NCBI GenBank assembly: GCA_002783405.1
Contig: PFGG01000065.1
Span: forward strand, 124,001-188,000
Direction of reading: 5' to 3'
Length of the DNA stretch: 64,000 bases
Source: a bacterium (Candidatus Blackallbacteria) CG13_big_fil_rev_8_21_14_2_50_49_14
GTDB lineage: Bacteria; Cyanobacteriota; Sericytochromatia; UBA7694
Of this stretch, positions 1 to 64,000 are shown one piece after another (within the stretch, counting starts at the first letter, position 1; each line of letters starts with the position of its first letter). The notes beneath the pieces were generated by a model. It was not told the DNA's origin. It searched no databases and saw only the letters and a program-made list of their open reading frames with translations. A program made the position numbers and the translations under genes.

Positions 1-870
1 GCCCAAAGCTTCAAGGGCATAGCCCTGAAAAACAGTACCATCCACCAATACTGTTCCTGGGAAATAGATATCACCCGTCGAGGCCCCTATTTCAGCGACA
101 TGAAAAACAGGCTCTACGTAGACGGTATTGCTGCGCACCCGAATCCGCCCTGGAATACTGGAAATCAAAAGATTGGAATCATGCGCAGCAACCTCTGCTC
201 CTCGAGAGGGGCCAAAAGGCAAATCATGCCCTTTTTTCTGAGGCACCTGTCGCTTGAGAAGATTCATGCCCGGCTTTCCAGGAGATGGGGGATGCCGACG
301 CATCAAAGGAACGCCCATCTCCACGGTTTTCATCAATTGCAAATTATGAAAATCAACCCGTTGATCAGACAAAACCAAGGGTTGGCCTGAATGGGGTGGC
401 TCTTCTACCAGGGCTTCAAAATAGGCGTCTTCACCGTCCACAGGAAGCTCTCCCTGTGCAACCAATAAACGCACCGGCACTTCACTCTGAATCAGTCGCT
501 CCAGAATATCTGGCAATACCCCATAGACAATCCGCTGTTCCCGCAAAAGCAGAATCAAATCATCCAGACAGGCCTGCTGCCCCCCATAGGCTGGGGTCAG
601 AGAGATCCAGGCCTGCATGCGATCCTTGCTAAGCTCCAAATCAAGTTGATAAGGTCTGGCTTCCGCAATCGTACAGGCCAAAGGATTCTGAGGTGCTTGA
701 TAAATTTTGAGGAGAAAGGATTCCCAGATTTCTTCAAACAGAAAAAAATCCAGAAAGTCCTGCTCCTCAAGGAAATCTCTCAAGTCAGAACCCTGTGGAG
801 GGTCTGCCCCTGGAACCGGCTCCCAACGGGCCAAGACCGTGGAGCCCAAATGTTCAAAACTCAGTGACAT
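1..870 (-). CDS. FapA/DUF342 family protein, C-terminal part cut by window edge
   Basis: The reading frame is open from ATG at 870 down to base 1 (290 codons) and continues past the left edge. The N-terminal half (about residues 1-200) matches the other two DUF342 proteins of the window at 28628 and 30295: both share blocks such as RIVYGVLPDILE, VAQGELPVDGEDAYFE and PLMRRHPPSPGKPG. The last visible residues, EIGASTGDIYFPGTVLVDG, begin the repeated beta-helix part typical of FapA. In Vibrio, FapA is a polar flagellar assembly factor; a motility or polarity role here is inferred. It lies 19 nt after the DUF3352 gene and may be co-transcribed with it. Confidence 0.85.
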   Translation of the reverse strand, partial: MSLSFEHLGSTVLARWEPVPGADPPQGSDLRDFLEEQDFLDFFLFEEIWESFLLKIYQAPQNPLACTIAEARPYQLDLELSKDRMQAWISLTPAYGGQQACLDDLILLLREQRIVYGVLPDILERLIQSEVPVRLLVAQGELPVDGEDAYFEALVEEPPHSGQPLVLSDQRVDFHNLQLMKTVEMGVPLMRRHPPSPGKPGMNLLKRQVPQKKGHDLPFGPSRGAEVAAHDSNLLISSIPGRIRVRSNTVYVEPVFHVAEIGASTGDIYFPGTVLVDGTVFQGYALEALG

Positions 871-889
871 CCAAAACCCCGAAAAAGGC

Positions 890-2755
890 TCAGGGCGTTT
901 CAGTCTCCGATTTGGTTTCAGGCTCTGCGGGCCCTGCAGGCTCAGCGTTCTCTAAGTCGCTATCCCCCAGCATTTTACCTAATAATTCAAAATCGACCTG
1001 ATCCATATCCACATCAATCAGGAAAACACCTTCAGCACCGCCGTCCTTGTAGCTGCCACCTGCCATCATCGATTTCATGGCCTGCAAAGTAGGCAAAAGG
1101 GTTTGAACCTCTTCATCTTCACCCATGAAAAGTTTCACCAAACTCACTATTTTGCCGAGATCCACGAAGAACATGCCAGCATCTTCCTGAAGCGCGTATT
1201 TTTCACGCAAGGCTCTGAAATAGCCATTGTCATCCAGGCTGCTGTCCTGCGCATGGGCGTAGTCAATCGCAGATTTCAAGGCGTCCATATTGCTGCCAAA
1301 AAACCACAGGTTTCCAACACGGGTATAGCCGGCCTGAATCCCCATTTCATTTTTAAGCCCTTGAGCTGCAGGGGTCATATTCGCCATATACAAAGGCGCT
1401 CCCCGATAATGGGCCTGAGGCGTTTTCGGAAAGGTAATATTCAGGGCCTGTTTTTTCTTTTGTTTGCCCTTTTTCTCAGCGCCTGTCTCAAGCGCATCAA
1501 AATCAAGTATTAATTTCTGAGTAAGGGTCTTCAAAAAAGCATCGTTGTTTTTGACACCCAAATAGATCACAGTATGCGGAGGCTGGGCTACAGTTTTGAC
1601 GGTTTCAGGGTAAAACATCGCCAGACCGACACGTCCATCACTGTGAGAGAGTATATCCTTGTCAAGATCCAGATGGGTCAGAGAACGGAAACCTTTGTAA
1701 ACAATTTCATCAATCATCTGACGTGCTTCAGCCTGATCTGCCAAAAATGATTTCAGCCCCATGGGCAAAAGATGAAAACCTTGAGAAGCCCCAAACAGCA
1801 AAGGTCTTTCAGGCGCAGCCTTCAAAACAGTCCGCAAGGGGGCCATGGGATTGCGAATAGCCTGTTCTGCCTGGCGCAAGTATTTGCGCTGGGGGGTGTC
1901 GGGCCCGTCCTGGCGAAAAGTCACAAAGGATTTCAGACGCAACCCTCTTTTGTTTATATCCAAACCCATCGCAAAGCTATTGTAGAGGTTAAAAGATTTT
2001 TCAAGCTCCTGAATAACTTCTTGGGATTCTTTTTCTGAGCTTTCGGGAATCAGGTTGGCAAATTTTTTCAAATTGCGGGGATTAAAGTAAACCCAGAACT
2101 TTTCTTTTTCCATGGATTTAAGCGTTCCCGCAAACTGACTGTCTGTGCCCAAGGATTTTCCTGAGGCAGCCGCTTGAATCGCTTGCTCTAAGAGAGAACG
2201 GCTGCCAAAAAGTAAGGTATTGCCTGAAAGGGTCATAAACACTTCAGCTTTGGCTTCTTTTGCCCCTTCTTCTTTTTTAGCAAAGCCGTAAAAAGTATGT
2301 CCTTGATAGTCAAATTCCTGAAGCAATTTATCTTTATCAGCAGTCGCTTTATCTTTCAGCTTGGCAACCACACCTGGAAAAAGTTTTTGATCGGCAATAT
2401 CAACGGCAATCAGAGCAGGCAAGGCTTCTTTGGCAGTAACATTTTTTTCGTAAACGGCAGCAGAAACATGGCTGCCAAAGAGAGGCACCAAATCTTTTTC
2501 TGCATCCAGGCCCAGCCCCTGCCCAAGTGCGGGCAGAATGTCTTTCATTCCATCTTCCACCATGGTTGAAAAAGGTTTACGCCCTAAAAAATAAGACCAG
2601 TCATTTTTATCTGTACTGATTGCCATAAAGGCATCTGCACCGGGGGGAGTATAGCGGAGATTATCTTCAAGACTGGCCCAGGCCGGCGTTATCCAAAGAC
2701 TCACAGCAGCTAAACTGCTCAGTAGGGAAAGAGAAAGTAATTTAGACTTCATCAA
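890..2755 (-). CDS. DUF3352 domain-containing exported protein
   Basis: Protein of 621 residues with a cleavable signal peptide (hydrophobic stretch to about residue 27, likely cut after WAS). The mature start, with PPGADAFMAISTD followed by a series of loss-of-function-neutral surface segments, and the whole-length layout fit the DUF3352 family, which is common in cyanobacteria and has no known reaction. Near the C-terminus there is an acidic tail (GDSDLENAEPAGPAEPE). ATG at 2755 is preceded by AAGGAG at 7 nt spacing. It probably acts in the periplasm or at the cell surface; the function is unknown. Confidence 0.8.
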   Translation of the reverse strand: MMKSKLLSLSLLSSLAAVSLWITPAWASLEDNLRYTPPGADAFMAISTDKNDWSYFLGRKPFSTMVEDGMKDILPALGQGLGLDAEKDLVPLFGSHVSAAVYEKNVTAKEALPALIAVDIADQKLFPGVVAKLKDKATADKDKLLQEFDYQGHTFYGFAKKEEGAKEAKAEVFMTLSGNTLLFGSRSLLEQAIQAAASGKSLGTDSQFAGTLKSMEKEKFWVYFNPRNLKKFANLIPESSEKESQEVIQELEKSFNLYNSFAMGLDINKRGLRLKSFVTFRQDGPDTPQRKYLRQAEQAIRNPMAPLRTVLKAAPERPLLFGASQGFHLLPMGLKSFLADQAEARQMIDEIVYKGFRSLTHLDLDKDILSHSDGRVGLAMFYPETVKTVAQPPHTVIYLGVKNNDAFLKTLTQKLILDFDALETGAEKKGKQKKKQALNITFPKTPQAHYRGAPLYMANMTPAAQGLKNEMGIQAGYTRVGNLWFFGSNMDALKSAIDYAHAQDSSLDDNGYFRALREKYALQEDAGMFFVDLGKIVSLVKLFMGEDEEVQTLLPTLQAMKSMMAGGSYKDGGAEGVFLIDVDMDQVDFELLGKMLGDSDLENAEPAGPAEPETKSETETP

Positions 2756-2913
2756 AAAGCTCCTTGCTCAATTTTGGGGCCAAATTTCAAATTCCTGTGC
2801 AGGCCATTCAGGCCGCAAACACGTTTCAGTATAGCCTGTTTAAGAGGCGAAGAGTACCCTGGTTTGCTTTGCGCTTTCCAGCATCAAACTTATACTTATA
2901 TTAAATCTACCTT

Positions 2914-2940
2914 AACCAAAAATTAATATTATTTTTGGTT
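2914..2940. repeat. Perfect 10-bp inverted repeat between divergent genes
   Basis: AACCAAAAAT and ATTTTTGGTT form perfect arms around TAATATT, inside the AT-rich 268-bp spacer between the DUF3352 gene (minus) and the lipoprotein gene (plus). Its position fits an operator, or simply an AT-rich promoter upstream element. No matching regulator is known. Confidence 0.5.
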
Positions 2941-3023
2941 TTCCTCACAAGAATATTTAAGTTTAATGCTATAAAAGATTAAAGAAAGATTAAATTCACG
3001 CCCTCTGGGAAGGATGCCTCAAC

Positions 3024-3875
3024 ATGAATTTCTCCCGCGCCAGTCTTGCCTTTACCCTTTTATTCAGCACGGTTCTCAGTGCCTGTGGTACACAAACCCT
3101 GACCGTAGCCACCCAATCCCCCCTCCAAAGCGCTTCTGTTCAAGCCGCTGCCCGTCAAAGCACTCAAACCCAGAAATCTCCTGTAAAAACAACGCAAGTC
3201 ACCGTCAACAATCTTTCTCAAGAAAAACAGGCTTTGGCTCTGCAACCCGTTTCCGCTGAAACAGTTAAAGCCCAGCTTGAACTGCGGGCTCAAAAGGCTA
3301 CCCCCAAAGCAGACGAAAACACGCCCCTGTATAGCGCCACTGAACTTGATGCCCTGAAAAAATTAGAAGCTTCACTTGCAGACCAAATCAAAGAAGAAGA
3401 CCAAAAGAATGCTTCTACACAGGGTTTTAAAACAAAATCTGCCGATCATGGCAAAGATATTGAGATTGAGATGTTTCTTTATAACCCCAAATACAGCAAA
3501 TCTGCTAAGTTTTGGGGCATCGACAATGCCAATGAATTGCTCATGGCAGGTCGTTCTCCCTTGCGCCGTTGGTTATTAAAACGAAAATTTGAAGGGCTTT
3601 GGGCTCCCCGTGGTTTTGAACAGCAAATTCTTTTCTGGGTAGAACAAGCAGATTTGCTTAGAATTACAGGTGTCAGCCGTGATCAAGCTTGGCTTTTGGT
3701 CGCAAACGGGATTACCAGCGTACCCGATCTGGCCCGTCGCAATGTGATTGAGCTCGGTGCCCTCAAGGTATCTTTGGCTCTAATGGCCTTTCAATATGGC
3801 ATGGATGCTCCCAGCCTCGATGAGTTAAAAGACTGGACCGAAGAAGCAAAAAGCCTTGAGCCGCTGATTTATTAA
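3024..3875 (+). CDS. Lipoprotein with C-terminal DUF4332-like helix-hairpin-helix region
   Basis: Protein of 283 residues. The N-terminus is a lipoprotein signal (lipobox LSAC, lipidated Cys at about residue 21). Residues 25-130 are low-complexity, rich in Gln, Ala, Ser and Lys. Residues about 150-283 are helical and contain LLRITGVSRDQAWLLVANGI followed by SVPDLARR, the pattern of a DUF4332-type helix-hairpin-helix. Such folds usually bind nucleic acid or proteins, so a lipid-anchored copy is unusual and its role unknown. The next gene begins 30 nt downstream, suggesting an operon. Confidence 0.75.
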   Translation: MNFSRASLAFTLLFSTVLSACGTQTLTVATQSPLQSASVQAAARQSTQTQKSPVKTTQVTVNNLSQEKQALALQPVSAETVKAQLELRAQKATPKADENTPLYSATELDALKKLEASLADQIKEEDQKNASTQGFKTKSADHGKDIEIEMFLYNPKYSKSAKFWGIDNANELLMAGRSPLRRWLLKRKFEGLWAPRGFEQQILFWVEQADLLRITGVSRDQAWLLVANGITSVPDLARRNVIELGALKVSLALMAFQYGMDAPSLDELKDWTEEAKSLEPLIY

Positions 3876-3905
3876 GATCGTTTCAAAAAGAAGAGTGGAG
3901 ACAAA

Positions 3906-5282
3906 ATGATTCGCGTAGACAATACCTCAACCGTCACCGTTCTGCGGAGCCTGCAAAGCCCCAGCCCCGCAGCAGTTGCTTTGAAAGCTACTGAAAACAC
4001 AACTTTGCCAGCTCAGGGAACAGATAAACTGAGCTTGTCTACTCCGCGCCCTGTTGCTGCCGCAACAGGCAATTTAAGTGCTGCCCAGCGTTTGGCGCAA
4101 GCCACACCGCTGAGTCTTTTCGATTCACCTCAAGTTCCCCCCTCCATCAAAGCGACGCCTTTAACGCCGCCTGGCCAGATAGCCCAAAAACCCTCAACCC
4201 TTGAAGATGGTTTAAATACGAATGAAGACTATCAAATGGCCTTTAAATGGGTTGAAACCGTAACAGGTAAACCCATCGCCTATCAAACCCCCGAGTCTCA
4301 GAAAGCCTATATCGCTGCCATTCAAGGTAAACCTCAAGAAGCCTATGATCCCAAGGCTTTCTTGGCCTCGATCGGCGTAAAAGGCGCACATACCTATGGC
4401 CGGGATGACAAAGGCGTGCACCAGTTGCTCTCTACCATTGACTATACGCCCAACAGTACCAATGTCTCCAAAACCCTGCGCTTTGTTCAAAAAATCTTCT
4501 TCAGCTTCTTTAAACATTTCCCCAAAACCTTCAATTGGATCGCCGACAAAACCGACAAATACTACTTCACCCGCAAAGATGCTAAAAACAAAAGCTGGGA
4601 AAAAGTTCAAGTCCCACAACCCGCATTTAACCCTAAAGATCCGCTGGTTCCTGCCAATTTGATCAAACAGGTTTATGCCGATACCCATTCCGCAAAAGCC
4701 CTGAATTCAGGCTGGAATCCCGATGCGGCAACGCTGTTTAACTCCTATTTCCTGCATGCCGATCCCGATCAGATGGGTGCCCTATTTGATGACGATTTCC
4801 ACATGGGCATCCCCGATGGTGTAGATGGCGAACAACATTACGGTTCTTATGCCATTGCCCGTCAACTGGGCTTTACAGATGCCCAGGCCCGCAGAATTGC
4901 AAAAGCCGATTTTGACATGGATCTCAACAATACGGTCTATGGAAACTCTGACGCTTTCCCCGACGGTTTGGTCAGCAAGCACTTCGATTTAAACAAAGAC
5001 AAGCCTGAAGCAGAAGATACCCGCTTTATCTGGGCTCAACGTCACCTGGATGCAGCTGTAGAACTTGCCAAACGCGGCAAGTTTGAACAGGCTGAACAGG
5101 AATTGGGCTTCGGGCTGCACAGCATTCAGGATGCCTTTGCCCATGGCCATATCCGTATTACCTCTCACGCCGTGACGGGTGAAATTCCAGACGCTGTCAA
5201 ATACAATCCTGTAGCGGCCTATGAAGCAACCCTGGCGACGATCGGTTATATGCACACCTATCTGAACCGGGTCATGTCCTAA
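3906..5282 (+). CDS. Putative zinc-dependent phospholipase C/nuclease P1-like protein
   Basis: Protein of 458 residues. Residues 1-90 are Ser/Thr/Pro/Ala-rich with no signal peptide. The C-terminal half carries HYGSYAIARQLGFTDAQARR, a DFDMD segment and HSIQDAFAHGHI. The H-x-x-Q-D-x-x-x-H arrangement resembles the metal-binding core of the zinc-dependent phospholipase C superfamily. I infer a hydrolase of lipids or phosphodiesters, but family membership rests on this motif alone. The start follows GTGGAG at normal spacing. It sits in a plus-strand run with the lipoprotein before it and the DUF4230 gene after it. Confidence 0.55.
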   Translation: MIRVDNTSTVTVLRSLQSPSPAAVALKATENTTLPAQGTDKLSLSTPRPVAAATGNLSAAQRLAQATPLSLFDSPQVPPSIKATPLTPPGQIAQKPSTLEDGLNTNEDYQMAFKWVETVTGKPIAYQTPESQKAYIAAIQGKPQEAYDPKAFLASIGVKGAHTYGRDDKGVHQLLSTIDYTPNSTNVSKTLRFVQKIFFSFFKHFPKTFNWIADKTDKYYFTRKDAKNKSWEKVQVPQPAFNPKDPLVPANLIKQVYADTHSAKALNSGWNPDAATLFNSYFLHADPDQMGALFDDDFHMGIPDGVDGEQHYGSYAIARQLGFTDAQARRIAKADFDMDLNNTVYGNSDAFPDGLVSKHFDLNKDKPEAEDTRFIWAQRHLDAAVELAKRGKFEQAEQELGFGLHSIQDAFAHGHIRITSHAVTGEIPDAVKYNPVAAYEATLATIGYMHTYLNRVMS

Positions 5283-5297
5283 GCTTCGTTCAGCCCC

Positions 5298-5921
5298 ATG
5301 CAAAAACCCGTGACGAAGGATCTCTTTTCTGTTATTGTCATGACCATTGGCATTTCCGCCCTGGCACTGGCTTGTCTTTTGTTTTGGCTTCAGGGTCAAT
5401 CCACCAGCCGCCGCCCCCAAGTCATACTGGAGCGTTTGAAAAATCTTCAGAACCTTGAAGTTTTACAAGCTCAATTGGTGGGTACTCAAAGTTTTCGTGA
5501 AGGGGCATCGATTCCCTTTGGCCACCATGAAGTCGTTGTATTGGCCCGTGGCAGAGCTGTTTACGGAGTCAATCTTGAAAAAGCCCAGATTGCAGGTTCA
5601 GGTAAAGATTTAAAACTCGAATTGCCAAGAGTGGAAGTGCTGCATGTCATTTTGAATCCCGACTCGATTAATTTTGCCGCCCCTCAAAAATCATGGTTTA
5701 CCACCCAGGAAGAATTTGAGATTTTTAGAACCCGTGCAGCAAACCAGATGCAAATCGAACTCAATAAACAGTCCCGCTCCCCTGAATTGATGGCAGAGGC
5801 AGAAAAACAGGCCACGCGCTGGCTAACGCTTTGGCTTGAAAATCTGGGTTTTCATGATGCAAAGGTTAGATTTAAATACACCCACGCAGCTTCTGAAGCA
5901 CTTCAGAGCGCAAGCCCTTAA
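5298..5921 (+). CDS. DUF4230-like membrane-anchored protein
   Basis: Protein of 207 residues with one N-terminal membrane helix (about residues 10-32) and an outside domain. The segments LEVLQAQLVGTQSF, VVVLARGRAVYGVNLEK and LPRVEVLHVILNPDS, then a helical tail with many Gln and Glu, fit the DUF4230 family. No enzymatic function is known. It begins 15 nt after the preceding stop without a clear Shine-Dalgarno site, so translational coupling is likely. A shared terminator follows at 5934. Confidence 0.7.
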   Translation: MQKPVTKDLFSVIVMTIGISALALACLLFWLQGQSTSRRPQVILERLKNLQNLEVLQAQLVGTQSFREGASIPFGHHEVVVLARGRAVYGVNLEKAQIAGSGKDLKLELPRVEVLHVILNPDSINFAAPQKSWFTTQEEFEIFRTRAANQMQIELNKQSRSPELMAEAEKQATRWLTLWLENLGFHDAKVRFKYTHAASEALQSASP

Positions 5922-5933
5922 ACCCGCAAGAAA

Positions 5934-5957
5934 AAAGGGGCTGTCGACAGCCCCTTT
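5934..5957. terminator. Bidirectional intrinsic terminator
   Basis: Perfect palindrome AAAGGGGCTG-TC-GA-CAGCCCCTTT with A-rich and T-rich flanks, lying between the convergent DUF4230 and LPP20 genes. It can end transcription from both sides. Confidence 0.9.
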
Positions 5958-5964
5958 ATTTTAC

Positions 5965-6939
5965 TTACATCACCACTGCTACATTTAATTTGCTGAGAAA
6001 TCCTGTTTTGGCATCTTCAGCTTGAATTTTGGCTGCATCCTCAGCCGAAATCACAAAGTCAACTCCGCTTTCACTGGTGCCCGTCGCCTTTACAACCAAG
6101 GGATTGCTTCCTGCCCGCTGCACACTGTTCAAGCTGCGGTGATAGGCGATGATGCCTTCTGCAATGACACGATCAATATCCAATTCAAAATTGCCGATAT
6201 AGACCTGTTGTTCATCGGTCACGACCGTGGGTGACATGGCGGGTTGCACGGTCAGGCCCGAAGCATCAATGATCAAGCCGGTATAGCCCTGGGGCTTAAC
6301 CACTGGCTTGGCAGAAGGCTTCGGACTGGGCTTGGCGGTAGGTTTTATGATCGGCACTTTTTTCGGTTTGGCAGCCAAGGTAACCATGGCATACTGTTGC
6401 CCCGGAATCCAGGCCAGCGGAGAATCGGTAACCCCCAACCAGGACTGTTTATAACGCTCCTGTTGTCTGCGCAAGGTCTTTTCAAGATCAATCGCAGGGG
6501 CCAAGCCTTGCGAACCAAACATGGGCATTGAAAGATCCACCTCAACCGAACCATCACTGAGATAACGCTCTTTGCCAACAGGCGCGGCCTTGATCAAAGC
6601 AGAAACTTTCAGACGCACGGTATCGCTCTCAGTGACATAATTCTTAACAATGGTTTCTGAATCGACCTGCACCCCATTCACAATTTCTGCGAGTTGACGG
6701 TAGGCATCGGCTGTCGCTGCTCGTTTCGCCATCAAACGCTTTTGGGCTGAAGAACCATTCTCTGGGGGGGCACCACTGCCGGTAACGGTAATCATTTTCT
6801 GAGTCCAATCGATACTGCCAGAACCCATGGTCTGCATCACATTTACCGATTGAGCCTGGGTGGCCTGGGGCAAAATTGAAAGGCTGGCGGCAGAGACCAA
6901 CAGAGCCGTAGAAAGTAGAATTTGTAAGCTTTTTTTCAT
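5965..6939 (-). CDS. Exported LPP20/FlgT-N-like protein
   Basis: Protein of 324 residues with a signal peptide (to about TQAQS, residue 31). It has the LPP20-type pattern ITVTGSGAPPENG, AQKRLMAKRAATADAYRQLA and EIVNGVQVDSET, a fold shared with the N-terminal part of the flagellar protein FlgT. Residues about 195-217 are a KP-rich linker of alternating Lys-Pro. After it comes a second small domain ending in LNVAVVM. No Cys is near the N-terminus, so it is secreted rather than lipidated. An AAGGAG lies 15 nt before the ATG, farther than usual. The role is unknown; envelope or motility is plausible. Confidence 0.75.
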   Translation of the reverse strand: MKKSLQILLSTALLVSAASLSILPQATQAQSVNVMQTMGSGSIDWTQKMITVTGSGAPPENGSSAQKRLMAKRAATADAYRQLAEIVNGVQVDSETIVKNYVTESDTVRLKVSALIKAAPVGKERYLSDGSVEVDLSMPMFGSQGLAPAIDLEKTLRRQQERYKQSWLGVTDSPLAWIPGQQYAMVTLAAKPKKVPIIKPTAKPSPKPSAKPVVKPQGYTGLIIDASGLTVQPAMSPTVVTDEQQVYIGNFELDIDRVIAEGIIAYHRSLNSVQRAGSNPLVVKATGTSESGVDFVISAEDAAKIQAEDAKTGFLSKLNVAVVM

Positions 6940-6977
6940 GACGGTTGAGAAATTCTCCTTGGATTTTTTCCACTCTC

Positions 6978-7005
6978 ATTATAAGTAGGAAATCGGGAAT
7001 GTAAA
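6978..7005 (-). promoter_or_regulatory. Sigma-70-type promoter for the LPP20 gene
   Basis: On the minus strand TTTACA, 16 nt spacer, TATAAT, about 40 nt before the ATG at 6939. Good match to the housekeeping consensus apart from the slightly short spacer. Confidence 0.6.
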
Positions 7006-7101
7006 GCGAGCTGGCTTACACTGCAAAAGTGAGTTTTTCAAGTTTTAAATTTTTTTTCAGATTTTTTTTGAACACTCGTTTGAAGCACCGTGTCTAAAAG
7101 T

Positions 7102-7139
7102 TTGGAGAGAGCAAAGACTTATCTTTGCCCTCTTTCCAA
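7102..7139 (+). promoter_or_regulatory. Long hairpin/inverted repeat in the htrA leader
   Basis: TTGG, AGAG and GCAAAGA pair with TCTTTGC, CTCT and CCAA around a CTTA loop, with one mismatch and a 2-nt bulge (15 base pairs). No U-run follows, so it is not a terminator. It ends 38 nt before the htrA ATG, so it could be a repressor operator or an mRNA structure. Confidence 0.5.
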
Positions 7140-7177
7140 TGGTAGAATCAACACCGTAATCACAAGGAGATTTGGAA

Positions 7178-8641
7178 ATGAAACGAACAACCCCCTATCT
7201 GTTGGCACTTTCCCTGACGGGCGTGTTAGGTCTGGGGGTAGGGCTGGCGGCACCGCATCTGGCTCCGCTCGTGACACCGCCAGTAGAAGCCCAGACCAGA
7301 AATGTCCCAACTCTGAATAAACTCAATGAGGATTTCATCGCGATTTCTGAAACCGTCACACCGGCAGTGGTCAGTATTTCCATGAGCAAAACCCTGAAAA
7401 GCCCCGGAAAAAATCACCCCCAGATTCCTGAAGAATTTGAAGAATTTTTTGGCCTGCCGTCTCAGCCACAAGGCCCTCAAAAGCAACAGGGCGTAGGCTC
7501 TGGGGTGGTGGTCGATGCCGCCAAGGGCTATATTCTTACCAATAATCACGTGGTTGCAGATGCCGATGAAATCAAAGTCACGCTCAGCGATCGCCGCACG
7601 TTTAAAGCAAAAATCATCGGCACCGATCCCCGCACCGACTTGGCCGTGATTCAGGTCAATGGTGCAAAAGACTTGAAACAGGTTGCTTTGGGAGATTCCA
7701 AAGATCTTGAAGTGGGCGAATGGGTCTTGGCCATTGGCAACCCCTTCGGCCTGAGTTCCACTGTCACGGCAGGCATTATCAGCGCAAAGGGACGCGCCAA
7801 TGTGGGCGTCGCCGATTTTGAAGACTTTATTCAGACCGATGCCGCGATCAATCCTGGCAACAGTGGCGGCGCCCTGGTGAATATCAAAGGGGAGCTGATT
7901 GGGATCAATACAGCGATTGCAACCCGCTCCAAAGGCTATATGGGAATTGGCTTCGCCATCCCCAGCAATATGGCCAAACAGGTCATGCAAAACCTGATTT
8001 CAAAAGGCAAGGTCAACCGTTCTCAACTGGGTGTTTTCATTCAAGCGCTGGATGATTCCATGGCCCAAGGCCTGGGATTGAAAGACAGCCGTGAAGGCAT
8101 TCTGGTCAGTGGCGTGATCGAAGGCTCCCCCGCCGATAAGGCCGGACTGAAAAAATACGACGTGATTTTGCGCCTGAATGGCAAGACGGTCAACGACAGC
8201 AACCAGTTCAGAAACCAAGTCGCCATGACCCCAGCTGGTTCCACTCTGGAAATCGAAGTCTTACGCAATGGCCAACGCCTGAAGGTCAAACCCCAACTGC
8301 GCGAAATGGAAAGTGGCGGTAAAAACAACACCAACAATCAGGTGCCAGAACTCAACGATAAAAGAGGCTTTCAAATTCTGGAACTGAATCCAGCCCTGCG
8401 TCAGCAACTGCGGGTTCCCGCTCAGGTAGAAGGCGTGGTGGTCAATCAGGTCTCTCCCCTGAGTGATGCCTATGAAAAAGGTTTGCGTGAAGGCGATATC
8501 ATCACCGAAGTCAACCGCAAGCCCGTAAAATCAAGTGATCAGTTCAATTCCATCTTCAATAAATTGAAGAGTGGAGACGTGGTTCTGCTCTCGATTCAGA
8601 GAGAGATGGCCTCGATCGTGATTGCCTTTGAAATGCCTTAA
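7178..8641 (+). CDS. htrA: HtrA/Deg-family serine protease with two PDZ domains
   Basis: Periplasmic protease/chaperone that degrades misfolded envelope proteins. It has 487 residues: signal peptide (cut near VEAQT, residue 40), trypsin-like domain with catalytic His124 (TNNHVV), Asp154 (RTDLAVI) and Ser229 (GNSGGAL), then two PDZ domains (about 275-375 and 390-487). This layout is that of the Do/Deg family. ATG at 7178 is chosen because AAGGAGA lies 7 nt before it; the in-frame TTG at 7172 would leave only 1 nt. A hairpin lies in the leader and a terminator follows. A second, lipid-anchored paralogue lies at 59606. Confidence 0.95.
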   Translation: MKRTTPYLLALSLTGVLGLGVGLAAPHLAPLVTPPVEAQTRNVPTLNKLNEDFIAISETVTPAVVSISMSKTLKSPGKNHPQIPEEFEEFFGLPSQPQGPQKQQGVGSGVVVDAAKGYILTNNHVVADADEIKVTLSDRRTFKAKIIGTDPRTDLAVIQVNGAKDLKQVALGDSKDLEVGEWVLAIGNPFGLSSTVTAGIISAKGRANVGVADFEDFIQTDAAINPGNSGGALVNIKGELIGINTAIATRSKGYMGIGFAIPSNMAKQVMQNLISKGKVNRSQLGVFIQALDDSMAQGLGLKDSREGILVSGVIEGSPADKAGLKKYDVILRLNGKTVNDSNQFRNQVAMTPAGSTLEIEVLRNGQRLKVKPQLREMESGGKNNTNNQVPELNDKRGFQILELNPALRQQLRVPAQVEGVVVNQVSPLSDAYEKGLREGDIITEVNRKPVKSSDQFNSIFNKLKSGDVVLLSIQREMASIVIAFEMP

Positions 8642-8651
8642 GGTTTAATTG

Positions 8652-8684
8652 AAAAGCCCCCCGAAAAATCAGGGGGCTTTTTTT
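8652..8684. terminator. Intrinsic terminator after htrA
   Basis: AAAAGCCCCC and GGGGGCTTTTTTT pair around CGAAAAATCA. It lies between convergent htrA and sqr and has T-runs in both directions. Confidence 0.9.
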
Positions 8685-8702
8685 ATGGGCAGATTGCCCT
8701 GA

Positions 8703-9899
8703 TTAAAGTTGACCGCGCATCATGCCGTTCCAGTACATTTGGGGCAAGCCATAGGCTTTCAGCATATACATGCTGAAACGTTCCTGTGACTGATCAAAGG
8801 GGAAGGATTCGACCGGTTTGCTGTCATAGTCGAATTCAGCCAGGATCAGGCTGCCATAGCCGGTAACCAGGGGGCAGGAAGAATAGCCATTGTAAAAGCC
8901 TGTCAGTGGACGGTTCTGCATATAGGCCATCAGGTTTTCAACCAGAACAGGCGCCTGTTTGCGAATCGCCGCACCGGTACGGGCCGTTGGCACATTGGTA
9001 CAATCCCCCAAGGCAAAAATATCGGGAAACTTGGCCTGCTGCATGGTGTTTTTATCGATCTCCACAAAGCCAGCGGCATCAACCAATGGGCTCTGCTGAA
9101 TGAAAGCAGGTGCACTCATGGGTGGGGTAACATGCATCATATCGTATTTGAGCACTTGTTCTGCGCCCGTATCGAGGTGCTTAAAGACAGCTTCCTGTTG
9201 AGCGCCCCGTACTTCAACCAACTCATTGCGGAAATGGGTATCGGTGATATCTTTGCGTTTGAGCACTTTTTCGAGCGCGGTTTTGTACTTGGCGACGCCA
9301 AAAATACTGGCAAGACCACTGGCGAAGACCATCTTGGTTTTGCTGCGCACATGGGATTTGCTGCGGAAATAATCCTCTGTCATATACAGGGCTTTTTGAG
9401 GGGCTCCACCACATTTGATCGGGGTGCCGGGCTGGGTAAAGATCGCAGTTCCGCCTTTAAAATTTTTGACCAAATCCCAGGTGCTGTCGACGGTTTCATA
9501 GGAATAATTGCTGCAAACATTGTATTTGCCAATGCTTTCGCGCAGGCCCGTCACCTTGTCCCAGTTCAGCTCCATCCCAGCAGAGACCACCAGGTAGTCA
9601 TAGCCAATTTTCTGACCCGAGGCCAGGGTAATCGCTTTCTCTTCGGGCTGGAAGCTGGCAACTTTGTCCTGAATCCAGTCCACACCGGCAGGAATATAAT
9701 CGACTTCATTGCGCTCAGAGATTTCTTTGGGAAAAACACCCCCGCCGACCAGGGTCCAGAGGGGCTGATAATAATGCTTATTGGAAGGCTCAATCAAGCC
9801 AATTTCAAGGCTTTCAGATGCATTGCGCAGACGGGCGGCAACGGCAATTCCCCCGGTTCCACCCCCCACAATCAGAATTTTATAATGGGTTTTCGACAT
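8703..9899 (-). CDS. sqr: Sulfide:quinone oxidoreductase, type II-like
   Basis: FAD enzyme that oxidises sulfide to sulfane sulfur and passes electrons to the quinone pool at the membrane. It has 398 residues: the FAD motif GGGTGG at 12-17, then HYYQPLWTLVGGG at 42-54. Cys163 (in KCGGAPQK) and Cys342 (in YSSCPLVTG) lie 179 apart, matching the redox pair of mitochondrial-type SQR; an extra Cys129 is present. A second Rossmann motif ends in DIFALGDCTNVP. AGAGGT lies 7 nt before the ATG. It is 13 nt downstream of the DUF1641 gene, and both probably read from the FNR/Dnr-type promoter at 10837-10878. The physiological role (energy or sulfide detoxification) is inferred. Confidence 0.9.
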   Translation of the reverse strand: MSKTHYKILIVGGGTGGIAVAARLRNASESLEIGLIEPSNKHYYQPLWTLVGGGVFPKEISERNEVDYIPAGVDWIQDKVASFQPEEKAITLASGQKIGYDYLVVSAGMELNWDKVTGLRESIGKYNVCSNYSYETVDSTWDLVKNFKGGTAIFTQPGTPIKCGGAPQKALYMTEDYFRSKSHVRSKTKMVFASGLASIFGVAKYKTALEKVLKRKDITDTHFRNELVEVRGAQQEAVFKHLDTGAEQVLKYDMMHVTPPMSAPAFIQQSPLVDAAGFVEIDKNTMQQAKFPDIFALGDCTNVPTARTGAAIRKQAPVLVENLMAYMQNRPLTGFYNGYSSCPLVTGYGSLILAEFDYDSKPVESFPFDQSQERFSMYMLKAYGLPQMYWNGMMRGQL

Positions 9900-9912
9900 G
9901 GTAATTTACCTC

Positions 9913-10806
9913 TTAATTTTTGGAGTGGGGCAGACTGCTGGCCTGCAGAGAATGACTGAAATGGCGAACAAAACTCAATAAAAAGCCCATACTGCTACGG
10001 AACTCAGGCTCCATCAAAGCTTTGACCATCTGGAGGATCGAAGCAGGCTGATATTCCTGCTCACTGCGAGCCAAAGCTTCTCCTGCCGAAGCCACCACGG
10101 AAACAGTATGAATATCCAAAAGACCGTGGCGCAAACTGGCGATTAAGCGGTCCAGATCGTGCCCGGCCATATAACTCTTATAGAGATCATCCAGAGTATC
10201 GACACCTGTTCCGATCATCCCAGGAATATCGCCCAGAATTTTAATCAGGGGAACAAACTGATCCGCATGGTGAGCCAATACTTCAAAGGCTTCCAGCATG
10301 TCTGGGCGCCCAAGTATCGGCAGAAAGCGGCTGAGCGCTTCAAGGGTCTGAATGTTTTCAGGACGGGAAATTTCAAGCATCAGCTTCAAAACCGGTTCCA
10401 ACCGATTGCTGAGGTCGGTGCCAGAAGCTTTCAGACTGGCAGCTTCAGCATCAAGACTGTCAACAGCAGTACTCATCATGCCAGGCATATCGCCCAGAAT
10501 ATTCAACCAGGGTAAAAACTGGTCTTTTTTATGCACCAAGTGTTCCAGCGTTTCAAGTACCTCAGGTTCGGTCAATTCATCGAGCATGCGCAGGGCAGAA
10601 GGCAGGCGTTCAGGCCATTGAGCCCCTTCGACCCGCAGCGGGGCACTCAGCTCATCGAGGGTATTGACGGCTGTGGCCGCCATTCCTGGAATTTCCTGCA
10701 GGGCTTTTTCAGATTTTTCAAGTCGGGATTCGAGTTGATCGAGACGGGCCAAAATTTGATCCAGACGACTGACAATCGCTTCAGAAGTTAATTCGGGTGG
10801 GCTCAT
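9913..10806 (-). CDS. DUF1641 domain-containing protein
   Basis: Protein of 297 residues. An N-terminal coiled coil (IVSRLDQILARLDQLESRLE) is followed by three related repeats, each with an IPGM or MPGM core near residues 55, 120 and 205 (for example LGDMPGMMSTAVDSLDA and LGDIPGMIGTGVDTLDD). It ends in a DUF1641 tail (SSMGFLLSFVRHFSHSLQ). DUF1641 proteins often neighbour sqr or formate dehydrogenase genes, and here it precedes sqr by 13 nt. It is probably an accessory or scaffold protein for the oxidoreductase; no enzymatic motif is visible. Confidence 0.85.
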   Translation of the reverse strand: MSPPELTSEAIVSRLDQILARLDQLESRLEKSEKALQEIPGMAATAVNTLDELSAPLRVEGAQWPERLPSALRMLDELTEPEVLETLEHLVHKKDQFLPWLNILGDMPGMMSTAVDSLDAEAASLKASGTDLSNRLEPVLKLMLEISRPENIQTLEALSRFLPILGRPDMLEAFEVLAHHADQFVPLIKILGDIPGMIGTGVDTLDDLYKSYMAGHDLDRLIASLRHGLLDIHTVSVVASAGEALARSEQEYQPASILQMVKALMEPEFRSSMGFLLSFVRHFSHSLQASSLPHSKN

Positions 10807-10836
10807 ACTGGCACCTTCCTATATACTATAGACCGT

Positions 10837-10878
10837 ATGATACACTATTTCTGCAAAAAATTTCTTGATCCAGGTCAA
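10837..10878 (-). promoter_or_regulatory. FNR/Dnr-type box and -10 element for DUF1641-sqr
   Basis: TTGACCTGGATCAA on the minus strand (10865-10878) is a close match to the TTGAY-N4-RTCAA box of CRP/FNR-family regulators (FNR, Dnr, Nnr). TATCAT (10837-10842) is one base from the -10 consensus. The predicted start of transcription, about 10830, puts the box centre at -41.5, the class II activator position. Translation starts 24 nt further on, at 10806, after AGGAAGG. Confidence 0.65.
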
Positions 10879-10934
10879 TTTTTAGATCGAATTTGAAATT
10901 TTTGAATTTATAAAATTTGCGAACGAAGCTGCAA

Positions 10935-11336
10935 TCAAGGCTGGGGGGCAAATTGGCTTTGGCGTTGCGCTTGTGCGGTAATGGTCTGCTCAGAAATCTG
11001 AACCTGCAATTGAATTTGAATCAACCCCGAAGCCGTCCATTGAGACTGGGCCTGAAACTGTACGTCTTTTTGTGAGAGCGTGCGCTGTAATAATCTTGAA
11101 AACTCACTGTAAAAGGCTTGCTGTGATTTTTGACGAGCCTCTTCAGGGGTACGGGATTGTTGCGAGGCCTTGAGTGCAAAATCTAAAGCTTGAGACAAGG
11201 GCCCCACCAAACGGGGCTGGGCCTTGCTCTGAACCTCGGGGCTCAAGGGAGGAGAAACTTGGCAGGCCACCAAAACAGGGCTGAAAAAACAGACTGCGCA
11301 GAGAACCGGAAGTATTAACTTTCTTGACATAAACAT
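10935..11336 (-). CDS. Small lipoprotein of unknown function
   Basis: Protein of 133 residues. The signal peptide ends in the lipobox LVAC (Cys about residue 25). The mature part is Gln/Ser-rich. It has a helix around QQSRTPEEARQKSQQ, then alternating hydrophobic strands (GLIQIQLQVQISEQTI) that suggest a small beta domain. I do not recognise the family. An in-frame ATG two codons downstream (11330) is an alternative start. It is divergent from the zinc-ribbon gene. Confidence 0.65.
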   Translation of the reverse strand: MFMSRKLILPVLCAVCFFSPVLVACQVSPPLSPEVQSKAQPRLVGPLSQALDFALKASQQSRTPEEARQKSQQAFYSEFSRLLQRTLSQKDVQFQAQSQWTASGLIQIQLQVQISEQTITAQAQRQSQFAPQP

Positions 11337-11412
11337 ATCTTAACACTCTTCAAATACTTTCATGCAGAGGAATAAAAACAGATTCAAAATTGATTTTGTT
11401 TTTTTTTTGAAC

Positions 11413-11509
11413 CACAGGAGAACGTCAGGAAAAGACGATAGTTTTGATACCCGGTAATCTCGAGAATTTGCCCAACGCTATGTGCCTGTGAAACAAAATC
11501 ACAGGAGAA
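11413..11509 (+). other. Possible structured leader with duplicated CACAGGAGAA
   Basis: CACAGGAGAA occurs at 11413-11422 and again at 11500-11509, just before the zinc-ribbon ATG (11519). CCTGTG at 11485-11490 can pair with either copy's CACAGG. The 3' pairing would mask the AGGAG at 11503. A small CGTC/GACG hairpin lies between. This would allow two exclusive structures, but it matches no riboswitch class I know. Confidence 0.35.
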
Positions 11510-11518
11510 GTAGGAAGT

Positions 11519-11842
11519 ATGAATTGTCCACGCTGTCAGGCAGCAGAGCTGCAAAACAAATCCCGAAATGGTCAAATTTTTCTGGTTTGCCCCCGTTGTC
11601 AGCTGATCAAAGTTGATTTACGGGCCCACCGAGGTGAAGCTCTGATCTCACTCGAAAATCAGCCCAAACTGAGCTTGGGTAAACTGACTCGCGCCAATCA
11701 GAGTTTTCAGAGAACTCAGCTTGAGACCCAGGTTCAAGCAGATCATCGCTTGGCATCTGCACGTCACGATTTTCAGCGGCAGGCCATGAATCCCCCTTTG
11801 CAGGAACGAGAACCTTCTTTTGAAGAGTTTCATCTGAACTAA
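11519..11842 (+). CDS. Small zinc-ribbon protein
   Basis: Protein of 107 residues. The N-terminus has two CPxC knuckles (MNCPRCQ and VCPRCQ, about 20 residues apart), a four-Cys zinc ribbon. The rest is polar and probably disordered or helical, ending in an acidic tail (EREPSFEEFHLN). Such small proteins often bind nucleic acid or another protein. I cannot assign a function. Its leader has the duplicated motif described at 11413, and a terminator follows. Confidence 0.7.
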   Translation: MNCPRCQAAELQNKSRNGQIFLVCPRCQLIKVDLRAHRGEALISLENQPKLSLGKLTRANQSFQRTQLETQVQADHRLASARHDFQRQAMNPPLQEREPSFEEFHLN

Positions 11843-11869
11843 AGCATTTCTGAGTTTAAAACGGAGACT

Positions 11870-11905
11870 GGCTGCGAGTAAAGGTATGCTCGCAGCCTAA
11901 TTTTT
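11870..11905 (+). terminator. Intrinsic terminator after zinc-ribbon gene
   Basis: GGCTGCGAG (11870-11878) pairs with CTCGCAGCC (11889-11897) and is followed by AATTTTT. Confidence 0.8.
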
Positions 11906-11962
11906 GGGGATAAGGTATAATACTTAGCATCTCAAAAATTACTCTTAAATCAAGATCAGTAA

Positions 11963-14146
11963 ATGAAAATGAAGCAAAGCGCCACCCGTACACTTTTTTT
12001 GACCACCACTCTGGCTGCAATCCTTTCGGTTTCAGCCTGCGGAAATCCGAGCAGTACCTCGGCTCCCACCCCCAATACAGGGAATATTCCCCAATTGGCC
12101 ACGCAACCGACCCCCCAGAGCAGCCAACTGAAAAAAATTCGCTTCAGTGGACATATTTTTGACAGCAGCACTGGAGAAAATATTGAACAGGCCATGATCT
12201 GGATTCAAAGTACAGATCCAGCAGGCCCAACTCCGACCGCCAGTTCCGGCACCACAACCCCGACTCCACCGCCGACAACAGCAACGCCTGCAGCAAGTGC
12301 AGCGACAGCGGCGCCAGCGGCGCCAGCCGCAACGCCTGCCCCGCCCAGCACAGGCGCAACACCCCCAACGGCACAACCGACTCCACCCCCTGCCAGTTCT
12401 GCGCCTCCGCTGCCCATTCCACCAGGCACAGACAGCGTTCCTACCCCGGCTCCCCCCAATGGCTTGCCCCAAGGGCTTGCGCCAGGAGAAGGCTGGCTTT
12501 GGGGCGTAGGCGCACAAGCCGCCACGCCTCCCAAAGCGTCGAATAAAGAGACAGGTATTTTCCGCACAACAACCAACAATCAGGGAAAATTTTGGATCAA
12601 TGATGTGCCAGAAGGCAATTATACGGTGACCGTTCAGGCGCCGAAATACCGCACCCTGACCCTGACCCAAGTCGGTACTGGCCAGCTTGAAATTGCCTTA
12701 TCGCCTTTAAACCCCGTCCAGACCACAGATATGACCGGCATGGTGCTGTCTGCTTCGGATACCCCTGTGGCCCGCGCCCATGTCTCCCCCTCCTATTTTT
12801 GGGGCGACAGCGCAGGTTTACCCGCTCAGAGCAATGCCCTGGGCGAATATTTGCTCCAGGAAGTTCCCTACGGCAGCCATATCCTGGCAGCCTTTGTCAT
12901 GGACGAGGACTATGTCATTCAGAAGCTGGGCTTCAGCGATGAAGTGTCTGTGACAGCCAAAAGCATCAAGTCCACCTCTCCAGTCTTTGCTCCGGCTTCA
13001 GATTCAGGCGTCAAACTGCCCTCTGATCCACGCACGGAAAGCGAAAAACGCAAAGAGCTTGAGGACAAGGTCGAAAATATCCTCAAAGAAACACCCGCGC
13101 CGGAAGCCTCTCCAGACGAAACTGAACCGCCTGTTGAATCACCCAAGCCCAAGGCGATCCCATCGCCAGCCCCCAGCGCTTCTGCACCTGTTCAACCCAA
13201 AGGCACAGCGGCTCCCAATACACCGCCTGAAAAAGATCCTGTTGAAAATGAAGAAGAGGAAAAGGAAAAAACCTTTAATCTTTTCAGTGCCGTCAATGAA
13301 CTGGTTACCGGAAAAAAAGCAGAGGACGCAGAGAGCGTCAAAGATGGCTCGGTCTACCCTGTGATCACCCTGCATTCTGTGCTCAGTGATTTTAAAATTG
13401 AGGGCAAAGTCACTGTTCCCCCCGGATTTCATTATCGGGGCATGGAAGTCTATTTGACCTTGAAACCCGCCAAAGATCAGCGCCCCCAGGAAGTCTTGCT
13501 CTTTACCCTGCCTGGCAAATCACCGGATTCAAAAGCAAGTGAAGACGACGAAAGCAAGAAAGACAGCAAAAAACCAACAGAAAAAGGAACGCCGCCAGCA
13601 GACCCTGGCCAGCCTGAAATTCAAGATTTCGCGCTGCGCCTGCCCAGTCTGGAAAAAGGCCAAAGCTACCATTTTCAATTTACCGCCGCAGCCAAAGAGC
13701 CTGGAAGTTTGCTTTACCACCATATTTACGAAATTGGTGAAAAGAACGCCAAAGCACTTGAGGCCAGTTTCATGCCTGCTCCCACTGCAATTGAAATTGA
13801 AGGCGAAGAAGACAATGCGGTACCCACCTCGCCACAATTTGCCTGGGAAGCAGTTCCTGGTGCAGAGTACTACCGCATCTTGCTGGAAGCCGGAAATGCC
13901 CCCGACAATAAGGTCGTTTGGGAAGCCTGGACCAAAGACACGCGTATTGTCTATCCACTCAAAACCAGCAATGGCCGCCTCAAAGAAGGTGAATTGTATA
14001 CGGTCTCGGTGGCGGCCCTCAAGGGGCTCAAACCTGCGCTCAAAAACAGCAAAGAAACCTATGCACACCCAGGTTATCAAGCCATTTGGACAGATTTATC
14101 CACGCTTACGCACAGCCCCTTTGAAGTCGTAAAAACGGAACCCTGA
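11963..14146 (+). CDS. Large lipoprotein with carboxypeptidase-regulatory-like domains
   Basis: Protein of 727 residues anchored by a lipobox (VSAC, Cys about residue 27). An Ala/Pro/Thr-rich stretch (about residues 90-170) interrupts the first beta-sandwich. That sandwich then continues with the carboxypeptidase-regulatory pattern GKFWINDVPEGNYTVTVQAP. A second copy (TGMVLSASDTPVARAHVSP then GEYLLQEVPYGSHILAAFV) follows, then a charged Pro/Lys/Glu linker. A fibronectin-III-like end has PQFAWEAVPGAEYYRILLEA. It looks like a surface adhesin or structural lipoprotein. A TATAAT lies at 11916, without a good -35. The TTG-start gene follows 14 nt downstream. Confidence 0.75.
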   Translation: MKMKQSATRTLFLTTTLAAILSVSACGNPSSTSAPTPNTGNIPQLATQPTPQSSQLKKIRFSGHIFDSSTGENIEQAMIWIQSTDPAGPTPTASSGTTTPTPPPTTATPAASAATAAPAAPAATPAPPSTGATPPTAQPTPPPASSAPPLPIPPGTDSVPTPAPPNGLPQGLAPGEGWLWGVGAQAATPPKASNKETGIFRTTTNNQGKFWINDVPEGNYTVTVQAPKYRTLTLTQVGTGQLEIALSPLNPVQTTDMTGMVLSASDTPVARAHVSPSYFWGDSAGLPAQSNALGEYLLQEVPYGSHILAAFVMDEDYVIQKLGFSDEVSVTAKSIKSTSPVFAPASDSGVKLPSDPRTESEKRKELEDKVENILKETPAPEASPDETEPPVESPKPKAIPSPAPSASAPVQPKGTAAPNTPPEKDPVENEEEEKEKTFNLFSAVNELVTGKKAEDAESVKDGSVYPVITLHSVLSDFKIEGKVTVPPGFHYRGMEVYLTLKPAKDQRPQEVLLFTLPGKSPDSKASEDDESKKDSKKPTEKGTPPADPGQPEIQDFALRLPSLEKGQSYHFQFTAAAKEPGSLLYHHIYEIGEKNAKALEASFMPAPTAIEIEGEEDNAVPTSPQFAWEAVPGAEYYRILLEAGNAPDNKVVWEAWTKDTRIVYPLKTSNGRLKEGELYTVSVAALKGLKPALKNSKETYAHPGYQAIWTDLSTLTHSPFEVVKTEP

Positions 14147-14160
14147 GAAAGGTAAATCCC

Positions 14161-15015
14161 TTGAAAAAAGCTTTGCTCACCCCATTGATCCTCTCAACCG
14201 CCCTGACAGGCCCTGTTATTGCCCAAGAAACTCCGGCTTCAACAGCCCAACCGGCCAACTCACCTGTCAATGCACGGTTTGAGTTTGGCAACCGGCAATA
14301 CAAGGGGCAATTCAGCCTGCGTTACTGGTATGGAAACAACAGTATCGACCAATGGCTAAAGAGCAAAGACAGCAGCAGCGGGATTGATATTTTTAACAAT
14401 ACCAAGCTCTCTTTGGGCATGCTCAATGTCAATACCGATTATTGGTTTGGCATTGTAACCCCTGAGGGGCTGGGATTTTTAGGCACTGTTTTTGGCCTGG
14501 GCCTTTCCGTGGACTATATGGATCAATTGGTTCAGGACGTGCGCCTGATGACCTATATGATGGATTTTCAATTTGCCAAGGTCTCGCTTTGGCATGACCA
14601 GGACTGGAAAAACAATATCGTTCTCAGCGGGCACTATATCAGCTATTTCAATATGATTTACAATAACCTGCCCCCCCTGCCTTTTCAAGCCGCGCCCTAT
14701 TTTGGCGCGGGCATTGGCCTAGAAGGGAAGCATCCAATTTCAGAGCTGGGCGAAATCAGTTATAAACTGGTTTATGTGCCCAATTCACGCACCCCCAACC
14801 CCTTGCCCGATGGCATGGGCTTGCTGAGTGAAATCAATACCCGTTGGTTTTTAAACCCCAACCTGGCATTTAATCTGGGTTACCGGTTTAATTTTTTCAG
14901 AAGCAGCGGGGATGGAAGTGCGACTTCAGCCTCAACGGGCAGTGAAGTGAAATTGACCCGAACACTTGAAGACATGTTCCATGGGGTAAATATTGGCTTT
15001 ACGAACTATTTCTGA
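14161..15015 (+). CDS. Outer-membrane beta-barrel-like protein
   Basis: Protein of 284 residues starting at TTG (14161), preceded by GAAAGG at 8 nt. The signal peptide is cut near VIAQE (about residue 22). The mature part alternates hydrophobic and polar strands rich in Tyr, Trp, Phe and Asn (for example YKGQFSLRYWYGNNS and FNLGYRFNFFRSSG) and ends in FTNYF, the aromatic C-terminal signature of outer-membrane barrels. The function is unknown; it probably shares an operon with the large lipoprotein before it. Confidence 0.65.
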   Translation: MKKALLTPLILSTALTGPVIAQETPASTAQPANSPVNARFEFGNRQYKGQFSLRYWYGNNSIDQWLKSKDSSSGIDIFNNTKLSLGMLNVNTDYWFGIVTPEGLGFLGTVFGLGLSVDYMDQLVQDVRLMTYMMDFQFAKVSLWHDQDWKNNIVLSGHYISYFNMIYNNLPPLPFQAAPYFGAGIGLEGKHPISELGEISYKLVYVPNSRTPNPLPDGMGLLSEINTRWFLNPNLAFNLGYRFNFFRSSGDGSATSASTGSEVKLTRTLEDMFHGVNIGFTNYF

Positions 15016-15117
15016 AAATAGACATCAGGGCTGAAATCCTGTAATATTCCATAGAGTTATTCCTACCCCAAATTACAAAACATAGAAAAATCGATCCGCT
15101 CAACGAAGGAGGCCTGC

Positions 15118-16113
15118 GTGGCGCAAGAGGCACTACTCAAGGTAATAGACCTGGCAACCTATTTCACTACTGAAGAGGGTACTGTTAAGGCTGTAGACGG
15201 CGTAGACTTTGAAGTTCGCCGTGGCGAAGTGGTGGGTGTAGTCGGTGAGTCCGGCTGCGGCAAGAGTATCACTTCCATGTCGGTACTGCGCTTGATTGCA
15301 AAGCCCCAAGGGAAAATTGTCAGAGGCAAAATTCTCTTTGAAGGCCAAGATTTATTGGCCCTTTCTGAAGAAGATATGCGTAAAATCCGCGGTAATAAAA
15401 TTGCCCTGATTTCACAAGACCCCATGACCTCGCTCAACCCTGTTTTAACCGTTGGCGAACAGATCATGGAAGCCATCATGCTCCACCAAGGTTTGGAGCG
15501 GGATGCCGCTAAAACCAAAGCGATTGAAATGCTGCGCAAAGTGGGCATTCCTGAACCCGAAAAACGTGTCGATCAATACCCGCACCAATTTTCAGGTGGG
15601 ATGCGCCAGCGTGCCATTATCGCCATGGCTCTCTCCTGCGAACCCAAACTCTTGATTGCCGATGAGCCCACCACAGCCCTCGATGTCACGATTCAGGCTC
15701 AAATTCTTGATTTGATGCGTGAAATCAAAGAAAAATACAATGCCGGGATTATTTTTATTACCCACGATTTGGGTGTTGTGGCTGAAATGTGTGATTTTGT
15801 CTGCGTTATGTATGCAGGCAAAGTGGTAGAGGCCACCGATGTCTTTACCCTGTTTAAAACCCCCAGCCACCCCTATACCCTGGGTCTTTTAAAATCTATC
15901 CCCCGTTTGGATGAAATCAAAGATCGGCTGGACTCGATTGACGGACAACCCCCCAGCCTGAGCAAACTGCCCAAAGGCTGTGCTTTTGCACCCCGTTGTG
16001 TTGAAGCCAAAGAAATCTGCAAACAAAAAGAACCCGAACTGATCCGGGTAGGCGTCAACCAATTTGCACGCTGCCTGATGCGCGATGAATGGAAGGCCGA
16101 GGAAGCACAATGA
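15118..16113 (+). CDS. dppD: Oligo/dipeptide ABC transporter ATP-binding protein, DppD/OppD type
   Basis: ATPase powering peptide (or nickel/opine) import with a partner ATPase, two permeases and a binding protein. It has 331 residues: Walker A GESGCGKS (43-50), signature FSGGMRQR (158-165) and Walker B LLIADEPT (178-185). The C-terminal extension, with Cys residues in [14 protein letters not shown], is typical of this subfamily. It starts at GTG (15118) after AAGGAGG. It overlaps dppF by 4 nt (ATGA). No permease or substrate-binding gene lies in this window, so the transported substrate cannot be told. Confidence 0.92.
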
Positions 16114-17159
16114 GCAACAAGACCGATAAATCCAATAATCCCGTTTTGCTAGAGGTCAAAGGCCTCAAAAAGCATTTTCCGATCAAGCGGGGCATTCTGT
16201 TTTCAAAGCAAGTAGGTGCTGTTAAAGCCGTAGATGGTCTTGACCTGTTTGTGCGTGAAGGCGAAACCCTGGGCATGGTAGGCGAATCCGGCTGCGGAAA
16301 ATCCACCACAGGCCGTTTGATCTTGCGCCTGATTGAACCCACTGAGGGAGAAGTCATTTTCCAGGGGCAAGATTTATTGAAACTCAATAACAACGATATG
16401 CGCGCCATGCGTCGGCAATTGCAGATGGTCTTTCAGAACCCCTATGCCTCGCTCGACCCGCGTATGACGGTCGGCGATATTATCGCTGAACCCCTGCGCG
16501 TGCATAAAATGTTTTCTTCTTCGCAAGATATGAAAAAACGCGTGCGCGAACTCTTGGATTGCGTAGGCTTAAACCCCTCCTATACTGAGCGTTTTCCCCA
16601 CGAGTTTTCAGGTGGCCAACGTCAACGTATCGGGATAGCCCGCGCTTTGGCCCTGAATCCCAAGCTGATCATTGCAGATGAACCCGTATCCGCACTGGAT
16701 GTATCCGTCCAGGCCCAGGTTTTGAACCTGCTCAATGATTTGCAGGCCCAGTTCAATCTGACCTTTATTTTCATTGCCCACAACCTGAGTACGGTCAACC
16801 ATATCAGCGACCGCGTCGCCGTTATGTATTTGGGCAAGGTGGTGGAATTGGCTGAAAATGATTTGCTTTACGCCAATCCCAAACACCCCTATACCCAAGC
16901 CCTGATGTCGGCTGTTCCTGAACCCGATCCGCTCTTGATGCGTGGATCTGAGCGCAAAGCGCGTATTATTCTCGAAGGGGATATTCCCAGCCCGGTGAAT
17001 CCTCCCTCAGGCTGCCGCTTTCATACCCGCTGCTGGGAAGTAAAAGATATCTGTAAAACCACTGAGCCTCCGCTGGTCGATACTGGCAACGGGCATTACG
17101 TGGCCTGCCACCTGCACAAAGCAGCGGCAGGTGAAACTCCCTTGCGGACCACCAACTAG
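16110..17159 (+). CDS. dppF: Oligo/dipeptide ABC transporter ATP-binding protein, DppF/OppF type
   Basis: Partner ATPase of the DppD-like protein. It has 349 residues: Walker A GESGCGKS (58-65), signature FSGGQRQR, Walker [13 protein letters not shown], and the C-terminal Cys-containing extension [18 protein letters not shown] at 16110 is chosen because it overlaps the upstream stop (ATGA) and follows GAGGAAG; the ATG at 16089 lies inside the upstream coding end. The next gene's signals overlap its stop codon region. Confidence 0.92.
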
Positions 17160-17176
17160 AAGCAGGAGCCAGAGCA

Positions 17177-18013
17177 ATTCATCCTCCTGCCCATGCCACA
17201 GAGCTTCTCTGTGGCGCTTTTACCCTGGAAGGTTATTCCCGCAGTACCATTGAAACCTATCTGAAGGTCAATGAGCTGAATATCTGTTTTGATATCGGCA
17301 AATGTCCCATGCATCTGGTTTTTGTACCGCAAATTTTTATTTCTCATTTTCATGGCGATCACAGCCTGGGCATGACCTATTATATTGCCCACCGCAATTT
17401 GGCCAAGCTTGAAACAGGTAAAATTTATGTGCCTGCCGCAGCTTTGGAACCAGCCCAAGCCCTCATTCGTTCCCAAGCAGCCTTGGAACAGGCCCGCCGG
17501 GATTATGAACTGATCCCGGTTGAACCGGGCATGTTGATCGACTTCAAACGTCAGAATCAAATGAAGATATTTGCAACCGATCACCGCATTCCCTCGGTCG
17601 GTTTTGAAGTGATTGAAACCCGTTCCAAGCTCAAACCCGAATATATCGGCCTGAACCAACAGGAAATCGTCAAGCTCAAGCGCGAAGGCCATGAGATTGT
17701 CTATCCGATTCGCATGTCACGCATGGCCTATGTGGGCGACTCGACCATCAAGGTCTTTGAAATGCACCCCGAGATCATGGAAAGTGAAATTTTAATCACA
17801 GAATGTACCTTTTTAGCCGATGATCACTATGAAGAAGCGGCCAAGCGCAAGCATATTCATATCCGTGATTTGGTCAATTATTTACCGCAGATTCGCAGCC
17901 AGTTTATCGTCTTGATGCATTTTTCCATGCGCTATACCCGCCAGGAAATCAAATACTATATCAACCGCTATATTCCCGAACATGAGCGGGAGCGGATTTT
18001 GCTCCTGATTTAA
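17177..18013 (+). CDS. Metallo-beta-lactamase-fold protein (RNase Z-like), apparent ATT start
   Basis: Zinc hydrolase of the tRNase Z-like branch, with HFHGDH metal motif at residues 57-62, a later AYVGDST and MHFSMRY. Homologous N-terminal sequence (ELLCGAFTLEGYSRSTIETY, then LNICFDIGKCP) begins well upstream of the first ATG (17309), so that ATG cannot be the true start. The only near-cognate start that keeps this region is ATT at 17177, with AGGAG 8 nt before it. This gives 278 residues. The start lies 17 nt after the dppF stop. Substrate and role are unknown. Confidence 0.8.
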   Translation: MHPPAHATELLCGAFTLEGYSRSTIETYLKVNELNICFDIGKCPMHLVFVPQIFISHFHGDHSLGMTYYIAHRNLAKLETGKIYVPAAALEPAQALIRSQAALEQARRDYELIPVEPGMLIDFKRQNQMKIFATDHRIPSVGFEVIETRSKLKPEYIGLNQQEIVKLKREGHEIVYPIRMSRMAYVGDSTIKVFEMHPEIMESEILITECTFLADDHYEEAAKRKHIHIRDLVNYLPQIRSQFIVLMHFSMRYTRQEIKYYINRYIPEHERERILLLI

Positions 18014-18014
18014 A

Positions 18015-18050
18015 ACAAAAAAGCCCCTGTCAGAAACAGGGGCTTTTTTA
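18015..18050. terminator. Bidirectional intrinsic terminator
   Basis: AAAAAAGCCCCTG and CAGGGGCTTTTTT pair around TCAGAAA, between the convergent metallo-hydrolase and glgP genes. Confidence 0.9.
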
Positions 18051-18062
18051 AGGTGAGAAACT

Positions 18063-20522
18063 TCAGGTCACAGGTTTCACATCCCAGACCTTGCTGGCAT
18101 ATTCCAAAATCGTGCGATCTGAAGAAAAATAGCCCATGCGCGCAATATTCAAGATCGCCCGGCGGCTCCATTCATTTTTGTCGCGGTAGAGCTGGGCCAC
18201 GGTTTCCTGGGCTTGGGCATAGGCTTCAAAATCTGCCAAAACCATGAAATAATCCCCCCGCTCCAAAAGCGCACCGAGAATCGGTTCAAAGAGTGCGGGA
18301 TCCTCAGGGCTGAAGACCCCCTCACGCAACTGATTCAAAGCCAGTTCCAATTCAGGATTTGCTTTGACATAGAGCTCAGGCTGATACCCTGAAATACGCA
18401 AATCACGAACTTCATCCACGCTCAAACCAAAAATAAACATATTTTCGCGGCCAATAAAGTCCATCATTTCAATCGTGGCGCCATCGAGAGTTCCGATCGT
18501 CAGCGCGCCATTGAGCGCGAATTTCATATTGCCTGTGCCTGAGGCTTCAAAGCCCGCCGTCGAAATCTGTTCAGACAGGTCTGAGGCCGGAAAAAGATGT
18601 TCGGCCAGGGAAACATTGTAATTGGGAATAAAAAAGCACTGCAGTTTACCCTGCATATCGGGGTCATGGTTGATCTTCTCGCCAATGCTGTTGATCAATT
18701 TAATATGCAGTTTGGCCATGGCATAACCTGGAGCCGCTTTGCCTGCAAAAATCAGGGTGCGCGGGTGAATACAGGCCTCAGGATCGGCTTTGATTCGGTT
18801 ATAGAGCACAATCGTATGCAAAGCCGCGAGTAATTGGCGCTTGTACTCATGAATTCGCTTGATCTGCACATCAAAAATCGCATGGGGGTTGAGCTCAAAG
18901 CCATGACGGTTTTTCAAATAGGCGGCCAAAGTGGCTTTATTTTTTTGTTTAATATCCCAGATTTCTTTTTGAAAACCCGCATCATCGGCATATTTTTCAA
19001 GCTGCTTGATCTCATCCAATTGCTTGACCCAGCCAAGACCGACTTTATCGGTAATCAAATCTGAAAGCAAAGGATTGGATTGTTTGATCCAACGCCGGGG
19101 AGTCACCCCATTGGTGACGTTGATAAACTTCTCAGGCCAAAGCTCTGCAAAATCGCGAAAAATGGTCTTGGTCATGAGATCACTGTGCACCGCAGAAACC
19201 CCATTCACACGGTGGGCAGCCACCACGCCCAAATGGCCCATCTGCACCATCGGGGCTTCGCCCTGGGTAATGATCGAAAGATGTTGTTTTGAGCTCAAAT
19301 CATCACCACTGCTGAGGGTGATTTGGCTGAGAAACCGGCGGTTGATTTCATAGAGCAATTCCAAATGGCGGGGCAAAAGCAGGCGCATCAATGAAACCGG
19401 CCATTTTTCAAGTGCTTCGGGCAAAAGGGTGTGGTTGGTATACGAGATCGTTCGCGTGGTGATCTCCCAGGCCAAATCCCAGGGCAAACGCTCAATATCA
19501 ATCAAAATCCGCATCAACTCAACAATCGCCAAGTTGGGATGGGTATCATTGCACTGAATTGCCACCGCATCCGGGAACTTACGCAGATCGGTATGCATTT
19601 TCTTGAAGCGTCTGAAAATATCCTGAAGGGCAGCGGCCACCATAAAATATTCCTGCTTTAAGCGCAGTTCCTGGCCCACAAATTCCTTGTCATTGGGATA
19701 GAGCACACGGGAGATATTTTCATTCAGGGTTTTATCGCGCATGGCATTGATATATTCGCCCTGATTAAAATGCGTCAAATCCAAAGAATTGATCGCTTCA
19801 GCTTTCCAAAGCCTCAGGGTAATCGCCTTGTCATTGCGGTAGCCAGGAATCGGCGTATCATAGGCCACTGCCAAGACCTTTTCAGTGTTTTCCCATTTCA
19901 CAAACACTTCGCCTTCGCTGTCTTCGTGAAAGGACGTATTGCCATAAAAATTGATCTTGAATTGCACTTCAGGGCGCACAATGTCCCAGGGATTGCCATA
20001 GCGCAGCCACTGGTCAGGCGACTCAATTTGATAGCCATTGTGAATTTTTTGGAAAAACATACCATAGTCAAAGCGGATGCCATAGCCCATGCCCGCAATG
20101 CCCTGGGTGGCCATTGAGTCCAGAAAACAGGCTGCCAAACGCCCCAAACCGCCATTGCCCAGACCCGCATCCCATTCCGCACTGCGAATTTGATCAAAAT
20201 CGAGCCCCAAATGCTTGAGCGCCTGCCGGGTTTCATTCTGAATGCCCAGGTTGATCAGGCAATTATCCAGCAGGCGACCCACCAGATACTCCATGGAGAG
20301 GTAATAAACCTGCTTTGATTTTTTTTGGTAAAAATTATCCTGGGTATCCAACCAGCGGTCATGTACCCGATCGAGCACGGCCAAAACCAGACTCTGGTAA
20401 TTGTCCCACTGAGTTGAGGAATATTTGTCTTCAGCCAGGGTATAGCGCAAATGTTCGCGAATATCCGTCTCGATCGACTGAATTTCCATTCCGGTGCGGG
20501 GGTTGGGTAAACGGTGTGGCAT
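18063..20522 (-). CDS. glgP: Glycogen phosphorylase
   Basis: Releases glucose-1-phosphate from glycogen or maltodextrin in the cytoplasm. It has 819 residues, usual for bacterial GlgP. The PLP-binding segment EASGTGNMKFALNG (near residue 660) contains the cofactor Lys. GLGNGGLGRLAACFLDS (near 120-136) and RIHEYKRQLL are conserved family blocks. The downstream-facing start, MPHRLPNPRTG, is slightly longer than many homologues. It lies 98 nt after mnmG on the same strand with no terminator seen between them. Confidence 0.95.
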   Translation of the reverse strand: MPHRLPNPRTGMEIQSIETDIREHLRYTLAEDKYSSTQWDNYQSLVLAVLDRVHDRWLDTQDNFYQKKSKQVYYLSMEYLVGRLLDNCLINLGIQNETRQALKHLGLDFDQIRSAEWDAGLGNGGLGRLAACFLDSMATQGIAGMGYGIRFDYGMFFQKIHNGYQIESPDQWLRYGNPWDIVRPEVQFKINFYGNTSFHEDSEGEVFVKWENTEKVLAVAYDTPIPGYRNDKAITLRLWKAEAINSLDLTHFNQGEYINAMRDKTLNENISRVLYPNDKEFVGQELRLKQEYFMVAAALQDIFRRFKKMHTDLRKFPDAVAIQCNDTHPNLAIVELMRILIDIERLPWDLAWEITTRTISYTNHTLLPEALEKWPVSLMRLLLPRHLELLYEINRRFLSQITLSSGDDLSSKQHLSIITQGEAPMVQMGHLGVVAAHRVNGVSAVHSDLMTKTIFRDFAELWPEKFINVTNGVTPRRWIKQSNPLLSDLITDKVGLGWVKQLDEIKQLEKYADDAGFQKEIWDIKQKNKATLAAYLKNRHGFELNPHAIFDVQIKRIHEYKRQLLAALHTIVLYNRIKADPEACIHPRTLIFAGKAAPGYAMAKLHIKLINSIGEKINHDPDMQGKLQCFFIPNYNVSLAEHLFPASDLSEQISTAGFEASGTGNMKFALNGALTIGTLDGATIEMMDFIGRENMFIFGLSVDEVRDLRISGYQPELYVKANPELELALNQLREGVFSPEDPALFEPILGALLERGDYFMVLADFEAYAQAQETVAQLYRDKNEWSRRAILNIARMGYFSSDRTILEYASKVWDVKPVT

Positions 20523-20620
20523 GGGCAGGTCCTTTTCTATCCGTTCTGTTTAGACTTAGACAGTTTAGCAAAACGGGAAGCCCAACGCATCCTTACCTCT
20601 CAAGCCAAAGGCTTTATAAT

Positions 20621-22516
20621 CTAAACCACGCCCGCCACGGTTTTCCGCTTGGCCGCTTCAAGCGCTACCAGCAAAACCGAGATATCTGCCGGGGTCACAC
20701 CGCCCACCTGGGCAGCCTGGCCGAGGGAGGCAGGTTTTAATTTACTCAGTTTATCCTGGGCCTCACGCGAAAGCGCTTTGACCGCGTAATAATCAAAGGC
20801 AAGTGGAATCTCAAGGTTTTCAAGCCGCTGGGAACGCTCAACCTGAACCTGCTGGCGCTTGATATAGCCTGCATATTTGACCTGAATTTCAACCTGTTCG
20901 GCACACTCAGGATCGAGCAAACCTGTTTCAGGCGGGAAATGGCGTTCTAAAAGCGCATAGGGCATATCCGGACGGCGCAGCAATTCAACCAAGGTCATGC
21001 TGCCGGCCGGAAGATCGAGGTGTTCAATCACTGAATTCAATTCATGGGCCTTCACGCGGGTCTGTTTCAAACGCTCAAGTTCACGGGCAATCGTTTCACG
21101 CTTTTCTTGCAGGCGCTGCCAACGATCTTCGCCCGCCAAGCCAATCCGATAGCCCAGTTCCGTCAAACGCAGATCCGCATTGTCGTGACGCAGCATCAAA
21201 CGGTGCTCTGAACGCGAAGTGAGCATGCGATAGGGGTCTGAGATTTCTTTGGTGACCAAATCATCAATCAGGGTGCCGATATACGATTCAGAGCGTTTGA
21301 AAATAATATAATCCTGCCCCTGGGCCTTGCGGGCGGCATTGATCCCCGCCACAATCCCCTGGGCAGCCGCTTCTTCATACCCACTGGTGCCATTGATCTG
21401 GCCTGCGGTAAACAGCCCAGGAACCGCCTGCAGCTCCAGCCAGGGATGCAGTTGCGTAGCGGGAATGGCATCGTATTCTACGGCATAGGCTGGGCGAATG
21501 ATTTCAACCTTTTCAAGCCCTTTCATGGTGCGCAACATGGCCAACTGAACGGGCTCGGGCAAACAGGTCGACATGCCCTGAACATAAATCTCAGTGCTGT
21601 CTGCGCCTTCTGGCTCCAAAAAGACAGGGTGCTGTTCACGATCGGCAAAACGCACGACCTTGTCTTCAATCGAAGGACAATAGCGCGGGCCCACCCCATC
21701 AATCATGCCGCTGTACATGGGTGAAAGCTGAATATTATCGGTAATCACCCGGTGGGTTTCCAGATTGGTCGCGGTGATCCAGCAGACATGCTGGGGCAAG
21801 GCCGTTTCTGGCGGTTGAAACGAGAAAAAACGGATCGGTTCTTCGCCCGGCTGTTCTTCAAGAATCGAAAAATTGATGCTGCGGCGGTCAATCCGGGGCG
21901 AGGTGCCCGTTTTTAAACGGTGGGTACGCACTCCCAATTCACGCAGATTGAGTGAGAGCTGTTCAGCCGAAAACTCACCGGAACGACCCGCTGAAAAAGC
22001 GGTCTGGCCCACAAATATTTTACCCTGCAAAAACGTGCCGGTCGTTAAGACCAAGGCTTCTGTGCGGTATTCCATGCCAAAATGGGTGCGCAGACCTGCG
22101 ATCTTTCCATTTTCGAGGATCACCTGATCCACCATGGCCTGTTTGATTTTGAGATTGGGTTCAGTTTCAAGTACCTGGCGCATGATGCGGCTGTAGAGTT
22201 TTTTATCGCTCTGGGCGCGTAAGGCCTGCACAGCAGGCCCTTTGGAACGGTTCAGGGTACGAATCTGCAAATAGCTGCGATCGGTGACCTTGGCCATCTG
22301 ACCACCCAAGGCATCCACTTCTCTGACCAGAGTTCCCTTGGCCAAGCCGCCCACGGCAGGATTGCAGGGCATCCAGGCCATCGTATCGAGATTGATAGTC
22401 AACAGGAGCGTTTTACAGCCCATACGTGCTGCTGCCAAAGCTGCTTCACAGCCAGCATGGCCTGCGCCCACCACAATCACGTCAAAGCTATTTTCGTCCT
22501 GGTTCAGTATCAACAT
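20621..22516 (-). CDS. mnmG: tRNA U34 carboxymethylaminomethyl synthesis protein MnmG (GidA)
   Basis: With MnmE, it modifies wobble uridine-34 of several tRNAs using FAD, NADH and methylene-THF. It has 631 residues, the usual length. FAD motif GAGHAG (17-22), then MPCNPAVGGLAKGTLVREVD and the redox-active-Cys region. A C-terminal helical domain that contacts MnmE ends in RKTVAGVV. No mnmE or rsmG is next to it, unlike in many genomes. Confidence 0.96.
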   Translation of the reverse strand: MLILNQDENSFDVIVVGAGHAGCEAALAAARMGCKTLLLTINLDTMAWMPCNPAVGGLAKGTLVREVDALGGQMAKVTDRSYLQIRTLNRSKGPAVQALRAQSDKKLYSRIMRQVLETEPNLKIKQAMVDQVILENGKIAGLRTHFGMEYRTEALVLTTGTFLQGKIFVGQTAFSAGRSGEFSAEQLSLNLRELGVRTHRLKTGTSPRIDRRSINFSILEEQPGEEPIRFFSFQPPETALPQHVCWITATNLETHRVITDNIQLSPMYSGMIDGVGPRYCPSIEDKVVRFADREQHPVFLEPEGADSTEIYVQGMSTCLPEPVQLAMLRTMKGLEKVEIIRPAYAVEYDAIPATQLHPWLELQAVPGLFTAGQINGTSGYEEAAAQGIVAGINAARKAQGQDYIIFKRSESYIGTLIDDLVTKEISDPYRMLTSRSEHRLMLRHDNADLRLTELGYRIGLAGEDRWQRLQEKRETIARELERLKQTRVKAHELNSVIEHLDLPAGSMTLVELLRRPDMPYALLERHFPPETGLLDPECAEQVEIQVKYAGYIKRQQVQVERSQRLENLEIPLAFDYYAVKALSREAQDKLSKLKPASLGQAAQVGGVTPADISVLLVALEAAKRKTVAGVV

Positions 22517-22681
22517 GGCAGCTTCCTTTTAATTTGCAGGGTCAGACTTAAATTCAGACATTTTATTCTGTTTTATCGAATATTTTAGCACAGCCACCGC
22601 AACGCCATGAACCACAATGCGCCAGATCTCCTGTTCAGAAATCCGGCGCAGGCCTATCCATCAAAAGGCTTGTCAAAGGCT

Positions 22682-24613
22682 TCAGTGAGCCACCTGAGTG
22701 CGGGTTGCTTGAATTTTCGCTTGGGCTTCATTGAGGAGAGTCTCTTGTACATTGCCGATTTGGCCGTCCAAAACAGACTTGTCTCCCCGATAGACACGGT
22801 TCAGCTCATCCACTCGGGCCTGGGTTTTATCCCGCGCCACAGTCAGCGGTGCTTTCGCTCCCACGGTGGCCTCTTGATGCTCAAGTGCCTTTTGATGGGC
22901 CGCAAAATAGGGCTTGACCTCGGCCTGGGTATCAGAGCGCGGATGGGCAAGCAAATCGCTTAAGTCCTGCTCCAGACCTGCAACCTGGCTTTCAGACTGG
23001 CTGTAACGCCCTCTTGCAGCCTCTTCATTGCTCAGCGCCGAATTCAGCGAGCGGTTGGCGCCACTGATTTCATTCTGGTAGCGCGACTGTAAATTTCGAG
23101 CGCTTTGCTGATGATTGGCAATCGAGCGCACATTGCTGTCCTTGCGATCTTTGTATTGGCTCAGCGCCACGCGGTCAATCGGATCCAAATTATAAAAAAG
23201 CAGGCTGATCTGATCAATATCCTGGGTAAATGCCAAACGTAAATTAACCGATTCTAAACTGGATTCCCGATCTTTCAATTCGCGAACCTCACGCCCGGCA
23301 CGCGAGACTTGCCTTTCCAATTGATCAATCCGATTCAAATCCCGGTATTTATTGGCGTCGGCAAAGGGGTCTGCTCCATAGGGAGAACCATTCCCTGGCT
23401 TAAAGGGATCGGTACCATAGGGGCTGCCATCGCCCGAGGAAGGAGGCGCACTGGGTTTATTCGGTTTCGCGCGTTCAAAATCGAGATCCGTCGAAGCCCG
23501 CTGATAATCTCTTTCTGCCTGGCGGCGATCTGAACTGACCTGCGAGAGCGTTAAAGCGGTATAGGTCTGAATTTGGGCATACAGGCCCCGGTTTTCAGAC
23601 TCCAGTTGGCGGGCTTGCTGCAAATGGCCTTCTGCTTCGCCGGGCAAGCGTTCCAAGGCATTCACATTCGCCTGGGCCTGGCTTCTGGATTGAGAGGCCC
23701 GCTCCAGCTGAGAACGCATCTCACTGCGATGATCTTTGGCATCTGCCAGGGTAGCCTCCAACTCAAAGACATGCGGGAAACGGGCTTCACGCAAATCATG
23801 CGCCGTTTGGTTTACCCGCTTTGTTTCACGACGATCAGCGGTTTGCCAGGCATCCAGGGCACTGTCGCGCTCACGGGTGGGTGTTTTTAAATCAGCGACC
23901 CATGTATCGGTACGGGTTTTTAACTGTCCACGCAATTCCCCCACCCGCTGGGTTTCCTGTCCTGCCAGACCTGAGAGATTGCCAATCAGATCTTCCATTT
24001 TCGTTTTGACCGCTCCGGTTTTCAGCAGTGAAATCTGCTGTGCAGCGGGGGCAGTCTGGCGATAATCGGCCTTCAAACGGTCAAGCACCTGAACCGCAAG
24101 GAATTGATCTACGTGCTTTTCCTGGCCTGCATCTTTTGCAATCACATAAGCGGCATCGACGCGTGACTGGGTCGGTTGCTTGAGATAGGAATCTGCGGCC
24201 TGAAGTTTGACATTGGCAGTGGTTTGATCGACATCATCGCCTAAAAAGGTGCTCTGATTTTTTTCATCCACCAAAAAAGCCCCCCGGCCTGAAAAAGCCT
24301 GGGCAATATTATTGTCTATCGCCAGCGGTGTTTTGCCATGATCCTGCTTGATATTGGGATCGCGATCCAGCTCTGAAATTAAGATCTGTTTGTTTTCTTT
24401 CCAAAAGCCATCTTCAATCGTCAGGGCATGCACATTGGCCTTGCCATCAGCATCGACGATGACCAGTTCTGCGCCCTCATGCTGTTTGGCTTTTTCAAGC
24501 GCCTGTTCAAGGCTTAAGCCAGAAGCCAAGGGCGTTTTATTCGCTTTTACGGGATTGTTCGGATCCCAAAACCCCTTGTCATGAGAACCAATATTGAGAC
24601 CACCCTCTGCCAT
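22682..24613 (-). CDS. Large coiled-coil protein of unknown function
   Basis: Protein of 643 residues without signal peptide or membrane segment. Residues 1-140 look globular (GGLNIGSHDKGFWDPNNPVK, TPLAIDNNIAQAF). Residues 150-640 are mostly heptad-rich helix with many Gln, Arg, Glu and Ala. A Gly/Ser/Pro hinge near residue 400 holds two near-copies of GSPY-G-x-DPF (GDGSPYGTDPFKP and GNGSPYGADPFAD). Start is ATG after AAAGGAG at 7 nt. I do not recognise the family. A cytoskeletal, scaffold or secreted-effector role are all possible. Confidence 0.7.
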   Translation of the reverse strand: MAEGGLNIGSHDKGFWDPNNPVKANKTPLASGLSLEQALEKAKQHEGAELVIVDADGKANVHALTIEDGFWKENKQILISELDRDPNIKQDHGKTPLAIDNNIAQAFSGRGAFLVDEKNQSTFLGDDVDQTTANVKLQAADSYLKQPTQSRVDAAYVIAKDAGQEKHVDQFLAVQVLDRLKADYRQTAPAAQQISLLKTGAVKTKMEDLIGNLSGLAGQETQRVGELRGQLKTRTDTWVADLKTPTRERDSALDAWQTADRRETKRVNQTAHDLREARFPHVFELEATLADAKDHRSEMRSQLERASQSRSQAQANVNALERLPGEAEGHLQQARQLESENRGLYAQIQTYTALTLSQVSSDRRQAERDYQRASTDLDFERAKPNKPSAPPSSGDGSPYGTDPFKPGNGSPYGADPFADANKYRDLNRIDQLERQVSRAGREVRELKDRESSLESVNLRLAFTQDIDQISLLFYNLDPIDRVALSQYKDRKDSNVRSIANHQQSARNLQSRYQNEISGANRSLNSALSNEEAARGRYSQSESQVAGLEQDLSDLLAHPRSDTQAEVKPYFAAHQKALEHQEATVGAKAPLTVARDKTQARVDELNRVYRGDKSVLDGQIGNVQETLLNEAQAKIQATRTQVAH

Positions 24614-25017
24614 GGAAAAACTCCTTTGTACAAACTAAACCCACCTTCAGTTTGAAGTATCGAAGAATTCGAAAACCTCTGAATATAGGTAATTCTTTAT
24701 TTCTAGGGTATTATCCCGAAAACAGCCAGAAATCTTGCCTAAAATTTAGCACAGTACCTCTGTTCATTTCAGAATATTTGCGATAGAAATCTTTTCAAGC
24801 AAGTACTTTCAAGAATCCCAGCCAACAGAATTTAAGCTTTAAAACAGTGTCTGCTGGCAAAATCTTTGTTCCCGTCTCAGCACAGCTGACCCTACCCGCA
24901 CTTGAAAAGCTGTGTTAAAATGAGCGCAATTACTTGTCTTTTGCTGATTCCAGCGGGAATCTTGCTCAAGCAACGACCCCCCAGCCGTCTTAGATCAAAA
25001 AACCAGGATTGAATTTT
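24614..25017. other. 404-bp divergent intergenic region
   Basis: AT-rich spacer between the coiled-coil gene (minus) and the small acidic-tailed gene (plus). Apart from the Shine-Dalgarno site of the minus gene (AAAGGAG next to 24620) I see no RNA gene, repeat or terminator. TAAAAT near 24917 could be a -10 for the plus gene, but no good -35 accompanies it. Confidence 0.5.
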
Positions 25018-25359
25018 ATGGATGCAGAAGATTTCAAAACACTCGGTGAATGCGAATTTGGCACGATCTGGGAAGTACAGAGCGAAAATAAAGTGGTCGT
25101 CAATGCCTACCAGGCCGCACTCTATTTTTCCCGCGAAGATTTTATGCACTTCGCCAAAATGGTAGAAGAATCTGTGGTCGCATTAACAGGTCGTGGCTTT
25201 CAAGCCTCCTCAGCCCCACCGCCTGCGGCCCCTGCCGCTGCGCCTGCAGCCAAAAAAGAGGCCCAGAGCGAAGTGGCCCAGATTACAGATTTTCGGGCTT
25301 TTCGCAAAAGCAAAGGCAGCTCAGCCAAAGACGAAGAGGATGATGATTTCACAAGCTAA
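25018..25359 (+). CDS. Small conserved-looking protein with acidic C-terminal tail
   Basis: Protein of 113 residues. A compact N-terminal domain (GECEFGTIWEVQSENKVVVN, SREDFMHFAKMV) is followed by an Ala/Pro linker and a charged end KDEEDDDFTS. The short hydrophobic-acidic tail is like that of Ssb, encoded 241 nt downstream, which suggests but does not prove a shared partner. ATG 25018 is preferred to the upstream TTG (25009) because AGG lies 10 nt before it. No family recognised. Confidence 0.7.
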   Translation: MDAEDFKTLGECEFGTIWEVQSENKVVVNAYQAALYFSREDFMHFAKMVEESVVALTGRGFQASSAPPPAAPAAAPAAKKEAQSEVAQITDFRAFRKSKGSSAKDEEDDDFTS

Positions 25360-25391
25360 AAACTTGTCTCATTTGGCTTGAGGAAAGCCTC

Positions 25392-25420
25392 TTGACCTGT
25401 ATTTGTGCGTATGTTATTCT
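25392..25420 (+). promoter_or_regulatory. Sigma-70-type promoter for ssb
   Basis: TTGACC, 17 nt spacer, TATTCT. It gives a leader of about 175 nt before the ssb ATG at 25601. Confidence 0.6.
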
Positions 25421-25453
25421 GTATGTAAATGCTGAAGGTTCAGGCTCAAAGAG

Positions 25454-25486
25454 TTGAAAATGGGCTTGAAAATGAGGGCTTGAAAA
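25454..25486 (+). repeat. Three iterated TTGAAAA units in the ssb leader
   Basis: TTGAAAA at 25454, 25466 and 25480 (12- and 14-bp steps). The last two are part of a longer GGGCTTGAAAA repeat. They lie downstream of the predicted ssb promoter; possible protein-binding site, no known regulator. Confidence 0.4.
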
Positions 25487-25600
25487 AGTCAACTTTTAAC
25501 TGAGAGAAACTTTCTATTGCCCTCACAGACCCTTGTCCTGAATGCATTTTACTTGTTTTTTTACGTAATTTTGAATGCTCTTAAAAGGAGAATATACTGA

Positions 25601-26083
25601 ATGGCCGCTAATAATCAAATTGTCGTGATTGGACGCGCAGGAAACAATGTTTCCGACGATATGCGTCATACCCAAAGTGGAACCGCCATCGCAGAAGTGC
25701 GTTTGGCTGTCAACCGCACCACCAAAGACGCTTCAGGCAATCCCATCACCGACTGGATCAGCTGTAAATTCTGGGACAAACAGGCCGAACGCCTGGGTGA
25801 GTTTGTCAAAAAAGGGGATTTGATCAGCGTGACCGGCGCGTTACGTGTCGACAACTGGGAAAGCCCCCAAGGTGAAAAACGTCAAAAATACTATGTTCAT
25901 GGTGAAAACTTCCAAATGCTCGAATCCCGCCGGGCCCGTGAAGAGCGCACCGGTGATTTTGGCGGAGGGGCACCCGCTCCTCGGCGTGAAGCTGCTCCAG
26001 CGCGCGCAGCAGCCCCCTCCTCATCTCATAATGATTTTGGCGGAGATGAATTTGTAGACGATGATGAACTGCCGCCTTTTTGA
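25601..26083 (+). CDS. ssb: Single-stranded DNA-binding protein
   Basis: Binds and protects single-stranded DNA during replication, recombination and repair. It has 160 residues: an OB-fold domain (about 1-110, with NQIVVIGRAGNNVSDDMR and WISCKFWDKQAERL), a Gly/Ala/Pro linker, and the acidic tip DDDELPPF that recruits partner proteins. AAGGAG lies before the ATG at normal spacing. The HAD gene follows after 13 nt. Confidence 0.95.
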   Translation: MAANNQIVVIGRAGNNVSDDMRHTQSGTAIAEVRLAVNRTTKDASGNPITDWISCKFWDKQAERLGEFVKKGDLISVTGALRVDNWESPQGEKRQKYYVHGENFQMLESRRAREERTGDFGGGAPAPRREAAPARAAAPSSSHNDFGGDEFVDDDELPPF

Positions 26084-26096
26084 GTTCTGAGCCAGC

Positions 26097-26792
26097 ATGT
26101 CGCTACGCGCCCTGATCTTCGATCTGGATGATACCCTGATCGACACCCATGGCCAACTGGTCTATCAAGCCCATTGGCAAGCCTGTTTGGCCATGCATGC
26201 GGCGGGTTTGCAGATTTCCCCTGCGGAACTGATGCAAACCCGCCAAAATCTTCTGCTTCAGCACCCCCGAGCTGAAATCAATGCACTTTTGGCTGCCCAC
26301 TATCAATGCCAGTCTCAGGCCGTGATTCAAGCCGGCTTTGAAACCTATTTCAATCCCCATTTGACAGAATTGGACCTTTTTCCGGGTACACGCGCTTTGC
26401 TTGAAAACTGGGCTCAAAACTACGCCCTCTTTCTCGTCACTTCAGGCTATGAAAAAACCCAAAAGCGCAAAGTCGAACTCTTAAAAATTGCTCCCTTCTT
26501 TCAGGGAATTCATTTCGTAGATATCAAAGACAAAAACGGAAAGTACAAGGCTTTTTACGAACTTCAAACAAGCCTTGGCGGTGAAAACCACGAATTTGCC
26601 GTGATCGGAGATCGCATCAACAATGAAATTGTCGCCGGTAACCAATTGGGCATGACCACTGTCTGGATTCGACACGGCGAATGCGCCCATATTTTGCCGC
26701 AAAACAAGCTTGAAGAACCTGACTTTACGCTCAATCATGTCAGAGAATTGCCTGAGATCTTAGCCCAGCCCCTTTCAAAACAAAGCCATTGA
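26097..26792 (+). CDS. HAD-superfamily hydrolase
   Basis: Protein of 231 residues with all four HAD motifs: FDLDDTLIDT (nucleophile Asp9 and Asp11), FLVTSGYEK (Ser/Thr motif), Lys in the RKVELLKI segment, and VIGDRINNEIVAGNQLGM (acidic motif). The alpha-helical cap lies between motifs I and II. It is probably a phosphatase for a small phosphorylated metabolite; the substrate cannot be read. It follows ssb closely and is probably co-transcribed. Confidence 0.85.
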   Translation: MSLRALIFDLDDTLIDTHGQLVYQAHWQACLAMHAAGLQISPAELMQTRQNLLLQHPRAEINALLAAHYQCQSQAVIQAGFETYFNPHLTELDLFPGTRALLENWAQNYALFLVTSGYEKTQKRKVELLKIAPFFQGIHFVDIKDKNGKYKAFYELQTSLGGENHEFAVIGDRINNEIVAGNQLGMTTVWIRHGECAHILPQNKLEEPDFTLNHVRELPEILAQPLSKQSH

Positions 26793-26878
26793 ATTTTATT
26801 TTTCAACAGAATTCTTTTTTTTTCTTTGACTTTATCCCCAGATTAAACTTTCTTGAGACCAGACAACTGCTTGGCGGT

Positions 26879-26907
26879 TTGGAGAAAGCACGCTTCTGTG
26901 CTAACAT
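26879..26907 (+). promoter_or_regulatory. Possible promoter for hydA with embedded inverted repeat
   Basis: TTGGAG, 17 nt spacer, TAACAT. The spacer holds AGCAC and GTGCT around CGTTCT-like bases (26887-26902), which could serve as an operator. About 115 nt of leader would follow. Confidence 0.35.
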
Positions 26908-27028
26908 AAACCTGTCAGTAAAAGCCTGAGTGCAAGTCACAGTCTTTATCTCAGAGCGCATTCAGCAAAATAGGACTGACATCCCAAGCCTGTAACTCAC
27001 CTCTGAATCGGAAAGGAATCATGAATCT

Positions 27029-28423
27029 ATGTCATTGCTGATTAAGAATGGCCGCATTGTAACCGCAGTAGACGATTATCACGCCGATGTCTTTATAGAG
27101 AACGATACGGTCACCCTGATCGGAAAAAATTTGGAAATGCCTGCGGATCAGGTCATCGACGCCGCCGGTAAACTGGTAATTCCCGGTGGAATCGACCCCC
27201 ATACCCATATGGACATGCCCTTCGGAGGCACCGTTTCAGCGGATGATTTTGAAACAGGCACACGGGCTGCCGCCTGTGGTGGAACCACCACGATTATTGA
27301 TTTTGCGATTCAGACCAAAGGGAAATCAACCTTTGAAGCGCTCGATACCTGGCATGCCAAAGCCGAAGGCAAAGCGGCAATTGACTATGGCTTTCATATG
27401 ATTATTACCGACTTACCTGAAGAACGCATTCCTGAAATGACCCGTCTGGCCAATGAAGGCATTACCTCCTATAAATTGTTTATGGCTTATCCTGGTGTAC
27501 TTTATGCCGATGATGGCACGATTTTCCGCGCCATGCGCAAAGCGGGTCAAGACGGAACCGTGATTTGCATGCACGCTGAAAATGGCATCGTGATTGATGA
27601 AATTATCAAAGACGCCATCCGCGAAGGCAAAACCGATCCCAAATGGCATGCCTTGACCCGCCCCACCCGCATGGAGGCAGAAGGCGTCCACCGCGCCATT
27701 TCGATCGCCGAAGTGGCAGGGGTGCCTGTGTATATTGTTCACCTCTCTTCTTCTGATGCCCTTGAGCAGGTTTCGCTGGCCCGTCAACGGGGGGTTGCTG
27801 CCTTTGCAGAAACCTGCCCTCAGTACCTCTTTCTTGACCAAAGCTATTATTTTAAAGAGGGTTTTGAAGGCGCCAAATATGTCATGACCCCAGCACTGCG
27901 CGAACAGTGGAACCAGGATAAACTCTGGAGAGGTTTGCGTTTTGGCGATCTTCAGTCCATCGCCACCGATCACTGCCCCTTCTGTTTTAAAGACCAAAAA
28001 GAACTGGGTTTGCATGATTTTACAAAAATCCCCAATGGCGGCCCAGGCGTTGAAAACCGCATGAGTCTTGTCTATAATGGCGGGGTTGTTGGCGGACGCA
28101 TCTCTGTGAATAAATTCGTGGAACTGACCTCAACGGCAGCGGCCAAAACCTTTGGGCTCTTCCCCAAAAAGGGCACCATTGCCATCGGCTCTGACGCTGA
28201 TATCGTTATTTTTGATCCTGAACGCAAAGAGACCATCAGCATCAACAATCCCCATATGCACCATATGAACGTAGACTATAGCCTCTATGAAGGGGTAGAA
28301 GTTCAGGGCATTGCAGAAACGGTTATCTCCCGAGGCAAAGTCGTTGTCGAGAAAAACAACTATATTGGCCGCAAAGGGGATGGGCATTTTCTTAAAAGAG
28401 GCCTTTACGGGGGCCTGAAATAG
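27029..28423 (+). CDS. hydA: Dihydropyrimidinase (D-hydantoinase)
   Basis: Opens cyclic amides such as dihydrouracil or hydantoins. It has 464 residues of the amidohydrolase fold. Zinc ligands: His58 and His60 (DPHTHMD), carboxylated Lys149 (SYKLFMAYPG), His182 (CMHAEN), His238 (IVHLSSS), and Asp314 (ATDHCPF). The length is usual. GGAAAGGA precedes the ATG at a slightly long spacing. No other pyrimidine-degradation gene is adjacent, so the true substrate is uncertain. Confidence 0.93.
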   Translation: MSLLIKNGRIVTAVDDYHADVFIENDTVTLIGKNLEMPADQVIDAAGKLVIPGGIDPHTHMDMPFGGTVSADDFETGTRAAACGGTTTIIDFAIQTKGKSTFEALDTWHAKAEGKAAIDYGFHMIITDLPEERIPEMTRLANEGITSYKLFMAYPGVLYADDGTIFRAMRKAGQDGTVICMHAENGIVIDEIIKDAIREGKTDPKWHALTRPTRMEAEGVHRAISIAEVAGVPVYIVHLSSSDALEQVSLARQRGVAAFAETCPQYLFLDQSYYFKEGFEGAKYVMTPALREQWNQDKLWRGLRFGDLQSIATDHCPFCFKDQKELGLHDFTKIPNGGPGVENRMSLVYNGGVVGGRISVNKFVELTSTAAAKTFGLFPKKGTIAIGSDADIVIFDPERKETISINNPHMHHMNVDYSLYEGVEVQGIAETVISRGKVVVEKNNYIGRKGDGHFLKRGLYGGLK

Positions 28424-28433
28424 GCAATTTACG

Positions 28434-28490
28434 GGGCTGAAAACATCATTTTATCTCAAGGATTTTGTTTTCAGCCCTTCATTTTATCCT
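28434..28490 (+). terminator. Probable terminator after hydA
   Basis: GGGCTGAAAAC (28434-28444) and GTTTTCAGCCC (28467-28477) are perfect arms with a 22-nt loop, followed by a T-rich tract. Confidence 0.6.
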
Positions 28491-28627
28491 TTGTTTGGTG
28501 TTTAATTATAGAAGAACATGTTTCAGCCCACTGCAGGATCTGCATTTTTCAGCTTTTCAGATGGATCATCTACAAGGGCATTGCGAGAGAGTTAGTAAAC
28601 GGAATCAGAAGGATCTGATCTGCTATC

Positions 28628-30289
28628 ATGAGTCATTCAACCTACCATGTACCGGACTTATCCTCTGAAAACCAAGAACAGCAGGGCTTGCATTTTTACC
28701 CCAACCCTGATCAAACTCAAATTATTCTGATTCTTGATCCTGCAGAAATTCCAGGTCCTCTGACACGCCCCTTTTTGGAATCGGCTTTTGCCGCCATGGG
28801 CTTCAAGGGCTTCGCGCTTCGTCCTGAGGTTTTAGACGAACTCACGGCTCTGGATTTAAGTCAATTATCTGGCCCCGTCACACGTATCTGTGCGTTGCAA
28901 AAGCCCCTCGAAGGCATTGATATCCAAATCTCAGCAGATGCGCTCAAAGCATGGCTGACCCTGGAACCCTCTCCTGCATCCAGCCCGCCTGAACGGGTTC
29001 AGATTCTCAACAGCCTGAAAAAAGCAGGCATTGTTTACGGAATTAAAGAAGATATTCTCGATGCGGTATTGACTCAAGGGCGTGCTCAAAAAGTACTGAT
29101 TGCTGAAGGCCTACCTGCTCAGAAAGGCAAAGGCGCCTGGTTTGAGTTTCTCTTGGCCAACCCAGAGGACAGCCAAGGCCCCAAACTCAGGGCCGATGGC
29201 AGCGTCAATTACCGTGAACTCAATCAGATTCAATCAGTTGAACCCGATACCCCCTTAATGCGGAAACATCCTCCTGAGCCGGGAACCCCCGGCAAACGGG
29301 TCACGGGTGAAGAAATTCCTGCTGAAACAGGTCGGGACTACCATTTATCCGAAAGCCCCGGCACCCGCATCTCAGATCAGGACAAAAATCTGCTCTTGTC
29401 CTCACGCTCAGGACGCCCCGTACGCCTGAGCCGTTCAGTCAAAGTCGAGGATGTGATCAGCATTGAAAACGTAGGGCTTGAAACGGGCAATATTCAATTC
29501 AATGGCTCGGTGATGATCATGGGTTCCGTCAACAGCGGTTTTGAAGTCAGAGCCCGCGGCGATATTATTGTGCACGGCTCCGTTGAAGATGCCATTTTGG
29601 AAGCCGGTGGCAATATCGAAATCAAAGGCAGTGTCTATGGTCGGGAAAACACCTCACTCTCTGCTCGGGGAGATATTCAGGCCGCTTTTATTCAAAACGC
29701 TTCTGTTGAATGCTTTGGTGACCTCCACATTCATGATGGGCTGTTTCATTGTCAAATCCGCGTCATGGGCAATATTTTTGTCGGTTGCAATGGGGGCAAG
29801 GGCCAAATAAACGGTGGCAAAATTTGGGGAGCAAACTCTTTAAAAGCACGTATTCTGGGTTCAATGGCCTCTACTGCTACCCATATTTCTCTGGGAGAAG
29901 ACCCCTATCTGCGTCAAAAGCTCAAGGATATCGACCACAATCTTCGCCACCATAAAAACGAATTGGAACAGGTGATTAAATCGATTATTTATATCCGTAC
30001 CCGGGCCATGGAAAAAGCCAGTGAATTGGGAAACCTTGAAGAAAAAAGAAGCGAGTTACTTGAAACCGTCAATATGCTCTCTGAGCATATCAATAATTTA
30101 CATGAAAGCCTGCGCATGTCACGCTCTCAATCTGAAGTCTGCGTCATGGAACAATTGCATGCCGGTGTACGCCTATTTTTTGCTGAAATTCCCTATCTGG
30201 TGAATGAAGATATGGGCCCCTCCCGTCTCCGCCTCAGAGAGTCTCAAAGCGGGCCTGAAGTTGCCTGGTCACCCTATAGCAAGCGTTGA
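28628..30289 (+). CDS. FapA/DUF342 family protein (tandem copy 1)
   Basis: Protein of 553 residues. Residues 1-190 are the DUF342 N-terminal domain (IVYGIKEDILDAVL, IAEGLPAQKGKGAWFEF). It continues through a central right-handed beta-helix with short repeats such as GNIQFNGSVMIMGSV, GDIIVHGSV and GGNIEIKGSVYG (about 275-425). A C-terminal coiled coil (LKDIDHNLRHHKNELEQ) follows. FapA-type proteins help localise flagellar or signalling proteins in Vibrio. Its stop overlaps the following copy's region by a few bases. Confidence 0.9.
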   Translation: MSHSTYHVPDLSSENQEQQGLHFYPNPDQTQIILILDPAEIPGPLTRPFLESAFAAMGFKGFALRPEVLDELTALDLSQLSGPVTRICALQKPLEGIDIQISADALKAWLTLEPSPASSPPERVQILNSLKKAGIVYGIKEDILDAVLTQGRAQKVLIAEGLPAQKGKGAWFEFLLANPEDSQGPKLRADGSVNYRELNQIQSVEPDTPLMRKHPPEPGTPGKRVTGEEIPAETGRDYHLSESPGTRISDQDKNLLLSSRSGRPVRLSRSVKVEDVISIENVGLETGNIQFNGSVMIMGSVNSGFEVRARGDIIVHGSVEDAILEAGGNIEIKGSVYGRENTSLSARGDIQAAFIQNASVECFGDLHIHDGLFHCQIRVMGNIFVGCNGGKGQINGGKIWGANSLKARILGSMASTATHISLGEDPYLRQKLKDIDHNLRHHKNELEQVIKSIIYIRTRAMEKASELGNLEEKRSELLETVNMLSEHINNLHESLRMSRSQSEVCVMEQLHAGVRLFFAEIPYLVNEDMGPSRLRLRESQSGPEVAWSPYSKR

Positions 30290-30294
30290 TTTTC

Positions 30295-31890
30295 ATGTCC
30301 CAAGCTCTACGCATTCAAACCTCAGAAGATAAAACCCAAATTTACGCAATTCTCAACCCCCTGGCCCTTGAAACAGGAATTCTCGATCCTGAACTTTTAC
30401 TCGAAGCCTTGCTGGAAACCGATTATTCCTCATTTCAATTTGAAATGGATCAAAAAGTATTTGATGAATTGACTCAAAAATCTTGGGCCCATCATGATAA
30501 TGAGATCATACGTTGCCTTGCCCGTCGGATTGAATTTAACATGCAAACCCGCGTTTCCGAAGATAAGATGTCGGCTTGGGTCAGCATTCAAGCGGCCTAT
30601 GAAGGAGAAAAGATTCAGCGTGAACGCCTTATCGAACGCCTAAGTTATACGCATATTCTCAAAGGCTATCTCGAAGACGCTATTGCCTATATTCTTGAGC
30701 ACACACAGGCCGAGAATCTTCTAATTGCTCGGGGCAAATTACCTGTCCATGGCCAAGCGGCCTGGCTCGAGCCCCTTTGGCAAGAAACCCCCTCCAATTT
30801 GCCTGTTTTAGGTCAAACCGTTCATTCTGTAGACATCCATACCACTTTGGGACGCCTAAACCCCGCTACGGCGGGCACAGAAGGCTATCTCGTAACGGGC
30901 CAAAAATTATCTGCCCATCCAGGCCAAAATTTGACTTTGCTCAGTTCACAGGGCTCAAAACATTCAGAATCGAATCCCCAGGTCTTGGTCTCAACCCGCC
31001 AAGGCTGTCCAGTCTTACGTTTCAATACGATTCGGGTCGACCCAATTCTGACTCTCGAAAAAGTAGACAGGCAGACGGGCAATATCGATTATGATGGCTG
31101 TGTGCTGGTTTTGGGAAATATCGAAAAAGATTATACGGTCAAAACCAAGGGGCATCTTGAAGTACTTGGCAATTTAAACGGGGCTCGGCTTGAAATCGCA
31201 GGTGATCTGCATGTCCATGGCGACATAACAGAATGCTGCGCCGTCTGGGTCAAAGGCCAACTTCAAGCCCGTTCGCTTCAAAACTCTTTTATTGAGTGCC
31301 AACGCGATCTCAAGATCAGGGAAGCCATCCGCCACAGCCATGTCCGTTGTGGGCGAAACGCACAGGCCGCACAGGTAGAAGGAGGACATTTGATCGTCCT
31401 AAAAGCAGCGCATATTGGAATCTTGGGCAGCCACAAAAATACAAAAACTTTTTTACATATGGGCCTGGATCAATGGTTCATGAACCGCTATGAAGGTTTG
31501 GTTCAGGAATTGAAAGAGACACGTATCGAGCTTGAGGACACCCTAAAACTCATGATTCAATCCCGAACCAGGCCCTTAAAAACCTTGACACACGATACTC
31601 TAAAAATCAGGCGAAACCAACAGGAGTTCAGTCTTGAGCAATTGCGGGACGAACTCTCCTTTGTAGGGCAAAACTGGTTGCTCTACCCTGAAGGAGAAAA
31701 GCTTGAGATTCAAACAGAGATCTTTGCAGGCATTGAAATCAATATGGGCACGTATCGACAAAGTATCACTCAAAATATTTCTGGCCCCGTCTGTCTGAAA
31801 GTCAGTGAGTTGAATGCACGCAAATTGATACTGCAAGAAGCCCTTTATAAGGAAATTCCCTTGAATTCCGCCCAGGCCCTGACACCGTAG
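30295..31890 (+). CDS. FapA/DUF342 family protein (tandem copy 2)
   Basis: Protein of 531 residues from ATG 30295; an alternative TTG at 30286 would overlap the upstream stop. The same plan as copy 1 is seen: N-terminal domain with LIARGKLPVHGQAAWLEPL, beta-helix units (VLVLGNIEKDYTVKTKG, LEVLGNLNGARLEIAG), and a C-terminal coiled coil (LVQELKETRIELEDTLK). The sequence is clearly diverged, so it is an old duplication. Its last 46 bases overlap the end of the convergent methyltransferase gene. Confidence 0.88.
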   Translation: MSQALRIQTSEDKTQIYAILNPLALETGILDPELLLEALLETDYSSFQFEMDQKVFDELTQKSWAHHDNEIIRCLARRIEFNMQTRVSEDKMSAWVSIQAAYEGEKIQRERLIERLSYTHILKGYLEDAIAYILEHTQAENLLIARGKLPVHGQAAWLEPLWQETPSNLPVLGQTVHSVDIHTTLGRLNPATAGTEGYLVTGQKLSAHPGQNLTLLSSQGSKHSESNPQVLVSTRQGCPVLRFNTIRVDPILTLEKVDRQTGNIDYDGCVLVLGNIEKDYTVKTKGHLEVLGNLNGARLEIAGDLHVHGDITECCAVWVKGQLQARSLQNSFIECQRDLKIREAIRHSHVRCGRNAQAAQVEGGHLIVLKAAHIGILGSHKNTKTFLHMGLDQWFMNRYEGLVQELKETRIELEDTLKLMIQSRTRPLKTLTHDTLKIRRNQQEFSLEQLRDELSFVGQNWLLYPEGEKLEIQTEIFAGIEINMGTYRQSITQNISGPVCLKVSELNARKLILQEALYKEIPLNSAQALTP

Positions 31891-32321
31891 AGCAAGATAC
31901 CGCCACAAACAGAAACATTCAGAGATTCTTTCTGGCCATGCATGGGAATATTCACCAAGGCGTCCATGGATTCTATCACCTCGGGCTCAAGTCCCCAAAC
32001 CTCATTGCCCAGTAAAAAGGCCACTGGCAAGCGGTAATCTACCCGAAGATAATGCTGAGAGCGTTCACAACGCTCAACGCCAATCAATTGAACCCCCTCT
32101 GCTTTTAATTGATTTAAAACAGGTTCAAGTTCCCAGTGATGCTCCCAGGCCACAAACTCTTCAGCCCCCAATGCGGTTTTATGAATTTCTTTGCGTGGAG
32201 GAAAACCCGTCAAGCCTGTCAGATATATTTTTGAAACACCCGCTCCATCTGCGGTACGAAACAAACTCCCAACATTGTGCAAAGAGCGGATATTGTGCAG
32301 GATTAAATAGATTTCAGACAT
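31845..32321 (-). CDS. SpoU/TrmH-family RNA methyltransferase
   Basis: Ribose 2'-O-methyltransferase acting on RNA with SAM. From ATG 32321 it has 158 residues, the size of a minimal SPOUT enzyme. Motif 1 NIRSLHNVGSLFRTADG, motif 2 FLLGNEVWGL, motif 3 LNVSVCGGILLYG are all present, forming the SAM-binding knot. Start is chosen for AAAGGA before MSEIYLIL; an upstream in-frame start at 32375 would add 18 unrelated residues. Which RNA it modifies cannot be told. It overlaps the second FapA gene tail to tail. Confidence 0.88.
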   Translation of the reverse strand: MSEIYLILHNIRSLHNVGSLFRTADGAGVSKIYLTGLTGFPPRKEIHKTALGAEEFVAWEHHWELEPVLNQLKAEGVQLIGVERCERSQHYLRVDYRLPVAFLLGNEVWGLEPEVIESMDALVNIPMHGQKESLNVSVCGGILLYGVRAWAEFKGISL

Positions 32322-32341
32322 AGCATTTCCTTTGCATTCAG

Positions 32342-32370
32342 TGTACACACCTGTGGATGTATCGTATAAT
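32342..32370 (+). promoter_or_regulatory. Sigma-70-type promoter for rpsP
   Basis: TGTACA, 17 nt spacer, perfect TATAAT. A leader of about 170 nt follows before the rpsP ATG, long enough for regulation, but no known structure is recognised in it. Confidence 0.6.
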
Positions 32371-32548
32371 GACATAGATTTGTGGACAACTGTTTGTTCT
32401 GACCGATGTTTGCGTCATAGAGCCCCTGCTCTTGAGCCGCCTTTTCAAATTCAGAATGTAAATCCAAACCCAGTCCCAAAGCAGAGATGCAAAAATATTT
32501 GCATCCTTAAAATAGATAGCAAGTTAGACTCCAGAGGTGAATTTTTCA

Positions 32549-32788
32549 ATGGTCAAGATTCGACTGAAACGTTTCGGAACAAAAAAAAGACCCGTATACC
32601 GTGTTGTGGTGATCGATTCACGCAGCCGTCGCGATGGTCGTCCGATCGAAGAAATTGGTTTTTATGATCCCCGTCAGGAACCTTCCATCATCCGCTTTAA
32701 AGAAGATTCTCTGAAAAAATGGCTCGACCAAGGTGCTCAACCTACAGATGTGGTAGAGCGTCTGATCAAACAAGCCCAGAGCGCTTAA
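32549..32788 (+). CDS. rpsP: 30S ribosomal protein S16
   Basis: Ribosomal small-subunit protein of 79 residues. It matches S16 throughout ([20 protein letters not shown], then [13 protein letters not shown]). ATG 32549 follows GAGGTG; the in-frame GTG at 32537 is too far upstream for homologues. khpA follows 16 nt later; rimM and trmD, often next in this operon, are missing here. Confidence 0.97.
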
Positions 32789-32804
32789 GGCAGGAACAGA
32801 AATC

Positions 32805-33062
32805 ATGGCTGTTACCGATGCAGTAGAATTGATCGTCAAAATGTTGGTCAAATACCCTGAAGATGTCGGCATTCAGGTCAATAGTTTTGAACCTGAAGAA
32901 GAGGATCTGTCCCAATTGGACATTAGCCTCCAGGTACATCCAGATGACCGCGGACGCGTAATCGGACGCAGGGGCAAAACAATCAATGCGTTGCGTACGG
33001 TCATTAAAGCAGCTGCGGTTAAGTCTCAGCAGCGCATTAATATAGAAGTTCTGGATAACTAA
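32805..33062 (+). CDS. khpA: KH-domain RNA-binding protein KhpA
   Basis: Small RNA-binding protein of 85 residues. A single KH domain with the GxxG loop G54-R-R-G57 (in VIGRRGKTINALR) is the hallmark. In Firmicutes KhpA pairs with KhpB (Jag) in controlling cell division and RNA stability. The gene usually follows rpsP, as here. A bidirectional terminator closes the unit. Confidence 0.92.
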   Translation: MAVTDAVELIVKMLVKYPEDVGIQVNSFEPEEEDLSQLDISLQVHPDDRGRVIGRRGKTINALRTVIKAAAVKSQQRINIEVLDN

Positions 33063-33087
33063 TCTAACCTTTTACAGGACCGAAACG

Positions 33088-33115
33088 AAAAAAGCACCCG
33101 ATGGGGTGCTTTTTA
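33088..33115. terminator. Bidirectional intrinsic terminator
   Basis: AAAAAGCACCC and GGGGTGCTTTTT pair around GAT, between khpA and the convergent response-regulator gene. Confidence 0.9.
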
Positions 33116-33137
33116 GTCTGGATATTTATAAGAGCGA

Positions 33138-33863
33138 TCAGAGGCTTTCGTCTTCGCTCAACTCATTCAGATTATAATGTTGAAACATATACCCTGTACC
33201 ACGGGCCGTCAGGATCAACTCAGGATCGCTGACGTCCTTTTCGAGCTTGCTGCGCAGACGGCTGACATGCACATCCACCACGCGGGTATCCGAATATTGG
33301 TTGAGGCGATAGCCCCAAACCTGTTGAAGAATATCATTGCGGGAAAAAGGCTTGCCAGGATTCAAAGCCAGCAATTCTAAAAGACTGAACTCCATCTCTG
33401 TGAGTTTGACGCGCTCTCCATTTTTCAAGACATGCCGGCGCATCAAATCAATCGAAATCTCGTCCACCTCGATCAAAGCGGGCTTGGCGGGTTTAACATA
33501 GGTCCGACGCAAAACTGCCTTGATGCGCGCCTCAAGCTCACGTGGACTGAAGGGTTTTATAATATAATCATCTGCCCCCATCTCCAAGGCATTGATGCGG
33601 TCTGCAATATCGCCTTTGGCGGTCAGCATAATAATCGGTGTGGTATCTTTTTTTCGAATTTCCCGGCAAACCTGCAGACCATCCATACGTGGCATCATGA
33701 TATCCAAGACGATCAAATCAGGATGCACTTCATAATAAGACTCCATGGCCTCTGCGCCGTCGCAGGCTGTGGTGACTTCAAAACCAGCCATTTTTAAACG
33801 GGCCTCAACGATTTGCCGAATACTTGCTTCATCGTCCACAACCAGCACTTTGCCTTTGTTCAT
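33138..33863 (-). CDS. rpaB: OmpR-family response regulator, RpaB/Ycf27-like
   Basis: DNA-binding response regulator of 241 residues. Receiver: acidic pair Asp10/Asp11, phosphoacceptor Asp54 (VLDIMMPRMDG), Thr81 and Lys103. Winged helix: about 130-232. The match to cyanobacterial RpaB is close: VLVVDDEASIRQI, GADDYIIKPFSPRELEARI, LTEMEFSLLELL, DTRVVDVHVSRLRSKLE and ELILTARGTGYMFQ. In cyanobacteria RpaB controls light-stress and clock-related promoters. Here it is the last gene of a flagellar block, overlapping the upstream gene by 4 nt. No histidine kinase is adjacent. Confidence 0.88.
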   Translation of the reverse strand: MNKGKVLVVDDEASIRQIVEARLKMAGFEVTTACDGAEAMESYYEVHPDLIVLDIMMPRMDGLQVCREIRKKDTTPIIMLTAKGDIADRINALEMGADDYIIKPFSPRELEARIKAVLRRTYVKPAKPALIEVDEISIDLMRRHVLKNGERVKLTEMEFSLLELLALNPGKPFSRNDILQQVWGYRLNQYSDTRVVDVHVSRLRSKLEKDVSDPELILTARGTGYMFQHYNLNELSEDESL

Positions 33864-34444
33864 GACTCATCCCCCGAAGTTTGCGTTGTGCTCTGATTCA
33901 AATATTTTTCTAAATCTGCCAAAATTAAATCCGCAGCCTCTAAAGCCAATTCCTGGCGCAACTTGGCTTCCTGCGGACCCGAAAGTGATGGAAAATAAAG
34001 CAGCCCTGCTTCTTGTGATAAATAAGAGGGCAAAATAGGTTGCCCTGTACTTTTAACCTCATCCGAAAGATAGCGCAGGGCTCTTTGCGGAGCTACAGTC
34101 ACTTGCCAGCGCAATAGACCCGCTTGCCAAACTTCAAAACGTACGCGCATCTTGAAAACCTGCTGCTGCTCATCCAAACGTAACTGCGCCCAATAACTGC
34201 GTTGTGCATCTTCGCGCTGGTATTCCAGCAAACGGAGCACGGCATAGCTTTGCTCAGGCAAGGACACCGCCATCAAAGGGTGCTTGACAAGATCTTTCTG
34301 GAACGCTTGATACACCCCAGATGAAATCTGGGGAGCAGCAAAGCTACGTGTTTGAGCCTGTACAGCCAAAGGCCACAGCAAGCAAGACAGCACGAAGGCC
34401 TTTACACAAAGAAATAATTTGTTGCAATTAGCAATATTCGCCAT
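33860..34444 (-). CDS. Exported protein of unknown function
   Basis: Protein of 194 residues from ATG 34444 with a signal peptide cut near AVQAQ. The mature part is helical (VYQAFQKDLVKHPLMAVSL, LRQELALEAADLILADLEKY) and contains a beta region (VFKMRVRFEVWQAGLLRWQVTV). No family recognised. Its end overlaps the RpaB-like gene by 4 nt, so the two are co-translated. The start could instead be GTG 34462; neither has a Shine-Dalgarno site, and a -10 element sits right before it. Confidence 0.65.
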   Translation of the reverse strand: MANIANCNKLFLCVKAFVLSCLLWPLAVQAQTRSFAAPQISSGVYQAFQKDLVKHPLMAVSLPEQSYAVLRLLEYQREDAQRSYWAQLRLDEQQQVFKMRVRFEVWQAGLLRWQVTVAPQRALRYLSDEVKSTGQPILPSYLSQEAGLLYFPSLSGPQEAKLRQELALEAADLILADLEKYLNQSTTQTSGDES

Positions 34445-34451
34445 GACTTGT

Positions 34452-34481
34452 ATTATATCCACTCATCTCAGATCTCGTCCA
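34452..34481 (-). promoter_or_regulatory. Possible internal promoter before the exported protein/rpaB pair
   Basis: Minus-strand TGGACG, 18 nt spacer, perfect TATAAT (34452-34457). The TATAAT ends 7 nt before the ATG at 34444, so transcription would begin at or next to that ATG and give a leaderless mRNA. Confidence 0.45.
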
Positions 34482-34521
34482 GTCTCAAAAGCAAGAAGCT
34501 CTTTGGCTCTCCTGTCATGGA

Positions 34522-35124
34522 CTACTGAATAATAAATTCAGTCAGAAATACATCTTGGATAAAAGTCTGCTTGTCGAGATACTGATTCAAGCGCGTGGTA
34601 AGCTCTGCTTTCAATTCAGCTTTGCCCTGCGGTGTTCCCAGGGCTTGGGCAGTTTTTGCACTCAAGGTTGAAACGACAATATCCTGAAAAACGGGTTGCT
34701 TTTCTTTCATGCTCGCTTTAAGATTTTCAAGCCAGGCTTCTTTCTTGGAGGTATTTCCTGAAAGATAGGCCCTATCCGAAGTGGTAAACAAAAGTGTCAA
34801 AGAAGTACGCAGGAAACGACGCTGGTCCACATCGCCCAAATTCACTGTAAACTGCCCCAGATTAAACATCGGTCCGGCCTTAAACTCTGCTCCAGAAGAA
34901 GCCTCTGAGCCCCTCAAAAGGCCTGCAGAGGGATTTAAGGTAATAAATAAAAGCCCTGCAGTAGAGAGGCCAGCCAAAAGAATCGCAGCTGTCAATGCAG
35001 AAATCAAGAGAAGGGTTTGTCTGGAGGGCTTATTTTTTTGAACAGAAGGAGCAGCAGGCTCATCCTCAGGCATTCCTGGCCCTTTACGTCGGGGAGCCGG
35101 TCTACCACTTAATCGTGCGGCCAT
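34522..35124 (-). CDS. fliL: Flagellar basal-body-associated protein FliL
   Basis: Protein of 200 residues that stabilises and tunes stators next to MotA/MotB. One membrane helix (about residues 36-60, ISALTAAILLAGLSTAGLLF) is followed by a periplasmic stomatin-like domain with FNLGQFTVNLGD and RRFLRTSLTLLF, which fits FliL. The N-terminal cytoplasmic tail is Pro- and Arg-rich. It lies 3 nt after motB. Confidence 0.88.
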   Translation of the reverse strand: MAARLSGRPAPRRKGPGMPEDEPAAPSVQKNKPSRQTLLLISALTAAILLAGLSTAGLLFITLNPSAGLLRGSEASSGAEFKAGPMFNLGQFTVNLGDVDQRRFLRTSLTLLFTTSDRAYLSGNTSKKEAWLENLKASMKEKQPVFQDIVVSTLSAKTAQALGTPQGKAELKAELTTRLNQYLDKQTFIQDVFLTEFIIQ

Positions 35125-35127
35125 AAC

Positions 35128-35958
35128 TCATTTCCTCCTGCTTAAAAGTTTGGCTTCCAATTCCTGATTCAGTTGATCAGGGCTTTGGGTAGTATAGCTG
35201 TTATTGACGGGTTCTTGAAGACTCGCAATCGAACTCAAGACCACAATATCCACACGTCGGTTACGTGCACGCCCAGATTCTGTCTGATTGGATGCAATCG
35301 GACGGAATTCACCATAGCCAGCCACAGACATGGTGGACGGCTGGATTTTACTGTTCTTTGCCAGAAACATCAAGACTTGGGTCGCCCGCAGGGCTGAAAG
35401 CTCCCAATTTGAACTCAGCCCCCCCTGAACCGGAACATTGTCTGTATGCCCTTCAATCCGCAAAGGCAGATTCAATTGGTGCAGTTCCTGCGCTAATTTT
35501 TTCAATACGGGAAAGGCCTCTGGTCGCAGTTGAGAACTGCCGCTGGCAAAAAATAAACTGTCCTGAAGCTGCAGAACACTCCCGCGCTCTTCTTTGCGCA
35601 AGCGCAAAAGCTTAGACAACTGCTCTGAATTTTTTAAGATCTTTTCTAATTTTTGGTTGGTATCCGCATTGGCTTTGCGCAAAGCCTCCATGGGGGGATG
35701 GGCCACAATCGGACGCACAATGCTCACACCGGCTGATTCTCCAGGTTTTTTTTCGAGCAGATCAGCGGCCTGACCAGGCACCACACCAAAGGCTTTCTCT
35801 ACAGAAACTGTCATTTGCTCATATTTATGCTGATCCACACTGGAAACCGCAAAGAGTACGACAAAAAGGGCAAAAAGCAGAGTCATGAAATCAGCAAAAG
35901 AAACCATCCAACGTTCATGGTTAATATGCCCTTCTGCTTTTTTACGACGCCTGCTCAC
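35128..35958 (-). CDS. motB: Flagellar motor stator protein MotB
   Basis: Stator component of 276 residues anchoring the stator to peptidoglycan. One membrane helix carries Asp23, the ion-conducting residue (VSFADFMTLLFALFVVLFAV). The C-terminal OmpA-like peptidoglycan-binding domain has RIEGHTDNVPVQGGLSSNWE. It overlaps motA by 4 nt. The ion (proton or sodium) cannot be told from this alone. Confidence 0.95.
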   Translation of the reverse strand: MSRRRKKAEGHINHERWMVSFADFMTLLFALFVVLFAVSSVDQHKYEQMTVSVEKAFGVVPGQAADLLEKKPGESAGVSIVRPIVAHPPMEALRKANADTNQKLEKILKNSEQLSKLLRLRKEERGSVLQLQDSLFFASGSSQLRPEAFPVLKKLAQELHQLNLPLRIEGHTDNVPVQGGLSSNWELSALRATQVLMFLAKNSKIQPSTMSVAGYGEFRPIASNQTESGRARNRRVDIVVLSSIASLQEPVNNSYTTQSPDQLNQELEAKLLSRRK

Positions 35959-36752
35959 GCTTTGTTTTTCCGGGCTTCGCGACTTTCTTCATAGGCTAGG
36001 CGCTCTTCTGCAGACAAAAAGGCTTTCAGGCGCTCTTCAATAATGCGGGGATTGTCTCCGGCCTGAATCGAAAGAATTCCTTCCAAAATCATTTCGCGCA
36101 CATGCAATTCAGCGTGACTGTTTAATTTTAGCTTTCCTGCCATGGGAAAAAGGAGAATATTGGCCAAAACCAAGCCATAAATCGTGGCAACAAAAGCCAC
36201 AGCGATCCCGGGCCCGACCTTTTCAATGCCCAAATGCAAATGCTCCATGACGCTGATTAAGCCCAGAACCGCCCCAATAATCCCAATTGTAGGAGCATAC
36301 CCTGCACCCGATTCATACATTTTAATCACGCGCTCATGCCGTGTTTCCTGTTGTTCAAGCTGGATCGTCATAATCGATTTTACAATTTCAGGATCGGTTC
36401 CGTCGGCCACCAATTGCAGCCCCTGCTTCAGATATTCATCCTGAACATTGGGTACTTCGCGTTCAAGGGAAAGCAAGCCTTCACGGCGCGCTTTTTCTGC
36501 AAAACGCACCAACTGGGGAATCACCTCTTCAGGGTGTATTTCATTTTTGACAAAGGTTTTACGGAGATGCTTCGGAAAGGAAAGGATATCCAGACTGCGT
36601 GATCCGTAAATCATCGCGCCCACCGTGCCGCCAAAAACAATCACAAAGGCAGTATGCTGGATCAGGAAAAGAGGGTTACCGCCTTCAAGAACGCGGCCCC
36701 CAACAATTCCTACCAGTGCAATTAAAAGTCCGATGGGTGCAGTTAAATCCAT
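35955..36752 (-). CDS. motA: Flagellar motor stator protein MotA
   Basis: Membrane stator protein of 265 residues with four membrane helices (first DLTAPIGLLIALVGIVGG; second in LIQHTAFVIVFGGTVGAMI) and a cytoplasmic loop rich in charged residues (HPEEVIPQLVRFAEKARRE). Late segments VLGLISVMEHL and FVATIYGLVLANILLFPMA hold conserved helices. It forms an ion channel with MotB, whose gene follows with a 4-nt overlap. Confidence 0.95.
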   Translation of the reverse strand: MDLTAPIGLLIALVGIVGGRVLEGGNPLFLIQHTAFVIVFGGTVGAMIYGSRSLDILSFPKHLRKTFVKNEIHPEEVIPQLVRFAEKARREGLLSLEREVPNVQDEYLKQGLQLVADGTDPEIVKSIMTIQLEQQETRHERVIKMYESGAGYAPTIGIIGAVLGLISVMEHLHLGIEKVGPGIAVAFVATIYGLVLANILLFPMAGKLKLNSHAELHVREMILEGILSIQAGDNPRIIEERLKAFLSAEERLAYEESREARKNKA

Positions 36753-36766
36753 TGTTCAGAAATACC

Positions 36767-37003
36767 TCAGCCCATTGTATCACACCCCTGGAGCCCCTCA
36801 ATTTCGAGAGGGCGTACCAGGGGAAATTGAATGCTGCGCCGAAAAACGATCACCCGTTCCAGAACCTCTTCAACAGATTCCTGAACCATCAGTTTATCGC
36901 CCGTAGAAAGCGTCAACAGGGTATCTGGAGTCGCCTCTATGAATTTTATCAAATCCAGATTGACCACTATCTTATGTCCATTTAAACGGGTAAGTTCAAT
37001 CAT
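36767..37003 (-). CDS. flbD: Flagellar protein FlbD
   Basis: Small protein of 78 residues (MIELTRLNGHKIVVNLDLIK, DTLLTLSTGDKLMVQES) matching the FlbD family of the flagellar hook-motor region. Its exact role is not well defined. It lies between flgE (8 nt upstream) and motA (14 nt downstream), the usual gene order. Confidence 0.9.
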   Translation of the reverse strand: MIELTRLNGHKIVVNLDLIKFIEATPDTLLTLSTGDKLMVQESVEEVLERVIVFRRSIQFPLVRPLEIEGLQGCDTMG

Positions 37004-37011
37004 ATTTCAGC

Positions 37012-39177
37012 TTACCTTCTCAGGGAGAGAACCTCCTGCAACATTTCATCAGCAGTGGTAATCGTACGCGAATTGGCCTGGAAGGCACGTTGAGTAACAA
37101 TCATGTCTGTGAATTGCTCGGCAAGATCCACATTCGAGCCTTCCAAGGCACCGCCTATAATCGTGCCATTGCCAGCGGCTTGGGCAAAACCAATTCGTGC
37201 AGAACCTGAATTTGAAGTTTCCTGATAGACATTGCCCCCCTGTCCAGAGGTCTGTTGACCGCGAATCAAGCCGTCTTCATTGACAAAACTCGCCATTGCC
37301 AGTTTTCCCAAAGACAGGAGCTGACCATTTGAAAAAAGCCCACGAATCGTGCCATCAGGCGCAATCGTAAACGAACTTAAATCACCCGCAGAATAACCAT
37401 CCTGCGTCGCCACCGTCAAAGTCTGTGGGCCACTGAACTGCGTCAAACCATTGGTATCGCCCGCCGTTCCCACATCAACAGTCATGGGTTGAGGCTGGGA
37501 AATATTCGGACTCAAATTGGTATTGAATGAAAAAATTGAATTTGCATTGATCGCGTCACTGTTCAAGAAATTCAAGGTAAAACGCCCTGAAAAATTACTG
37601 AGAATTCCTTTATCGTTAAAACTCACCTGGCGCAAAGGCAAATTGCTGGTGGTGGTATTGCCATCGCTGCTTAAAACAGCCACATTGGCCTCTCCTGAAG
37701 TAGCTGCCCAGTTCCAAATCCCTGAATCACGGGTTCCTTGAACAATGCCCCCAGCAACCACCACATCATAATCAGAGATATAATCCATGGCAATCGTATG
37801 CTTGGCACCCAAAGCGTCAAAGACATCGGTGGAAGTTCCAGCAATCACTGTTGCGGTTTTGGCCTGATTCAGACCTGTAAACAAGCCGGAGACATTGGGT
37901 TTGGTAACTCCCCCTGGGGTAGCCGCCGTAGGCACCAGTCCCGCAGCAACCGTCTGCCCACTGAGGATAATGTCGCGCGCCATGGCTTTGAGCGAAATGC
38001 GTCCATTGCCATCACTAAAAGCGGTCACACCGGTTACATCGGTTTTGGCGTTGATCAAAGAAATAATTGATTGGGCATTCTGCTCTGCTGTGCTTGTCGC
38101 AGGTGTCGCGGCTAAAGAGCCAATATCCACGCCATTGACCAGAATATCGCCACTGGTTAATGAAATCGAAGCAGCCGTTGCCTGCCCAGTGGTGTTGGTG
38201 GCCAGGGTTTCAATCGTGGTGGTACCCGCTGTAAACAATTGTGAGGCATTCAAGGTAATACCCGCTAAACCCGTCCCTCCGACGACAATCTGCTTGTCTG
38301 TACTGGGCTGAAGCTGGGTTAAAACAATTTGATTTTCACCAGCCCCTGCGCTCGCTGCCTGTTTGACCGTTGCCACCACATTGGTTTTGTCCTTGTGAAA
38401 ATTGATCAAATCTGCCAATTTCTGCATAACCGTGGTCGTTGTATCCGTAGCTACCAAAGGGACAGTTCCGACAATCGACACATTGTTGATCGTAAACTCT
38501 CCCGCATCTAAGGTATTGGGATTGGCGGTTCCCAGTTGTAACTGACCGGCGCCATTGCCCAAACCCGTAACGGTCACCCCAGAGGTCACCCGCCCCTGTT
38601 GAGAATGGGCATAGGCTTCTGCAGCCGTTAAACTGCTGGGACGATAAATATTCCCAGCAACATTTACTTTGGTCGTGGCACGGGGGGGGTAGGTTCGATT
38701 GGCTTCAATCGTAATATTCCCTATCGGTCCATTTTCATTAATCACACCCTGTTTGTCAGCCGTGTAGCCCTGCACCATTAAGCCTGTGGCGCTCACCAAA
38801 CGTCGATCGGCATCCAGCCCCAAATTTCCATCCCGGCTATACATCTGTGCACCTTGAACATCGCGTAAGACCAAAAATCCTTTGCCCTGAATCGCGATAT
38901 CAGTATTCTTGCCTGTGGTTTGCAAAGCCCCTTGCGTAAAGATCGTATCGATCGAGACCACATGGGTACCCAAGCCCACTTGCATGGGGTCAATCCCACC
39001 TCGGTTGCCATTGGGTTGCCCTGCTCCGCGCAAGTTTTGGGCGAAAAGTTCTTCAAAGGTTGCACGGTTGGATTTAAAGGCCGTGGTATTCACATTGGCA
39101 ATATTATTGCCAATCACTTCCATCCGCGTTTGATTGGCCTGCAGGCCTGAAACAGCCGTATTAAATGCGCGATACAT
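37012..39177 (-). CDS. flgE: Flagellar hook protein FlgE, long form
   Basis: Hook subunit of 721 residues, longer than most (about 400). The N-terminal rod motif (MYRAFNTAVSGLQANQTRME, GNNIANVNTTAFKS) and C-terminal helix (AFQANSRTITTADEMLQEVL) are intact. The middle has two related inserts with TINNVSIVGTVPLVATDTTT and DILVNGVDIGSL, each near SLINAKTD/ADLINFHKD. These look like Flagellin_IN domains found in flagellins and FliD. It starts 63 nt after flgD. Confidence 0.95.
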   Translation of the reverse strand: MYRAFNTAVSGLQANQTRMEVIGNNIANVNTTAFKSNRATFEELFAQNLRGAGQPNGNRGGIDPMQVGLGTHVVSIDTIFTQGALQTTGKNTDIAIQGKGFLVLRDVQGAQMYSRDGNLGLDADRRLVSATGLMVQGYTADKQGVINENGPIGNITIEANRTYPPRATTKVNVAGNIYRPSSLTAAEAYAHSQQGRVTSGVTVTGLGNGAGQLQLGTANPNTLDAGEFTINNVSIVGTVPLVATDTTTTVMQKLADLINFHKDKTNVVATVKQAASAGAGENQIVLTQLQPSTDKQIVVGGTGLAGITLNASQLFTAGTTTIETLATNTTGQATAASISLTSGDILVNGVDIGSLAATPATSTAEQNAQSIISLINAKTDVTGVTAFSDGNGRISLKAMARDIILSGQTVAAGLVPTAATPGGVTKPNVSGLFTGLNQAKTATVIAGTSTDVFDALGAKHTIAMDYISDYDVVVAGGIVQGTRDSGIWNWAATSGEANVAVLSSDGNTTTSNLPLRQVSFNDKGILSNFSGRFTLNFLNSDAINANSIFSFNTNLSPNISQPQPMTVDVGTAGDTNGLTQFSGPQTLTVATQDGYSAGDLSSFTIAPDGTIRGLFSNGQLLSLGKLAMASFVNEDGLIRGQQTSGQGGNVYQETSNSGSARIGFAQAAGNGTIIGGALEGSNVDLAEQFTDMIVTQRAFQANSRTITTADEMLQEVLSLRR

Positions 39178-39240
39178 GCATCAGCCTCCCTGAAAGAAAA
39201 TTTAATAGATTTGTCTTGAGCGTCATGGGGTTCTCTGTCT

Positions 39241-39669
39241 TCATTTCGGTTCAATCACCCGGGTAATATATTTAATTGGCAATTCCTGCCCATCGACTAA
39301 AACATGCATTTCACCGTTTGTCATACGCGTCTCGGTCACCTTTCCCTGCATCGTTTCAGCGGTATCAGATCCAGGTGGAAAATAAAGCCCCTCGACTTCT
39401 TTGCCCAACAGAGCACTGCCCTGGGTCAATTGCTGAAACCCCACCAAATTTTCAATCGCCAACGAAAGATTGGTGGTTTGCTCCAAAGAGCTGAATTGCG
39501 CCATTTGCGCAATAAACTGACGATCATCCTGCACATTGAGGGGATCCTGATTGCGCAGTTGCACCATCAAAAGGTTCATAAAGTCATTCTTTCCCAATTG
39601 TTGATTGGGTACTGAATCGGCGCTTTTGGGGGCCGTTCCACTGAATAAAATCGGATCGAGTGAAGTCAT
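39241..39669 (-). CDS. flgD: Flagellar hook assembly scaffold FlgD
   Basis: Hook-capping protein of 142 residues. The N-terminal signature (LGKNDFMNLLMVQLRNQDPL, then FIAQMAQFSSLEQT) is clear, followed by GSALLGKEVEGLYFPPGSD. It lacks the longer C-terminal Ig/tudor region of some homologues. It lies 13 nt after fliK and before the hook gene. Confidence 0.93.
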   Translation of the reverse strand: MTSLDPILFSGTAPKSADSVPNQQLGKNDFMNLLMVQLRNQDPLNVQDDRQFIAQMAQFSSLEQTTNLSLAIENLVGFQQLTQGSALLGKEVEGLYFPPGSDTAETMQGKVTETRMTNGEMHVLVDGQELPIKYITRVIEPK

Positions 39670-39682
39670 CGTATGCTCTCCT

Positions 39683-41212
39683 TCATGCCAGAAAATTGAC
39701 GCGCGTTGTTTCGATTTGCTTTATCACAAGGGGACTGAGATGTTGACTTAGATCCAAACTCTCATCCTCCTCTGCTTCTGAAAAAAATGTTCTGTGTTGC
39801 TGAGCTCCCTGTTGTGAAGCCCATGAAGACTGTCGTTGCTCTGAAAAACCACCCTGGGCTTCTTGAGGGTTAAATTCAATCTCTACATTCAGCAATGAAA
39901 GCCCCTGATGTTGGAGATTTTGTTTGAGAAGTGGCAAATGGCTTTCCAGCACTTCCCTGGCCAGTACAGTGTCTGTAAAAATATGTAATTTCAATTCCTG
40001 ATTTTGCTGTACCATTTGCAGCGAGATTTTGCCCAGTTCAGCGGGTTTCAAACTCAAACGAATTTCATTCCCCCCTTCCTGACGCAAAAGCCGGATTTTC
40101 TCTCCCATCATTTGAAGGCCCGTTTTTTCAGGAAGGGGAGAGTGCGGCTCTAAATGCTGCGGTGGCCCCGAAGCAGAAAGATCAGCTTCGCTTTTCAGAC
40201 TGCCACTCTGCCCCAAGCCGAAGACAGAGGCAGACGCTATGGGGGCTAAGCGTTCTGACGAAGCAGTCGATTCAGAAGCAGAGGCAAGCTCGGCCTTCGA
40301 CACAGGAAGTTCTGCCGTTAGAATCGGCTGAAGCTGGGTTGAGGCCGATGAAAAAAGGGTGGCTGGAAGCGTTTGGGTTTTGATACTGCTGGCATCCGCC
40401 CCCAGAACAGCTTGGAGATCAGACTTCAATTCTGGAATAATCAAAGTCGGCGCATGCCCTATGTTTTGTTGAGAAACGGGTGCTTCTTCAGGCCCTTCTT
40501 GGGTTTCCTTTGGCTCTGCTTTGGCTGTCTCTTTTTCTAAAACCGGCTCTTCAAAAGGCTTCGCAACGGTCGTATTTTCAGATTTTGGATTTTGCAAAAC
40601 CATTGAGATCTCAGGCTGAGCGGTTAAACTTTCTGCGTTTTTTTCAGAGTCACTTTTTCGATTCGACTGCTGGGGTTCCTGCTGCTGAGGCACAACAGAT
40701 TCGGTTTCTTCTGTGGTGACAGCCAAGCTCTGATTTTGTGTCTCAGCAGACGCAGATTTTGGATTTTGCCCTGCTTCATCAGGGCCTTTTACTGTCGGAT
40801 CAACAGTCATGGCTGACGGATCCTTCATTTCAGTCTTCTGCACTGGGAGAGAAGACGAATTCTGCTCGATTTCTGACTGAATGGGATCAGGTTCGTCTTC
40901 TACATGCACTGCGGATTGAAGCAGTAAACTTTGAATACTGGGCTGAAGCCAACCTGTATCCGATAAAGCGACAGCGTTTTCTTCCTCAGCTCCTGGTTCT
41001 TCTTCCGCAACAGGAACGGAGGGAGCACACTCTTCAGCCCCATTTGCCGCATTATCCTCAACAGTATCAGACAGCTCCGCCCTGACCCCCTGAAAAACAG
41101 ACCGAAAAGATCCGCCTGAATCTTCAGAAGAAACAGCCGCTTGGGTCAGGTTTTGATTTTCTGTCTGGATGGTCGCAGGACAAACCGGTGTCAGCGCTGA
41201 AACACACTGCAT
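39683..41212 (-). CDS. fliK: Flagellar hook-length control protein FliK
   Basis: Molecular ruler that switches export from hook to filament proteins. From ATG 41212 it has 509 residues. Most is low-complexity (Gln, Glu, Ser, Pro, Ala; about 20-370), typical of FliK's variable ruler. The C-terminal conserved domain has LRQEGGNEIRLSLKPAELG and NLQHQGLSLLNVEIEF. Start is chosen for GAGG 8 nt before the ATG; an upstream TTG (41254) lacks support. It is the first gene of the flagellar run. Confidence 0.88.
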   Translation of the reverse strand: MQCVSALTPVCPATIQTENQNLTQAAVSSEDSGGSFRSVFQGVRAELSDTVEDNAANGAEECAPSVPVAEEEPGAEEENAVALSDTGWLQPSIQSLLLQSAVHVEDEPDPIQSEIEQNSSSLPVQKTEMKDPSAMTVDPTVKGPDEAGQNPKSASAETQNQSLAVTTEETESVVPQQQEPQQSNRKSDSEKNAESLTAQPEISMVLQNPKSENTTVAKPFEEPVLEKETAKAEPKETQEGPEEAPVSQQNIGHAPTLIIPELKSDLQAVLGADASSIKTQTLPATLFSSASTQLQPILTAELPVSKAELASASESTASSERLAPIASASVFGLGQSGSLKSEADLSASGPPQHLEPHSPLPEKTGLQMMGEKIRLLRQEGGNEIRLSLKPAELGKISLQMVQQNQELKLHIFTDTVLAREVLESHLPLLKQNLQHQGLSLLNVEIEFNPQEAQGGFSEQRQSSWASQQGAQQHRTFFSEAEEDESLDLSQHLSPLVIKQIETTRVNFLA

Positions 41213-41342
41213 ATTTTTTACCTCTTCATTGGGTATCGGACACAGTCTTCCCAAACTTAAATTTAGAAATAAAAACCTCTGTACATACAGAAAGGCGAAG
41301 TCTAGAATTAAAGGGTGAGTATTCAGAAAGAAGTATAAAAAG

Positions 41343-42347
41343 ATGGAGATGACCCGCTTACCGGGAAATCAATCGCTGCGACAAGCTTTTAGCCAAGTTT
41401 GGATCCTTGAACATTTATTGGGTTCCCGATTGGGTGAATGGCCCGCAAAAGAACGAGAAAAAATTAAGCATCAAATTTTGGCAAATCTGCCTTCCACCCC
41501 CGGAAAAACACTTCCAATCGAGCGGCGAAAAAATCTTTCTCTTGAGGAGTTTCAACGGGTCTATCTTCAGCGGGGTATTCCAGTTATATTGCAAGGTGCT
41601 GCGAAAGATTGGCCCTGTATAGGCAAATGGACCCCTGCATTTTTATCGCAGCACTATGGCCAGGACAAAATCCTCTTAATTGATGCTGCACCTGACAATA
41701 TCCAAACCATCAGACGCACGCCCGAAGAAACCACCTTGGCCGATGTGATCGCCAATATGGATGCCCAAGCCCTCAAAAAATACAGCCGTTTTAATCGTTT
41801 ACTCTACGAACACCCTGAACTGCAGGCTGATCTTGATTTGCCCTGGCTGCTGAAACATCGCAATCAGATCGCCTCAGGAAGAACATTTCAGGTTTTCATT
41901 GGCGGAAAAGGCAGCAAAACGCATTTGCACAGCGCCAGTGAACACAATCTTTTTATTCAGGTCTATGGGGAGAAACATTGGATTCTTTATCCACCGGAAT
42001 ATGACTGTGTCTTGAATCCACCTTTAACCAAAACCCCTTATTTTCACAGTGAATTTAACCCCGAAAACCCTGACTATGAAACTTATCCTGCCATGCGCCA
42101 TCTCGATCACTACGAATGTGTTTTGCAGGCCGGGGATATTCTGTTTAACCCTCCCTCTTGGTGGCACCATGTCAGCAATCTCAGCCATTCAATTGGGATT
42201 GGATTTCGCTGGTTCTCAGCAGATGCCTTTAAAATTGATTTTTCTCAAGCACTTTTAACCCTTTTGGCGACCAACCCGCCAATCTGGACAGCCACCCGCC
42301 ACCGCACCGATTTTGCAAGAATTTTCACCCATCGCTCTCACAGCTAA
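41343..42347 (+). CDS. Cupin-8/JmjC-like protein lacking the canonical metal-binding Asp
   Basis: Protein of 334 residues of the cupin-8 (JmjC-type) Fe(II)/2-oxoglutarate oxygenase group. HLHSASEHNLFIQVYGEK (194-211) aligns with the family's LHxDxxxN segment: His196 and Asn202 fit, but position 198 is Ala where the iron-binding Asp belongs. His275 (SWWHHVSN) is the second expected ligand. Upstream is a helical region with LSLEEFQRVYLQRGIPVIL. It may be a changed enzyme (carboxylate-less facial triad, as in Fe/2OG halogenases) or an inactive one. It is divergent from fliK. No second supporting gene is nearby. Confidence 0.85.
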   Translation: MEMTRLPGNQSLRQAFSQVWILEHLLGSRLGEWPAKEREKIKHQILANLPSTPGKTLPIERRKNLSLEEFQRVYLQRGIPVILQGAAKDWPCIGKWTPAFLSQHYGQDKILLIDAAPDNIQTIRRTPEETTLADVIANMDAQALKKYSRFNRLLYEHPELQADLDLPWLLKHRNQIASGRTFQVFIGGKGSKTHLHSASEHNLFIQVYGEKHWILYPPEYDCVLNPPLTKTPYFHSEFNPENPDYETYPAMRHLDHYECVLQAGDILFNPPSWWHHVSNLSHSIGIGFRWFSADAFKIDFSQALLTLLATNPPIWTATRHRTDFARIFTHRSHS

Positions 42348-42352
42348 AACGC

Positions 42353-42373
42353 AGACATTTCTGTCTTTTTTTT
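42353..42373 (+). terminator. Weak possible terminator
   Basis: AGACA and TGTCT (5 base pairs, loop TTTC) followed by seven T. The stem is short, so this is low confidence. Confidence 0.35.
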
Positions 42374-42403
42374 CGCTTTTTTGATTTTTTTCGCATACTC
42401 CGG

Positions 42404-42433
42404 TTTACACTTCGAAAAAGCTGGGAATATAAT
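42404..42433 (+). promoter_or_regulatory. Strong sigma-70-type promoter for the pilin gene
   Basis: TTTACA, 18 nt spacer, perfect TATAAT. The leader of about 100 nt to the ATG at 42544 is AT-rich. Confidence 0.7.
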
Positions 42434-42543
42434 TTCATAACAGGTGTAATTAATTTATTTAGAGAAAATGTAACAAAATTGTAAATACGCTTTCGTTTTG
42501 CGTTAAAAAGCTACATTGTTTCTCATTTTAATAGGGTGTATCA

Positions 42544-43008
42544 ATGCAAATTTTTCAAAAACCGTTGCTTCGTAACCAATCAGGATTTACTTTGATTGAA
42601 TTGATGGTCGTGATCGTCATTCTGGGTATTTTAATTGCGATTGCCTTGCCCAATATGATTTCCTCGCAAGCCCGCGCCAAAGTTGCGAGCACCAAGACCA
42701 ATATGTCGACTTTCCGAAATATGGTCGAAGTCTATGGTGTAATCTATTCTGCAATCTATCCAGATGATGTGACAGCTCTCATGACAGATATTGCCATGAT
42801 CAACGAGCCAGCAGCCAAGGAGTTTAGAAACCCCTTCACCAATAAAATGGGAAAAAGCAATTCCTATGATGATGAATCAGCCACCAAAACACCGGGTTTG
42901 GTGACCTACGAAATCTTGGGAACCGGCAGTTACGCAATTTATGGCTATGACCAGCAGGCAAATCGCATTCAACACCTGGGGCGAGACATGGTGCTCAGCA
43001 ACGGTTAA
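42544..43008 (+). CDS. Type IV pilin / pseudopilin (PilA-like)
   Basis: Protein of 154 residues with a type III prepilin signal: short basic leader, then cut at Gly before FTLIELMVVIVILGILIAIA, with Glu at mature position 5. The globular part is short and ends in LGRDMVLSNG. It would be assembled into a pilus, or into a type II secretion pseudopilus. No prepilin peptidase or pilus assembly gene lies nearby. It has its own promoter. Confidence 0.9.
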   Translation: MQIFQKPLLRNQSGFTLIELMVVIVILGILIAIALPNMISSQARAKVASTKTNMSTFRNMVEVYGVIYSAIYPDDVTALMTDIAMINEPAAKEFRNPFTNKMGKSNSYDDESATKTPGLVTYEILGTGSYAIYGYDQQANRIQHLGRDMVLSNG

Positions 43009-43023
43009 GCCAAACCCAAGAAG

Positions 43024-43986
43024 CTAAACCGTGGGAATTTTACGCGCTGAATTGACCAAGATCTCCAAACCATATTGCTGAATCATAGACTTCAGTTTGC
43101 TTGCATACTGGGGATCGGTTGCATAGGTTTTGGCCATATTGTCGATAAAACGGTGGGTATTTTGATCTTTCGCAAATTGTGTCACCGCTTTATCATAATA
43201 GCCATTGTGAAACAATTTTCCGTGCGCACTGACAGCTTCATAAAAATCATGGTACTTGGCAAACCGATCCTGAATCGCCGTCTTTTTGCCCCCATAATAT
43301 TCTGTGGTACCCACCATGACAGAACCCGCAGGTCCACGGCCTTTGATACCAAAAATATTATAGCCCCCAATCGGTGAAGCCGCGAAACCTGACTCTAACG
43401 CTGCTTGCGCCAAAGTGACTGCGGCAGGCACATGATAAACCCGTTCCGATTCCAAGGCTGCGGGTAAAAGGGTTTTAAAAAATTGGCTGGCATCCATTTT
43501 TTTTAGCTGGCTTGGACTGACTTTTCTCAAGGCCTGAATCGCATGGGTCTGTTGAATCGCCCATTCGACAGCTTTCAAGGTGGTAGGGCCAAATTTGCCT
43601 GTGGACTGAACTCCATAATCTTTTTGAAATTTTTGCAATCGTGATTCTGTGGTAGGCCCCAACTCAGCCGTGATTTGAACGGCATAACCCAGCTTTGTCA
43701 GATTTTCCTGCAACCACCGTACAGCGGCTCCTTTTGAACCTACTCCGGCAATACTTCCTGCACGAATCTGATCGAGGCTCAGCTCGGTTGCCTCTGCTGG
43801 AAAGAGATTCAGGGAAGTTGCCGCTTGTCCTTGCTGGAGCATGGGCGCAAGCACAAAAGGGGCAAACGCTTGCGGGGGAGAACTCTGCGTCTGAATAGTG
43901 TTTTTTTTCGCTTGCGGCAATTGAAACAAACGGCGGGGATCCAACAAAAGGTCAGGGGCCAAAGACACCAGAGAATTCAGTTGCAT
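43024..43986 (-). CDS. Peptidoglycan glucosaminidase with PG-binding domain
   Basis: Cell-wall hydrolase of 320 residues. The N-terminal linker is followed by a PG_binding_1 domain (about 82-142, AAVRWLQENLTKLGYAV and YGVQSTGKFGPTTLKAVEWA) and a glucosaminidase domain like that of FlgJ (LAQAALESGFAASPIGGYN, catalytic-type Glu in ALESGF). No signal peptide is visible. AAGGAG lies 5 nt before the ATG. It may be exported by another route, such as the flagellar system, but this is inference. It converges on the pilin gene. Confidence 0.85.
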   Translation of the reverse strand: MQLNSLVSLAPDLLLDPRRLFQLPQAKKNTIQTQSSPPQAFAPFVLAPMLQQGQAATSLNLFPAEATELSLDQIRAGSIAGVGSKGAAVRWLQENLTKLGYAVQITAELGPTTESRLQKFQKDYGVQSTGKFGPTTLKAVEWAIQQTHAIQALRKVSPSQLKKMDASQFFKTLLPAALESERVYHVPAAVTLAQAALESGFAASPIGGYNIFGIKGRGPAGSVMVGTTEYYGGKKTAIQDRFAKYHDFYEAVSAHGKLFHNGYYDKAVTQFAKDQNTHRFIDNMAKTYATDPQYASKLKSMIQQYGLEILVNSARKIPTV

Positions 43987-44192
43987 AAATACTCCTTGTG
44001 GACTGGGTTCTCAGACTTTTATATGGGTAAACAGACCAGAGTCTGCTTTTCGTTAAATGGATTTGAGTAAAAATTAAGTTGGTCTTAATCTCGTGGATCT
44101 GAAAATCGCGACAGGAACAAGAGCGGTATAATGGCAGCAGAAAGATCAATCAAAGCAATCCCTGAGATTGTATTTGAAACAGGAGACCCCCG

Positions 44193-45851
44193 ATGAATCA
44201 GCGCCCTCTTCGTTTGGCTTTTGGACGTTTTATGCAGGAAAGCAATGCTTTTTCTTCGGTTCTCACCCGCCGCGAAGATTTTGAGCGTACCCATTATCTC
44301 GAAGGGCAGGCGCTGAAGCAAGCCTGTCAACAGGGACAGTGGGAAGTTGAGGGCTTTCTGAAAAACCTTGAATTATCTGGTTTTCTGAAAGCTGTTCGCA
44401 AGTCCACTCAGGCAGATCAGATTGAAACAGTCCCCCTCCTCAGTGCCTGGTCTATTTCAGGAGGGCCAGTTGAACAGACCTATTTCAATCAGATTTGCCA
44501 ACGCTTTCAGGAATTGCTGGAACAGACAGGCCCTTTGGATGGCCTTTATCTGGCTCTGCACGGGGCCCTGGGTGTAGAAAATGAACAGGATCCTGAGGTT
44601 CGCCTGCTTAAAGCCATCCGCGAAGTGGTCGGACCCGATCTGCCGATTATCGCCAGTTTTGATTTACACGGGCTGATGACAGCTGAAAAAATTGCACTTT
44701 TGAATGGTCTTTGCGCCTACCATACCAATCCCCATTGGGATATGGCACGTACGGGCTTTCGCGCAGGCAAGCTTTTAATTCCACTTGCAGACAAGAAATC
44801 AAGCCCCACCCTGGCCTGGCGCAGCCTTCCCCTTTTATTAGGAGGCGGCAATACCCTTGATTTCTGGCCCCCCATGCGCGGGATTTTTGAATATCTTAAA
44901 GACCTGTGCAGCCAACCCGGCATTCTGGATGCCTCTGTTTTTATGTGCCACCCCTATCTCAAACACCCTGAACTGGGCTGGTCAGTGGTCGTGATCAGCG
45001 AAAATAATCAGGATTTGGCTGAATCTTTGGCCGAAGATTTGGCCGAACGCTGCTGGAAAGTACGCCACCAACAACCGCCACGCTTTATGGAAGTTGATGA
45101 GGCCCTGCGCAAAGTGCATCAGACCAAACTCCGTCGAAAACTCGGCGCCATCGCCTTCTGTGATGCTTCAGATGTCGTCGGCGCGGGCGGAACGGGGGAA
45201 AATACCCATTTGCTCAAAGCACTCTTAGAAGAACACGATCTGCTTTCTCTCATTCCCTTGCGTGACCCCGTTGCGGTTGAAAAACTCTCTCAGCTTGAAA
45301 TAGGCGATGAGGTCACACTCTCTGTGGGGGGGCGCTTACAACCTGAAGTCAATCCCGCCATCAGTGTGACTGGGCGTCTGCGCAATTTGAAACAGACCAA
45401 GAACTTTGGACGAATGGCTGTTTTAGACGCGGATTGCGTGCAACTGGTTCTGACAGAAGGCTATGCCATGCCCATGAAGCCTGATTTTTACGAGGATCTC
45501 GGACTGAAAGTCCGAGAAGCCGATATTGTGGTCGTCAAAAATTTCTTTCATTTCAGACTCTATTATGCTGCCCATTGTCCTGCCAGTTTTTATGTCAAAA
45601 CCCAGGGAATTACTGATTTTGATCGGATCTTAGAAGTTCAGCTCAATGGGCCCGCCTGGCCCCGCGATGAAGTCAATGACTGGCGACCGGAAGATCGACG
45701 CCGCAGAGCCATCCCCCCCACCGAACCGGTTCCGCCCCTGCCACGTTTAAAACCCTCTCCACGCCAGCAAAAACGGTGGGGAATGGCTGGATTCCTCAGC
45801 TTGGCCGCTATAGGATTGCTTTGGCGACTGCTCAGAAAAAGAGCTGATTAG
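44193..45851 (+). CDS. M81-family metallopeptidase-like protein (MlrC-like) with C-terminal membrane anchor
   Basis: Protein of 552 residues of the M81/MlrC group; MlrC of Sphingomonas cleaves microcystin breakdown peptides. Metal ligands Asp157 and His159 (SFDLHGLM) and His181 (TNPHWDMARTG), spaced 22 apart, fit the family. The C-terminus is a membrane helix (about 528-548, GMAGFLSLAAIGLLWRLLRK). Most homologues are soluble. Real substrates of the family are largely unknown, so no specific substrate is claimed. It converges on DUF3326. Confidence 0.87.
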   Translation: MNQRPLRLAFGRFMQESNAFSSVLTRREDFERTHYLEGQALKQACQQGQWEVEGFLKNLELSGFLKAVRKSTQADQIETVPLLSAWSISGGPVEQTYFNQICQRFQELLEQTGPLDGLYLALHGALGVENEQDPEVRLLKAIREVVGPDLPIIASFDLHGLMTAEKIALLNGLCAYHTNPHWDMARTGFRAGKLLIPLADKKSSPTLAWRSLPLLLGGGNTLDFWPPMRGIFEYLKDLCSQPGILDASVFMCHPYLKHPELGWSVVVISENNQDLAESLAEDLAERCWKVRHQQPPRFMEVDEALRKVHQTKLRRKLGAIAFCDASDVVGAGGTGENTHLLKALLEEHDLLSLIPLRDPVAVEKLSQLEIGDEVTLSVGGRLQPEVNPAISVTGRLRNLKQTKNFGRMAVLDADCVQLVLTEGYAMPMKPDFYEDLGLKVREADIVVVKNFFHFRLYYAAHCPASFYVKTQGITDFDRILEVQLNGPAWPRDEVNDWRPEDRRRRAIPPTEPVPPLPRLKPSPRQQKRWGMAGFLSLAAIGLLWRLLRKRAD

Positions 45852-45852
45852 C

Positions 45853-46884
45853 CTAAATTTGCTGAAGCAGAGGGGACAAGGGTCTGCGTAAGACTCTGGG
45901 ATCAATCCCCTCTTTCAGCGCCAGCAAAAGCCCCGCAGCTTCCCAGTAGTTTTCAACCAAAAAATAAGCCTCTGGAGCAAAACCCAAAATCTCGGGGGTG
46001 ATCTTTAAATCGCTCTGGTTTTCTTTGACCAGAATCAAGGGAATCCCCTCTTCAACCGCTCTCAGCATCGGAAGCCCCCCTACAGCATTCCAGGGAGCCA
46101 GCACTGCATCTAAATCTTCAAGTTTTATTTCAGAGTCTGTATAGGGAACAATCGCAGGCGCATGGTGCAAGCCCTTTAAAACACAGGGCAAATAACTTAA
46201 ACCAATTTCTTCAGCCGCCACACGTGGATCCAGACGCTCAGAAATAATTTCGGGTGCAAAAATCGGGGAATGAGCCAAAGGTACTTGCAGTTCCCGTGCC
46301 AAAGCATGGGAGATCAAAGCTTCCAGTGTGCCAATCGGATCCACACCCTTGCCCTGTAAATAGTCATCCCCCACCCCAGGCTCTAAAATGTCCATCCAGG
46401 TCAAAATCGCCAAAGCTGTCGCTCCCTGCGCCAAACAACGATGCGCTGCTGCGCTCAAAACCTCTAAATTTTCAACCGTACCGCTATAGCCATAGGCATG
46501 GGGTTCAAAATGTAAGGCAACAGGTTCAGAGGTCAGGGTATAGCCCTTGAGCGTACAGCCTGTACTCATTGCTGTGGCATGCACCACATTCTCAAGTATC
46601 GGCAGATAGGGTTCACAGGCCCGATCAATCACCAGCCCGATGCTTTGTTTGGCTTGTTTTTTAAAACCCAATTCACGCTGAAAAAAAGCATCAAGATACG
46701 TGCCTTCTAAATAACGAACCTGTGGAGGCTGCTCATAAAACATGGCGGCATTGACCGCATTGGGATGCGTCAGCACACAATCCGCCAAGGAAGCCAAATA
46801 GCGCACAACAATACCAGCATCGCCGGCATAACCGCCCACAGCGGCTCCAATACCCGTGGGTACAATAAATGCAAAACTGAACAT
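45853..46884 (-). CDS. DUF3326 domain-containing protein
   Basis: Protein of 343 residues matching DUF3326 across its length (IVPTGIGAAVGGYAGDAGIV, VLTHPNAVNAAMFYE, HAPAIVPYTDSEIKLEDLDA, APWNAVGGLPMLRAVEEG). The family is common in cyanobacteria and chloroplast-lineage organisms, with unknown function. The Gly-rich start suggests a Rossmann-like fold. Its stop lies 1 nt from the end of the M81 gene and its start is divergent from the MotA-like gene. Confidence 0.85.
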   Translation of the reverse strand: MFSFAFIVPTGIGAAVGGYAGDAGIVVRYLASLADCVLTHPNAVNAAMFYEQPPQVRYLEGTYLDAFFQRELGFKKQAKQSIGLVIDRACEPYLPILENVVHATAMSTGCTLKGYTLTSEPVALHFEPHAYGYSGTVENLEVLSAAAHRCLAQGATALAILTWMDILEPGVGDDYLQGKGVDPIGTLEALISHALARELQVPLAHSPIFAPEIISERLDPRVAAEEIGLSYLPCVLKGLHHAPAIVPYTDSEIKLEDLDAVLAPWNAVGGLPMLRAVEEGIPLILVKENQSDLKITPEILGFAPEAYFLVENYWEAAGLLLALKEGIDPRVLRRPLSPLLQQI

Positions 46885-46939
46885 AATCGTTTTCTCTTTC
46901 GGCTATAATACAACAAGTTCAGCCAAGGAACCAGGAAAA

Positions 46940-47929
46940 ATGTCGACACATTTTCTACAAAAACGAATGCCCACCTTGCTCAGTATGTTTGCAGGCCTGG
47001 GACTTTTGATCTGGGCCATCTTCTCTGATGAGCGTCTGCTCGGCCTGCTCTTTCAACCACAAGCACTGGCTTTGATTGTGGGCGGCACCCTCAGTGCGAC
47101 CATGCTTGGATTTTCCTGGTCAGAACTGATCGGCAGCCTGGGCAGTTTCCTGATTGCCTTTTCTGGAGGCCAAGACCCTGATCTTCAGGATGTTTATGAT
47201 ACCAGCGTTTACCTCTCGCAACAAATGCGGGAAGCGGATTCTCCCGAAGCTTCCCAACGCCTACTCGAAGCAATGCGCCCCCGTTTACATCACCCCTTGC
47301 TAAAAGAAGGACTGGGCCTGGTCGGCGGCGGCTATACTGCAGCCATGATCCGTGAAACCTTGGAAACCACACTGGCCCAAACCAGTATTCAAAAAGGCCG
47401 CGAAATTCGTATTTGGAAATTCATGGGTCAATCTGCCCCCGCTTTTGGCATGGGCGGCGCGCTGCTGATCCTACTGCAACTGACTCAAAAAACTGCTGAG
47501 GCCGCGATTTCTGTAGAGGTTTTAGGGGCTGCATTGGTCAGTTTACTTTACGGCGTGCTGTTTTCAGCCTTGTTTTTCATGCCGATCGCAGAGCAGTTGG
47601 ATGCCTGGCGAGCCCGCCAAATCCACTACCTGCAAATGTGTCTTGAAAGCGTCATTCTGCTGCAGCACCGACACCATCCTCTTTACGTAGAGTCTGTGCT
47701 TAAACCTTTTTTAAGCGTCCAGGGCGTCTCTCCCAGGCCCAAATCATTTCAAGCGGCCCCTGAAACTGCCCAACCCCGCAAGAATAGTTTCTTCAAACAA
47801 GCCCTTGCCAATGAAATGGAAGAGGCTCCGCTGGAGGACTCCCCTCCAGCCGCACCAACATCAGATACAGGCTTAAGCGCCCAACAACTGCGTCAGTTTC
47901 GCCCGGTCAATCGACGCAAGGATCTCTAA
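46940..47929 (+). CDS. MotA/TolQ/ExbB-family membrane protein
   Basis: Protein of 329 residues. Membrane helices at about 12-27, 37-55, 165-185 and 195-215 fit the MotA fold (MFAGLGLLIWAIFS, ALALIVGGTLSATMLGFSW, FMGQSAPAFGMGGALLILLQ). It is distinct from the motA at 35955. The C-terminal 75 residues are a Pro/Glu-rich tail. ATG 46940 is chosen for AGGAA before it; an upstream frame start at 46856 would overlap DUF3326. No MotB-like partner is adjacent. It ends one base before tsaD, so they are coupled. Confidence 0.8.
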   Translation: MSTHFLQKRMPTLLSMFAGLGLLIWAIFSDERLLGLLFQPQALALIVGGTLSATMLGFSWSELIGSLGSFLIAFSGGQDPDLQDVYDTSVYLSQQMREADSPEASQRLLEAMRPRLHHPLLKEGLGLVGGGYTAAMIRETLETTLAQTSIQKGREIRIWKFMGQSAPAFGMGGALLILLQLTQKTAEAAISVEVLGAALVSLLYGVLFSALFFMPIAEQLDAWRARQIHYLQMCLESVILLQHRHHPLYVESVLKPFLSVQGVSPRPKSFQAAPETAQPRKNSFFKQALANEMEEAPLEDSPPAAPTSDTGLSAQQLRQFRPVNRRKDL

Positions 47930-48940
47930 ATGATTATTCTGGGGATTGAGTCCAGTTGCGATGAAACAGCGGTCGCTCTGGTTGAAAACGGACGTCGGAT
48001 TTTATCCAGTGAAATTCGCTCTCAAATAGAAGAACATAAAATCTATGGGGGCGTGGTACCAGAGCTGGCTTCCCGTTGCCATGTCGAAGCCCTGCACCCC
48101 CTTTTAAACAGTGCCCTTGAAAACGCTGGCCTCAGTTATACCGACGTAGATGCCATTGCAGTTACCTGTGGCCCAGGCCTTCAAGGCGCACTTCTGGTCG
48201 GTGTTACCGCAGCAGAAACCTTGGCCTGGCTGATCGATCGCCCCTTGATTGGTGTCAATCACCTCGAAGGGCATATTTACGCGAACTTCCTCAGTTTTCC
48301 CGATCAGATTGAATTTCCCCTCTTGGTTTTATTGGTTTCGGGAGGACATACGCAGTTATTGCAAATGGATGGCCATGGAATGTATCAGGTCTTGGGGGGC
48401 ACACGGGATGATGCCATCGGTGAAGCCTTTGACAAGGTCGCCCGCCTGCTTGGGCTGCCTTATCCAGGAGGCCCTGTGATCGATCAGCTGGCCCAGTCAG
48501 GCAATCCAGAGGCATTTCCGTTTCCCCGCAGCATGCTTCAGGAACAGGATTTCAGTTTCAGCGGTTTGAAAACAGCTGTGCTTTACACAGTTCGCAAACT
48601 TGAGCAAAACAAGCAAGAACTGCCGATTGCAGACCTCTGTGCCAGTTTTCAGAGTGCCGCCATAGATACACTGCTGGAAAAAACCTTACGTCTGATTGAA
48701 ACAAAAAATATCAAACAACTCTCTGTGACAGGTGGTGTTTCCGCCAATTCTCTCTTACGCTCACGTCTTAAAACAGCCTCCCAAGCTCAAAATTTTCAGG
48801 TCTTTATGCCGCCCCTGCAACTCTGCACAGACAATGCAGCCATGATTGCAGCCTGCGCTTGGTATCAATGGCAAAAAAAACCTGAAGACATGCGTTTTAA
48901 ACTCCAAACCCGCCCACGCTACCCACTTTCACAGATTTGA
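47930..48940 (+). CDS. tsaD: tRNA N6-threonylcarbamoyladenosine synthase subunit TsaD
   Basis: Catalytic subunit of the t6A37 tRNA modification complex. It has 336 residues, the usual length. Metal-binding His111 and His115 (NHLEGHIYAN), the ASKHA-type start (GIESSCDETAVALVENG) and the LSVTGGVSANSLLR segment are present. It starts directly after the MotA-like stop. Confidence 0.95.
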   Translation: MIILGIESSCDETAVALVENGRRILSSEIRSQIEEHKIYGGVVPELASRCHVEALHPLLNSALENAGLSYTDVDAIAVTCGPGLQGALLVGVTAAETLAWLIDRPLIGVNHLEGHIYANFLSFPDQIEFPLLVLLVSGGHTQLLQMDGHGMYQVLGGTRDDAIGEAFDKVARLLGLPYPGGPVIDQLAQSGNPEAFPFPRSMLQEQDFSFSGLKTAVLYTVRKLEQNKQELPIADLCASFQSAAIDTLLEKTLRLIETKNIKQLSVTGGVSANSLLRSRLKTASQAQNFQVFMPPLQLCTDNAAMIAACAWYQWQKKPEDMRFKLQTRPRYPLSQI

Positions 48941-48974
48941 AAAGTTCAATTTGAAGCGTGACAAAGGCTTAAAA

Positions 48975-51185
48975 GTGTCTTATGATACCATCATGAAGAG
49001 TTTGGGCAAGACCGCAGTGGATTTTCCTGTGGCACTTTTTGAGTTGGATTCTATGGGTTGCATTCTGTCTGTTAATGCTTTTTGGCAGAAATTGACGGGA
49101 TTGCATGCGAATGAAGTCTTGCAAAAACCTTGGTTTGACTTGGTTTTGAGCAGTGAACAGCCCGAACTGGAAAGCAAATGGCGCTCTTTTTGCAGCCAGC
49201 CTGAAGGTCACTTCGAAGCTTTTTTTACCCCCAAACTCACACAACCCAACGTTGATTTTCTCTTGGTAAAAATCAGTCATTCTGCCCAGGGTTTTCTGGC
49301 TTGCTTAGAAAACCGTACAGAGCTGAAACAGGCCAATCAAAGCAATCACCATTTGCGCGAAAAAATCATTGCCCTGTTTCGCAACAGTAACCAAATGATT
49401 ATCATGTTAGATCGCAAGCATCGGGTCACGGAATTTAATCATGTTGCCGCCATTTCTGCGCGCCAACGTTTTTTTCGTGAAATGGAGGCTGGCGAAGATT
49501 TTATCAACTATGTTCAACCCGACCGCTTGGATGATTTTTACAGCAGTTTTGAACAGGCCCTCACAGGTCAACATGTTTTCAAAGAACGGATTATTCATGC
49601 CCCCGACGGACAAGCTGTCAGCTATGAAATGAGCTACTCTCCGATTCGGGATGAGCAGAATCAAATCTGTGGGGTCTGTTTTACAGGTCTGAATATTGAA
49701 GCCCAAAAACAGATGCAGGTACTTTTACACCATGAGCAACTTTTCGTTTCTGCCATTTTAGATACCAGCAGCGCTTTGATTCTGGTTCTCGATCAAAAGG
49801 GGCGTATTATTCGTTTCAACCAAGCCTGTGAAAAATTGAGTGGCTATACTTTTCACGAGGTACAGGGAAAACATTTCGGTTTTCTGCTGCCAAAATCAGA
49901 ACGCGAATCCTACCTAAAACGATTTGACGATCTTCAGGTCAAAGACTTTCCCATCAGCACACAAATGCCCTTGGTCACACGGCAAGCTGAAATTCGCAGT
50001 ATTTCCTGGACAGGAACAGTTTTGCTGAATGTTGAAGGCACGGTTGAATACCACGTAGCAACAGGCATTGATATCACCGAAAGCGAAAAAACCAGCAAAG
50101 CCCTGCGCGAGCATGAAGAGATGCTGCGCCAGATTCAAAAATTAGATGCCATTGGCCAACTGACAGGGGAAATTGCCCACGATTTTAACAATATTTTGGC
50201 AGGCATTCAAGGGTATGCCCAACTGATTGAAGAATCTTTAGCCTCAGGTACAGTTGCGGCTGAGCATGTTCACGAAATTCAACGTATTTGTGAAAAAGCC
50301 CGAGCGCTTACCGGCCAATTACTGATCTTCAGCCGTAAACACCGCCCCAATCCCCGTCCGCTGAACATTGAAAAACTGCTGCTTGAAATGAATCCTCTTT
50401 TTCTGCCTCTTTTAGGCGAAAATCTACAATTACACACCGATTGCGCCCCCAACCTCCCTCAAATATTAATGGAACCAACCCACCTTGAACAATTGGTCAT
50501 GAATCTGGTCGTTAATGCCCGCGACGCCATGGATAAACAGGGAGAAATTTTCATCAAAACCTTTTTAAAAGATGAAAAGCGGGAAATTTTCGTTCCGCTT
50601 TTTGGGAACCGCCCTGCGGGAAAATACCTGTGTATTTCAGTCAAAGATCAGGGAACAGGCATACCTGTTGAAATTCAGGAAAAAATCTTTGCTCCCTTTT
50701 TTACGACAAAAGCCGAAGGAACCGGCTTGGGCTTGGCCATCATCTATGGCATCGTCACAGAATATGGCGGCTATATTCTCTTGAACAGTTCTCCCCAAAC
50801 AGGAACCTGTTTTGAAATTTATCTTCCGGCCATGCTTTCCACTCCTCTCTCCCCAGCTTCTTCATCCAATCTCCTGATCCTGGGACTTTTCGAAAAAGAT
50901 CTGGAGAGTCTTGAGAATTCGCTGGGCCCAGAGTATACCTACTCTGCCCTTGAAATCCCCCAGACAGCTCCGCCCTCTGGCCAGCGCATGATCAGCCGCC
51001 TGACGGTTGAAAATATTGAGAAAATTCACAACTGGGCTAAACAAGCACGAACACCTCCTCAAGTGCTTTACCTCAGTGGCACTGAAGAACAGGAATTGGC
51101 GCTGCTTCCACAATTAAAACCTTGGGAAGATATTCTGATCTGTCCAATGGACAGTTTCAGGCTCAATAAATGGCTGCAGGCTTAA
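48975..51185 (+). CDS. PAS-domain sensor histidine kinase with degenerate C-terminal receiver-like region
   Basis: Protein of 736 residues from GTG 48975, preceded by AAAGG at 7 nt; ATG 48993 is an alternative. Three PAS domains occupy about 15-115, 130-245 and 255-370 (VALFELDSMGCILSVNAFWQ, IIMLDRKHRVTEFNHVAAI, LILVLDQKGRIIRFNQACEK). The kinase core has phosphoacceptor His402 (GEIAHDFNNIL), N-box MNLVVNARDAM (Asn514), and GTGLGLAIIYGIV. The last 100 residues look like a receiver fold without a clear phosphoacceptor Asp (LLILGLFEKDLESL, VLYLSGTEEQE). No membrane helices, so it is cytosolic. Its cognate regulator is not adjacent. Confidence 0.85.
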   Translation: MSYDTIMKSLGKTAVDFPVALFELDSMGCILSVNAFWQKLTGLHANEVLQKPWFDLVLSSEQPELESKWRSFCSQPEGHFEAFFTPKLTQPNVDFLLVKISHSAQGFLACLENRTELKQANQSNHHLREKIIALFRNSNQMIIMLDRKHRVTEFNHVAAISARQRFFREMEAGEDFINYVQPDRLDDFYSSFEQALTGQHVFKERIIHAPDGQAVSYEMSYSPIRDEQNQICGVCFTGLNIEAQKQMQVLLHHEQLFVSAILDTSSALILVLDQKGRIIRFNQACEKLSGYTFHEVQGKHFGFLLPKSERESYLKRFDDLQVKDFPISTQMPLVTRQAEIRSISWTGTVLLNVEGTVEYHVATGIDITESEKTSKALREHEEMLRQIQKLDAIGQLTGEIAHDFNNILAGIQGYAQLIEESLASGTVAAEHVHEIQRICEKARALTGQLLIFSRKHRPNPRPLNIEKLLLEMNPLFLPLLGENLQLHTDCAPNLPQILMEPTHLEQLVMNLVVNARDAMDKQGEIFIKTFLKDEKREIFVPLFGNRPAGKYLCISVKDQGTGIPVEIQEKIFAPFFTTKAEGTGLGLAIIYGIVTEYGGYILLNSSPQTGTCFEIYLPAMLSTPLSPASSSNLLILGLFEKDLESLENSLGPEYTYSALEIPQTAPPSGQRMISRLTVENIEKIHNWAKQARTPPQVLYLSGTEEQELALLPQLKPWEDILICPMDSFRLNKWLQA

Positions 51186-51260
51186 TGGAAACAGGTAATT
51201 CAGCCAAAAACCAAGGTCTCCTGCTAAGATACTTCTACTAATTTAAACAGAGATTTTATC

Positions 51261-52397
51261 ATGTTGAATATTCAAGCTTTGCCACTCAAAAGTTTATCGG
51301 GTCTGCTTTTGTTTTTATGGAGCCCATCTTCAGCTCAGGCTCTCAGTCTTTCACTGCAGCCCCTTCCGGGAAAATTTAAGCAACCGGTCTTTTTAACCGC
51401 TCCTGCTGGAAGCGATCTGCTCTTTGTAATCGAACAGCAGGGCATGATCTGGAAAATTGCCAAAGGCCAACCCAAAACACTTTTTTTAGATCTCCGCAGA
51501 CAGATCCAAGCGGGAGGAGAAAAAGGTTTACTTTCTATGGCCTTTGCACCTGATTACCTACGCCATGGGCGCTTCTTTCTCAACTATACAACCGGCACGC
51601 CCCTGAAAACCCGTATTTCGGAATGGCGTGCCAACCCTCAGAAACAAACCATCATTCAAGGCAGTGAGCGCGTTTTGCTTGAAATTCCCCAGCCCTATCA
51701 AAACCACAATGGCGGCCAGATTGCCTTTGGCAAAGATGGCATGCTCTATATTGGTATGGGTGATGGGGGCAGCGCCAACGATCCCCATGGCAATGGACAA
51801 AACCCCAACAGTTTACTCGGAAAAATTTTGCGTATAGATGTCAGCAAAGGCCCCGGCTACCGTATTCCAACGGACAATCCCTTTCAGCGGCAAGCCGGTT
51901 ACCGGCCTGAAATTTGGGCCTATGGCCTGCGCAACCCCTGGCGCTTTAGTTTTGATCGTCAGACGGGTGAACTTTATCTCGGAGATGTGGGACAAAATCG
52001 TTTTGAAGAAATTGATCTGGTTGAGAAAGGTCAAAATTATGGCTGGAACCGACAGGAAGGTTTTTCATGTTTTTCCCCGCCGCAAAACTGTTCAAGTAAA
52101 GGTTTGACAGCCCCTCTCGTAGCGTATGGTCGCCAAGCAGGAATCGCTGTCACAGGTGGCTATGTCTATCGCGGCAAACGCTTTCCAGCGCTTTCAGGTC
52201 TCTATCTTTACGGCGATTTTGGCTCAGGCAAAGTCTGGGGGCTTAAACAAAAACAGAAAAAAATCCTTTGGCATCAGCCCCTTCTCAACTCGGGATTGAA
52301 TATCAGTTCCTTTGGAGAAGATGGCCATGGAGAACTCTACTTGCTAGACTATAGCAAAGGTCGGATTTATCGGATAGAAGCAGGGAGCAGAAAATGA
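51261..52397 (+). CDS. PQQ-dependent sugar dehydrogenase-like secreted protein
   Basis: Beta-propeller protein of 378 residues of the soluble aldose sugar dehydrogenase (YliI/GSDH) family. A signal peptide ends near SAQALS. The active-site block NHNGGQIAFGKDGMLYIGMG holds the expected His; a later WAYGLRNPWRFSFD, GDVGQNRFEEIDL and GGYVYRGKRFP are typical. It needs PQQ, but no pqq biosynthesis genes are in this window. The next gene overlaps by 4 nt. Confidence 0.88.
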   Translation: MLNIQALPLKSLSGLLLFLWSPSSAQALSLSLQPLPGKFKQPVFLTAPAGSDLLFVIEQQGMIWKIAKGQPKTLFLDLRRQIQAGGEKGLLSMAFAPDYLRHGRFFLNYTTGTPLKTRISEWRANPQKQTIIQGSERVLLEIPQPYQNHNGGQIAFGKDGMLYIGMGDGGSANDPHGNGQNPNSLLGKILRIDVSKGPGYRIPTDNPFQRQAGYRPEIWAYGLRNPWRFSFDRQTGELYLGDVGQNRFEEIDLVEKGQNYGWNRQEGFSCFSPPQNCSSKGLTAPLVAYGRQAGIAVTGGYVYRGKRFPALSGLYLYGDFGSGKVWGLKQKQKKILWHQPLLNSGLNISSFGEDGHGELYLLDYSKGRIYRIEAGSRK

Positions 52398-53308
52398 AAA
52401 AGTGGATTCCAAGCGCCTTAAGCGCCATTCTGTTATTGGGAGTCATGGCCTGTGCGCCTGGATCGGAAGAGAAAAACGACCACAAAGTCTTACGTTTGGG
52501 GCTTGTTCCCTTTGAAACAGGTGAAGAATTGCTCAAGGATATTCAACCCCTGCTCAATGTGATTGAAAAGGGGATGGACATGGAGGTTCAGCCTTCTGTT
52601 GCCGCTGATTATACAGGTGTTGTTGAATCCCTTAAAAATAAGCAACTCGATGCCGCCTTTCTCAGCCCAGCATCCTATGTTTTAGCCAAACAGGAAGCCA
52701 ATGTACGCATTATTGTCAAATCTCAACGCAATGGCTCAGCCTCTTATTACGGGGCGATTATTGTACGTGCCGACAGCCCAATTCACAAACTCACCGATCT
52801 CAAAGGTAAGAAATTTTCTTTTGGCGATCCGATTTCTACTTCGGGGCATATCTTTGCCCGCAAGATTATGAAAGAAGCAGGCGTCAACCCTGATACGGAT
52901 TTAGACAAAGTGATTTATTCAGGCAGCCACGACGCGACGATTTTAGCCGTTCTCAATGATAAAGTCGATGCAGGGGCTACCTACGCCGATGATAACCAGG
53001 GCAAGTCCAGCGCCTGGAGCCGCTTTCTCAAACCTGAAGATCTTAAAAAAATTCGGGTCTTAACCTATACCGAACCCATTCCCTCTGACACGATTTGTGT
53101 GAGTGAAGATTTCCCCGAAGCTCTTACCCAACGCCTGCAAAAAACCATTCTGGATTACAGTCAATCCCCTGAAGGCAAAGCGCTGATCAAAAAGCTGTAT
53201 CATTTTGATGGCTATGTAGAAGCCAATGACGCCGACTATAAAAGCGTAAGAGAGGGCTTTGCGGCCGCAGGAATTGATCTCAAGGCCAAATTGAAAAAGT
53301 CCCCCTGA
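52394..53308 (+). CDS. Phosphate/phosphonate ABC transporter substrate-binding lipoprotein, PhnD-like
   Basis: Protein of 304 residues anchored by the lipobox VMAC. The fold is PhnD type: LRLGLVPFETGEELLKDIQP, LDAAFLSPASYVLA, FGDPISTSGHIFARKIM, GSHDATILAVLNDKVDAGAT and EPIPSDTICVSE. It would bind a phosphonate or related ligand in the periplasm. There is no phnC or phnE in this window, so the transporter is orphan here. It overlaps the sugar dehydrogenase by 4 nt. Confidence 0.88.
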   Translation: MKKWIPSALSAILLLGVMACAPGSEEKNDHKVLRLGLVPFETGEELLKDIQPLLNVIEKGMDMEVQPSVAADYTGVVESLKNKQLDAAFLSPASYVLAKQEANVRIIVKSQRNGSASYYGAIIVRADSPIHKLTDLKGKKFSFGDPISTSGHIFARKIMKEAGVNPDTDLDKVIYSGSHDATILAVLNDKVDAGATYADDNQGKSSAWSRFLKPEDLKKIRVLTYTEPIPSDTICVSEDFPEALTQRLQKTILDYSQSPEGKALIKKLYHFDGYVEANDADYKSVREGFAAAGIDLKAKLKKSP

Positions 53309-53317
53309 AGCCCAACT

Positions 53318-53351
53318 AAAAAAGGGGCTCTTATGACAGAGCCCCTTTTAA
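53318..53351. terminator. Bidirectional intrinsic terminator
   Basis: AAAAGGGGCTC and GAGCCCCTTTT pair around TTATGACA, between phnD-like and convergent lysC. Confidence 0.9.
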
Positions 53352-53361
53352 AAACAAAAAA

Positions 53362-54615
53362 TTAAAGTGCGAGTAGCTCTTGATTTTCGAGTGCGCTGTC
53401 TTCGGGTAAAACAAAGTGCTCGTGAATCACCTGCATCGCTTTTTTAACCTGATCGCGTTGCACCACACACGAAATTTTGATTTCGGAGGTACTGATCATC
53501 TGAATATTAATTTCAGCCTTTGAAAGGGCTTCAAACATTTCAGCGGCAATGCCAGGGGTTCCAATCATGCCCACGCCCACAATCGAAACCTTGGCCACAT
53601 CGCCATCAGAGACCACATCCTTGGCTCCCAATTGATCTGCTACGGCTTGGGTAATCGCAATGGCCTGGGTCAAATCATCTTCATGCACCGTAAAAGCAAT
53701 ATCATTGGTAAGGTTCTCTTGCACAGATTGAATAATCATATCGACGCTGATTCCTTTTTCAGCCAAAGCCCCAAAGAGTTGCGCTGCAACCCCTGGACGG
53801 TCAGGCACATGGCGAATCGCGACTTTGGCTTGGCGGGCATCTGCAGTAACACCCGTCACCGGGCGATGAATTTCCAGATCCTTCATGGGTTTGACATAGG
53901 TCCCTTCATTGGTATTGAAACTCGAGCGAACATGCACCATCGTGCCATATTTCTTGGCGCACTCTACCGAGCGCGGATGCAAAACTTTCGCGCCCAATTG
54001 AGCGAGTTCCAGCATTTCTTCATAGGAGATTTCCTGAAGTTTTTGCGCTTCAGACACAATATTGGGATCGGTGGTATAGACCCCATCGACATCGGTATAA
54101 ATTTCACAGACAGGGGCATCGAGCGCACCGGCCAAGGCTACGGCAGTGGTATCTGAGCCTCCTCGCCCCAGGGTGGTAATCTGGTGATCGGGAGTCACCC
54201 CTTGAAAGCCTGCAACAACCACAATAAAGTCTTCGGCCAAAAGCTTACGAATCGCCTCTGTGTCGATATTGATAATTTTTGCTTTGTTGTGGCGATTTTC
54301 GGTAATAATCCCAGCCTGCGCACCCGTCATGGAAACAGCCTTAAAACCCAATTCATGCAGGGCCATACACAGCAAAGCAATGGTGACTTGTTCTCCTGTC
54401 GCTAAAAGCATGTCCATTTCACGGGCATGGGGTTGGCTGGAAATTTCACGGGCCATTCCGACCAGACGATCGGTGGTCTTTCCCATGGCAGAAACAACAA
54501 CAACCAAGCCCTCAGAATTTTTTTCTTTACTTGCCGCGACTTTACGGGCTACATTTTGAATACGTTCTACATCGGCGACAGAGGAGCCGCCAAACTTTTG
54601 TACGAGAATACTCAT
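53362..54615 (-). CDS. lysC: Aspartate kinase
   Basis: First step of lysine, threonine and methionine synthesis (aspartate to aspartyl phosphate). From ATG 54615 it has 417 residues: KFGGSSVADVERIQ, FQGVTPDHQITTLGRGGSDT and VCEIYTDVDGVYTTDP are the catalytic blocks, followed by two ACT domains (about 265-400). This two-ACT length is the common bacterial type, shorter than the four-ACT form of many cyanobacteria. It follows thrB on the same strand (45 nt), fitting one threonine-branch unit. Confidence 0.95.
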   Translation of the reverse strand: MSILVQKFGGSSVADVERIQNVARKVAASKEKNSEGLVVVVSAMGKTTDRLVGMAREISSQPHAREMDMLLATGEQVTIALLCMALHELGFKAVSMTGAQAGIITENRHNKAKIINIDTEAIRKLLAEDFIVVVAGFQGVTPDHQITTLGRGGSDTTAVALAGALDAPVCEIYTDVDGVYTTDPNIVSEAQKLQEISYEEMLELAQLGAKVLHPRSVECAKKYGTMVHVRSSFNTNEGTYVKPMKDLEIHRPVTGVTADARQAKVAIRHVPDRPGVAAQLFGALAEKGISVDMIIQSVQENLTNDIAFTVHEDDLTQAIAITQAVADQLGAKDVVSDGDVAKVSIVGVGMIGTPGIAAEMFEALSKAEINIQMISTSEIKISCVVQRDQVKKAMQVIHEHFVLPEDSALENQELLAL

Positions 54616-54660
54616 CAATCTTGCTCTCTTATTGCGTACTGAAGTTGCTGCTTTGCCTAT

Positions 54661-55575
54661 TCAGTATAGTACCAGAGCGCCCTCTGCATCTATAGCTGCA
54701 ATCACATAGTCGCAGGAAATTCCCAATTGGTTCCATTGGGCCTGCATGACCTTGGCAATTTCTTCCGAGTTTTGCCGGGTCAACGCCAATAAGCTGGGGC
54801 CCGCCCCACTCAAAACAACCCCCAAGGCCCCGGCCTCACGCCCGGCCTGCATCACTTCCGGCATACCTGGCACCAGAACCTGACGATAGGGCTGATGCAA
54901 ACAATCATTCAAGCCCAGAGCAATCAGCTGATCATTGTTTTGCGCAAATCCAGCGACCAAAGCAGCTAAAAAACTGGTATTGCGAATACAATCTGCTTTG
55001 GAGAATGAATCGGGAACCACCGCACGCGCTTTCTGGGTTTCAAGTTCAAACGCAGGGTAAAGCACAACCCAGTCCAAATTTTTAGGGATGTCTAAAGGGG
55101 CGCTGAAATAATTTTGAGGGGTTTGAATATTCAGGATACAGCCCCCTAAAAGGGCCGGAGCCACATTGTCTGGATGGCCTTCCCAGGCAATGGCCTGCTC
55201 TAAAATTTCATGGCGGGAAAAAGGAGATCCGGCCCAGGCATTCGCAGCTAAAAGCCCGGCAATCACAGCTGTTGAGCTGCTGCCCAAACCTCTGGCCGGT
55301 GGAATCTGAACCTGGAGTTCTAATTGAAACAGAGGAATAGCTAAACCCAAACGCTGGAAAACAGAGGCAAAAGCCTGATAGACCCTATTCTCATGATTCA
55401 GCGGAAAGCCCAATTGATCGGCAAAGGGCCCAGAAGCAAAGATCTCAAGCGCAGACTGGGGCTTGAAAATAAAGGTATTATAAAGTTTGAGTGCTGCACC
55501 CAGCAAATCATAGCCGGCTCCCAAATTCGCAGTCGTGGCGGGAACCCGAATCTCAAGTTCAGGAAAGGGATTCAC
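54661..55575 (-). CDS. thrB: Homoserine kinase
   Basis: GHMP kinase phosphorylating homoserine in threonine synthesis. It has 304 residues starting at GTG 55575, with a GTGA overlap with the upstream lipoprotein gene. ATP loop PPARGLGSSSTAVIAGLLAA is typical, as are VPATTANLGAGYDLLGAALK and GVVLSGAGPSLLAL. It sits between an LPP20 lipoprotein gene and lysC, so amino-acid and envelope genes share one transcript. Confidence 0.94.
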   Translation of the reverse strand: MNPFPELEIRVPATTANLGAGYDLLGAALKLYNTFIFKPQSALEIFASGPFADQLGFPLNHENRVYQAFASVFQRLGLAIPLFQLELQVQIPPARGLGSSSTAVIAGLLAANAWAGSPFSRHEILEQAIAWEGHPDNVAPALLGGCILNIQTPQNYFSAPLDIPKNLDWVVLYPAFELETQKARAVVPDSFSKADCIRNTSFLAALVAGFAQNNDQLIALGLNDCLHQPYRQVLVPGMPEVMQAGREAGALGVVLSGAGPSLLALTRQNSEEIAKVMQAQWNQLGISCDYVIAAIDAEGALVLY

Positions 55576-56048
55576 GCGTGTAACTTGCCGTTTTCTCCCA
55601 CTTTAATCTGCACACCAAAGACAGCATGAATAATTTCAGGAACACGATGTGCGGGCAGGTAGAGCTGAATAAAGTAAACGCGGCGCTGGTCGTCATAATA
55701 GCGTTGACGCGCCACAATATTGCCCAACTGACGCACAATTTTTCCTGCAGCCTCTTCTTCAGAAACTGTTTCTTTTTGCGTCGCCATGTATTCAACATAG
55801 GCCTTGGCCAATTCACGCGCAAGCAATTTGCGAGCTTCCTTCAGGGCATTTTCTTCTGCCAGTTGCGCTTCATCATTGGAGTTTGTGCTGTAATCAGAGA
55901 CACCGTGTCCAGTGACACTCATTCCTGAGCTATCCCAAACAGGGACAGCAGCCCAATCAGGGCGTTCAATAACCCCCCGCTGAACAGCACAGGCATTTAA
56001 AAGCAGAAGTGTTCCCAAAATAAGCACGGAACGGACAAGGATAGGCAT
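55572..56048 (-). CDS. LPP20-family lipoprotein
   Basis: Protein of 158 residues with lipobox LNAC (Cys about residue 20). The mature part has MSVTGHGVSDYSTNSNDEAQ then a long helix (ALKEARKLLARELAKAYVEY), the LPP20 pattern also seen in the secreted protein at 5965. It is probably an outer-membrane or surface lipoprotein of unknown function. The stop overlaps the thrB start. Confidence 0.82.
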   Translation of the reverse strand: MPILVRSVLILGTLLLLNACAVQRGVIERPDWAAVPVWDSSGMSVTGHGVSDYSTNSNDEAQLAEENALKEARKLLARELAKAYVEYMATQKETVSEEEAAGKIVRQLGNIVARQRYYDDQRRVYFIQLYLPAHRVPEIIHAVFGVQIKVGENGKLHA

Positions 56049-56212
56049 GGTTTATTCCTCGCTAATGACGGTTGCCGGCCAATTCAACCGGTCTGTCTAT
56101 TATACCGCATCCAGTAATGAATGCTCAGACGCCTCGCAGAAGCGTTAAGCTCCCAAAAGCCCAATTGGCTCAATAGGGCCCTCAAAGCCTGATAAAAAGC
56201 TTTGGTAAGCGA

Positions 56213-56247
56213 CAAGAAAAACAGCCTGGAGAAATTTCTCCAGGCTG
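56213..56247 (-). terminator. Intrinsic terminator after the propeller lipoprotein
   Basis: A 26-base perfect palindrome (56222-56247; arms CAGCCTGGAGAAA and TTTCTCCAGGCTG) is followed on the minus strand by TTTTTCTTG. Confidence 0.88.
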
Positions 56248-56266
56248 ACCTTCGATAAAATAAAAT

Positions 56267-58561
56267 CTACGTTCCTGTTTTCAGTGAGTGGTAAATCTCT
56301 GAATTCACAGGATCGGTTGCATTATTACTCCAAATCACGCTGATCTTACCGCGACTGTCAATTAGTACCAATGGTTTTTCTGTTGGAATCTTATTTTCAG
56401 ACGCAGGTAAATCATCAAAGCCTTGGAAAGGCGTGGCTTGAGTCACAGGAGCAGGCGTAGGCGCAGGCGTACCTGTGGGTTCGGGCGTGGGAGAAGGAAA
56501 GGCTGAAGGGGTTGCCGTAGCTGAAGGAACAGTAATCGCACTTGAACCCGGTGTTCTTTCCCAACCTTCATTGGTTCTGCGTCTGAAGCGCAAAATGGGC
56601 GTGCCATTGCTCAGTGCAGAAGTCCAAACCACATTCACATTGCCAATATTATCAAGATAAACAGAAGCATTGCTCAAGACCGGTACGGTAATATTGCCAA
56701 TTTCGTGAACAGCCTCTGATCGCGACCAACTGTTATTGGAACGATAGAGATACTGAATCGTAGACTCACTCCTGCGCACAAGATGCAAACGGTTCAGGAG
56801 GTCAACGCGCGCATCCAGACTGCGAGGAAGCTTTCCTGTGGCATCCTGGGTAAAAGGAACCTCTTCAATCGGCAGGAATTGCTTGCCATCCCAACTGATA
56901 TATTGCACACGGGCCGTATCTTCAATCTCCCAAACCACGTGCATAATCCCATTGGTGCCAATATTGATGCGCGGCCGGTAAGATTGGGTATTTTGATTGG
57001 AAAGTTGAATCGGAGCCTGCCACTTGCCATCTTGTAATTGGCTTAAATAAACAGTTTTCACACTGTTTTCAAGTTGACTCCAAACAGCGTAAACCTGCCC
57101 ATTGATCGGATTTACCGCAATATCAGGGAAATCAGCTTCAACTTCGGTTGTCGGCGAATTCACAGAGATGATCAAAGGCTTGCTCCAATTCACGCCATCG
57201 AAATGACTGTAAACAATGCGGCGACCTTTGAAGTCTTTGTTGTCGCTATTTGACGACCAAAGAACATGGGGAGACCGATCTACCCCTACAGCAACAGCGG
57301 GATTGCGAGCCCCTCTGAATTTATCATCGCCTGAAATTGAGACAAAACCTGAAGGCTGAGTAGATACATTGCGGTTGTCAGTCGACCAAGTTTTGCCATT
57401 GTAGCGGCTATAAAAAATCATGCCGCTTTCTTTTTCCTCTTGAAAGCCATCCTGGCGCCAGACCATATGAATATTGTCAGAGCCATCAACTTCTGCATCG
57501 GGTTGATCAGAAGAGCCAATATTTCCAGAGGCATTGATCGGTGTTGCAGACCAGGTCACCTTGGATACACCAAAGGAAATTGAAGCTTGGGTATTGCTGC
57601 TGACGACAACTGTTTTTGCTGCACTCAGCTCATTGGTGCTTGCGATAGAGTCACCCTGAACTTGGTAGCCAGAAGCGATGACCCGAGTGGTCCAACTTCC
57701 CGCAGGAATATTGTCAATTCTAAAACTCACAGTTGTCGGAGCCAAAGCACCACTTGTTGTCTGAGGAGGAGCGACCACAATCACAGGCGAAGAAACGGGA
57801 TCATTACACAAGACCACAGCGGCATCACCGGGCATCAGCCCACTGATCGAGCCACTGATATTTCCGGGCTTTAAAACCGGATTGACGGGAACAATCGAGG
57901 GAACAACGCCTTTACCTGTCACCAACGCAGCAGAAAAAGCTGCGGCGTTCACAAGTGCAGGATTGGCTGCACTTTTGCCTTCGAGAACCAGTGCTTTTAG
58001 CTTTTCAGAATCCACGGCGGCTGCGGCAACCTTGTCTTGAGCACTTACCTGCTCAATAATGGTGGCAATCATTGTGGTCAATAAATTGACATCCACATCA
58101 GGCGTAACCTCAGAAGATTCAACCGTAAAAACCCCTTTTACCAGAGCACCAGGAACTTCATCCAAATCATCCATCCCTTGTACTTTTAAGAGATAGTTTC
58201 TTCCCAAAGGCACTTTGATCGTTGCCGTCATACCGCCTTGGCTGATCGGAATAATTTTTTCAGCTTTAAAATCCGTGCTGACAGAAGTAATCGTCACTTT
58301 AATGCGATTGATGCGTCCCTCTTCAATGGATTGCGTGGAAAAGCCATGATAAGCAGCCAAAGCAGGGTAGCTTTTGGCCATCGGCAAATCGATATGCAGG
58401 CGAATGGATCCAGCCGTTTCAGTGTTCAACTGCAGGACACTCTGATTCAAAGTGGCTTGATGGTTTCCTGTCGTTGGCAAAGTCTGACAACTCAGCACAC
58501 TGGCCAAAGACACAGAAACAGCAATCAGAAGACCTGTGATTTGATTTCTTTTGTTTTTCAC
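56267..58561 (-). CDS. Large lipoprotein with sialidase-like beta-propeller repeats
   Basis: Protein of 764 residues with lipobox VLSC (Cys about residue 25). Residues 50-340 contain beta-sandwich segments, one with IDNIPAGSWTTRVIASGYQV. Residues 345-670 form propeller-like repeats (PDAEVDGSDNIHMVWRQDGF, NPAVAVGVDRSPHVLWSS, FPDIAVNPINGQVYAVWSQ, RPRINIGTNGIMHVVWEIED), each with an Asn/Asp-rich turn and a VW core. A Pro/Thr linker (PSPTPEPTGTPAPTPAPV) and a last repeat (IDSRGKISVIWSNNATDP) end it. It is probably a surface binding protein; no sialidase catalytic residues are claimed. It follows the Ig-like lipoprotein by 8 nt. Confidence 0.8.
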   Translation of the reverse strand: MKNKRNQITGLLIAVSVSLASVLSCQTLPTTGNHQATLNQSVLQLNTETAGSIRLHIDLPMAKSYPALAAYHGFSTQSIEEGRINRIKVTITSVSTDFKAEKIIPISQGGMTATIKVPLGRNYLLKVQGMDDLDEVPGALVKGVFTVESSEVTPDVDVNLLTTMIATIIEQVSAQDKVAAAAVDSEKLKALVLEGKSAANPALVNAAAFSAALVTGKGVVPSIVPVNPVLKPGNISGSISGLMPGDAAVVLCNDPVSSPVIVVAPPQTTSGALAPTTVSFRIDNIPAGSWTTRVIASGYQVQGDSIASTNELSAAKTVVVSSNTQASISFGVSKVTWSATPINASGNIGSSDQPDAEVDGSDNIHMVWRQDGFQEEKESGMIFYSRYNGKTWSTDNRNVSTQPSGFVSISGDDKFRGARNPAVAVGVDRSPHVLWSSNSDNKDFKGRRIVYSHFDGVNWSKPLIISVNSPTTEVEADFPDIAVNPINGQVYAVWSQLENSVKTVYLSQLQDGKWQAPIQLSNQNTQSYRPRINIGTNGIMHVVWEIEDTARVQYISWDGKQFLPIEEVPFTQDATGKLPRSLDARVDLLNRLHLVRRSESTIQYLYRSNNSWSRSEAVHEIGNITVPVLSNASVYLDNIGNVNVVWTSALSNGTPILRFRRRTNEGWERTPGSSAITVPSATATPSAFPSPTPEPTGTPAPTPAPVTQATPFQGFDDLPASENKIPTEKPLVLIDSRGKISVIWSNNATDPVNSEIYHSLKTGT

Positions 58562-58569
58562 AGTCGAAA

Positions 58570-59340
58570 CTACTCCGTAAACTTGATATGGGCCCGGATG
58601 GTTCCTTCCTGGACCTGAATCTGAATAATATTACTGGTGACATTGCCTGCACTGGCGATCAGGTTGGTGGTGCCTGTCGCAACAGCTTCAACCACACCGG
58701 TGCTGTTGACCTTGGCAATCGATTCATCACTGGAAGACCAGCTAAAGGTTAGATTTGAAATATCCTGCCCCTCTGAATCTTTGCCTGCAGCAACAAACTG
58801 ACGCTGTTCTTGAAGTCGGCTGAACTTAAACAGCGTGGGTTGGGTGGCTTCATTCTCAGGACGAATAATGATCGTCCGCAATTTGGCCAGTTCGGGGGAA
58901 GCTGCAGCAGTATCCCCCAGAATCGTAGTGGCAGAAGTATCCGTGGCGGGGGTCGTGGCAGCTCCACTGGTGACAGAAGCAGGAGAAACCGTTACCAGCG
59001 CCAAAGATTCACGTCCCAGGCTTTCTGCTTTGATCTGAGCATTTCCAGGTTTAAGTGCTGTAATCATCCCATTGTTGTCAATGGTTAAAATTTCAGGACT
59101 TAAACTGCTCCATTGGGTAGGGAGATCACGCTTAATATCTCCATTCTGATTGAGGAGAGCAGAAACCTTAACCGTTTTGCCGACCTCCACAGTCAGATTA
59201 CCAGGCTCAATAACAAGTCCTGTCGCGCTGGCTGGCGCATCCGTTGTCGGTGATGGCGTAATGATTGGATTATCATTGTTACTGCAAGCGGTAACCACAA
59301 GCAGGGACAGGATCAGGGTAGAAAAAATTTTGCTGGACAA
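58570..59340 (-). CDS. Lipoprotein with bacterial Ig-like (BIG_2) domains
   Basis: Protein of 256 residues from TTG 59340 (AGGAGG 10 nt before), which gives a standard lipoprotein signal with lipobox VTAC. Two BIG_2 domains: GLVIEPGNLTVEVGKTVKVS to GNAQIKAES, and IIIRPENEATQPTLFKFS to TNLIASAGNV. An ATG further upstream (59376) is less likely because its extra residues would precede the signal. Probably a surface adhesin or anchor; the propeller lipoprotein follows in the same operon. Confidence 0.78.
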   Translation of the reverse strand: MSSKIFSTLILSLLVVTACSNNDNPIITPSPTTDAPASATGLVIEPGNLTVEVGKTVKVSALLNQNGDIKRDLPTQWSSLSPEILTIDNNGMITALKPGNAQIKAESLGRESLALVTVSPASVTSGAATTPATDTSATTILGDTAAASPELAKLRTIIIRPENEATQPTLFKFSRLQEQRQFVAAGKDSEGQDISNLTFSWSSSDESIAKVNSTGVVEAVATGTTNLIASAGNVTSNIIQIQVQEGTIRAHIKFTE

Positions 59341-59427
59341 ACGACCCACTCCTCCTAGAAGATGTACAGTAAGCATCGGCGTGCCGGGGTTACGGCTTAA
59401 CGAGAATGCCGGAATATTTCAGACTTA

Positions 59428-59436
59428 AGTATAGCA
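59428..59436 (-). promoter_or_regulatory. Extended -10 promoter element for the two lipoprotein genes
   Basis: Minus-strand TGCTATACT, an extended -10 (TGnTATACT). No good -35 is seen. It lies about 90 nt before the TTG at 59340. Confidence 0.45.
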
Positions 59437-59605
59437 TACTGCTTTTTGCCAGATAAACACTCTTAAAAATCAAGTATAAACTCTTTTAGAGGCCGCTTAT
59501 GCTGATGGCTCAAGATTAAGTCAAACAATTAAAATTTAACAAACAAACAAAAATTTAATGAAAAATTAAAAACAAACCCCGCTCATATTAAGAAATCGCC
59601 CTGAT

Positions 59606-61063
59606 TTAAGGCACTCTCAACGCGCGAATCAGAGTTTCTTGTCCGCGAATAATGCTCATTAACAAAACATCCCCGGAAGCATGTTTTTCAAATTGGGCAT
59701 AAAATTCAGCCAGACTTCCGACAGGTTGCCGATCCACTTCGGTCAGAATATCCCCTGGGCGAATCCCCTGTTGAATCGCCTCACTGCCCGGCTCCACCTG
59801 GGTCACCACCAGGCCTTGCAGACTGGCCGGCAGTTGCAGCTTTCGCCGCAGGCGGTCATCCACCACCTGCACTTCCAGGCCCAGTTTTTTCAAGATCTCG
59901 GGGCGAACAGGTTCTAAGGGATTGCTGTTTTCAGCAGTCATTTCCCGCAGTACAGGCTTGAGTTCCAGGGGTTTTCCATCTCGCAAAAGTTTGACCGTAA
60001 CAACCGTTCCTGGCGCGGTCATGGCAATCTGATTGCGAAAGTCCTGCACCTCATGGACAGGCATTTGGTTTAGATGGGTCAAAAGATCATATTTTTTAAA
60101 TCCTGCCTTGGCTGCGGGCGTATCTGGAAAAACATCCATCACCAAAATACCTTGGGTTGTGGCTGAAAGTTTCAGACTTTTAAGCATCAATTCATCAATG
60201 GGTCCAATCATAATGCCCAATTGAGAACGCACTACTCTTCCCTTGGTAATCAAGGAATTTAAAACTTTCTTGGCAAGATTGCTGGGAATGGCAAAACCAA
60301 TCCCCATATACCCCTCATTGCGACTGGCAATGGCCGTATTGATCCCAATCACTTCGCCCCGAATATTGACAAGCGCTCCACCACTGTTGCCAGGATTAAT
60401 CGCGGCATCGGTCTGAATAAAATCCTCAAAGTCGGCAACGCCAATATCTGCACGGCTCTTGGCACTGATAATGCCTGCTGTCACGGTAGACTGAAGCCCA
60501 AACGGACTGCCAATCGCAAGCACCCATTCGCCCACCCGAATTCCGCCTGAATCGCCCAAGGTCGCTGCGACCAGTTGAGAATTGGGTTGAACCTGAATCA
60601 CAGCAAGATCGGTGGGCTGATCATCGCCAATTAAACGCCCTTTCAGCGTTTTTCCACCCGCCAGAACCACATCGATTTCACTGGCATTTTCAATCACATG
60701 GTGATTGGTGAGAATATATCCCTTTTGAGCATCCACCACCACCCCAGAGCCCACATGCTCCTCTTCCTGAGGATGTGAAAAGCCAAAATAATCTTCAAAA
60801 GGTGCTTGGTTCTTAGGCGTATTTTTGCGCATTTTGGGGGTCTTTTGAGTGGCATGTGTTGAGATACTGACCACCGAGGGAATCACGCCCTGTGAGACCG
60901 CTTTAAAATCACGCCCGAGCTCCTGACTGATACGGGAAACTTTCTTGACGGGCCCTTTCAGTTGCCCATTCTGCTTTGAGTCGGGGCAAGCTGAAAGGCT
61001 CAGAAGAGATAAAACAGCAAGCAAAGAAGCTTTCAGTGGGGGGGGAGCATAGATAGAGTTCAT
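59606..61063 (-). CDS. Lipid-anchored HtrA/Deg serine protease
   Basis: Second HtrA of the window, 485 residues from ATG 61063. The signal ends in lipobox LSAC (Cys26), so this copy is a lipoprotein, unlike the one at 7178. Triad: His122 (TNHHVIEN), Asp152 (PTDLAVIQV), Ser227 (GNSGGALVN). Two PDZ domains follow; the second ends in LIRALRVP. An upstream TTG (61123) would put a polar 20-residue extension before the signal. It probably degrades misfolded envelope proteins at the membrane surface. Confidence 0.9.
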   Translation of the reverse strand: MNSIYAPPPLKASLLAVLSLLSLSACPDSKQNGQLKGPVKKVSRISQELGRDFKAVSQGVIPSVVSISTHATQKTPKMRKNTPKNQAPFEDYFGFSHPQEEEHVGSGVVVDAQKGYILTNHHVIENASEIDVVLAGGKTLKGRLIGDDQPTDLAVIQVQPNSQLVAATLGDSGGIRVGEWVLAIGSPFGLQSTVTAGIISAKSRADIGVADFEDFIQTDAAINPGNSGGALVNIRGEVIGINTAIASRNEGYMGIGFAIPSNLAKKVLNSLITKGRVVRSQLGIMIGPIDELMLKSLKLSATTQGILVMDVFPDTPAAKAGFKKYDLLTHLNQMPVHEVQDFRNQIAMTAPGTVVTVKLLRDGKPLELKPVLREMTAENSNPLEPVRPEILKKLGLEVQVVDDRLRRKLQLPASLQGLVVTQVEPGSEAIQQGIRPGDILTEVDRQPVGSLAEFYAQFEKHASGDVLLMSIIRGQETLIRALRVP

Positions 61064-61208
61064 TGATTTTTGCGCATTTTCCTGTTTTCTTCTTGCGAGA
61101 CGGCTGGAATTCTTGATTCGCAAGGCTTATTATAGCAGTCTGCAGAGAAGAGCCCCAAGTGAATAAATTTTAAACTCGCTTTTGAAAGAAAATAAAGGCA
61201 CCATCAGA

Positions 61209-61238
61209 TTGACAGGCCTATCCTGCCCTCGTTACACT
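61209..61238 (+). promoter_or_regulatory. Sigma-70-type promoter for the small lipoprotein gene
   Basis: Perfect TTGACA, 18 nt spacer, TACACT (four of six matches), 70 nt before the ATG at 61308. Confidence 0.55.
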
Positions 61239-61307
61239 CGGTGAGAAGCTTTCCCCAAAACCTGAAATGCTTTCTCAATTACTACTTTATGAAAAAGGAG
61301 GCACGCC

Positions 61308-61610
61308 ATGAAAATGAAACAACTGGCCCTGGCCTTACTCTTAATCAGTTCGTTGACCGCCTGCAAAGCTGCCGAAGATGCTCAAAAAACCATTGAAGAA
61401 GGCGCAAAACTTACCACGGGTCAAATTGATCGTGCCAAAGTGCTCTCAGATCTCACCCAAATCACAGGCGCCTTGGCAACCTATAGAATGCAAAATGAAA
61501 AATATCCAGATTCTCTCAAAGATTTGAATCTGAGTTTAAATTATCCTCAAGATTTAGAATACGATGCCAAAACAGGCAATGTGAGAAGCAAAACATTCCC
61601 AGACCTTTAG
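61308..61610 (+). CDS. Small lipoprotein with GspG-like C-terminal segment
   Basis: Protein of 100 residues with lipobox LTAC (Cys about residue 19). After a short helix, the sequence DLTQITGALATYRMQNEKYP then DSLKDLNLSL resembles the C-terminal core of GspG-type pseudopilins, but the hydrophobic pilin N-terminus is replaced by a lipoprotein signal. It is small enough that the likeness could be chance. The alpha/beta hydrolase gene follows by 10 nt. Confidence 0.7.
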   Translation: MKMKQLALALLLISSLTACKAAEDAQKTIEEGAKLTTGQIDRAKVLSDLTQITGALATYRMQNEKYPDSLKDLNLSLNYPQDLEYDAKTGNVRSKTFPDL

Positions 61611-61620
61611 GTTTAAACTT

Positions 61621-62637
61621 ATGAAACGTGGTTTTTTGACTTTTTTAAGTGCCTTGGTTGTGATGGCGGCAGGGCCCTTCTTGCTTTTTGCCGCCACCTA
61701 TCTTCTGACCTGGCGCAGCTATCCGGTGAAGGCAACGGTTGAAACAGACAGCAATTTGCCGCGCGTGGTTTTAAAGCAAATGACCTTACACGCCGAAACG
61801 TTTGGTCCCCCACAGGCCCCCGTGCTGGTTGTTTTGCACGATGGGCCTGGTGCAGATTATCGCTCTCTCTTGCCCTTAAAAAGCCTCTCGGATCAATTTC
61901 GCGTTGTCTTTTATGATCAGCGGGGCAGTGGTCTTTCTGCACGGGTACCTGAAAACAAACTCTCTGTTCAGCAAGCCCTTGAAGAGCTTGAAGCCCTGGT
62001 GGATCATATCTCTCCAGACCAGGCGGTCAGTTTCTTCGGGCACGGCTGGGGAGGCATGCTCGCCACAGCCTATGCAGGAAGACACCCTCAACGCACAGCC
62101 AGCTTGATTTTGGCCGAACCAGGGTTTCTAAATACCGAAATGGCCCACAAAATCTTGCCTGAACTTTCACGCACTTCTGCAGGTTTTATTTTCAATACCA
62201 CGCTTTCCTGGATCAAATCATTGCATATTCAGGAACCCGATCGCGAAGCCGCAGCCGACTTTGTTTACAGCCAGATCCGTGTACAACCCCGTTACCATTG
62301 TCCCCAAAAACTTCCCACCGCTGAAAGCTATTGGAGAGGGGGATTCAAAGCCTGGAAAACGATCACCCAATCCACCTTTACAAAACAAGGACAAATCGCG
62401 ATTGATTTTATCAAAGACCCGAAAAGCTTTCAAAAACCCGTTCTGTTTCTGATCAGCGAATGCAATACCCTGACTGGAAAAACCTTTCAGAACCATCAAA
62501 TGCGCCTGTTTCAACAGGTTAAAAAAGCAGAAATCAAGCACAGCGGCCACGAATTTCTGCTCGACAACCCTCAAGCAACCCTGGCTCAAGTGCGTTCTTT
62601 TCTGAATCCTTCTGAGCAAAAACCTGAATTGAAATAA
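61621..62637 (+). CDS. Alpha/beta-hydrolase-fold protein with substituted catalytic residues
   Basis: Protein of 338 residues with one N-terminal membrane helix (about 8-30). The fold is proline-iminopeptidase-like: HDGPGADYRSLLPL, VVFYDQRGSGLS, and a strand-turn-helix at FFGHGWGGMLATAY. The nucleophile Ser of GHSWGG is Gly142 here (codon GGC, one base from AGC). The acid is probably Asn282 (ISECNTLTG) instead of Asp. His310 (KHSGHEFLL) is kept. It is probably inactive or has a changed role, tethered to the membrane. Confidence 0.8.
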   Translation: MKRGFLTFLSALVVMAAGPFLLFAATYLLTWRSYPVKATVETDSNLPRVVLKQMTLHAETFGPPQAPVLVVLHDGPGADYRSLLPLKSLSDQFRVVFYDQRGSGLSARVPENKLSVQQALEELEALVDHISPDQAVSFFGHGWGGMLATAYAGRHPQRTASLILAEPGFLNTEMAHKILPELSRTSAGFIFNTTLSWIKSLHIQEPDREAAADFVYSQIRVQPRYHCPQKLPTAESYWRGGFKAWKTITQSTFTKQGQIAIDFIKDPKSFQKPVLFLISECNTLTGKTFQNHQMRLFQQVKKAEIKHSGHEFLLDNPQATLAQVRSFLNPSEQKPELK

Positions 62638-62756
62638 AAGCTTCACGCTCTTTTTTTGCACTTTCAGCGCTTGTGTGACAATATCTCTTGATTTTTTCAA
62701 GGGCAATCAGGTTTAATCAAATCAGAAAAGAGTGTCTGATTTGGGGGAAAAGAAAC

Positions 62757-63224
62757 GTGAAAGTAGTGGTTTTATCCAGGGATTATATGCCCTTGATGTA
62801 TTGCGATATTCGCAGGGCCATTGCCCTGGTTTATACCCATAAAGCTGAAATCGTAAAGGAAAGTGGCGATTTCCTGCGCTCGATTTCTTCTCAGTTTCCC
62901 ATTCCCAGGGTGATTCGTCTCTTGGGCAAATTGGTTAAACATATTGTACCCAAAGTCACCTATACCCGCAAAAACGTACATATTCGCGACAATTATACCT
63001 GCCAGTACTGCGGTTCGCGTGAAAAACTTACGCTGGATCATGTCATGCCGGTTTCACGCGGGGGCAAAAGCGCCTGGGAAAATGTGGTAACCGCCTGTTC
63101 CCCCTGCAATGCGCGCAAAGGCAACAAGACACCGGATGAAGCTTCAATGCCCTTGAAAACAACTCCCCGGAAGCCCAGCATTTTAATGCAAATTGATTGG
63201 CATCAGTTTTTTAATGGGGAATGA
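62757..63224 (+). CDS. HNH endonuclease-domain protein
   Basis: Protein of 155 residues from GTG 62757 (GGGGGAAAAGAAAC lies before it). The start KVVVLSRDYMPLMYCDIRRA is the conserved N-terminus of a widespread HNH family also frequent in cyanobacteria. The HNH core has a zinc CxxC (CQYCGS), LTLDHVMPVSRGG (catalytic His) and a second pair (ACSPCNARKG). It may cleave or nick DNA; its biological target is unknown. It converges on fliA. Confidence 0.85.
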   Translation: MKVVVLSRDYMPLMYCDIRRAIALVYTHKAEIVKESGDFLRSISSQFPIPRVIRLLGKLVKHIVPKVTYTRKNVHIRDNYTCQYCGSREKLTLDHVMPVSRGGKSAWENVVTACSPCNARKGNKTPDEASMPLKTTPRKPSILMQIDWHQFFNGE

Positions 63225-63228
63225 TCAC

Positions 63229-63999
63229 TCAGATCAACAATAAATCATGCATCCGTGCTTTTAAGCGGTGGACAGCCTGGGCATGAATTTGACAAATTCG
63301 GGCTTCCGTCAGTTCAAGTACCTGGCCAATTTCTTTCATGGTCAAGCCTTCAAAATAATAAAGTGAAACCAATTTCTGCTCCCGTTCAGGCAAGGAGCGC
63401 AAAGCTTCCTGCAGTGCTTCCTGCATGGCCTGGCGATCGATCTCACGGGTCGGGTCACTGGAAGCACGGGTATCGGGAAGCGATTCTTCCCAATTTTTCA
63501 AATGACTGCCTGCAGAAAGTAAATAATCCAAAGACACGACCAAATAAGAAGTATCATTCAAAATCTGGTGCAACTGCTTGAGTTCAATCCCTAATTCCAG
63601 CGCCAAATCCTCTTCTTGAGCCGGCTTGCCCGTACGGTTTTCAATCCGGTGAATGGCCTTTTCAACTTCTCTGGCCTTGCGCCTGAGTGAACGTGGCATC
63701 CAGTCCATGGCGCGCAGTTCATCGAGAATTGCCCCCCGAATACGGGTCATGGCATAGGTTTCAAAACGGACTTTTCGTTCTGGGTCAAATTTTTCAACGG
63801 ATTGAATCAAGCCCAAAAGACCGTAGCCAATCAAATCGTCACTGTCAAGATGCGTTGGCAATTGCACCAACATGCGAGAAACCGCATAACGCACCAGATA
63901 CAGATAGTGTCGAATTAAACGGTCACGGGCATCTGCCTGGCCTTGCTTCAAATACGCTTCCCAACTGGAAGCGATTTCTTCTGGGGTTAAATTTGACAT
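63229..63999 (-). CDS. fliA: RNA polymerase sigma factor FliA (sigma-28/WhiG family)
   Basis: Alternative sigma factor for late flagellar and motility genes. It has 256 residues, complete if ATG 63999 is the start (the normal start for the family). Region 2 (DLIGYGLLGLIQSVEKFDP and FETYAMTRIRGAILDELRA) and region 4 (LPEREQKLVSLYYFEGLTMK, then EIGQVLELTEARICQIHAQA) are clear. FlhF/FlhG-type genes often precede it and would lie beyond the window edge. No FlgM anti-sigma factor is seen in the window. Confidence 0.92.
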   Translation of the reverse strand: MSNLTPEEIASSWEAYLKQGQADARDRLIRHYLYLVRYAVSRMLVQLPTHLDSDDLIGYGLLGLIQSVEKFDPERKVRFETYAMTRIRGAILDELRAMDWMPRSLRRKAREVEKAIHRIENRTGKPAQEEDLALELGIELKQLHQILNDTSYLVVSLDYLLSAGSHLKNWEESLPDTRASSDPTREIDRQAMQEALQEALRSLPEREQKLVSLYYFEGLTMKEIGQVLELTEARICQIHAQAVHRLKARMHDLLLI

Positions 64000-64000
64000 A

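Follow-up and report, generated by a model that had tools for sequence, protein, structure and literature searches.

Class II activation by FNR from a site centred at -41.5 is a standard arrangement, as at the cld promoter of Ideonella (PMC7349173). The sqr promoter described here, from a Sericytochromatia bacterium, shares with the class II promoters of E. coli FNR and Ideonella cld a box at -41.5, a -10 element 22 bp downstream, a weak or absent -35 and membership of an anaerobic respiration regulon, and it differs in its target, a type II sqr, in an overlapping CstR-type operator and in a candidate FNR that lacks an equivalent of C29 and has Val at the position of Ser212. In Staphylococcus aureus, CstR senses persulfides and represses cstA, cstB and sqr (PMC5480029). 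Here too a single CsoR-family repressor gene adjoins tauE, the cysteines of its product are 29 residues apart, and the putative regulon includes persulfide dioxygenase, sulfurtransferase/rhodanese and type II sqr genes. In contrast to the cst system, the targets are spread over about nine loci and not one operon, the His of the CsoR position is retained, and an FNR box is added at sqr.

Two further systems come close to this locus. In Bacillus licheniformis, sqr and pdo answer both to the CstR-like YrkD and to the NreBC two-component system (PMC9918477), which is likewise a combination of a CstR-like repressor with a separate activator. The activator of B. licheniformis is a sulfide-responsive two-component system linked to a separate intergenic region, whereas here the activator site, of the CRP/FNR kind, belongs to the promoter itself and lies 22 bp from its -10. 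The ArsR-family proteins SqrR, BigR and YgaV, which control sqr and blh, are also reactive-sulfur-sensing repressors of sulfide oxidation genes (PMC9774250, PMC5823870), and the SqrR-type site ATTC-N8-GAAT has the half-site spacing of the ATAC-N8-GTAT found here, but the gene adjoining the operator in the present case is of the CsoR family and not an ArsR gene. In the literature searched, which took in few subscription journals, we found joint control of sqr by a CstR-like protein and a two-component system, and no precedent for a single sqr promoter that combines an FNR box with an operator of the CstR type.

The DUF1641-sqr operon and its promoter

Sericytochromatia are the non-photosynthetic sister class of cyanobacteria and are invoked in arguments on how respiration arose around the cyanobacterial origin; we know of essentially no studies of their gene regulation. 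The host genome (G000; 5.65 Mb, 84 contigs) belongs to a Sericytochromatia bacterium, and the closest named records by SQR are Candidatus Sericytochromatia bacteria. It was compared with a genome of the same genus (JADMKE010000032, G001), whose SQR is 89% identical to that of the host, and with one of a sister genus in the same family (JACYMC010000075, G002), whose SQR is 70% identical. The window is the whole 64-kb stretch of host DNA that was analysed. Its features at sqr, and the two regulators encoded elsewhere in the host genome, are as follows.

10865..10878, minus strand: FNR-type box TTGACCTGGATCAA, zero mismatches to TTGAY-N4-RTCAA, centre 10871.5
10837..10842, minus strand: -10 hexamer TATCAT, 22 bp after the box (TATTAT in G001)
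10830, minus strand: predicted transcription start, from the box and -10 geometry, with a 24-nt leader
10821..10842, given as plus strand: putative CstR-type operator ATATACTATAGACCGTATGATA, overlapping the -10 and the predicted start
10814..10820, minus strand: ribosome-binding site AGGAAGG, read directly
9913..10806, minus strand: DUF1641 protein gene, 297 aa, first gene of the operon (PF07849, 23 bits against a cut-off of 21)
8703..9899, minus strand: sqr, sulfide:quinone oxidoreductase of the mitochondrial SQOR kind, 398 aa (human SQOR match)
C54:7447-8151, host genome: FNR-like regulator, 234 aa
C47:43456-43674, host genome: CsoR-family protein (PF02583 above cut-off)

Translation of the DUF1641 gene starts at an ATG at 10806 on the minus strand, and orthologues of its product were found in two genomes of the same family. 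The SQR matches human SQOR over its full length (E 6.5e-131) with both redox-cysteine motifs aligned (KCGGAPQK and SCPLVTGY), and by this alignment it is a type II sulfide:quinone oxidoreductase. No second SQR was found in the host genome, where one weak partial match reached 32%. A small lipoprotein-like gene (10935-11336, minus strand) lies directly upstream of the sqr promoter in the same direction, and it is kept in G001.

The earlier note had read a TTGAY-N4-RTCAA box ahead of the operon, with TATCAT at the place of a -10 for a box centre of -41.5. Both readings are confirmed by the sequence: the box is an exact match from 10878 to 10865 on the minus strand, and its spacing to the hexamer is 22 bp. 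With TATCAT taken as -12 to -7, and +1 thus at 10830, the box centre falls at -41.5. The sqr promoter showed no -35/-10 pair of the sigma-70 type, and the box itself was ruled out as a -35 element, since its TTGACC stands 30 bp from the -10, which is too far.

Taken alone, the match of the box to the consensus would be weak evidence. The window holds three exact boxes, the other two of which (46025 and 48245) lie within coding sequence, and 18 one-mismatch boxes against about 10.6 expected. What places the sqr box above chance is its conservation in the genus, together with the genome-wide excess of boxes, the boxes shared between orthologues and the peaks in -10 and tandem-box spacing presented below. 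Indeed, the DUF1641-sqr promoter of G001 has TTGACATGGATCAA, then 22 nt and TATTAT, with diverged flanks and spacer. The sqr promoter of the sister-genus genome G002 has no FNR box; there the DUF1641-sqr pair is divergent from a YeeE/DUF6691 pair, and a -35-like TTGATT stands ahead of TATACT. The expectation that the box would be conserved ahead of orthologous DUF1641-sqr pairs was thus borne out within the genus and failed in the sister genus, so FNR control of sqr would be a genus-level trait. Upstream of 80 sqr loci of other phyla, box and operator gave scattered matches only, the operator-like ATAC-N8-GTAT giving an uninformative five upstream matches against two in control stretches. Altogether, there is good support for a putative class II site of the FNR type in front of the DUF1641-sqr operon.

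The FNR-type regulon and its candidate regulators

The host genome contains 78 exact boxes, compared with 13 for a reversed control pattern and about 25 by an estimate from base composition, and 42 of the 78 read TTGAT-N4-ATCAA. When the proteins encoded in 3-kb stretches around the boxes of G000 and G001 were compared, about 20 further confident orthologous genes had an upstream box in both genomes, for which the chance estimate is well under one. The annotated targets include the nosZ operon, an ODP-type flavodiiron protein, pyruvate:ferredoxin oxidoreductase (POR), HemA, a P-type ATPase with a CcoI/FixI metal-binding domain, COX2-cytochrome c, a universal stress protein (Usp), a DUF2202 pair and an MBL protein of the Blh type. 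A further target is a COX3-like gene with the gene of the FNR-like regulator behind it. The genome-wide search proposed earlier finds boxes ahead of the nosZ operon and of cytochrome oxidase subunit genes in both genomes.

The spacing within this set is also regular. In the 119 boxes that were oriented, the -10-like motif TAnnnT is most frequent 22-23 bp (9 and 7 cases) and 44-45 bp (15 and 10) after the box, with 0-6 and mostly 1-4 cases at other offsets. Moreover, 31 of the 151 boxes of G000 and G001 have a second box, scored at 7 or more matches out of 10, at a distance of 22 bp, against about 4; 12 have one at 23 bp, and other offsets usually give 1-8. We take the gene-proximal box to occupy the class II position and to have, in many cases, a partner two helical turns upstream. 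Tandem boxes 22 bp apart would put dimers at -41.5 and -63.5. The regulon-wide -10 spacing of 22 and 44 bp fits the geometry claimed for sqr.

A regulator of the CRP/FNR family, on which the earlier proposal depended, is present. A search with HTH_Crp_2 gave eight proteins of this type in the host genome, two further matches being of other families. The FNR-like protein on C54 has equivalents of E. coli C20 and C23, as a CxxC pair, and of C122, and no equivalent of C29. Among its other cysteines, C33 and that of a YC[LV] motif, a motif kept in nearly all orthologues of the family and order, could serve as the fourth cluster ligand. Its recognition helix reads ETTVR where E. coli has ETISR (ExxSR), with Val for Ser212; its E and R recur in all orthologues, which are found across the family and order. 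The cluster type and the exact DNA preference of this protein are putative because of the missing C29 equivalent and the Val in place of Ser. The COX3-like gene and the regulator gene (G000:C54 6538-8151) have a perfect FNR box upstream, an arrangement kept in G001, and the regulator gene is probably autoregulated.

Two other regions of the genome encode CRP/FNR-type proteins that deserve mention. A denitrification region (G000:C50:52000-70000, stretch positions 662-15491) comprises nirK with a fused cytochrome c domain, a SCO-like protein, nnrS, a CRP/FNR regulator, a cytochrome c, nosZ and nosDFY; this content suggests that a Sericytochromatia genome encodes the reduction of nitrite and N2O. 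A third CRP/FNR protein, on C32, has the recognition helix REVVSR and is encoded at a contig end, with no sulfur genes in its available neighbourhood; a role as sqr regulator is possible but unsupported.

The 22-bp operator and the CsoR-family protein

The sequences following the boxes of sqr, blh and DUF2202 have in common the pattern ATATACYATA-N4-GTATANTA. We call it CstR-type, a label assigned without direct comparison to experimentally mapped CstR operators. The copy at sqr in the window has one mismatch to ATATACTATANNNNGTATANTA, and the sqr promoter of G001 carries a perfect copy. The pattern was searched in seven genomes and gave 12 strand matches in G000 and 11 in G001, against 2 and 0 for a reversed control, the count in G006 being nearer to background. 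It recurs about ten times per genome (about nine loci in G000), mostly ahead of sulfur genes. In G000-G003 these include persulfide dioxygenase (PDO), rhodanese, TauE/SafE, YeeE/YedE and DUF6691 genes, a SoxA-like cytochrome operon, a CoA-disulfide-reductase-like gene, thioredoxin, DUF302 and sqr. The sister genus keeps the operator at sqr and not the FNR box.

Some of these loci are of interest in their own right. The SoxA-like diheme cytochrome gene (G000:C64:95000-100000, 1066-2775) comes after that of a 231-aa protein, with a perfect copy of the CstR-type operator ahead of them; the unit and its operator are kept in G001 and apparently in G003, and it is a candidate thiosulfate-oxidising unit. 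A DUF302-like gene, which adjoins a stomatin/SPFH-like gene, has a CstR-type operator ahead of it in G000 and G001.

G000 and G001 each have exactly one CsoR-family gene, and in both it is divergent from tauE with the operator in between. The protein carries C34 and C63 at a separation of 29 residues, and in the alignment with 7mq1 they take the positions of CstR C31 and C60. The closest relative of known structure is 7mq1/7mq2, which was deposited under the name CsoR. The protein retains the copper-ligand His of CsoR (AQHLHEC), and for this reason the repressor is called CstR-like by context only. As the ATAC-N8-GTAT spacing matches the ATTC-N8-GAAT of SqrR, an ArsR-family SqrR/BigR protein was considered as owner of the operator, and the host genome does have six ArsR-like matches. 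It is disfavoured, given that the CsoR-family gene lies directly beside a copy of the operator and is the sole member of its family in each genome.

Box and operator also occur together more often than expected. In G000, three of about nine operator loci, those of sqr, blh and DUF2202, lie no more than about 45 bp from an FNR box (chance P about 4e-7), and these loci combine box and operator in G001 as well. The spacing from box to hexamer is exactly 22 bp at sqr and blh in both genomes and 20-21 bp at DUF2202. No exact FNR box was found near the tauE, PDO and yeeE operators of G000; sulfide oxidation by SQR and Blh thus seems to answer to both inputs, the export and detoxification operons to the sulfur input only. 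The blh gene (G000:C13:44600, and G001) encodes a short Blh-type persulfide dioxygenase that matches the dioxygenase half of NF040641. The DUF2202 protein pair is found at G000:C55:68019, its FNR box and CstR-type operator being present in both same-genus genomes.

A two-input reading of the sqr promoter

The earlier note suggested that an FNR/Dnr-type regulator switches sqr on. The class II site is supported by its conservation in the genus, by the layout of the regulon and by an FNR-like gene with a box at its own locus, but the claim is incomplete. Given that a CstR-type operator overlaps the -10 and the start, induction of sqr is probably more than a simple response to low oxygen or NO. 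We consider it probable, on the strength of these sequence comparisons, that a composite switch controls sqr, with an activator of the FNR type and a repressor that senses persulfide in the manner of CstR. From the observed sequences, spacing, conservation and regulon membership, and from the presence and location of both regulators, we infer the following assignment of proteins to sites, the signals and the AND logic. An FNR-type protein, most likely that of C54:7447-8151, would bind TTGACCTGGATCAA at -41.5 at low oxygen or with NO, and would act as a class II activator of RNA polymerase at a promoter without a usable -35. The CstR-like CsoR-family repressor (C47:43456-43674), sitting on the operator over the -10 and the start, would block initiation and be released when its paired cysteines react with persulfide derived from sulfide. 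SQR would therefore be made mainly when low oxygen or NO coincides with reactive sulfur.

Other readings assign one of the two sites differently. The sqr box might be used by a DNR/NnrR-type NO sensor, the regulator at C50:57036, in which case NO and not O2 would be in control. The TTGAY-N4-RTCAA consensus is common to FNR-type and DNR-type proteins, and this regulator adjoins nnrS in the denitrification region, with nirK, nosZ and a boxed cytochrome c-nosZ operon nearby. Yet its helix, STLYTISR, is without the glutamate that the FNR-like protein retains and that, in the recognition helix of FNR, contacts the G-C pair of TTGA; boxes also stand ahead of POR, hemA and oxidase genes, which is more typical of an O2 regulon. 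We regard this reading as unlikely, and the signal at the box may be O2 or NO, because nirK, nnrS, nosZ and the second CRP/FNR regulator are also present. Less probable still is a role of the CsoR-family protein in copper sensing, with the 22-bp operator controlling copper-linked and not sulfide-linked expression. The Cys-His-Cys triad keeps the spacing of copper-sensing CsoR, and in NCBIfam the protein matches one model only, that of the copper sensor RicR, with a score far short of the cut-off. However, nearly all operators with an identified gene precede sulfur genes, no copper exporter stands behind the operator among the sites read in G000-G003, and the best solved match shares both cysteines but has Asn at the position of the His.

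It seems very improbable that the box is a chance match and that sqr has an ordinary sigma-70 promoter or is controlled by the 22-bp operator alone. Two of the three exact boxes in the window do lie inside coding sequence, and the sqr promoter of the sister genus has the operator and the -35-like TTGATT without an FNR box. Against this stand the genus-conserved box with its 22-bp spacing, the regulon-wide -10 peaks, the identical layout at blh in both genomes and the lack of a -35 at the required distance in the sqr promoter. The composite switch, with an FNR-type activator and a CstR-like repressor, is the reading that we retain.

To conclude, the locus is a concrete candidate for a two-input promoter of sulfide oxidation in Sericytochromatia, and it also yields two candidate regulons, one for FNR with about 20 conserved targets and one for persulfide comprising about nine loci. 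The sister genera differ by gain or loss of the FNR input at sqr, the sulfur-sensing input being retained. We tentatively suggest, as a possibility that we hold short of an even chance, that the genus recruited an FNR-type box onto CstR-repressed promoters (sqr, blh and the DUF2202 pair), forming an AND gate that might couple sulfide oxidation to microaerobic or nitrogen-oxide respiration. If this AND gate is true, sulfide-driven reduction of nitrite or N2O would be an example of such coupling.
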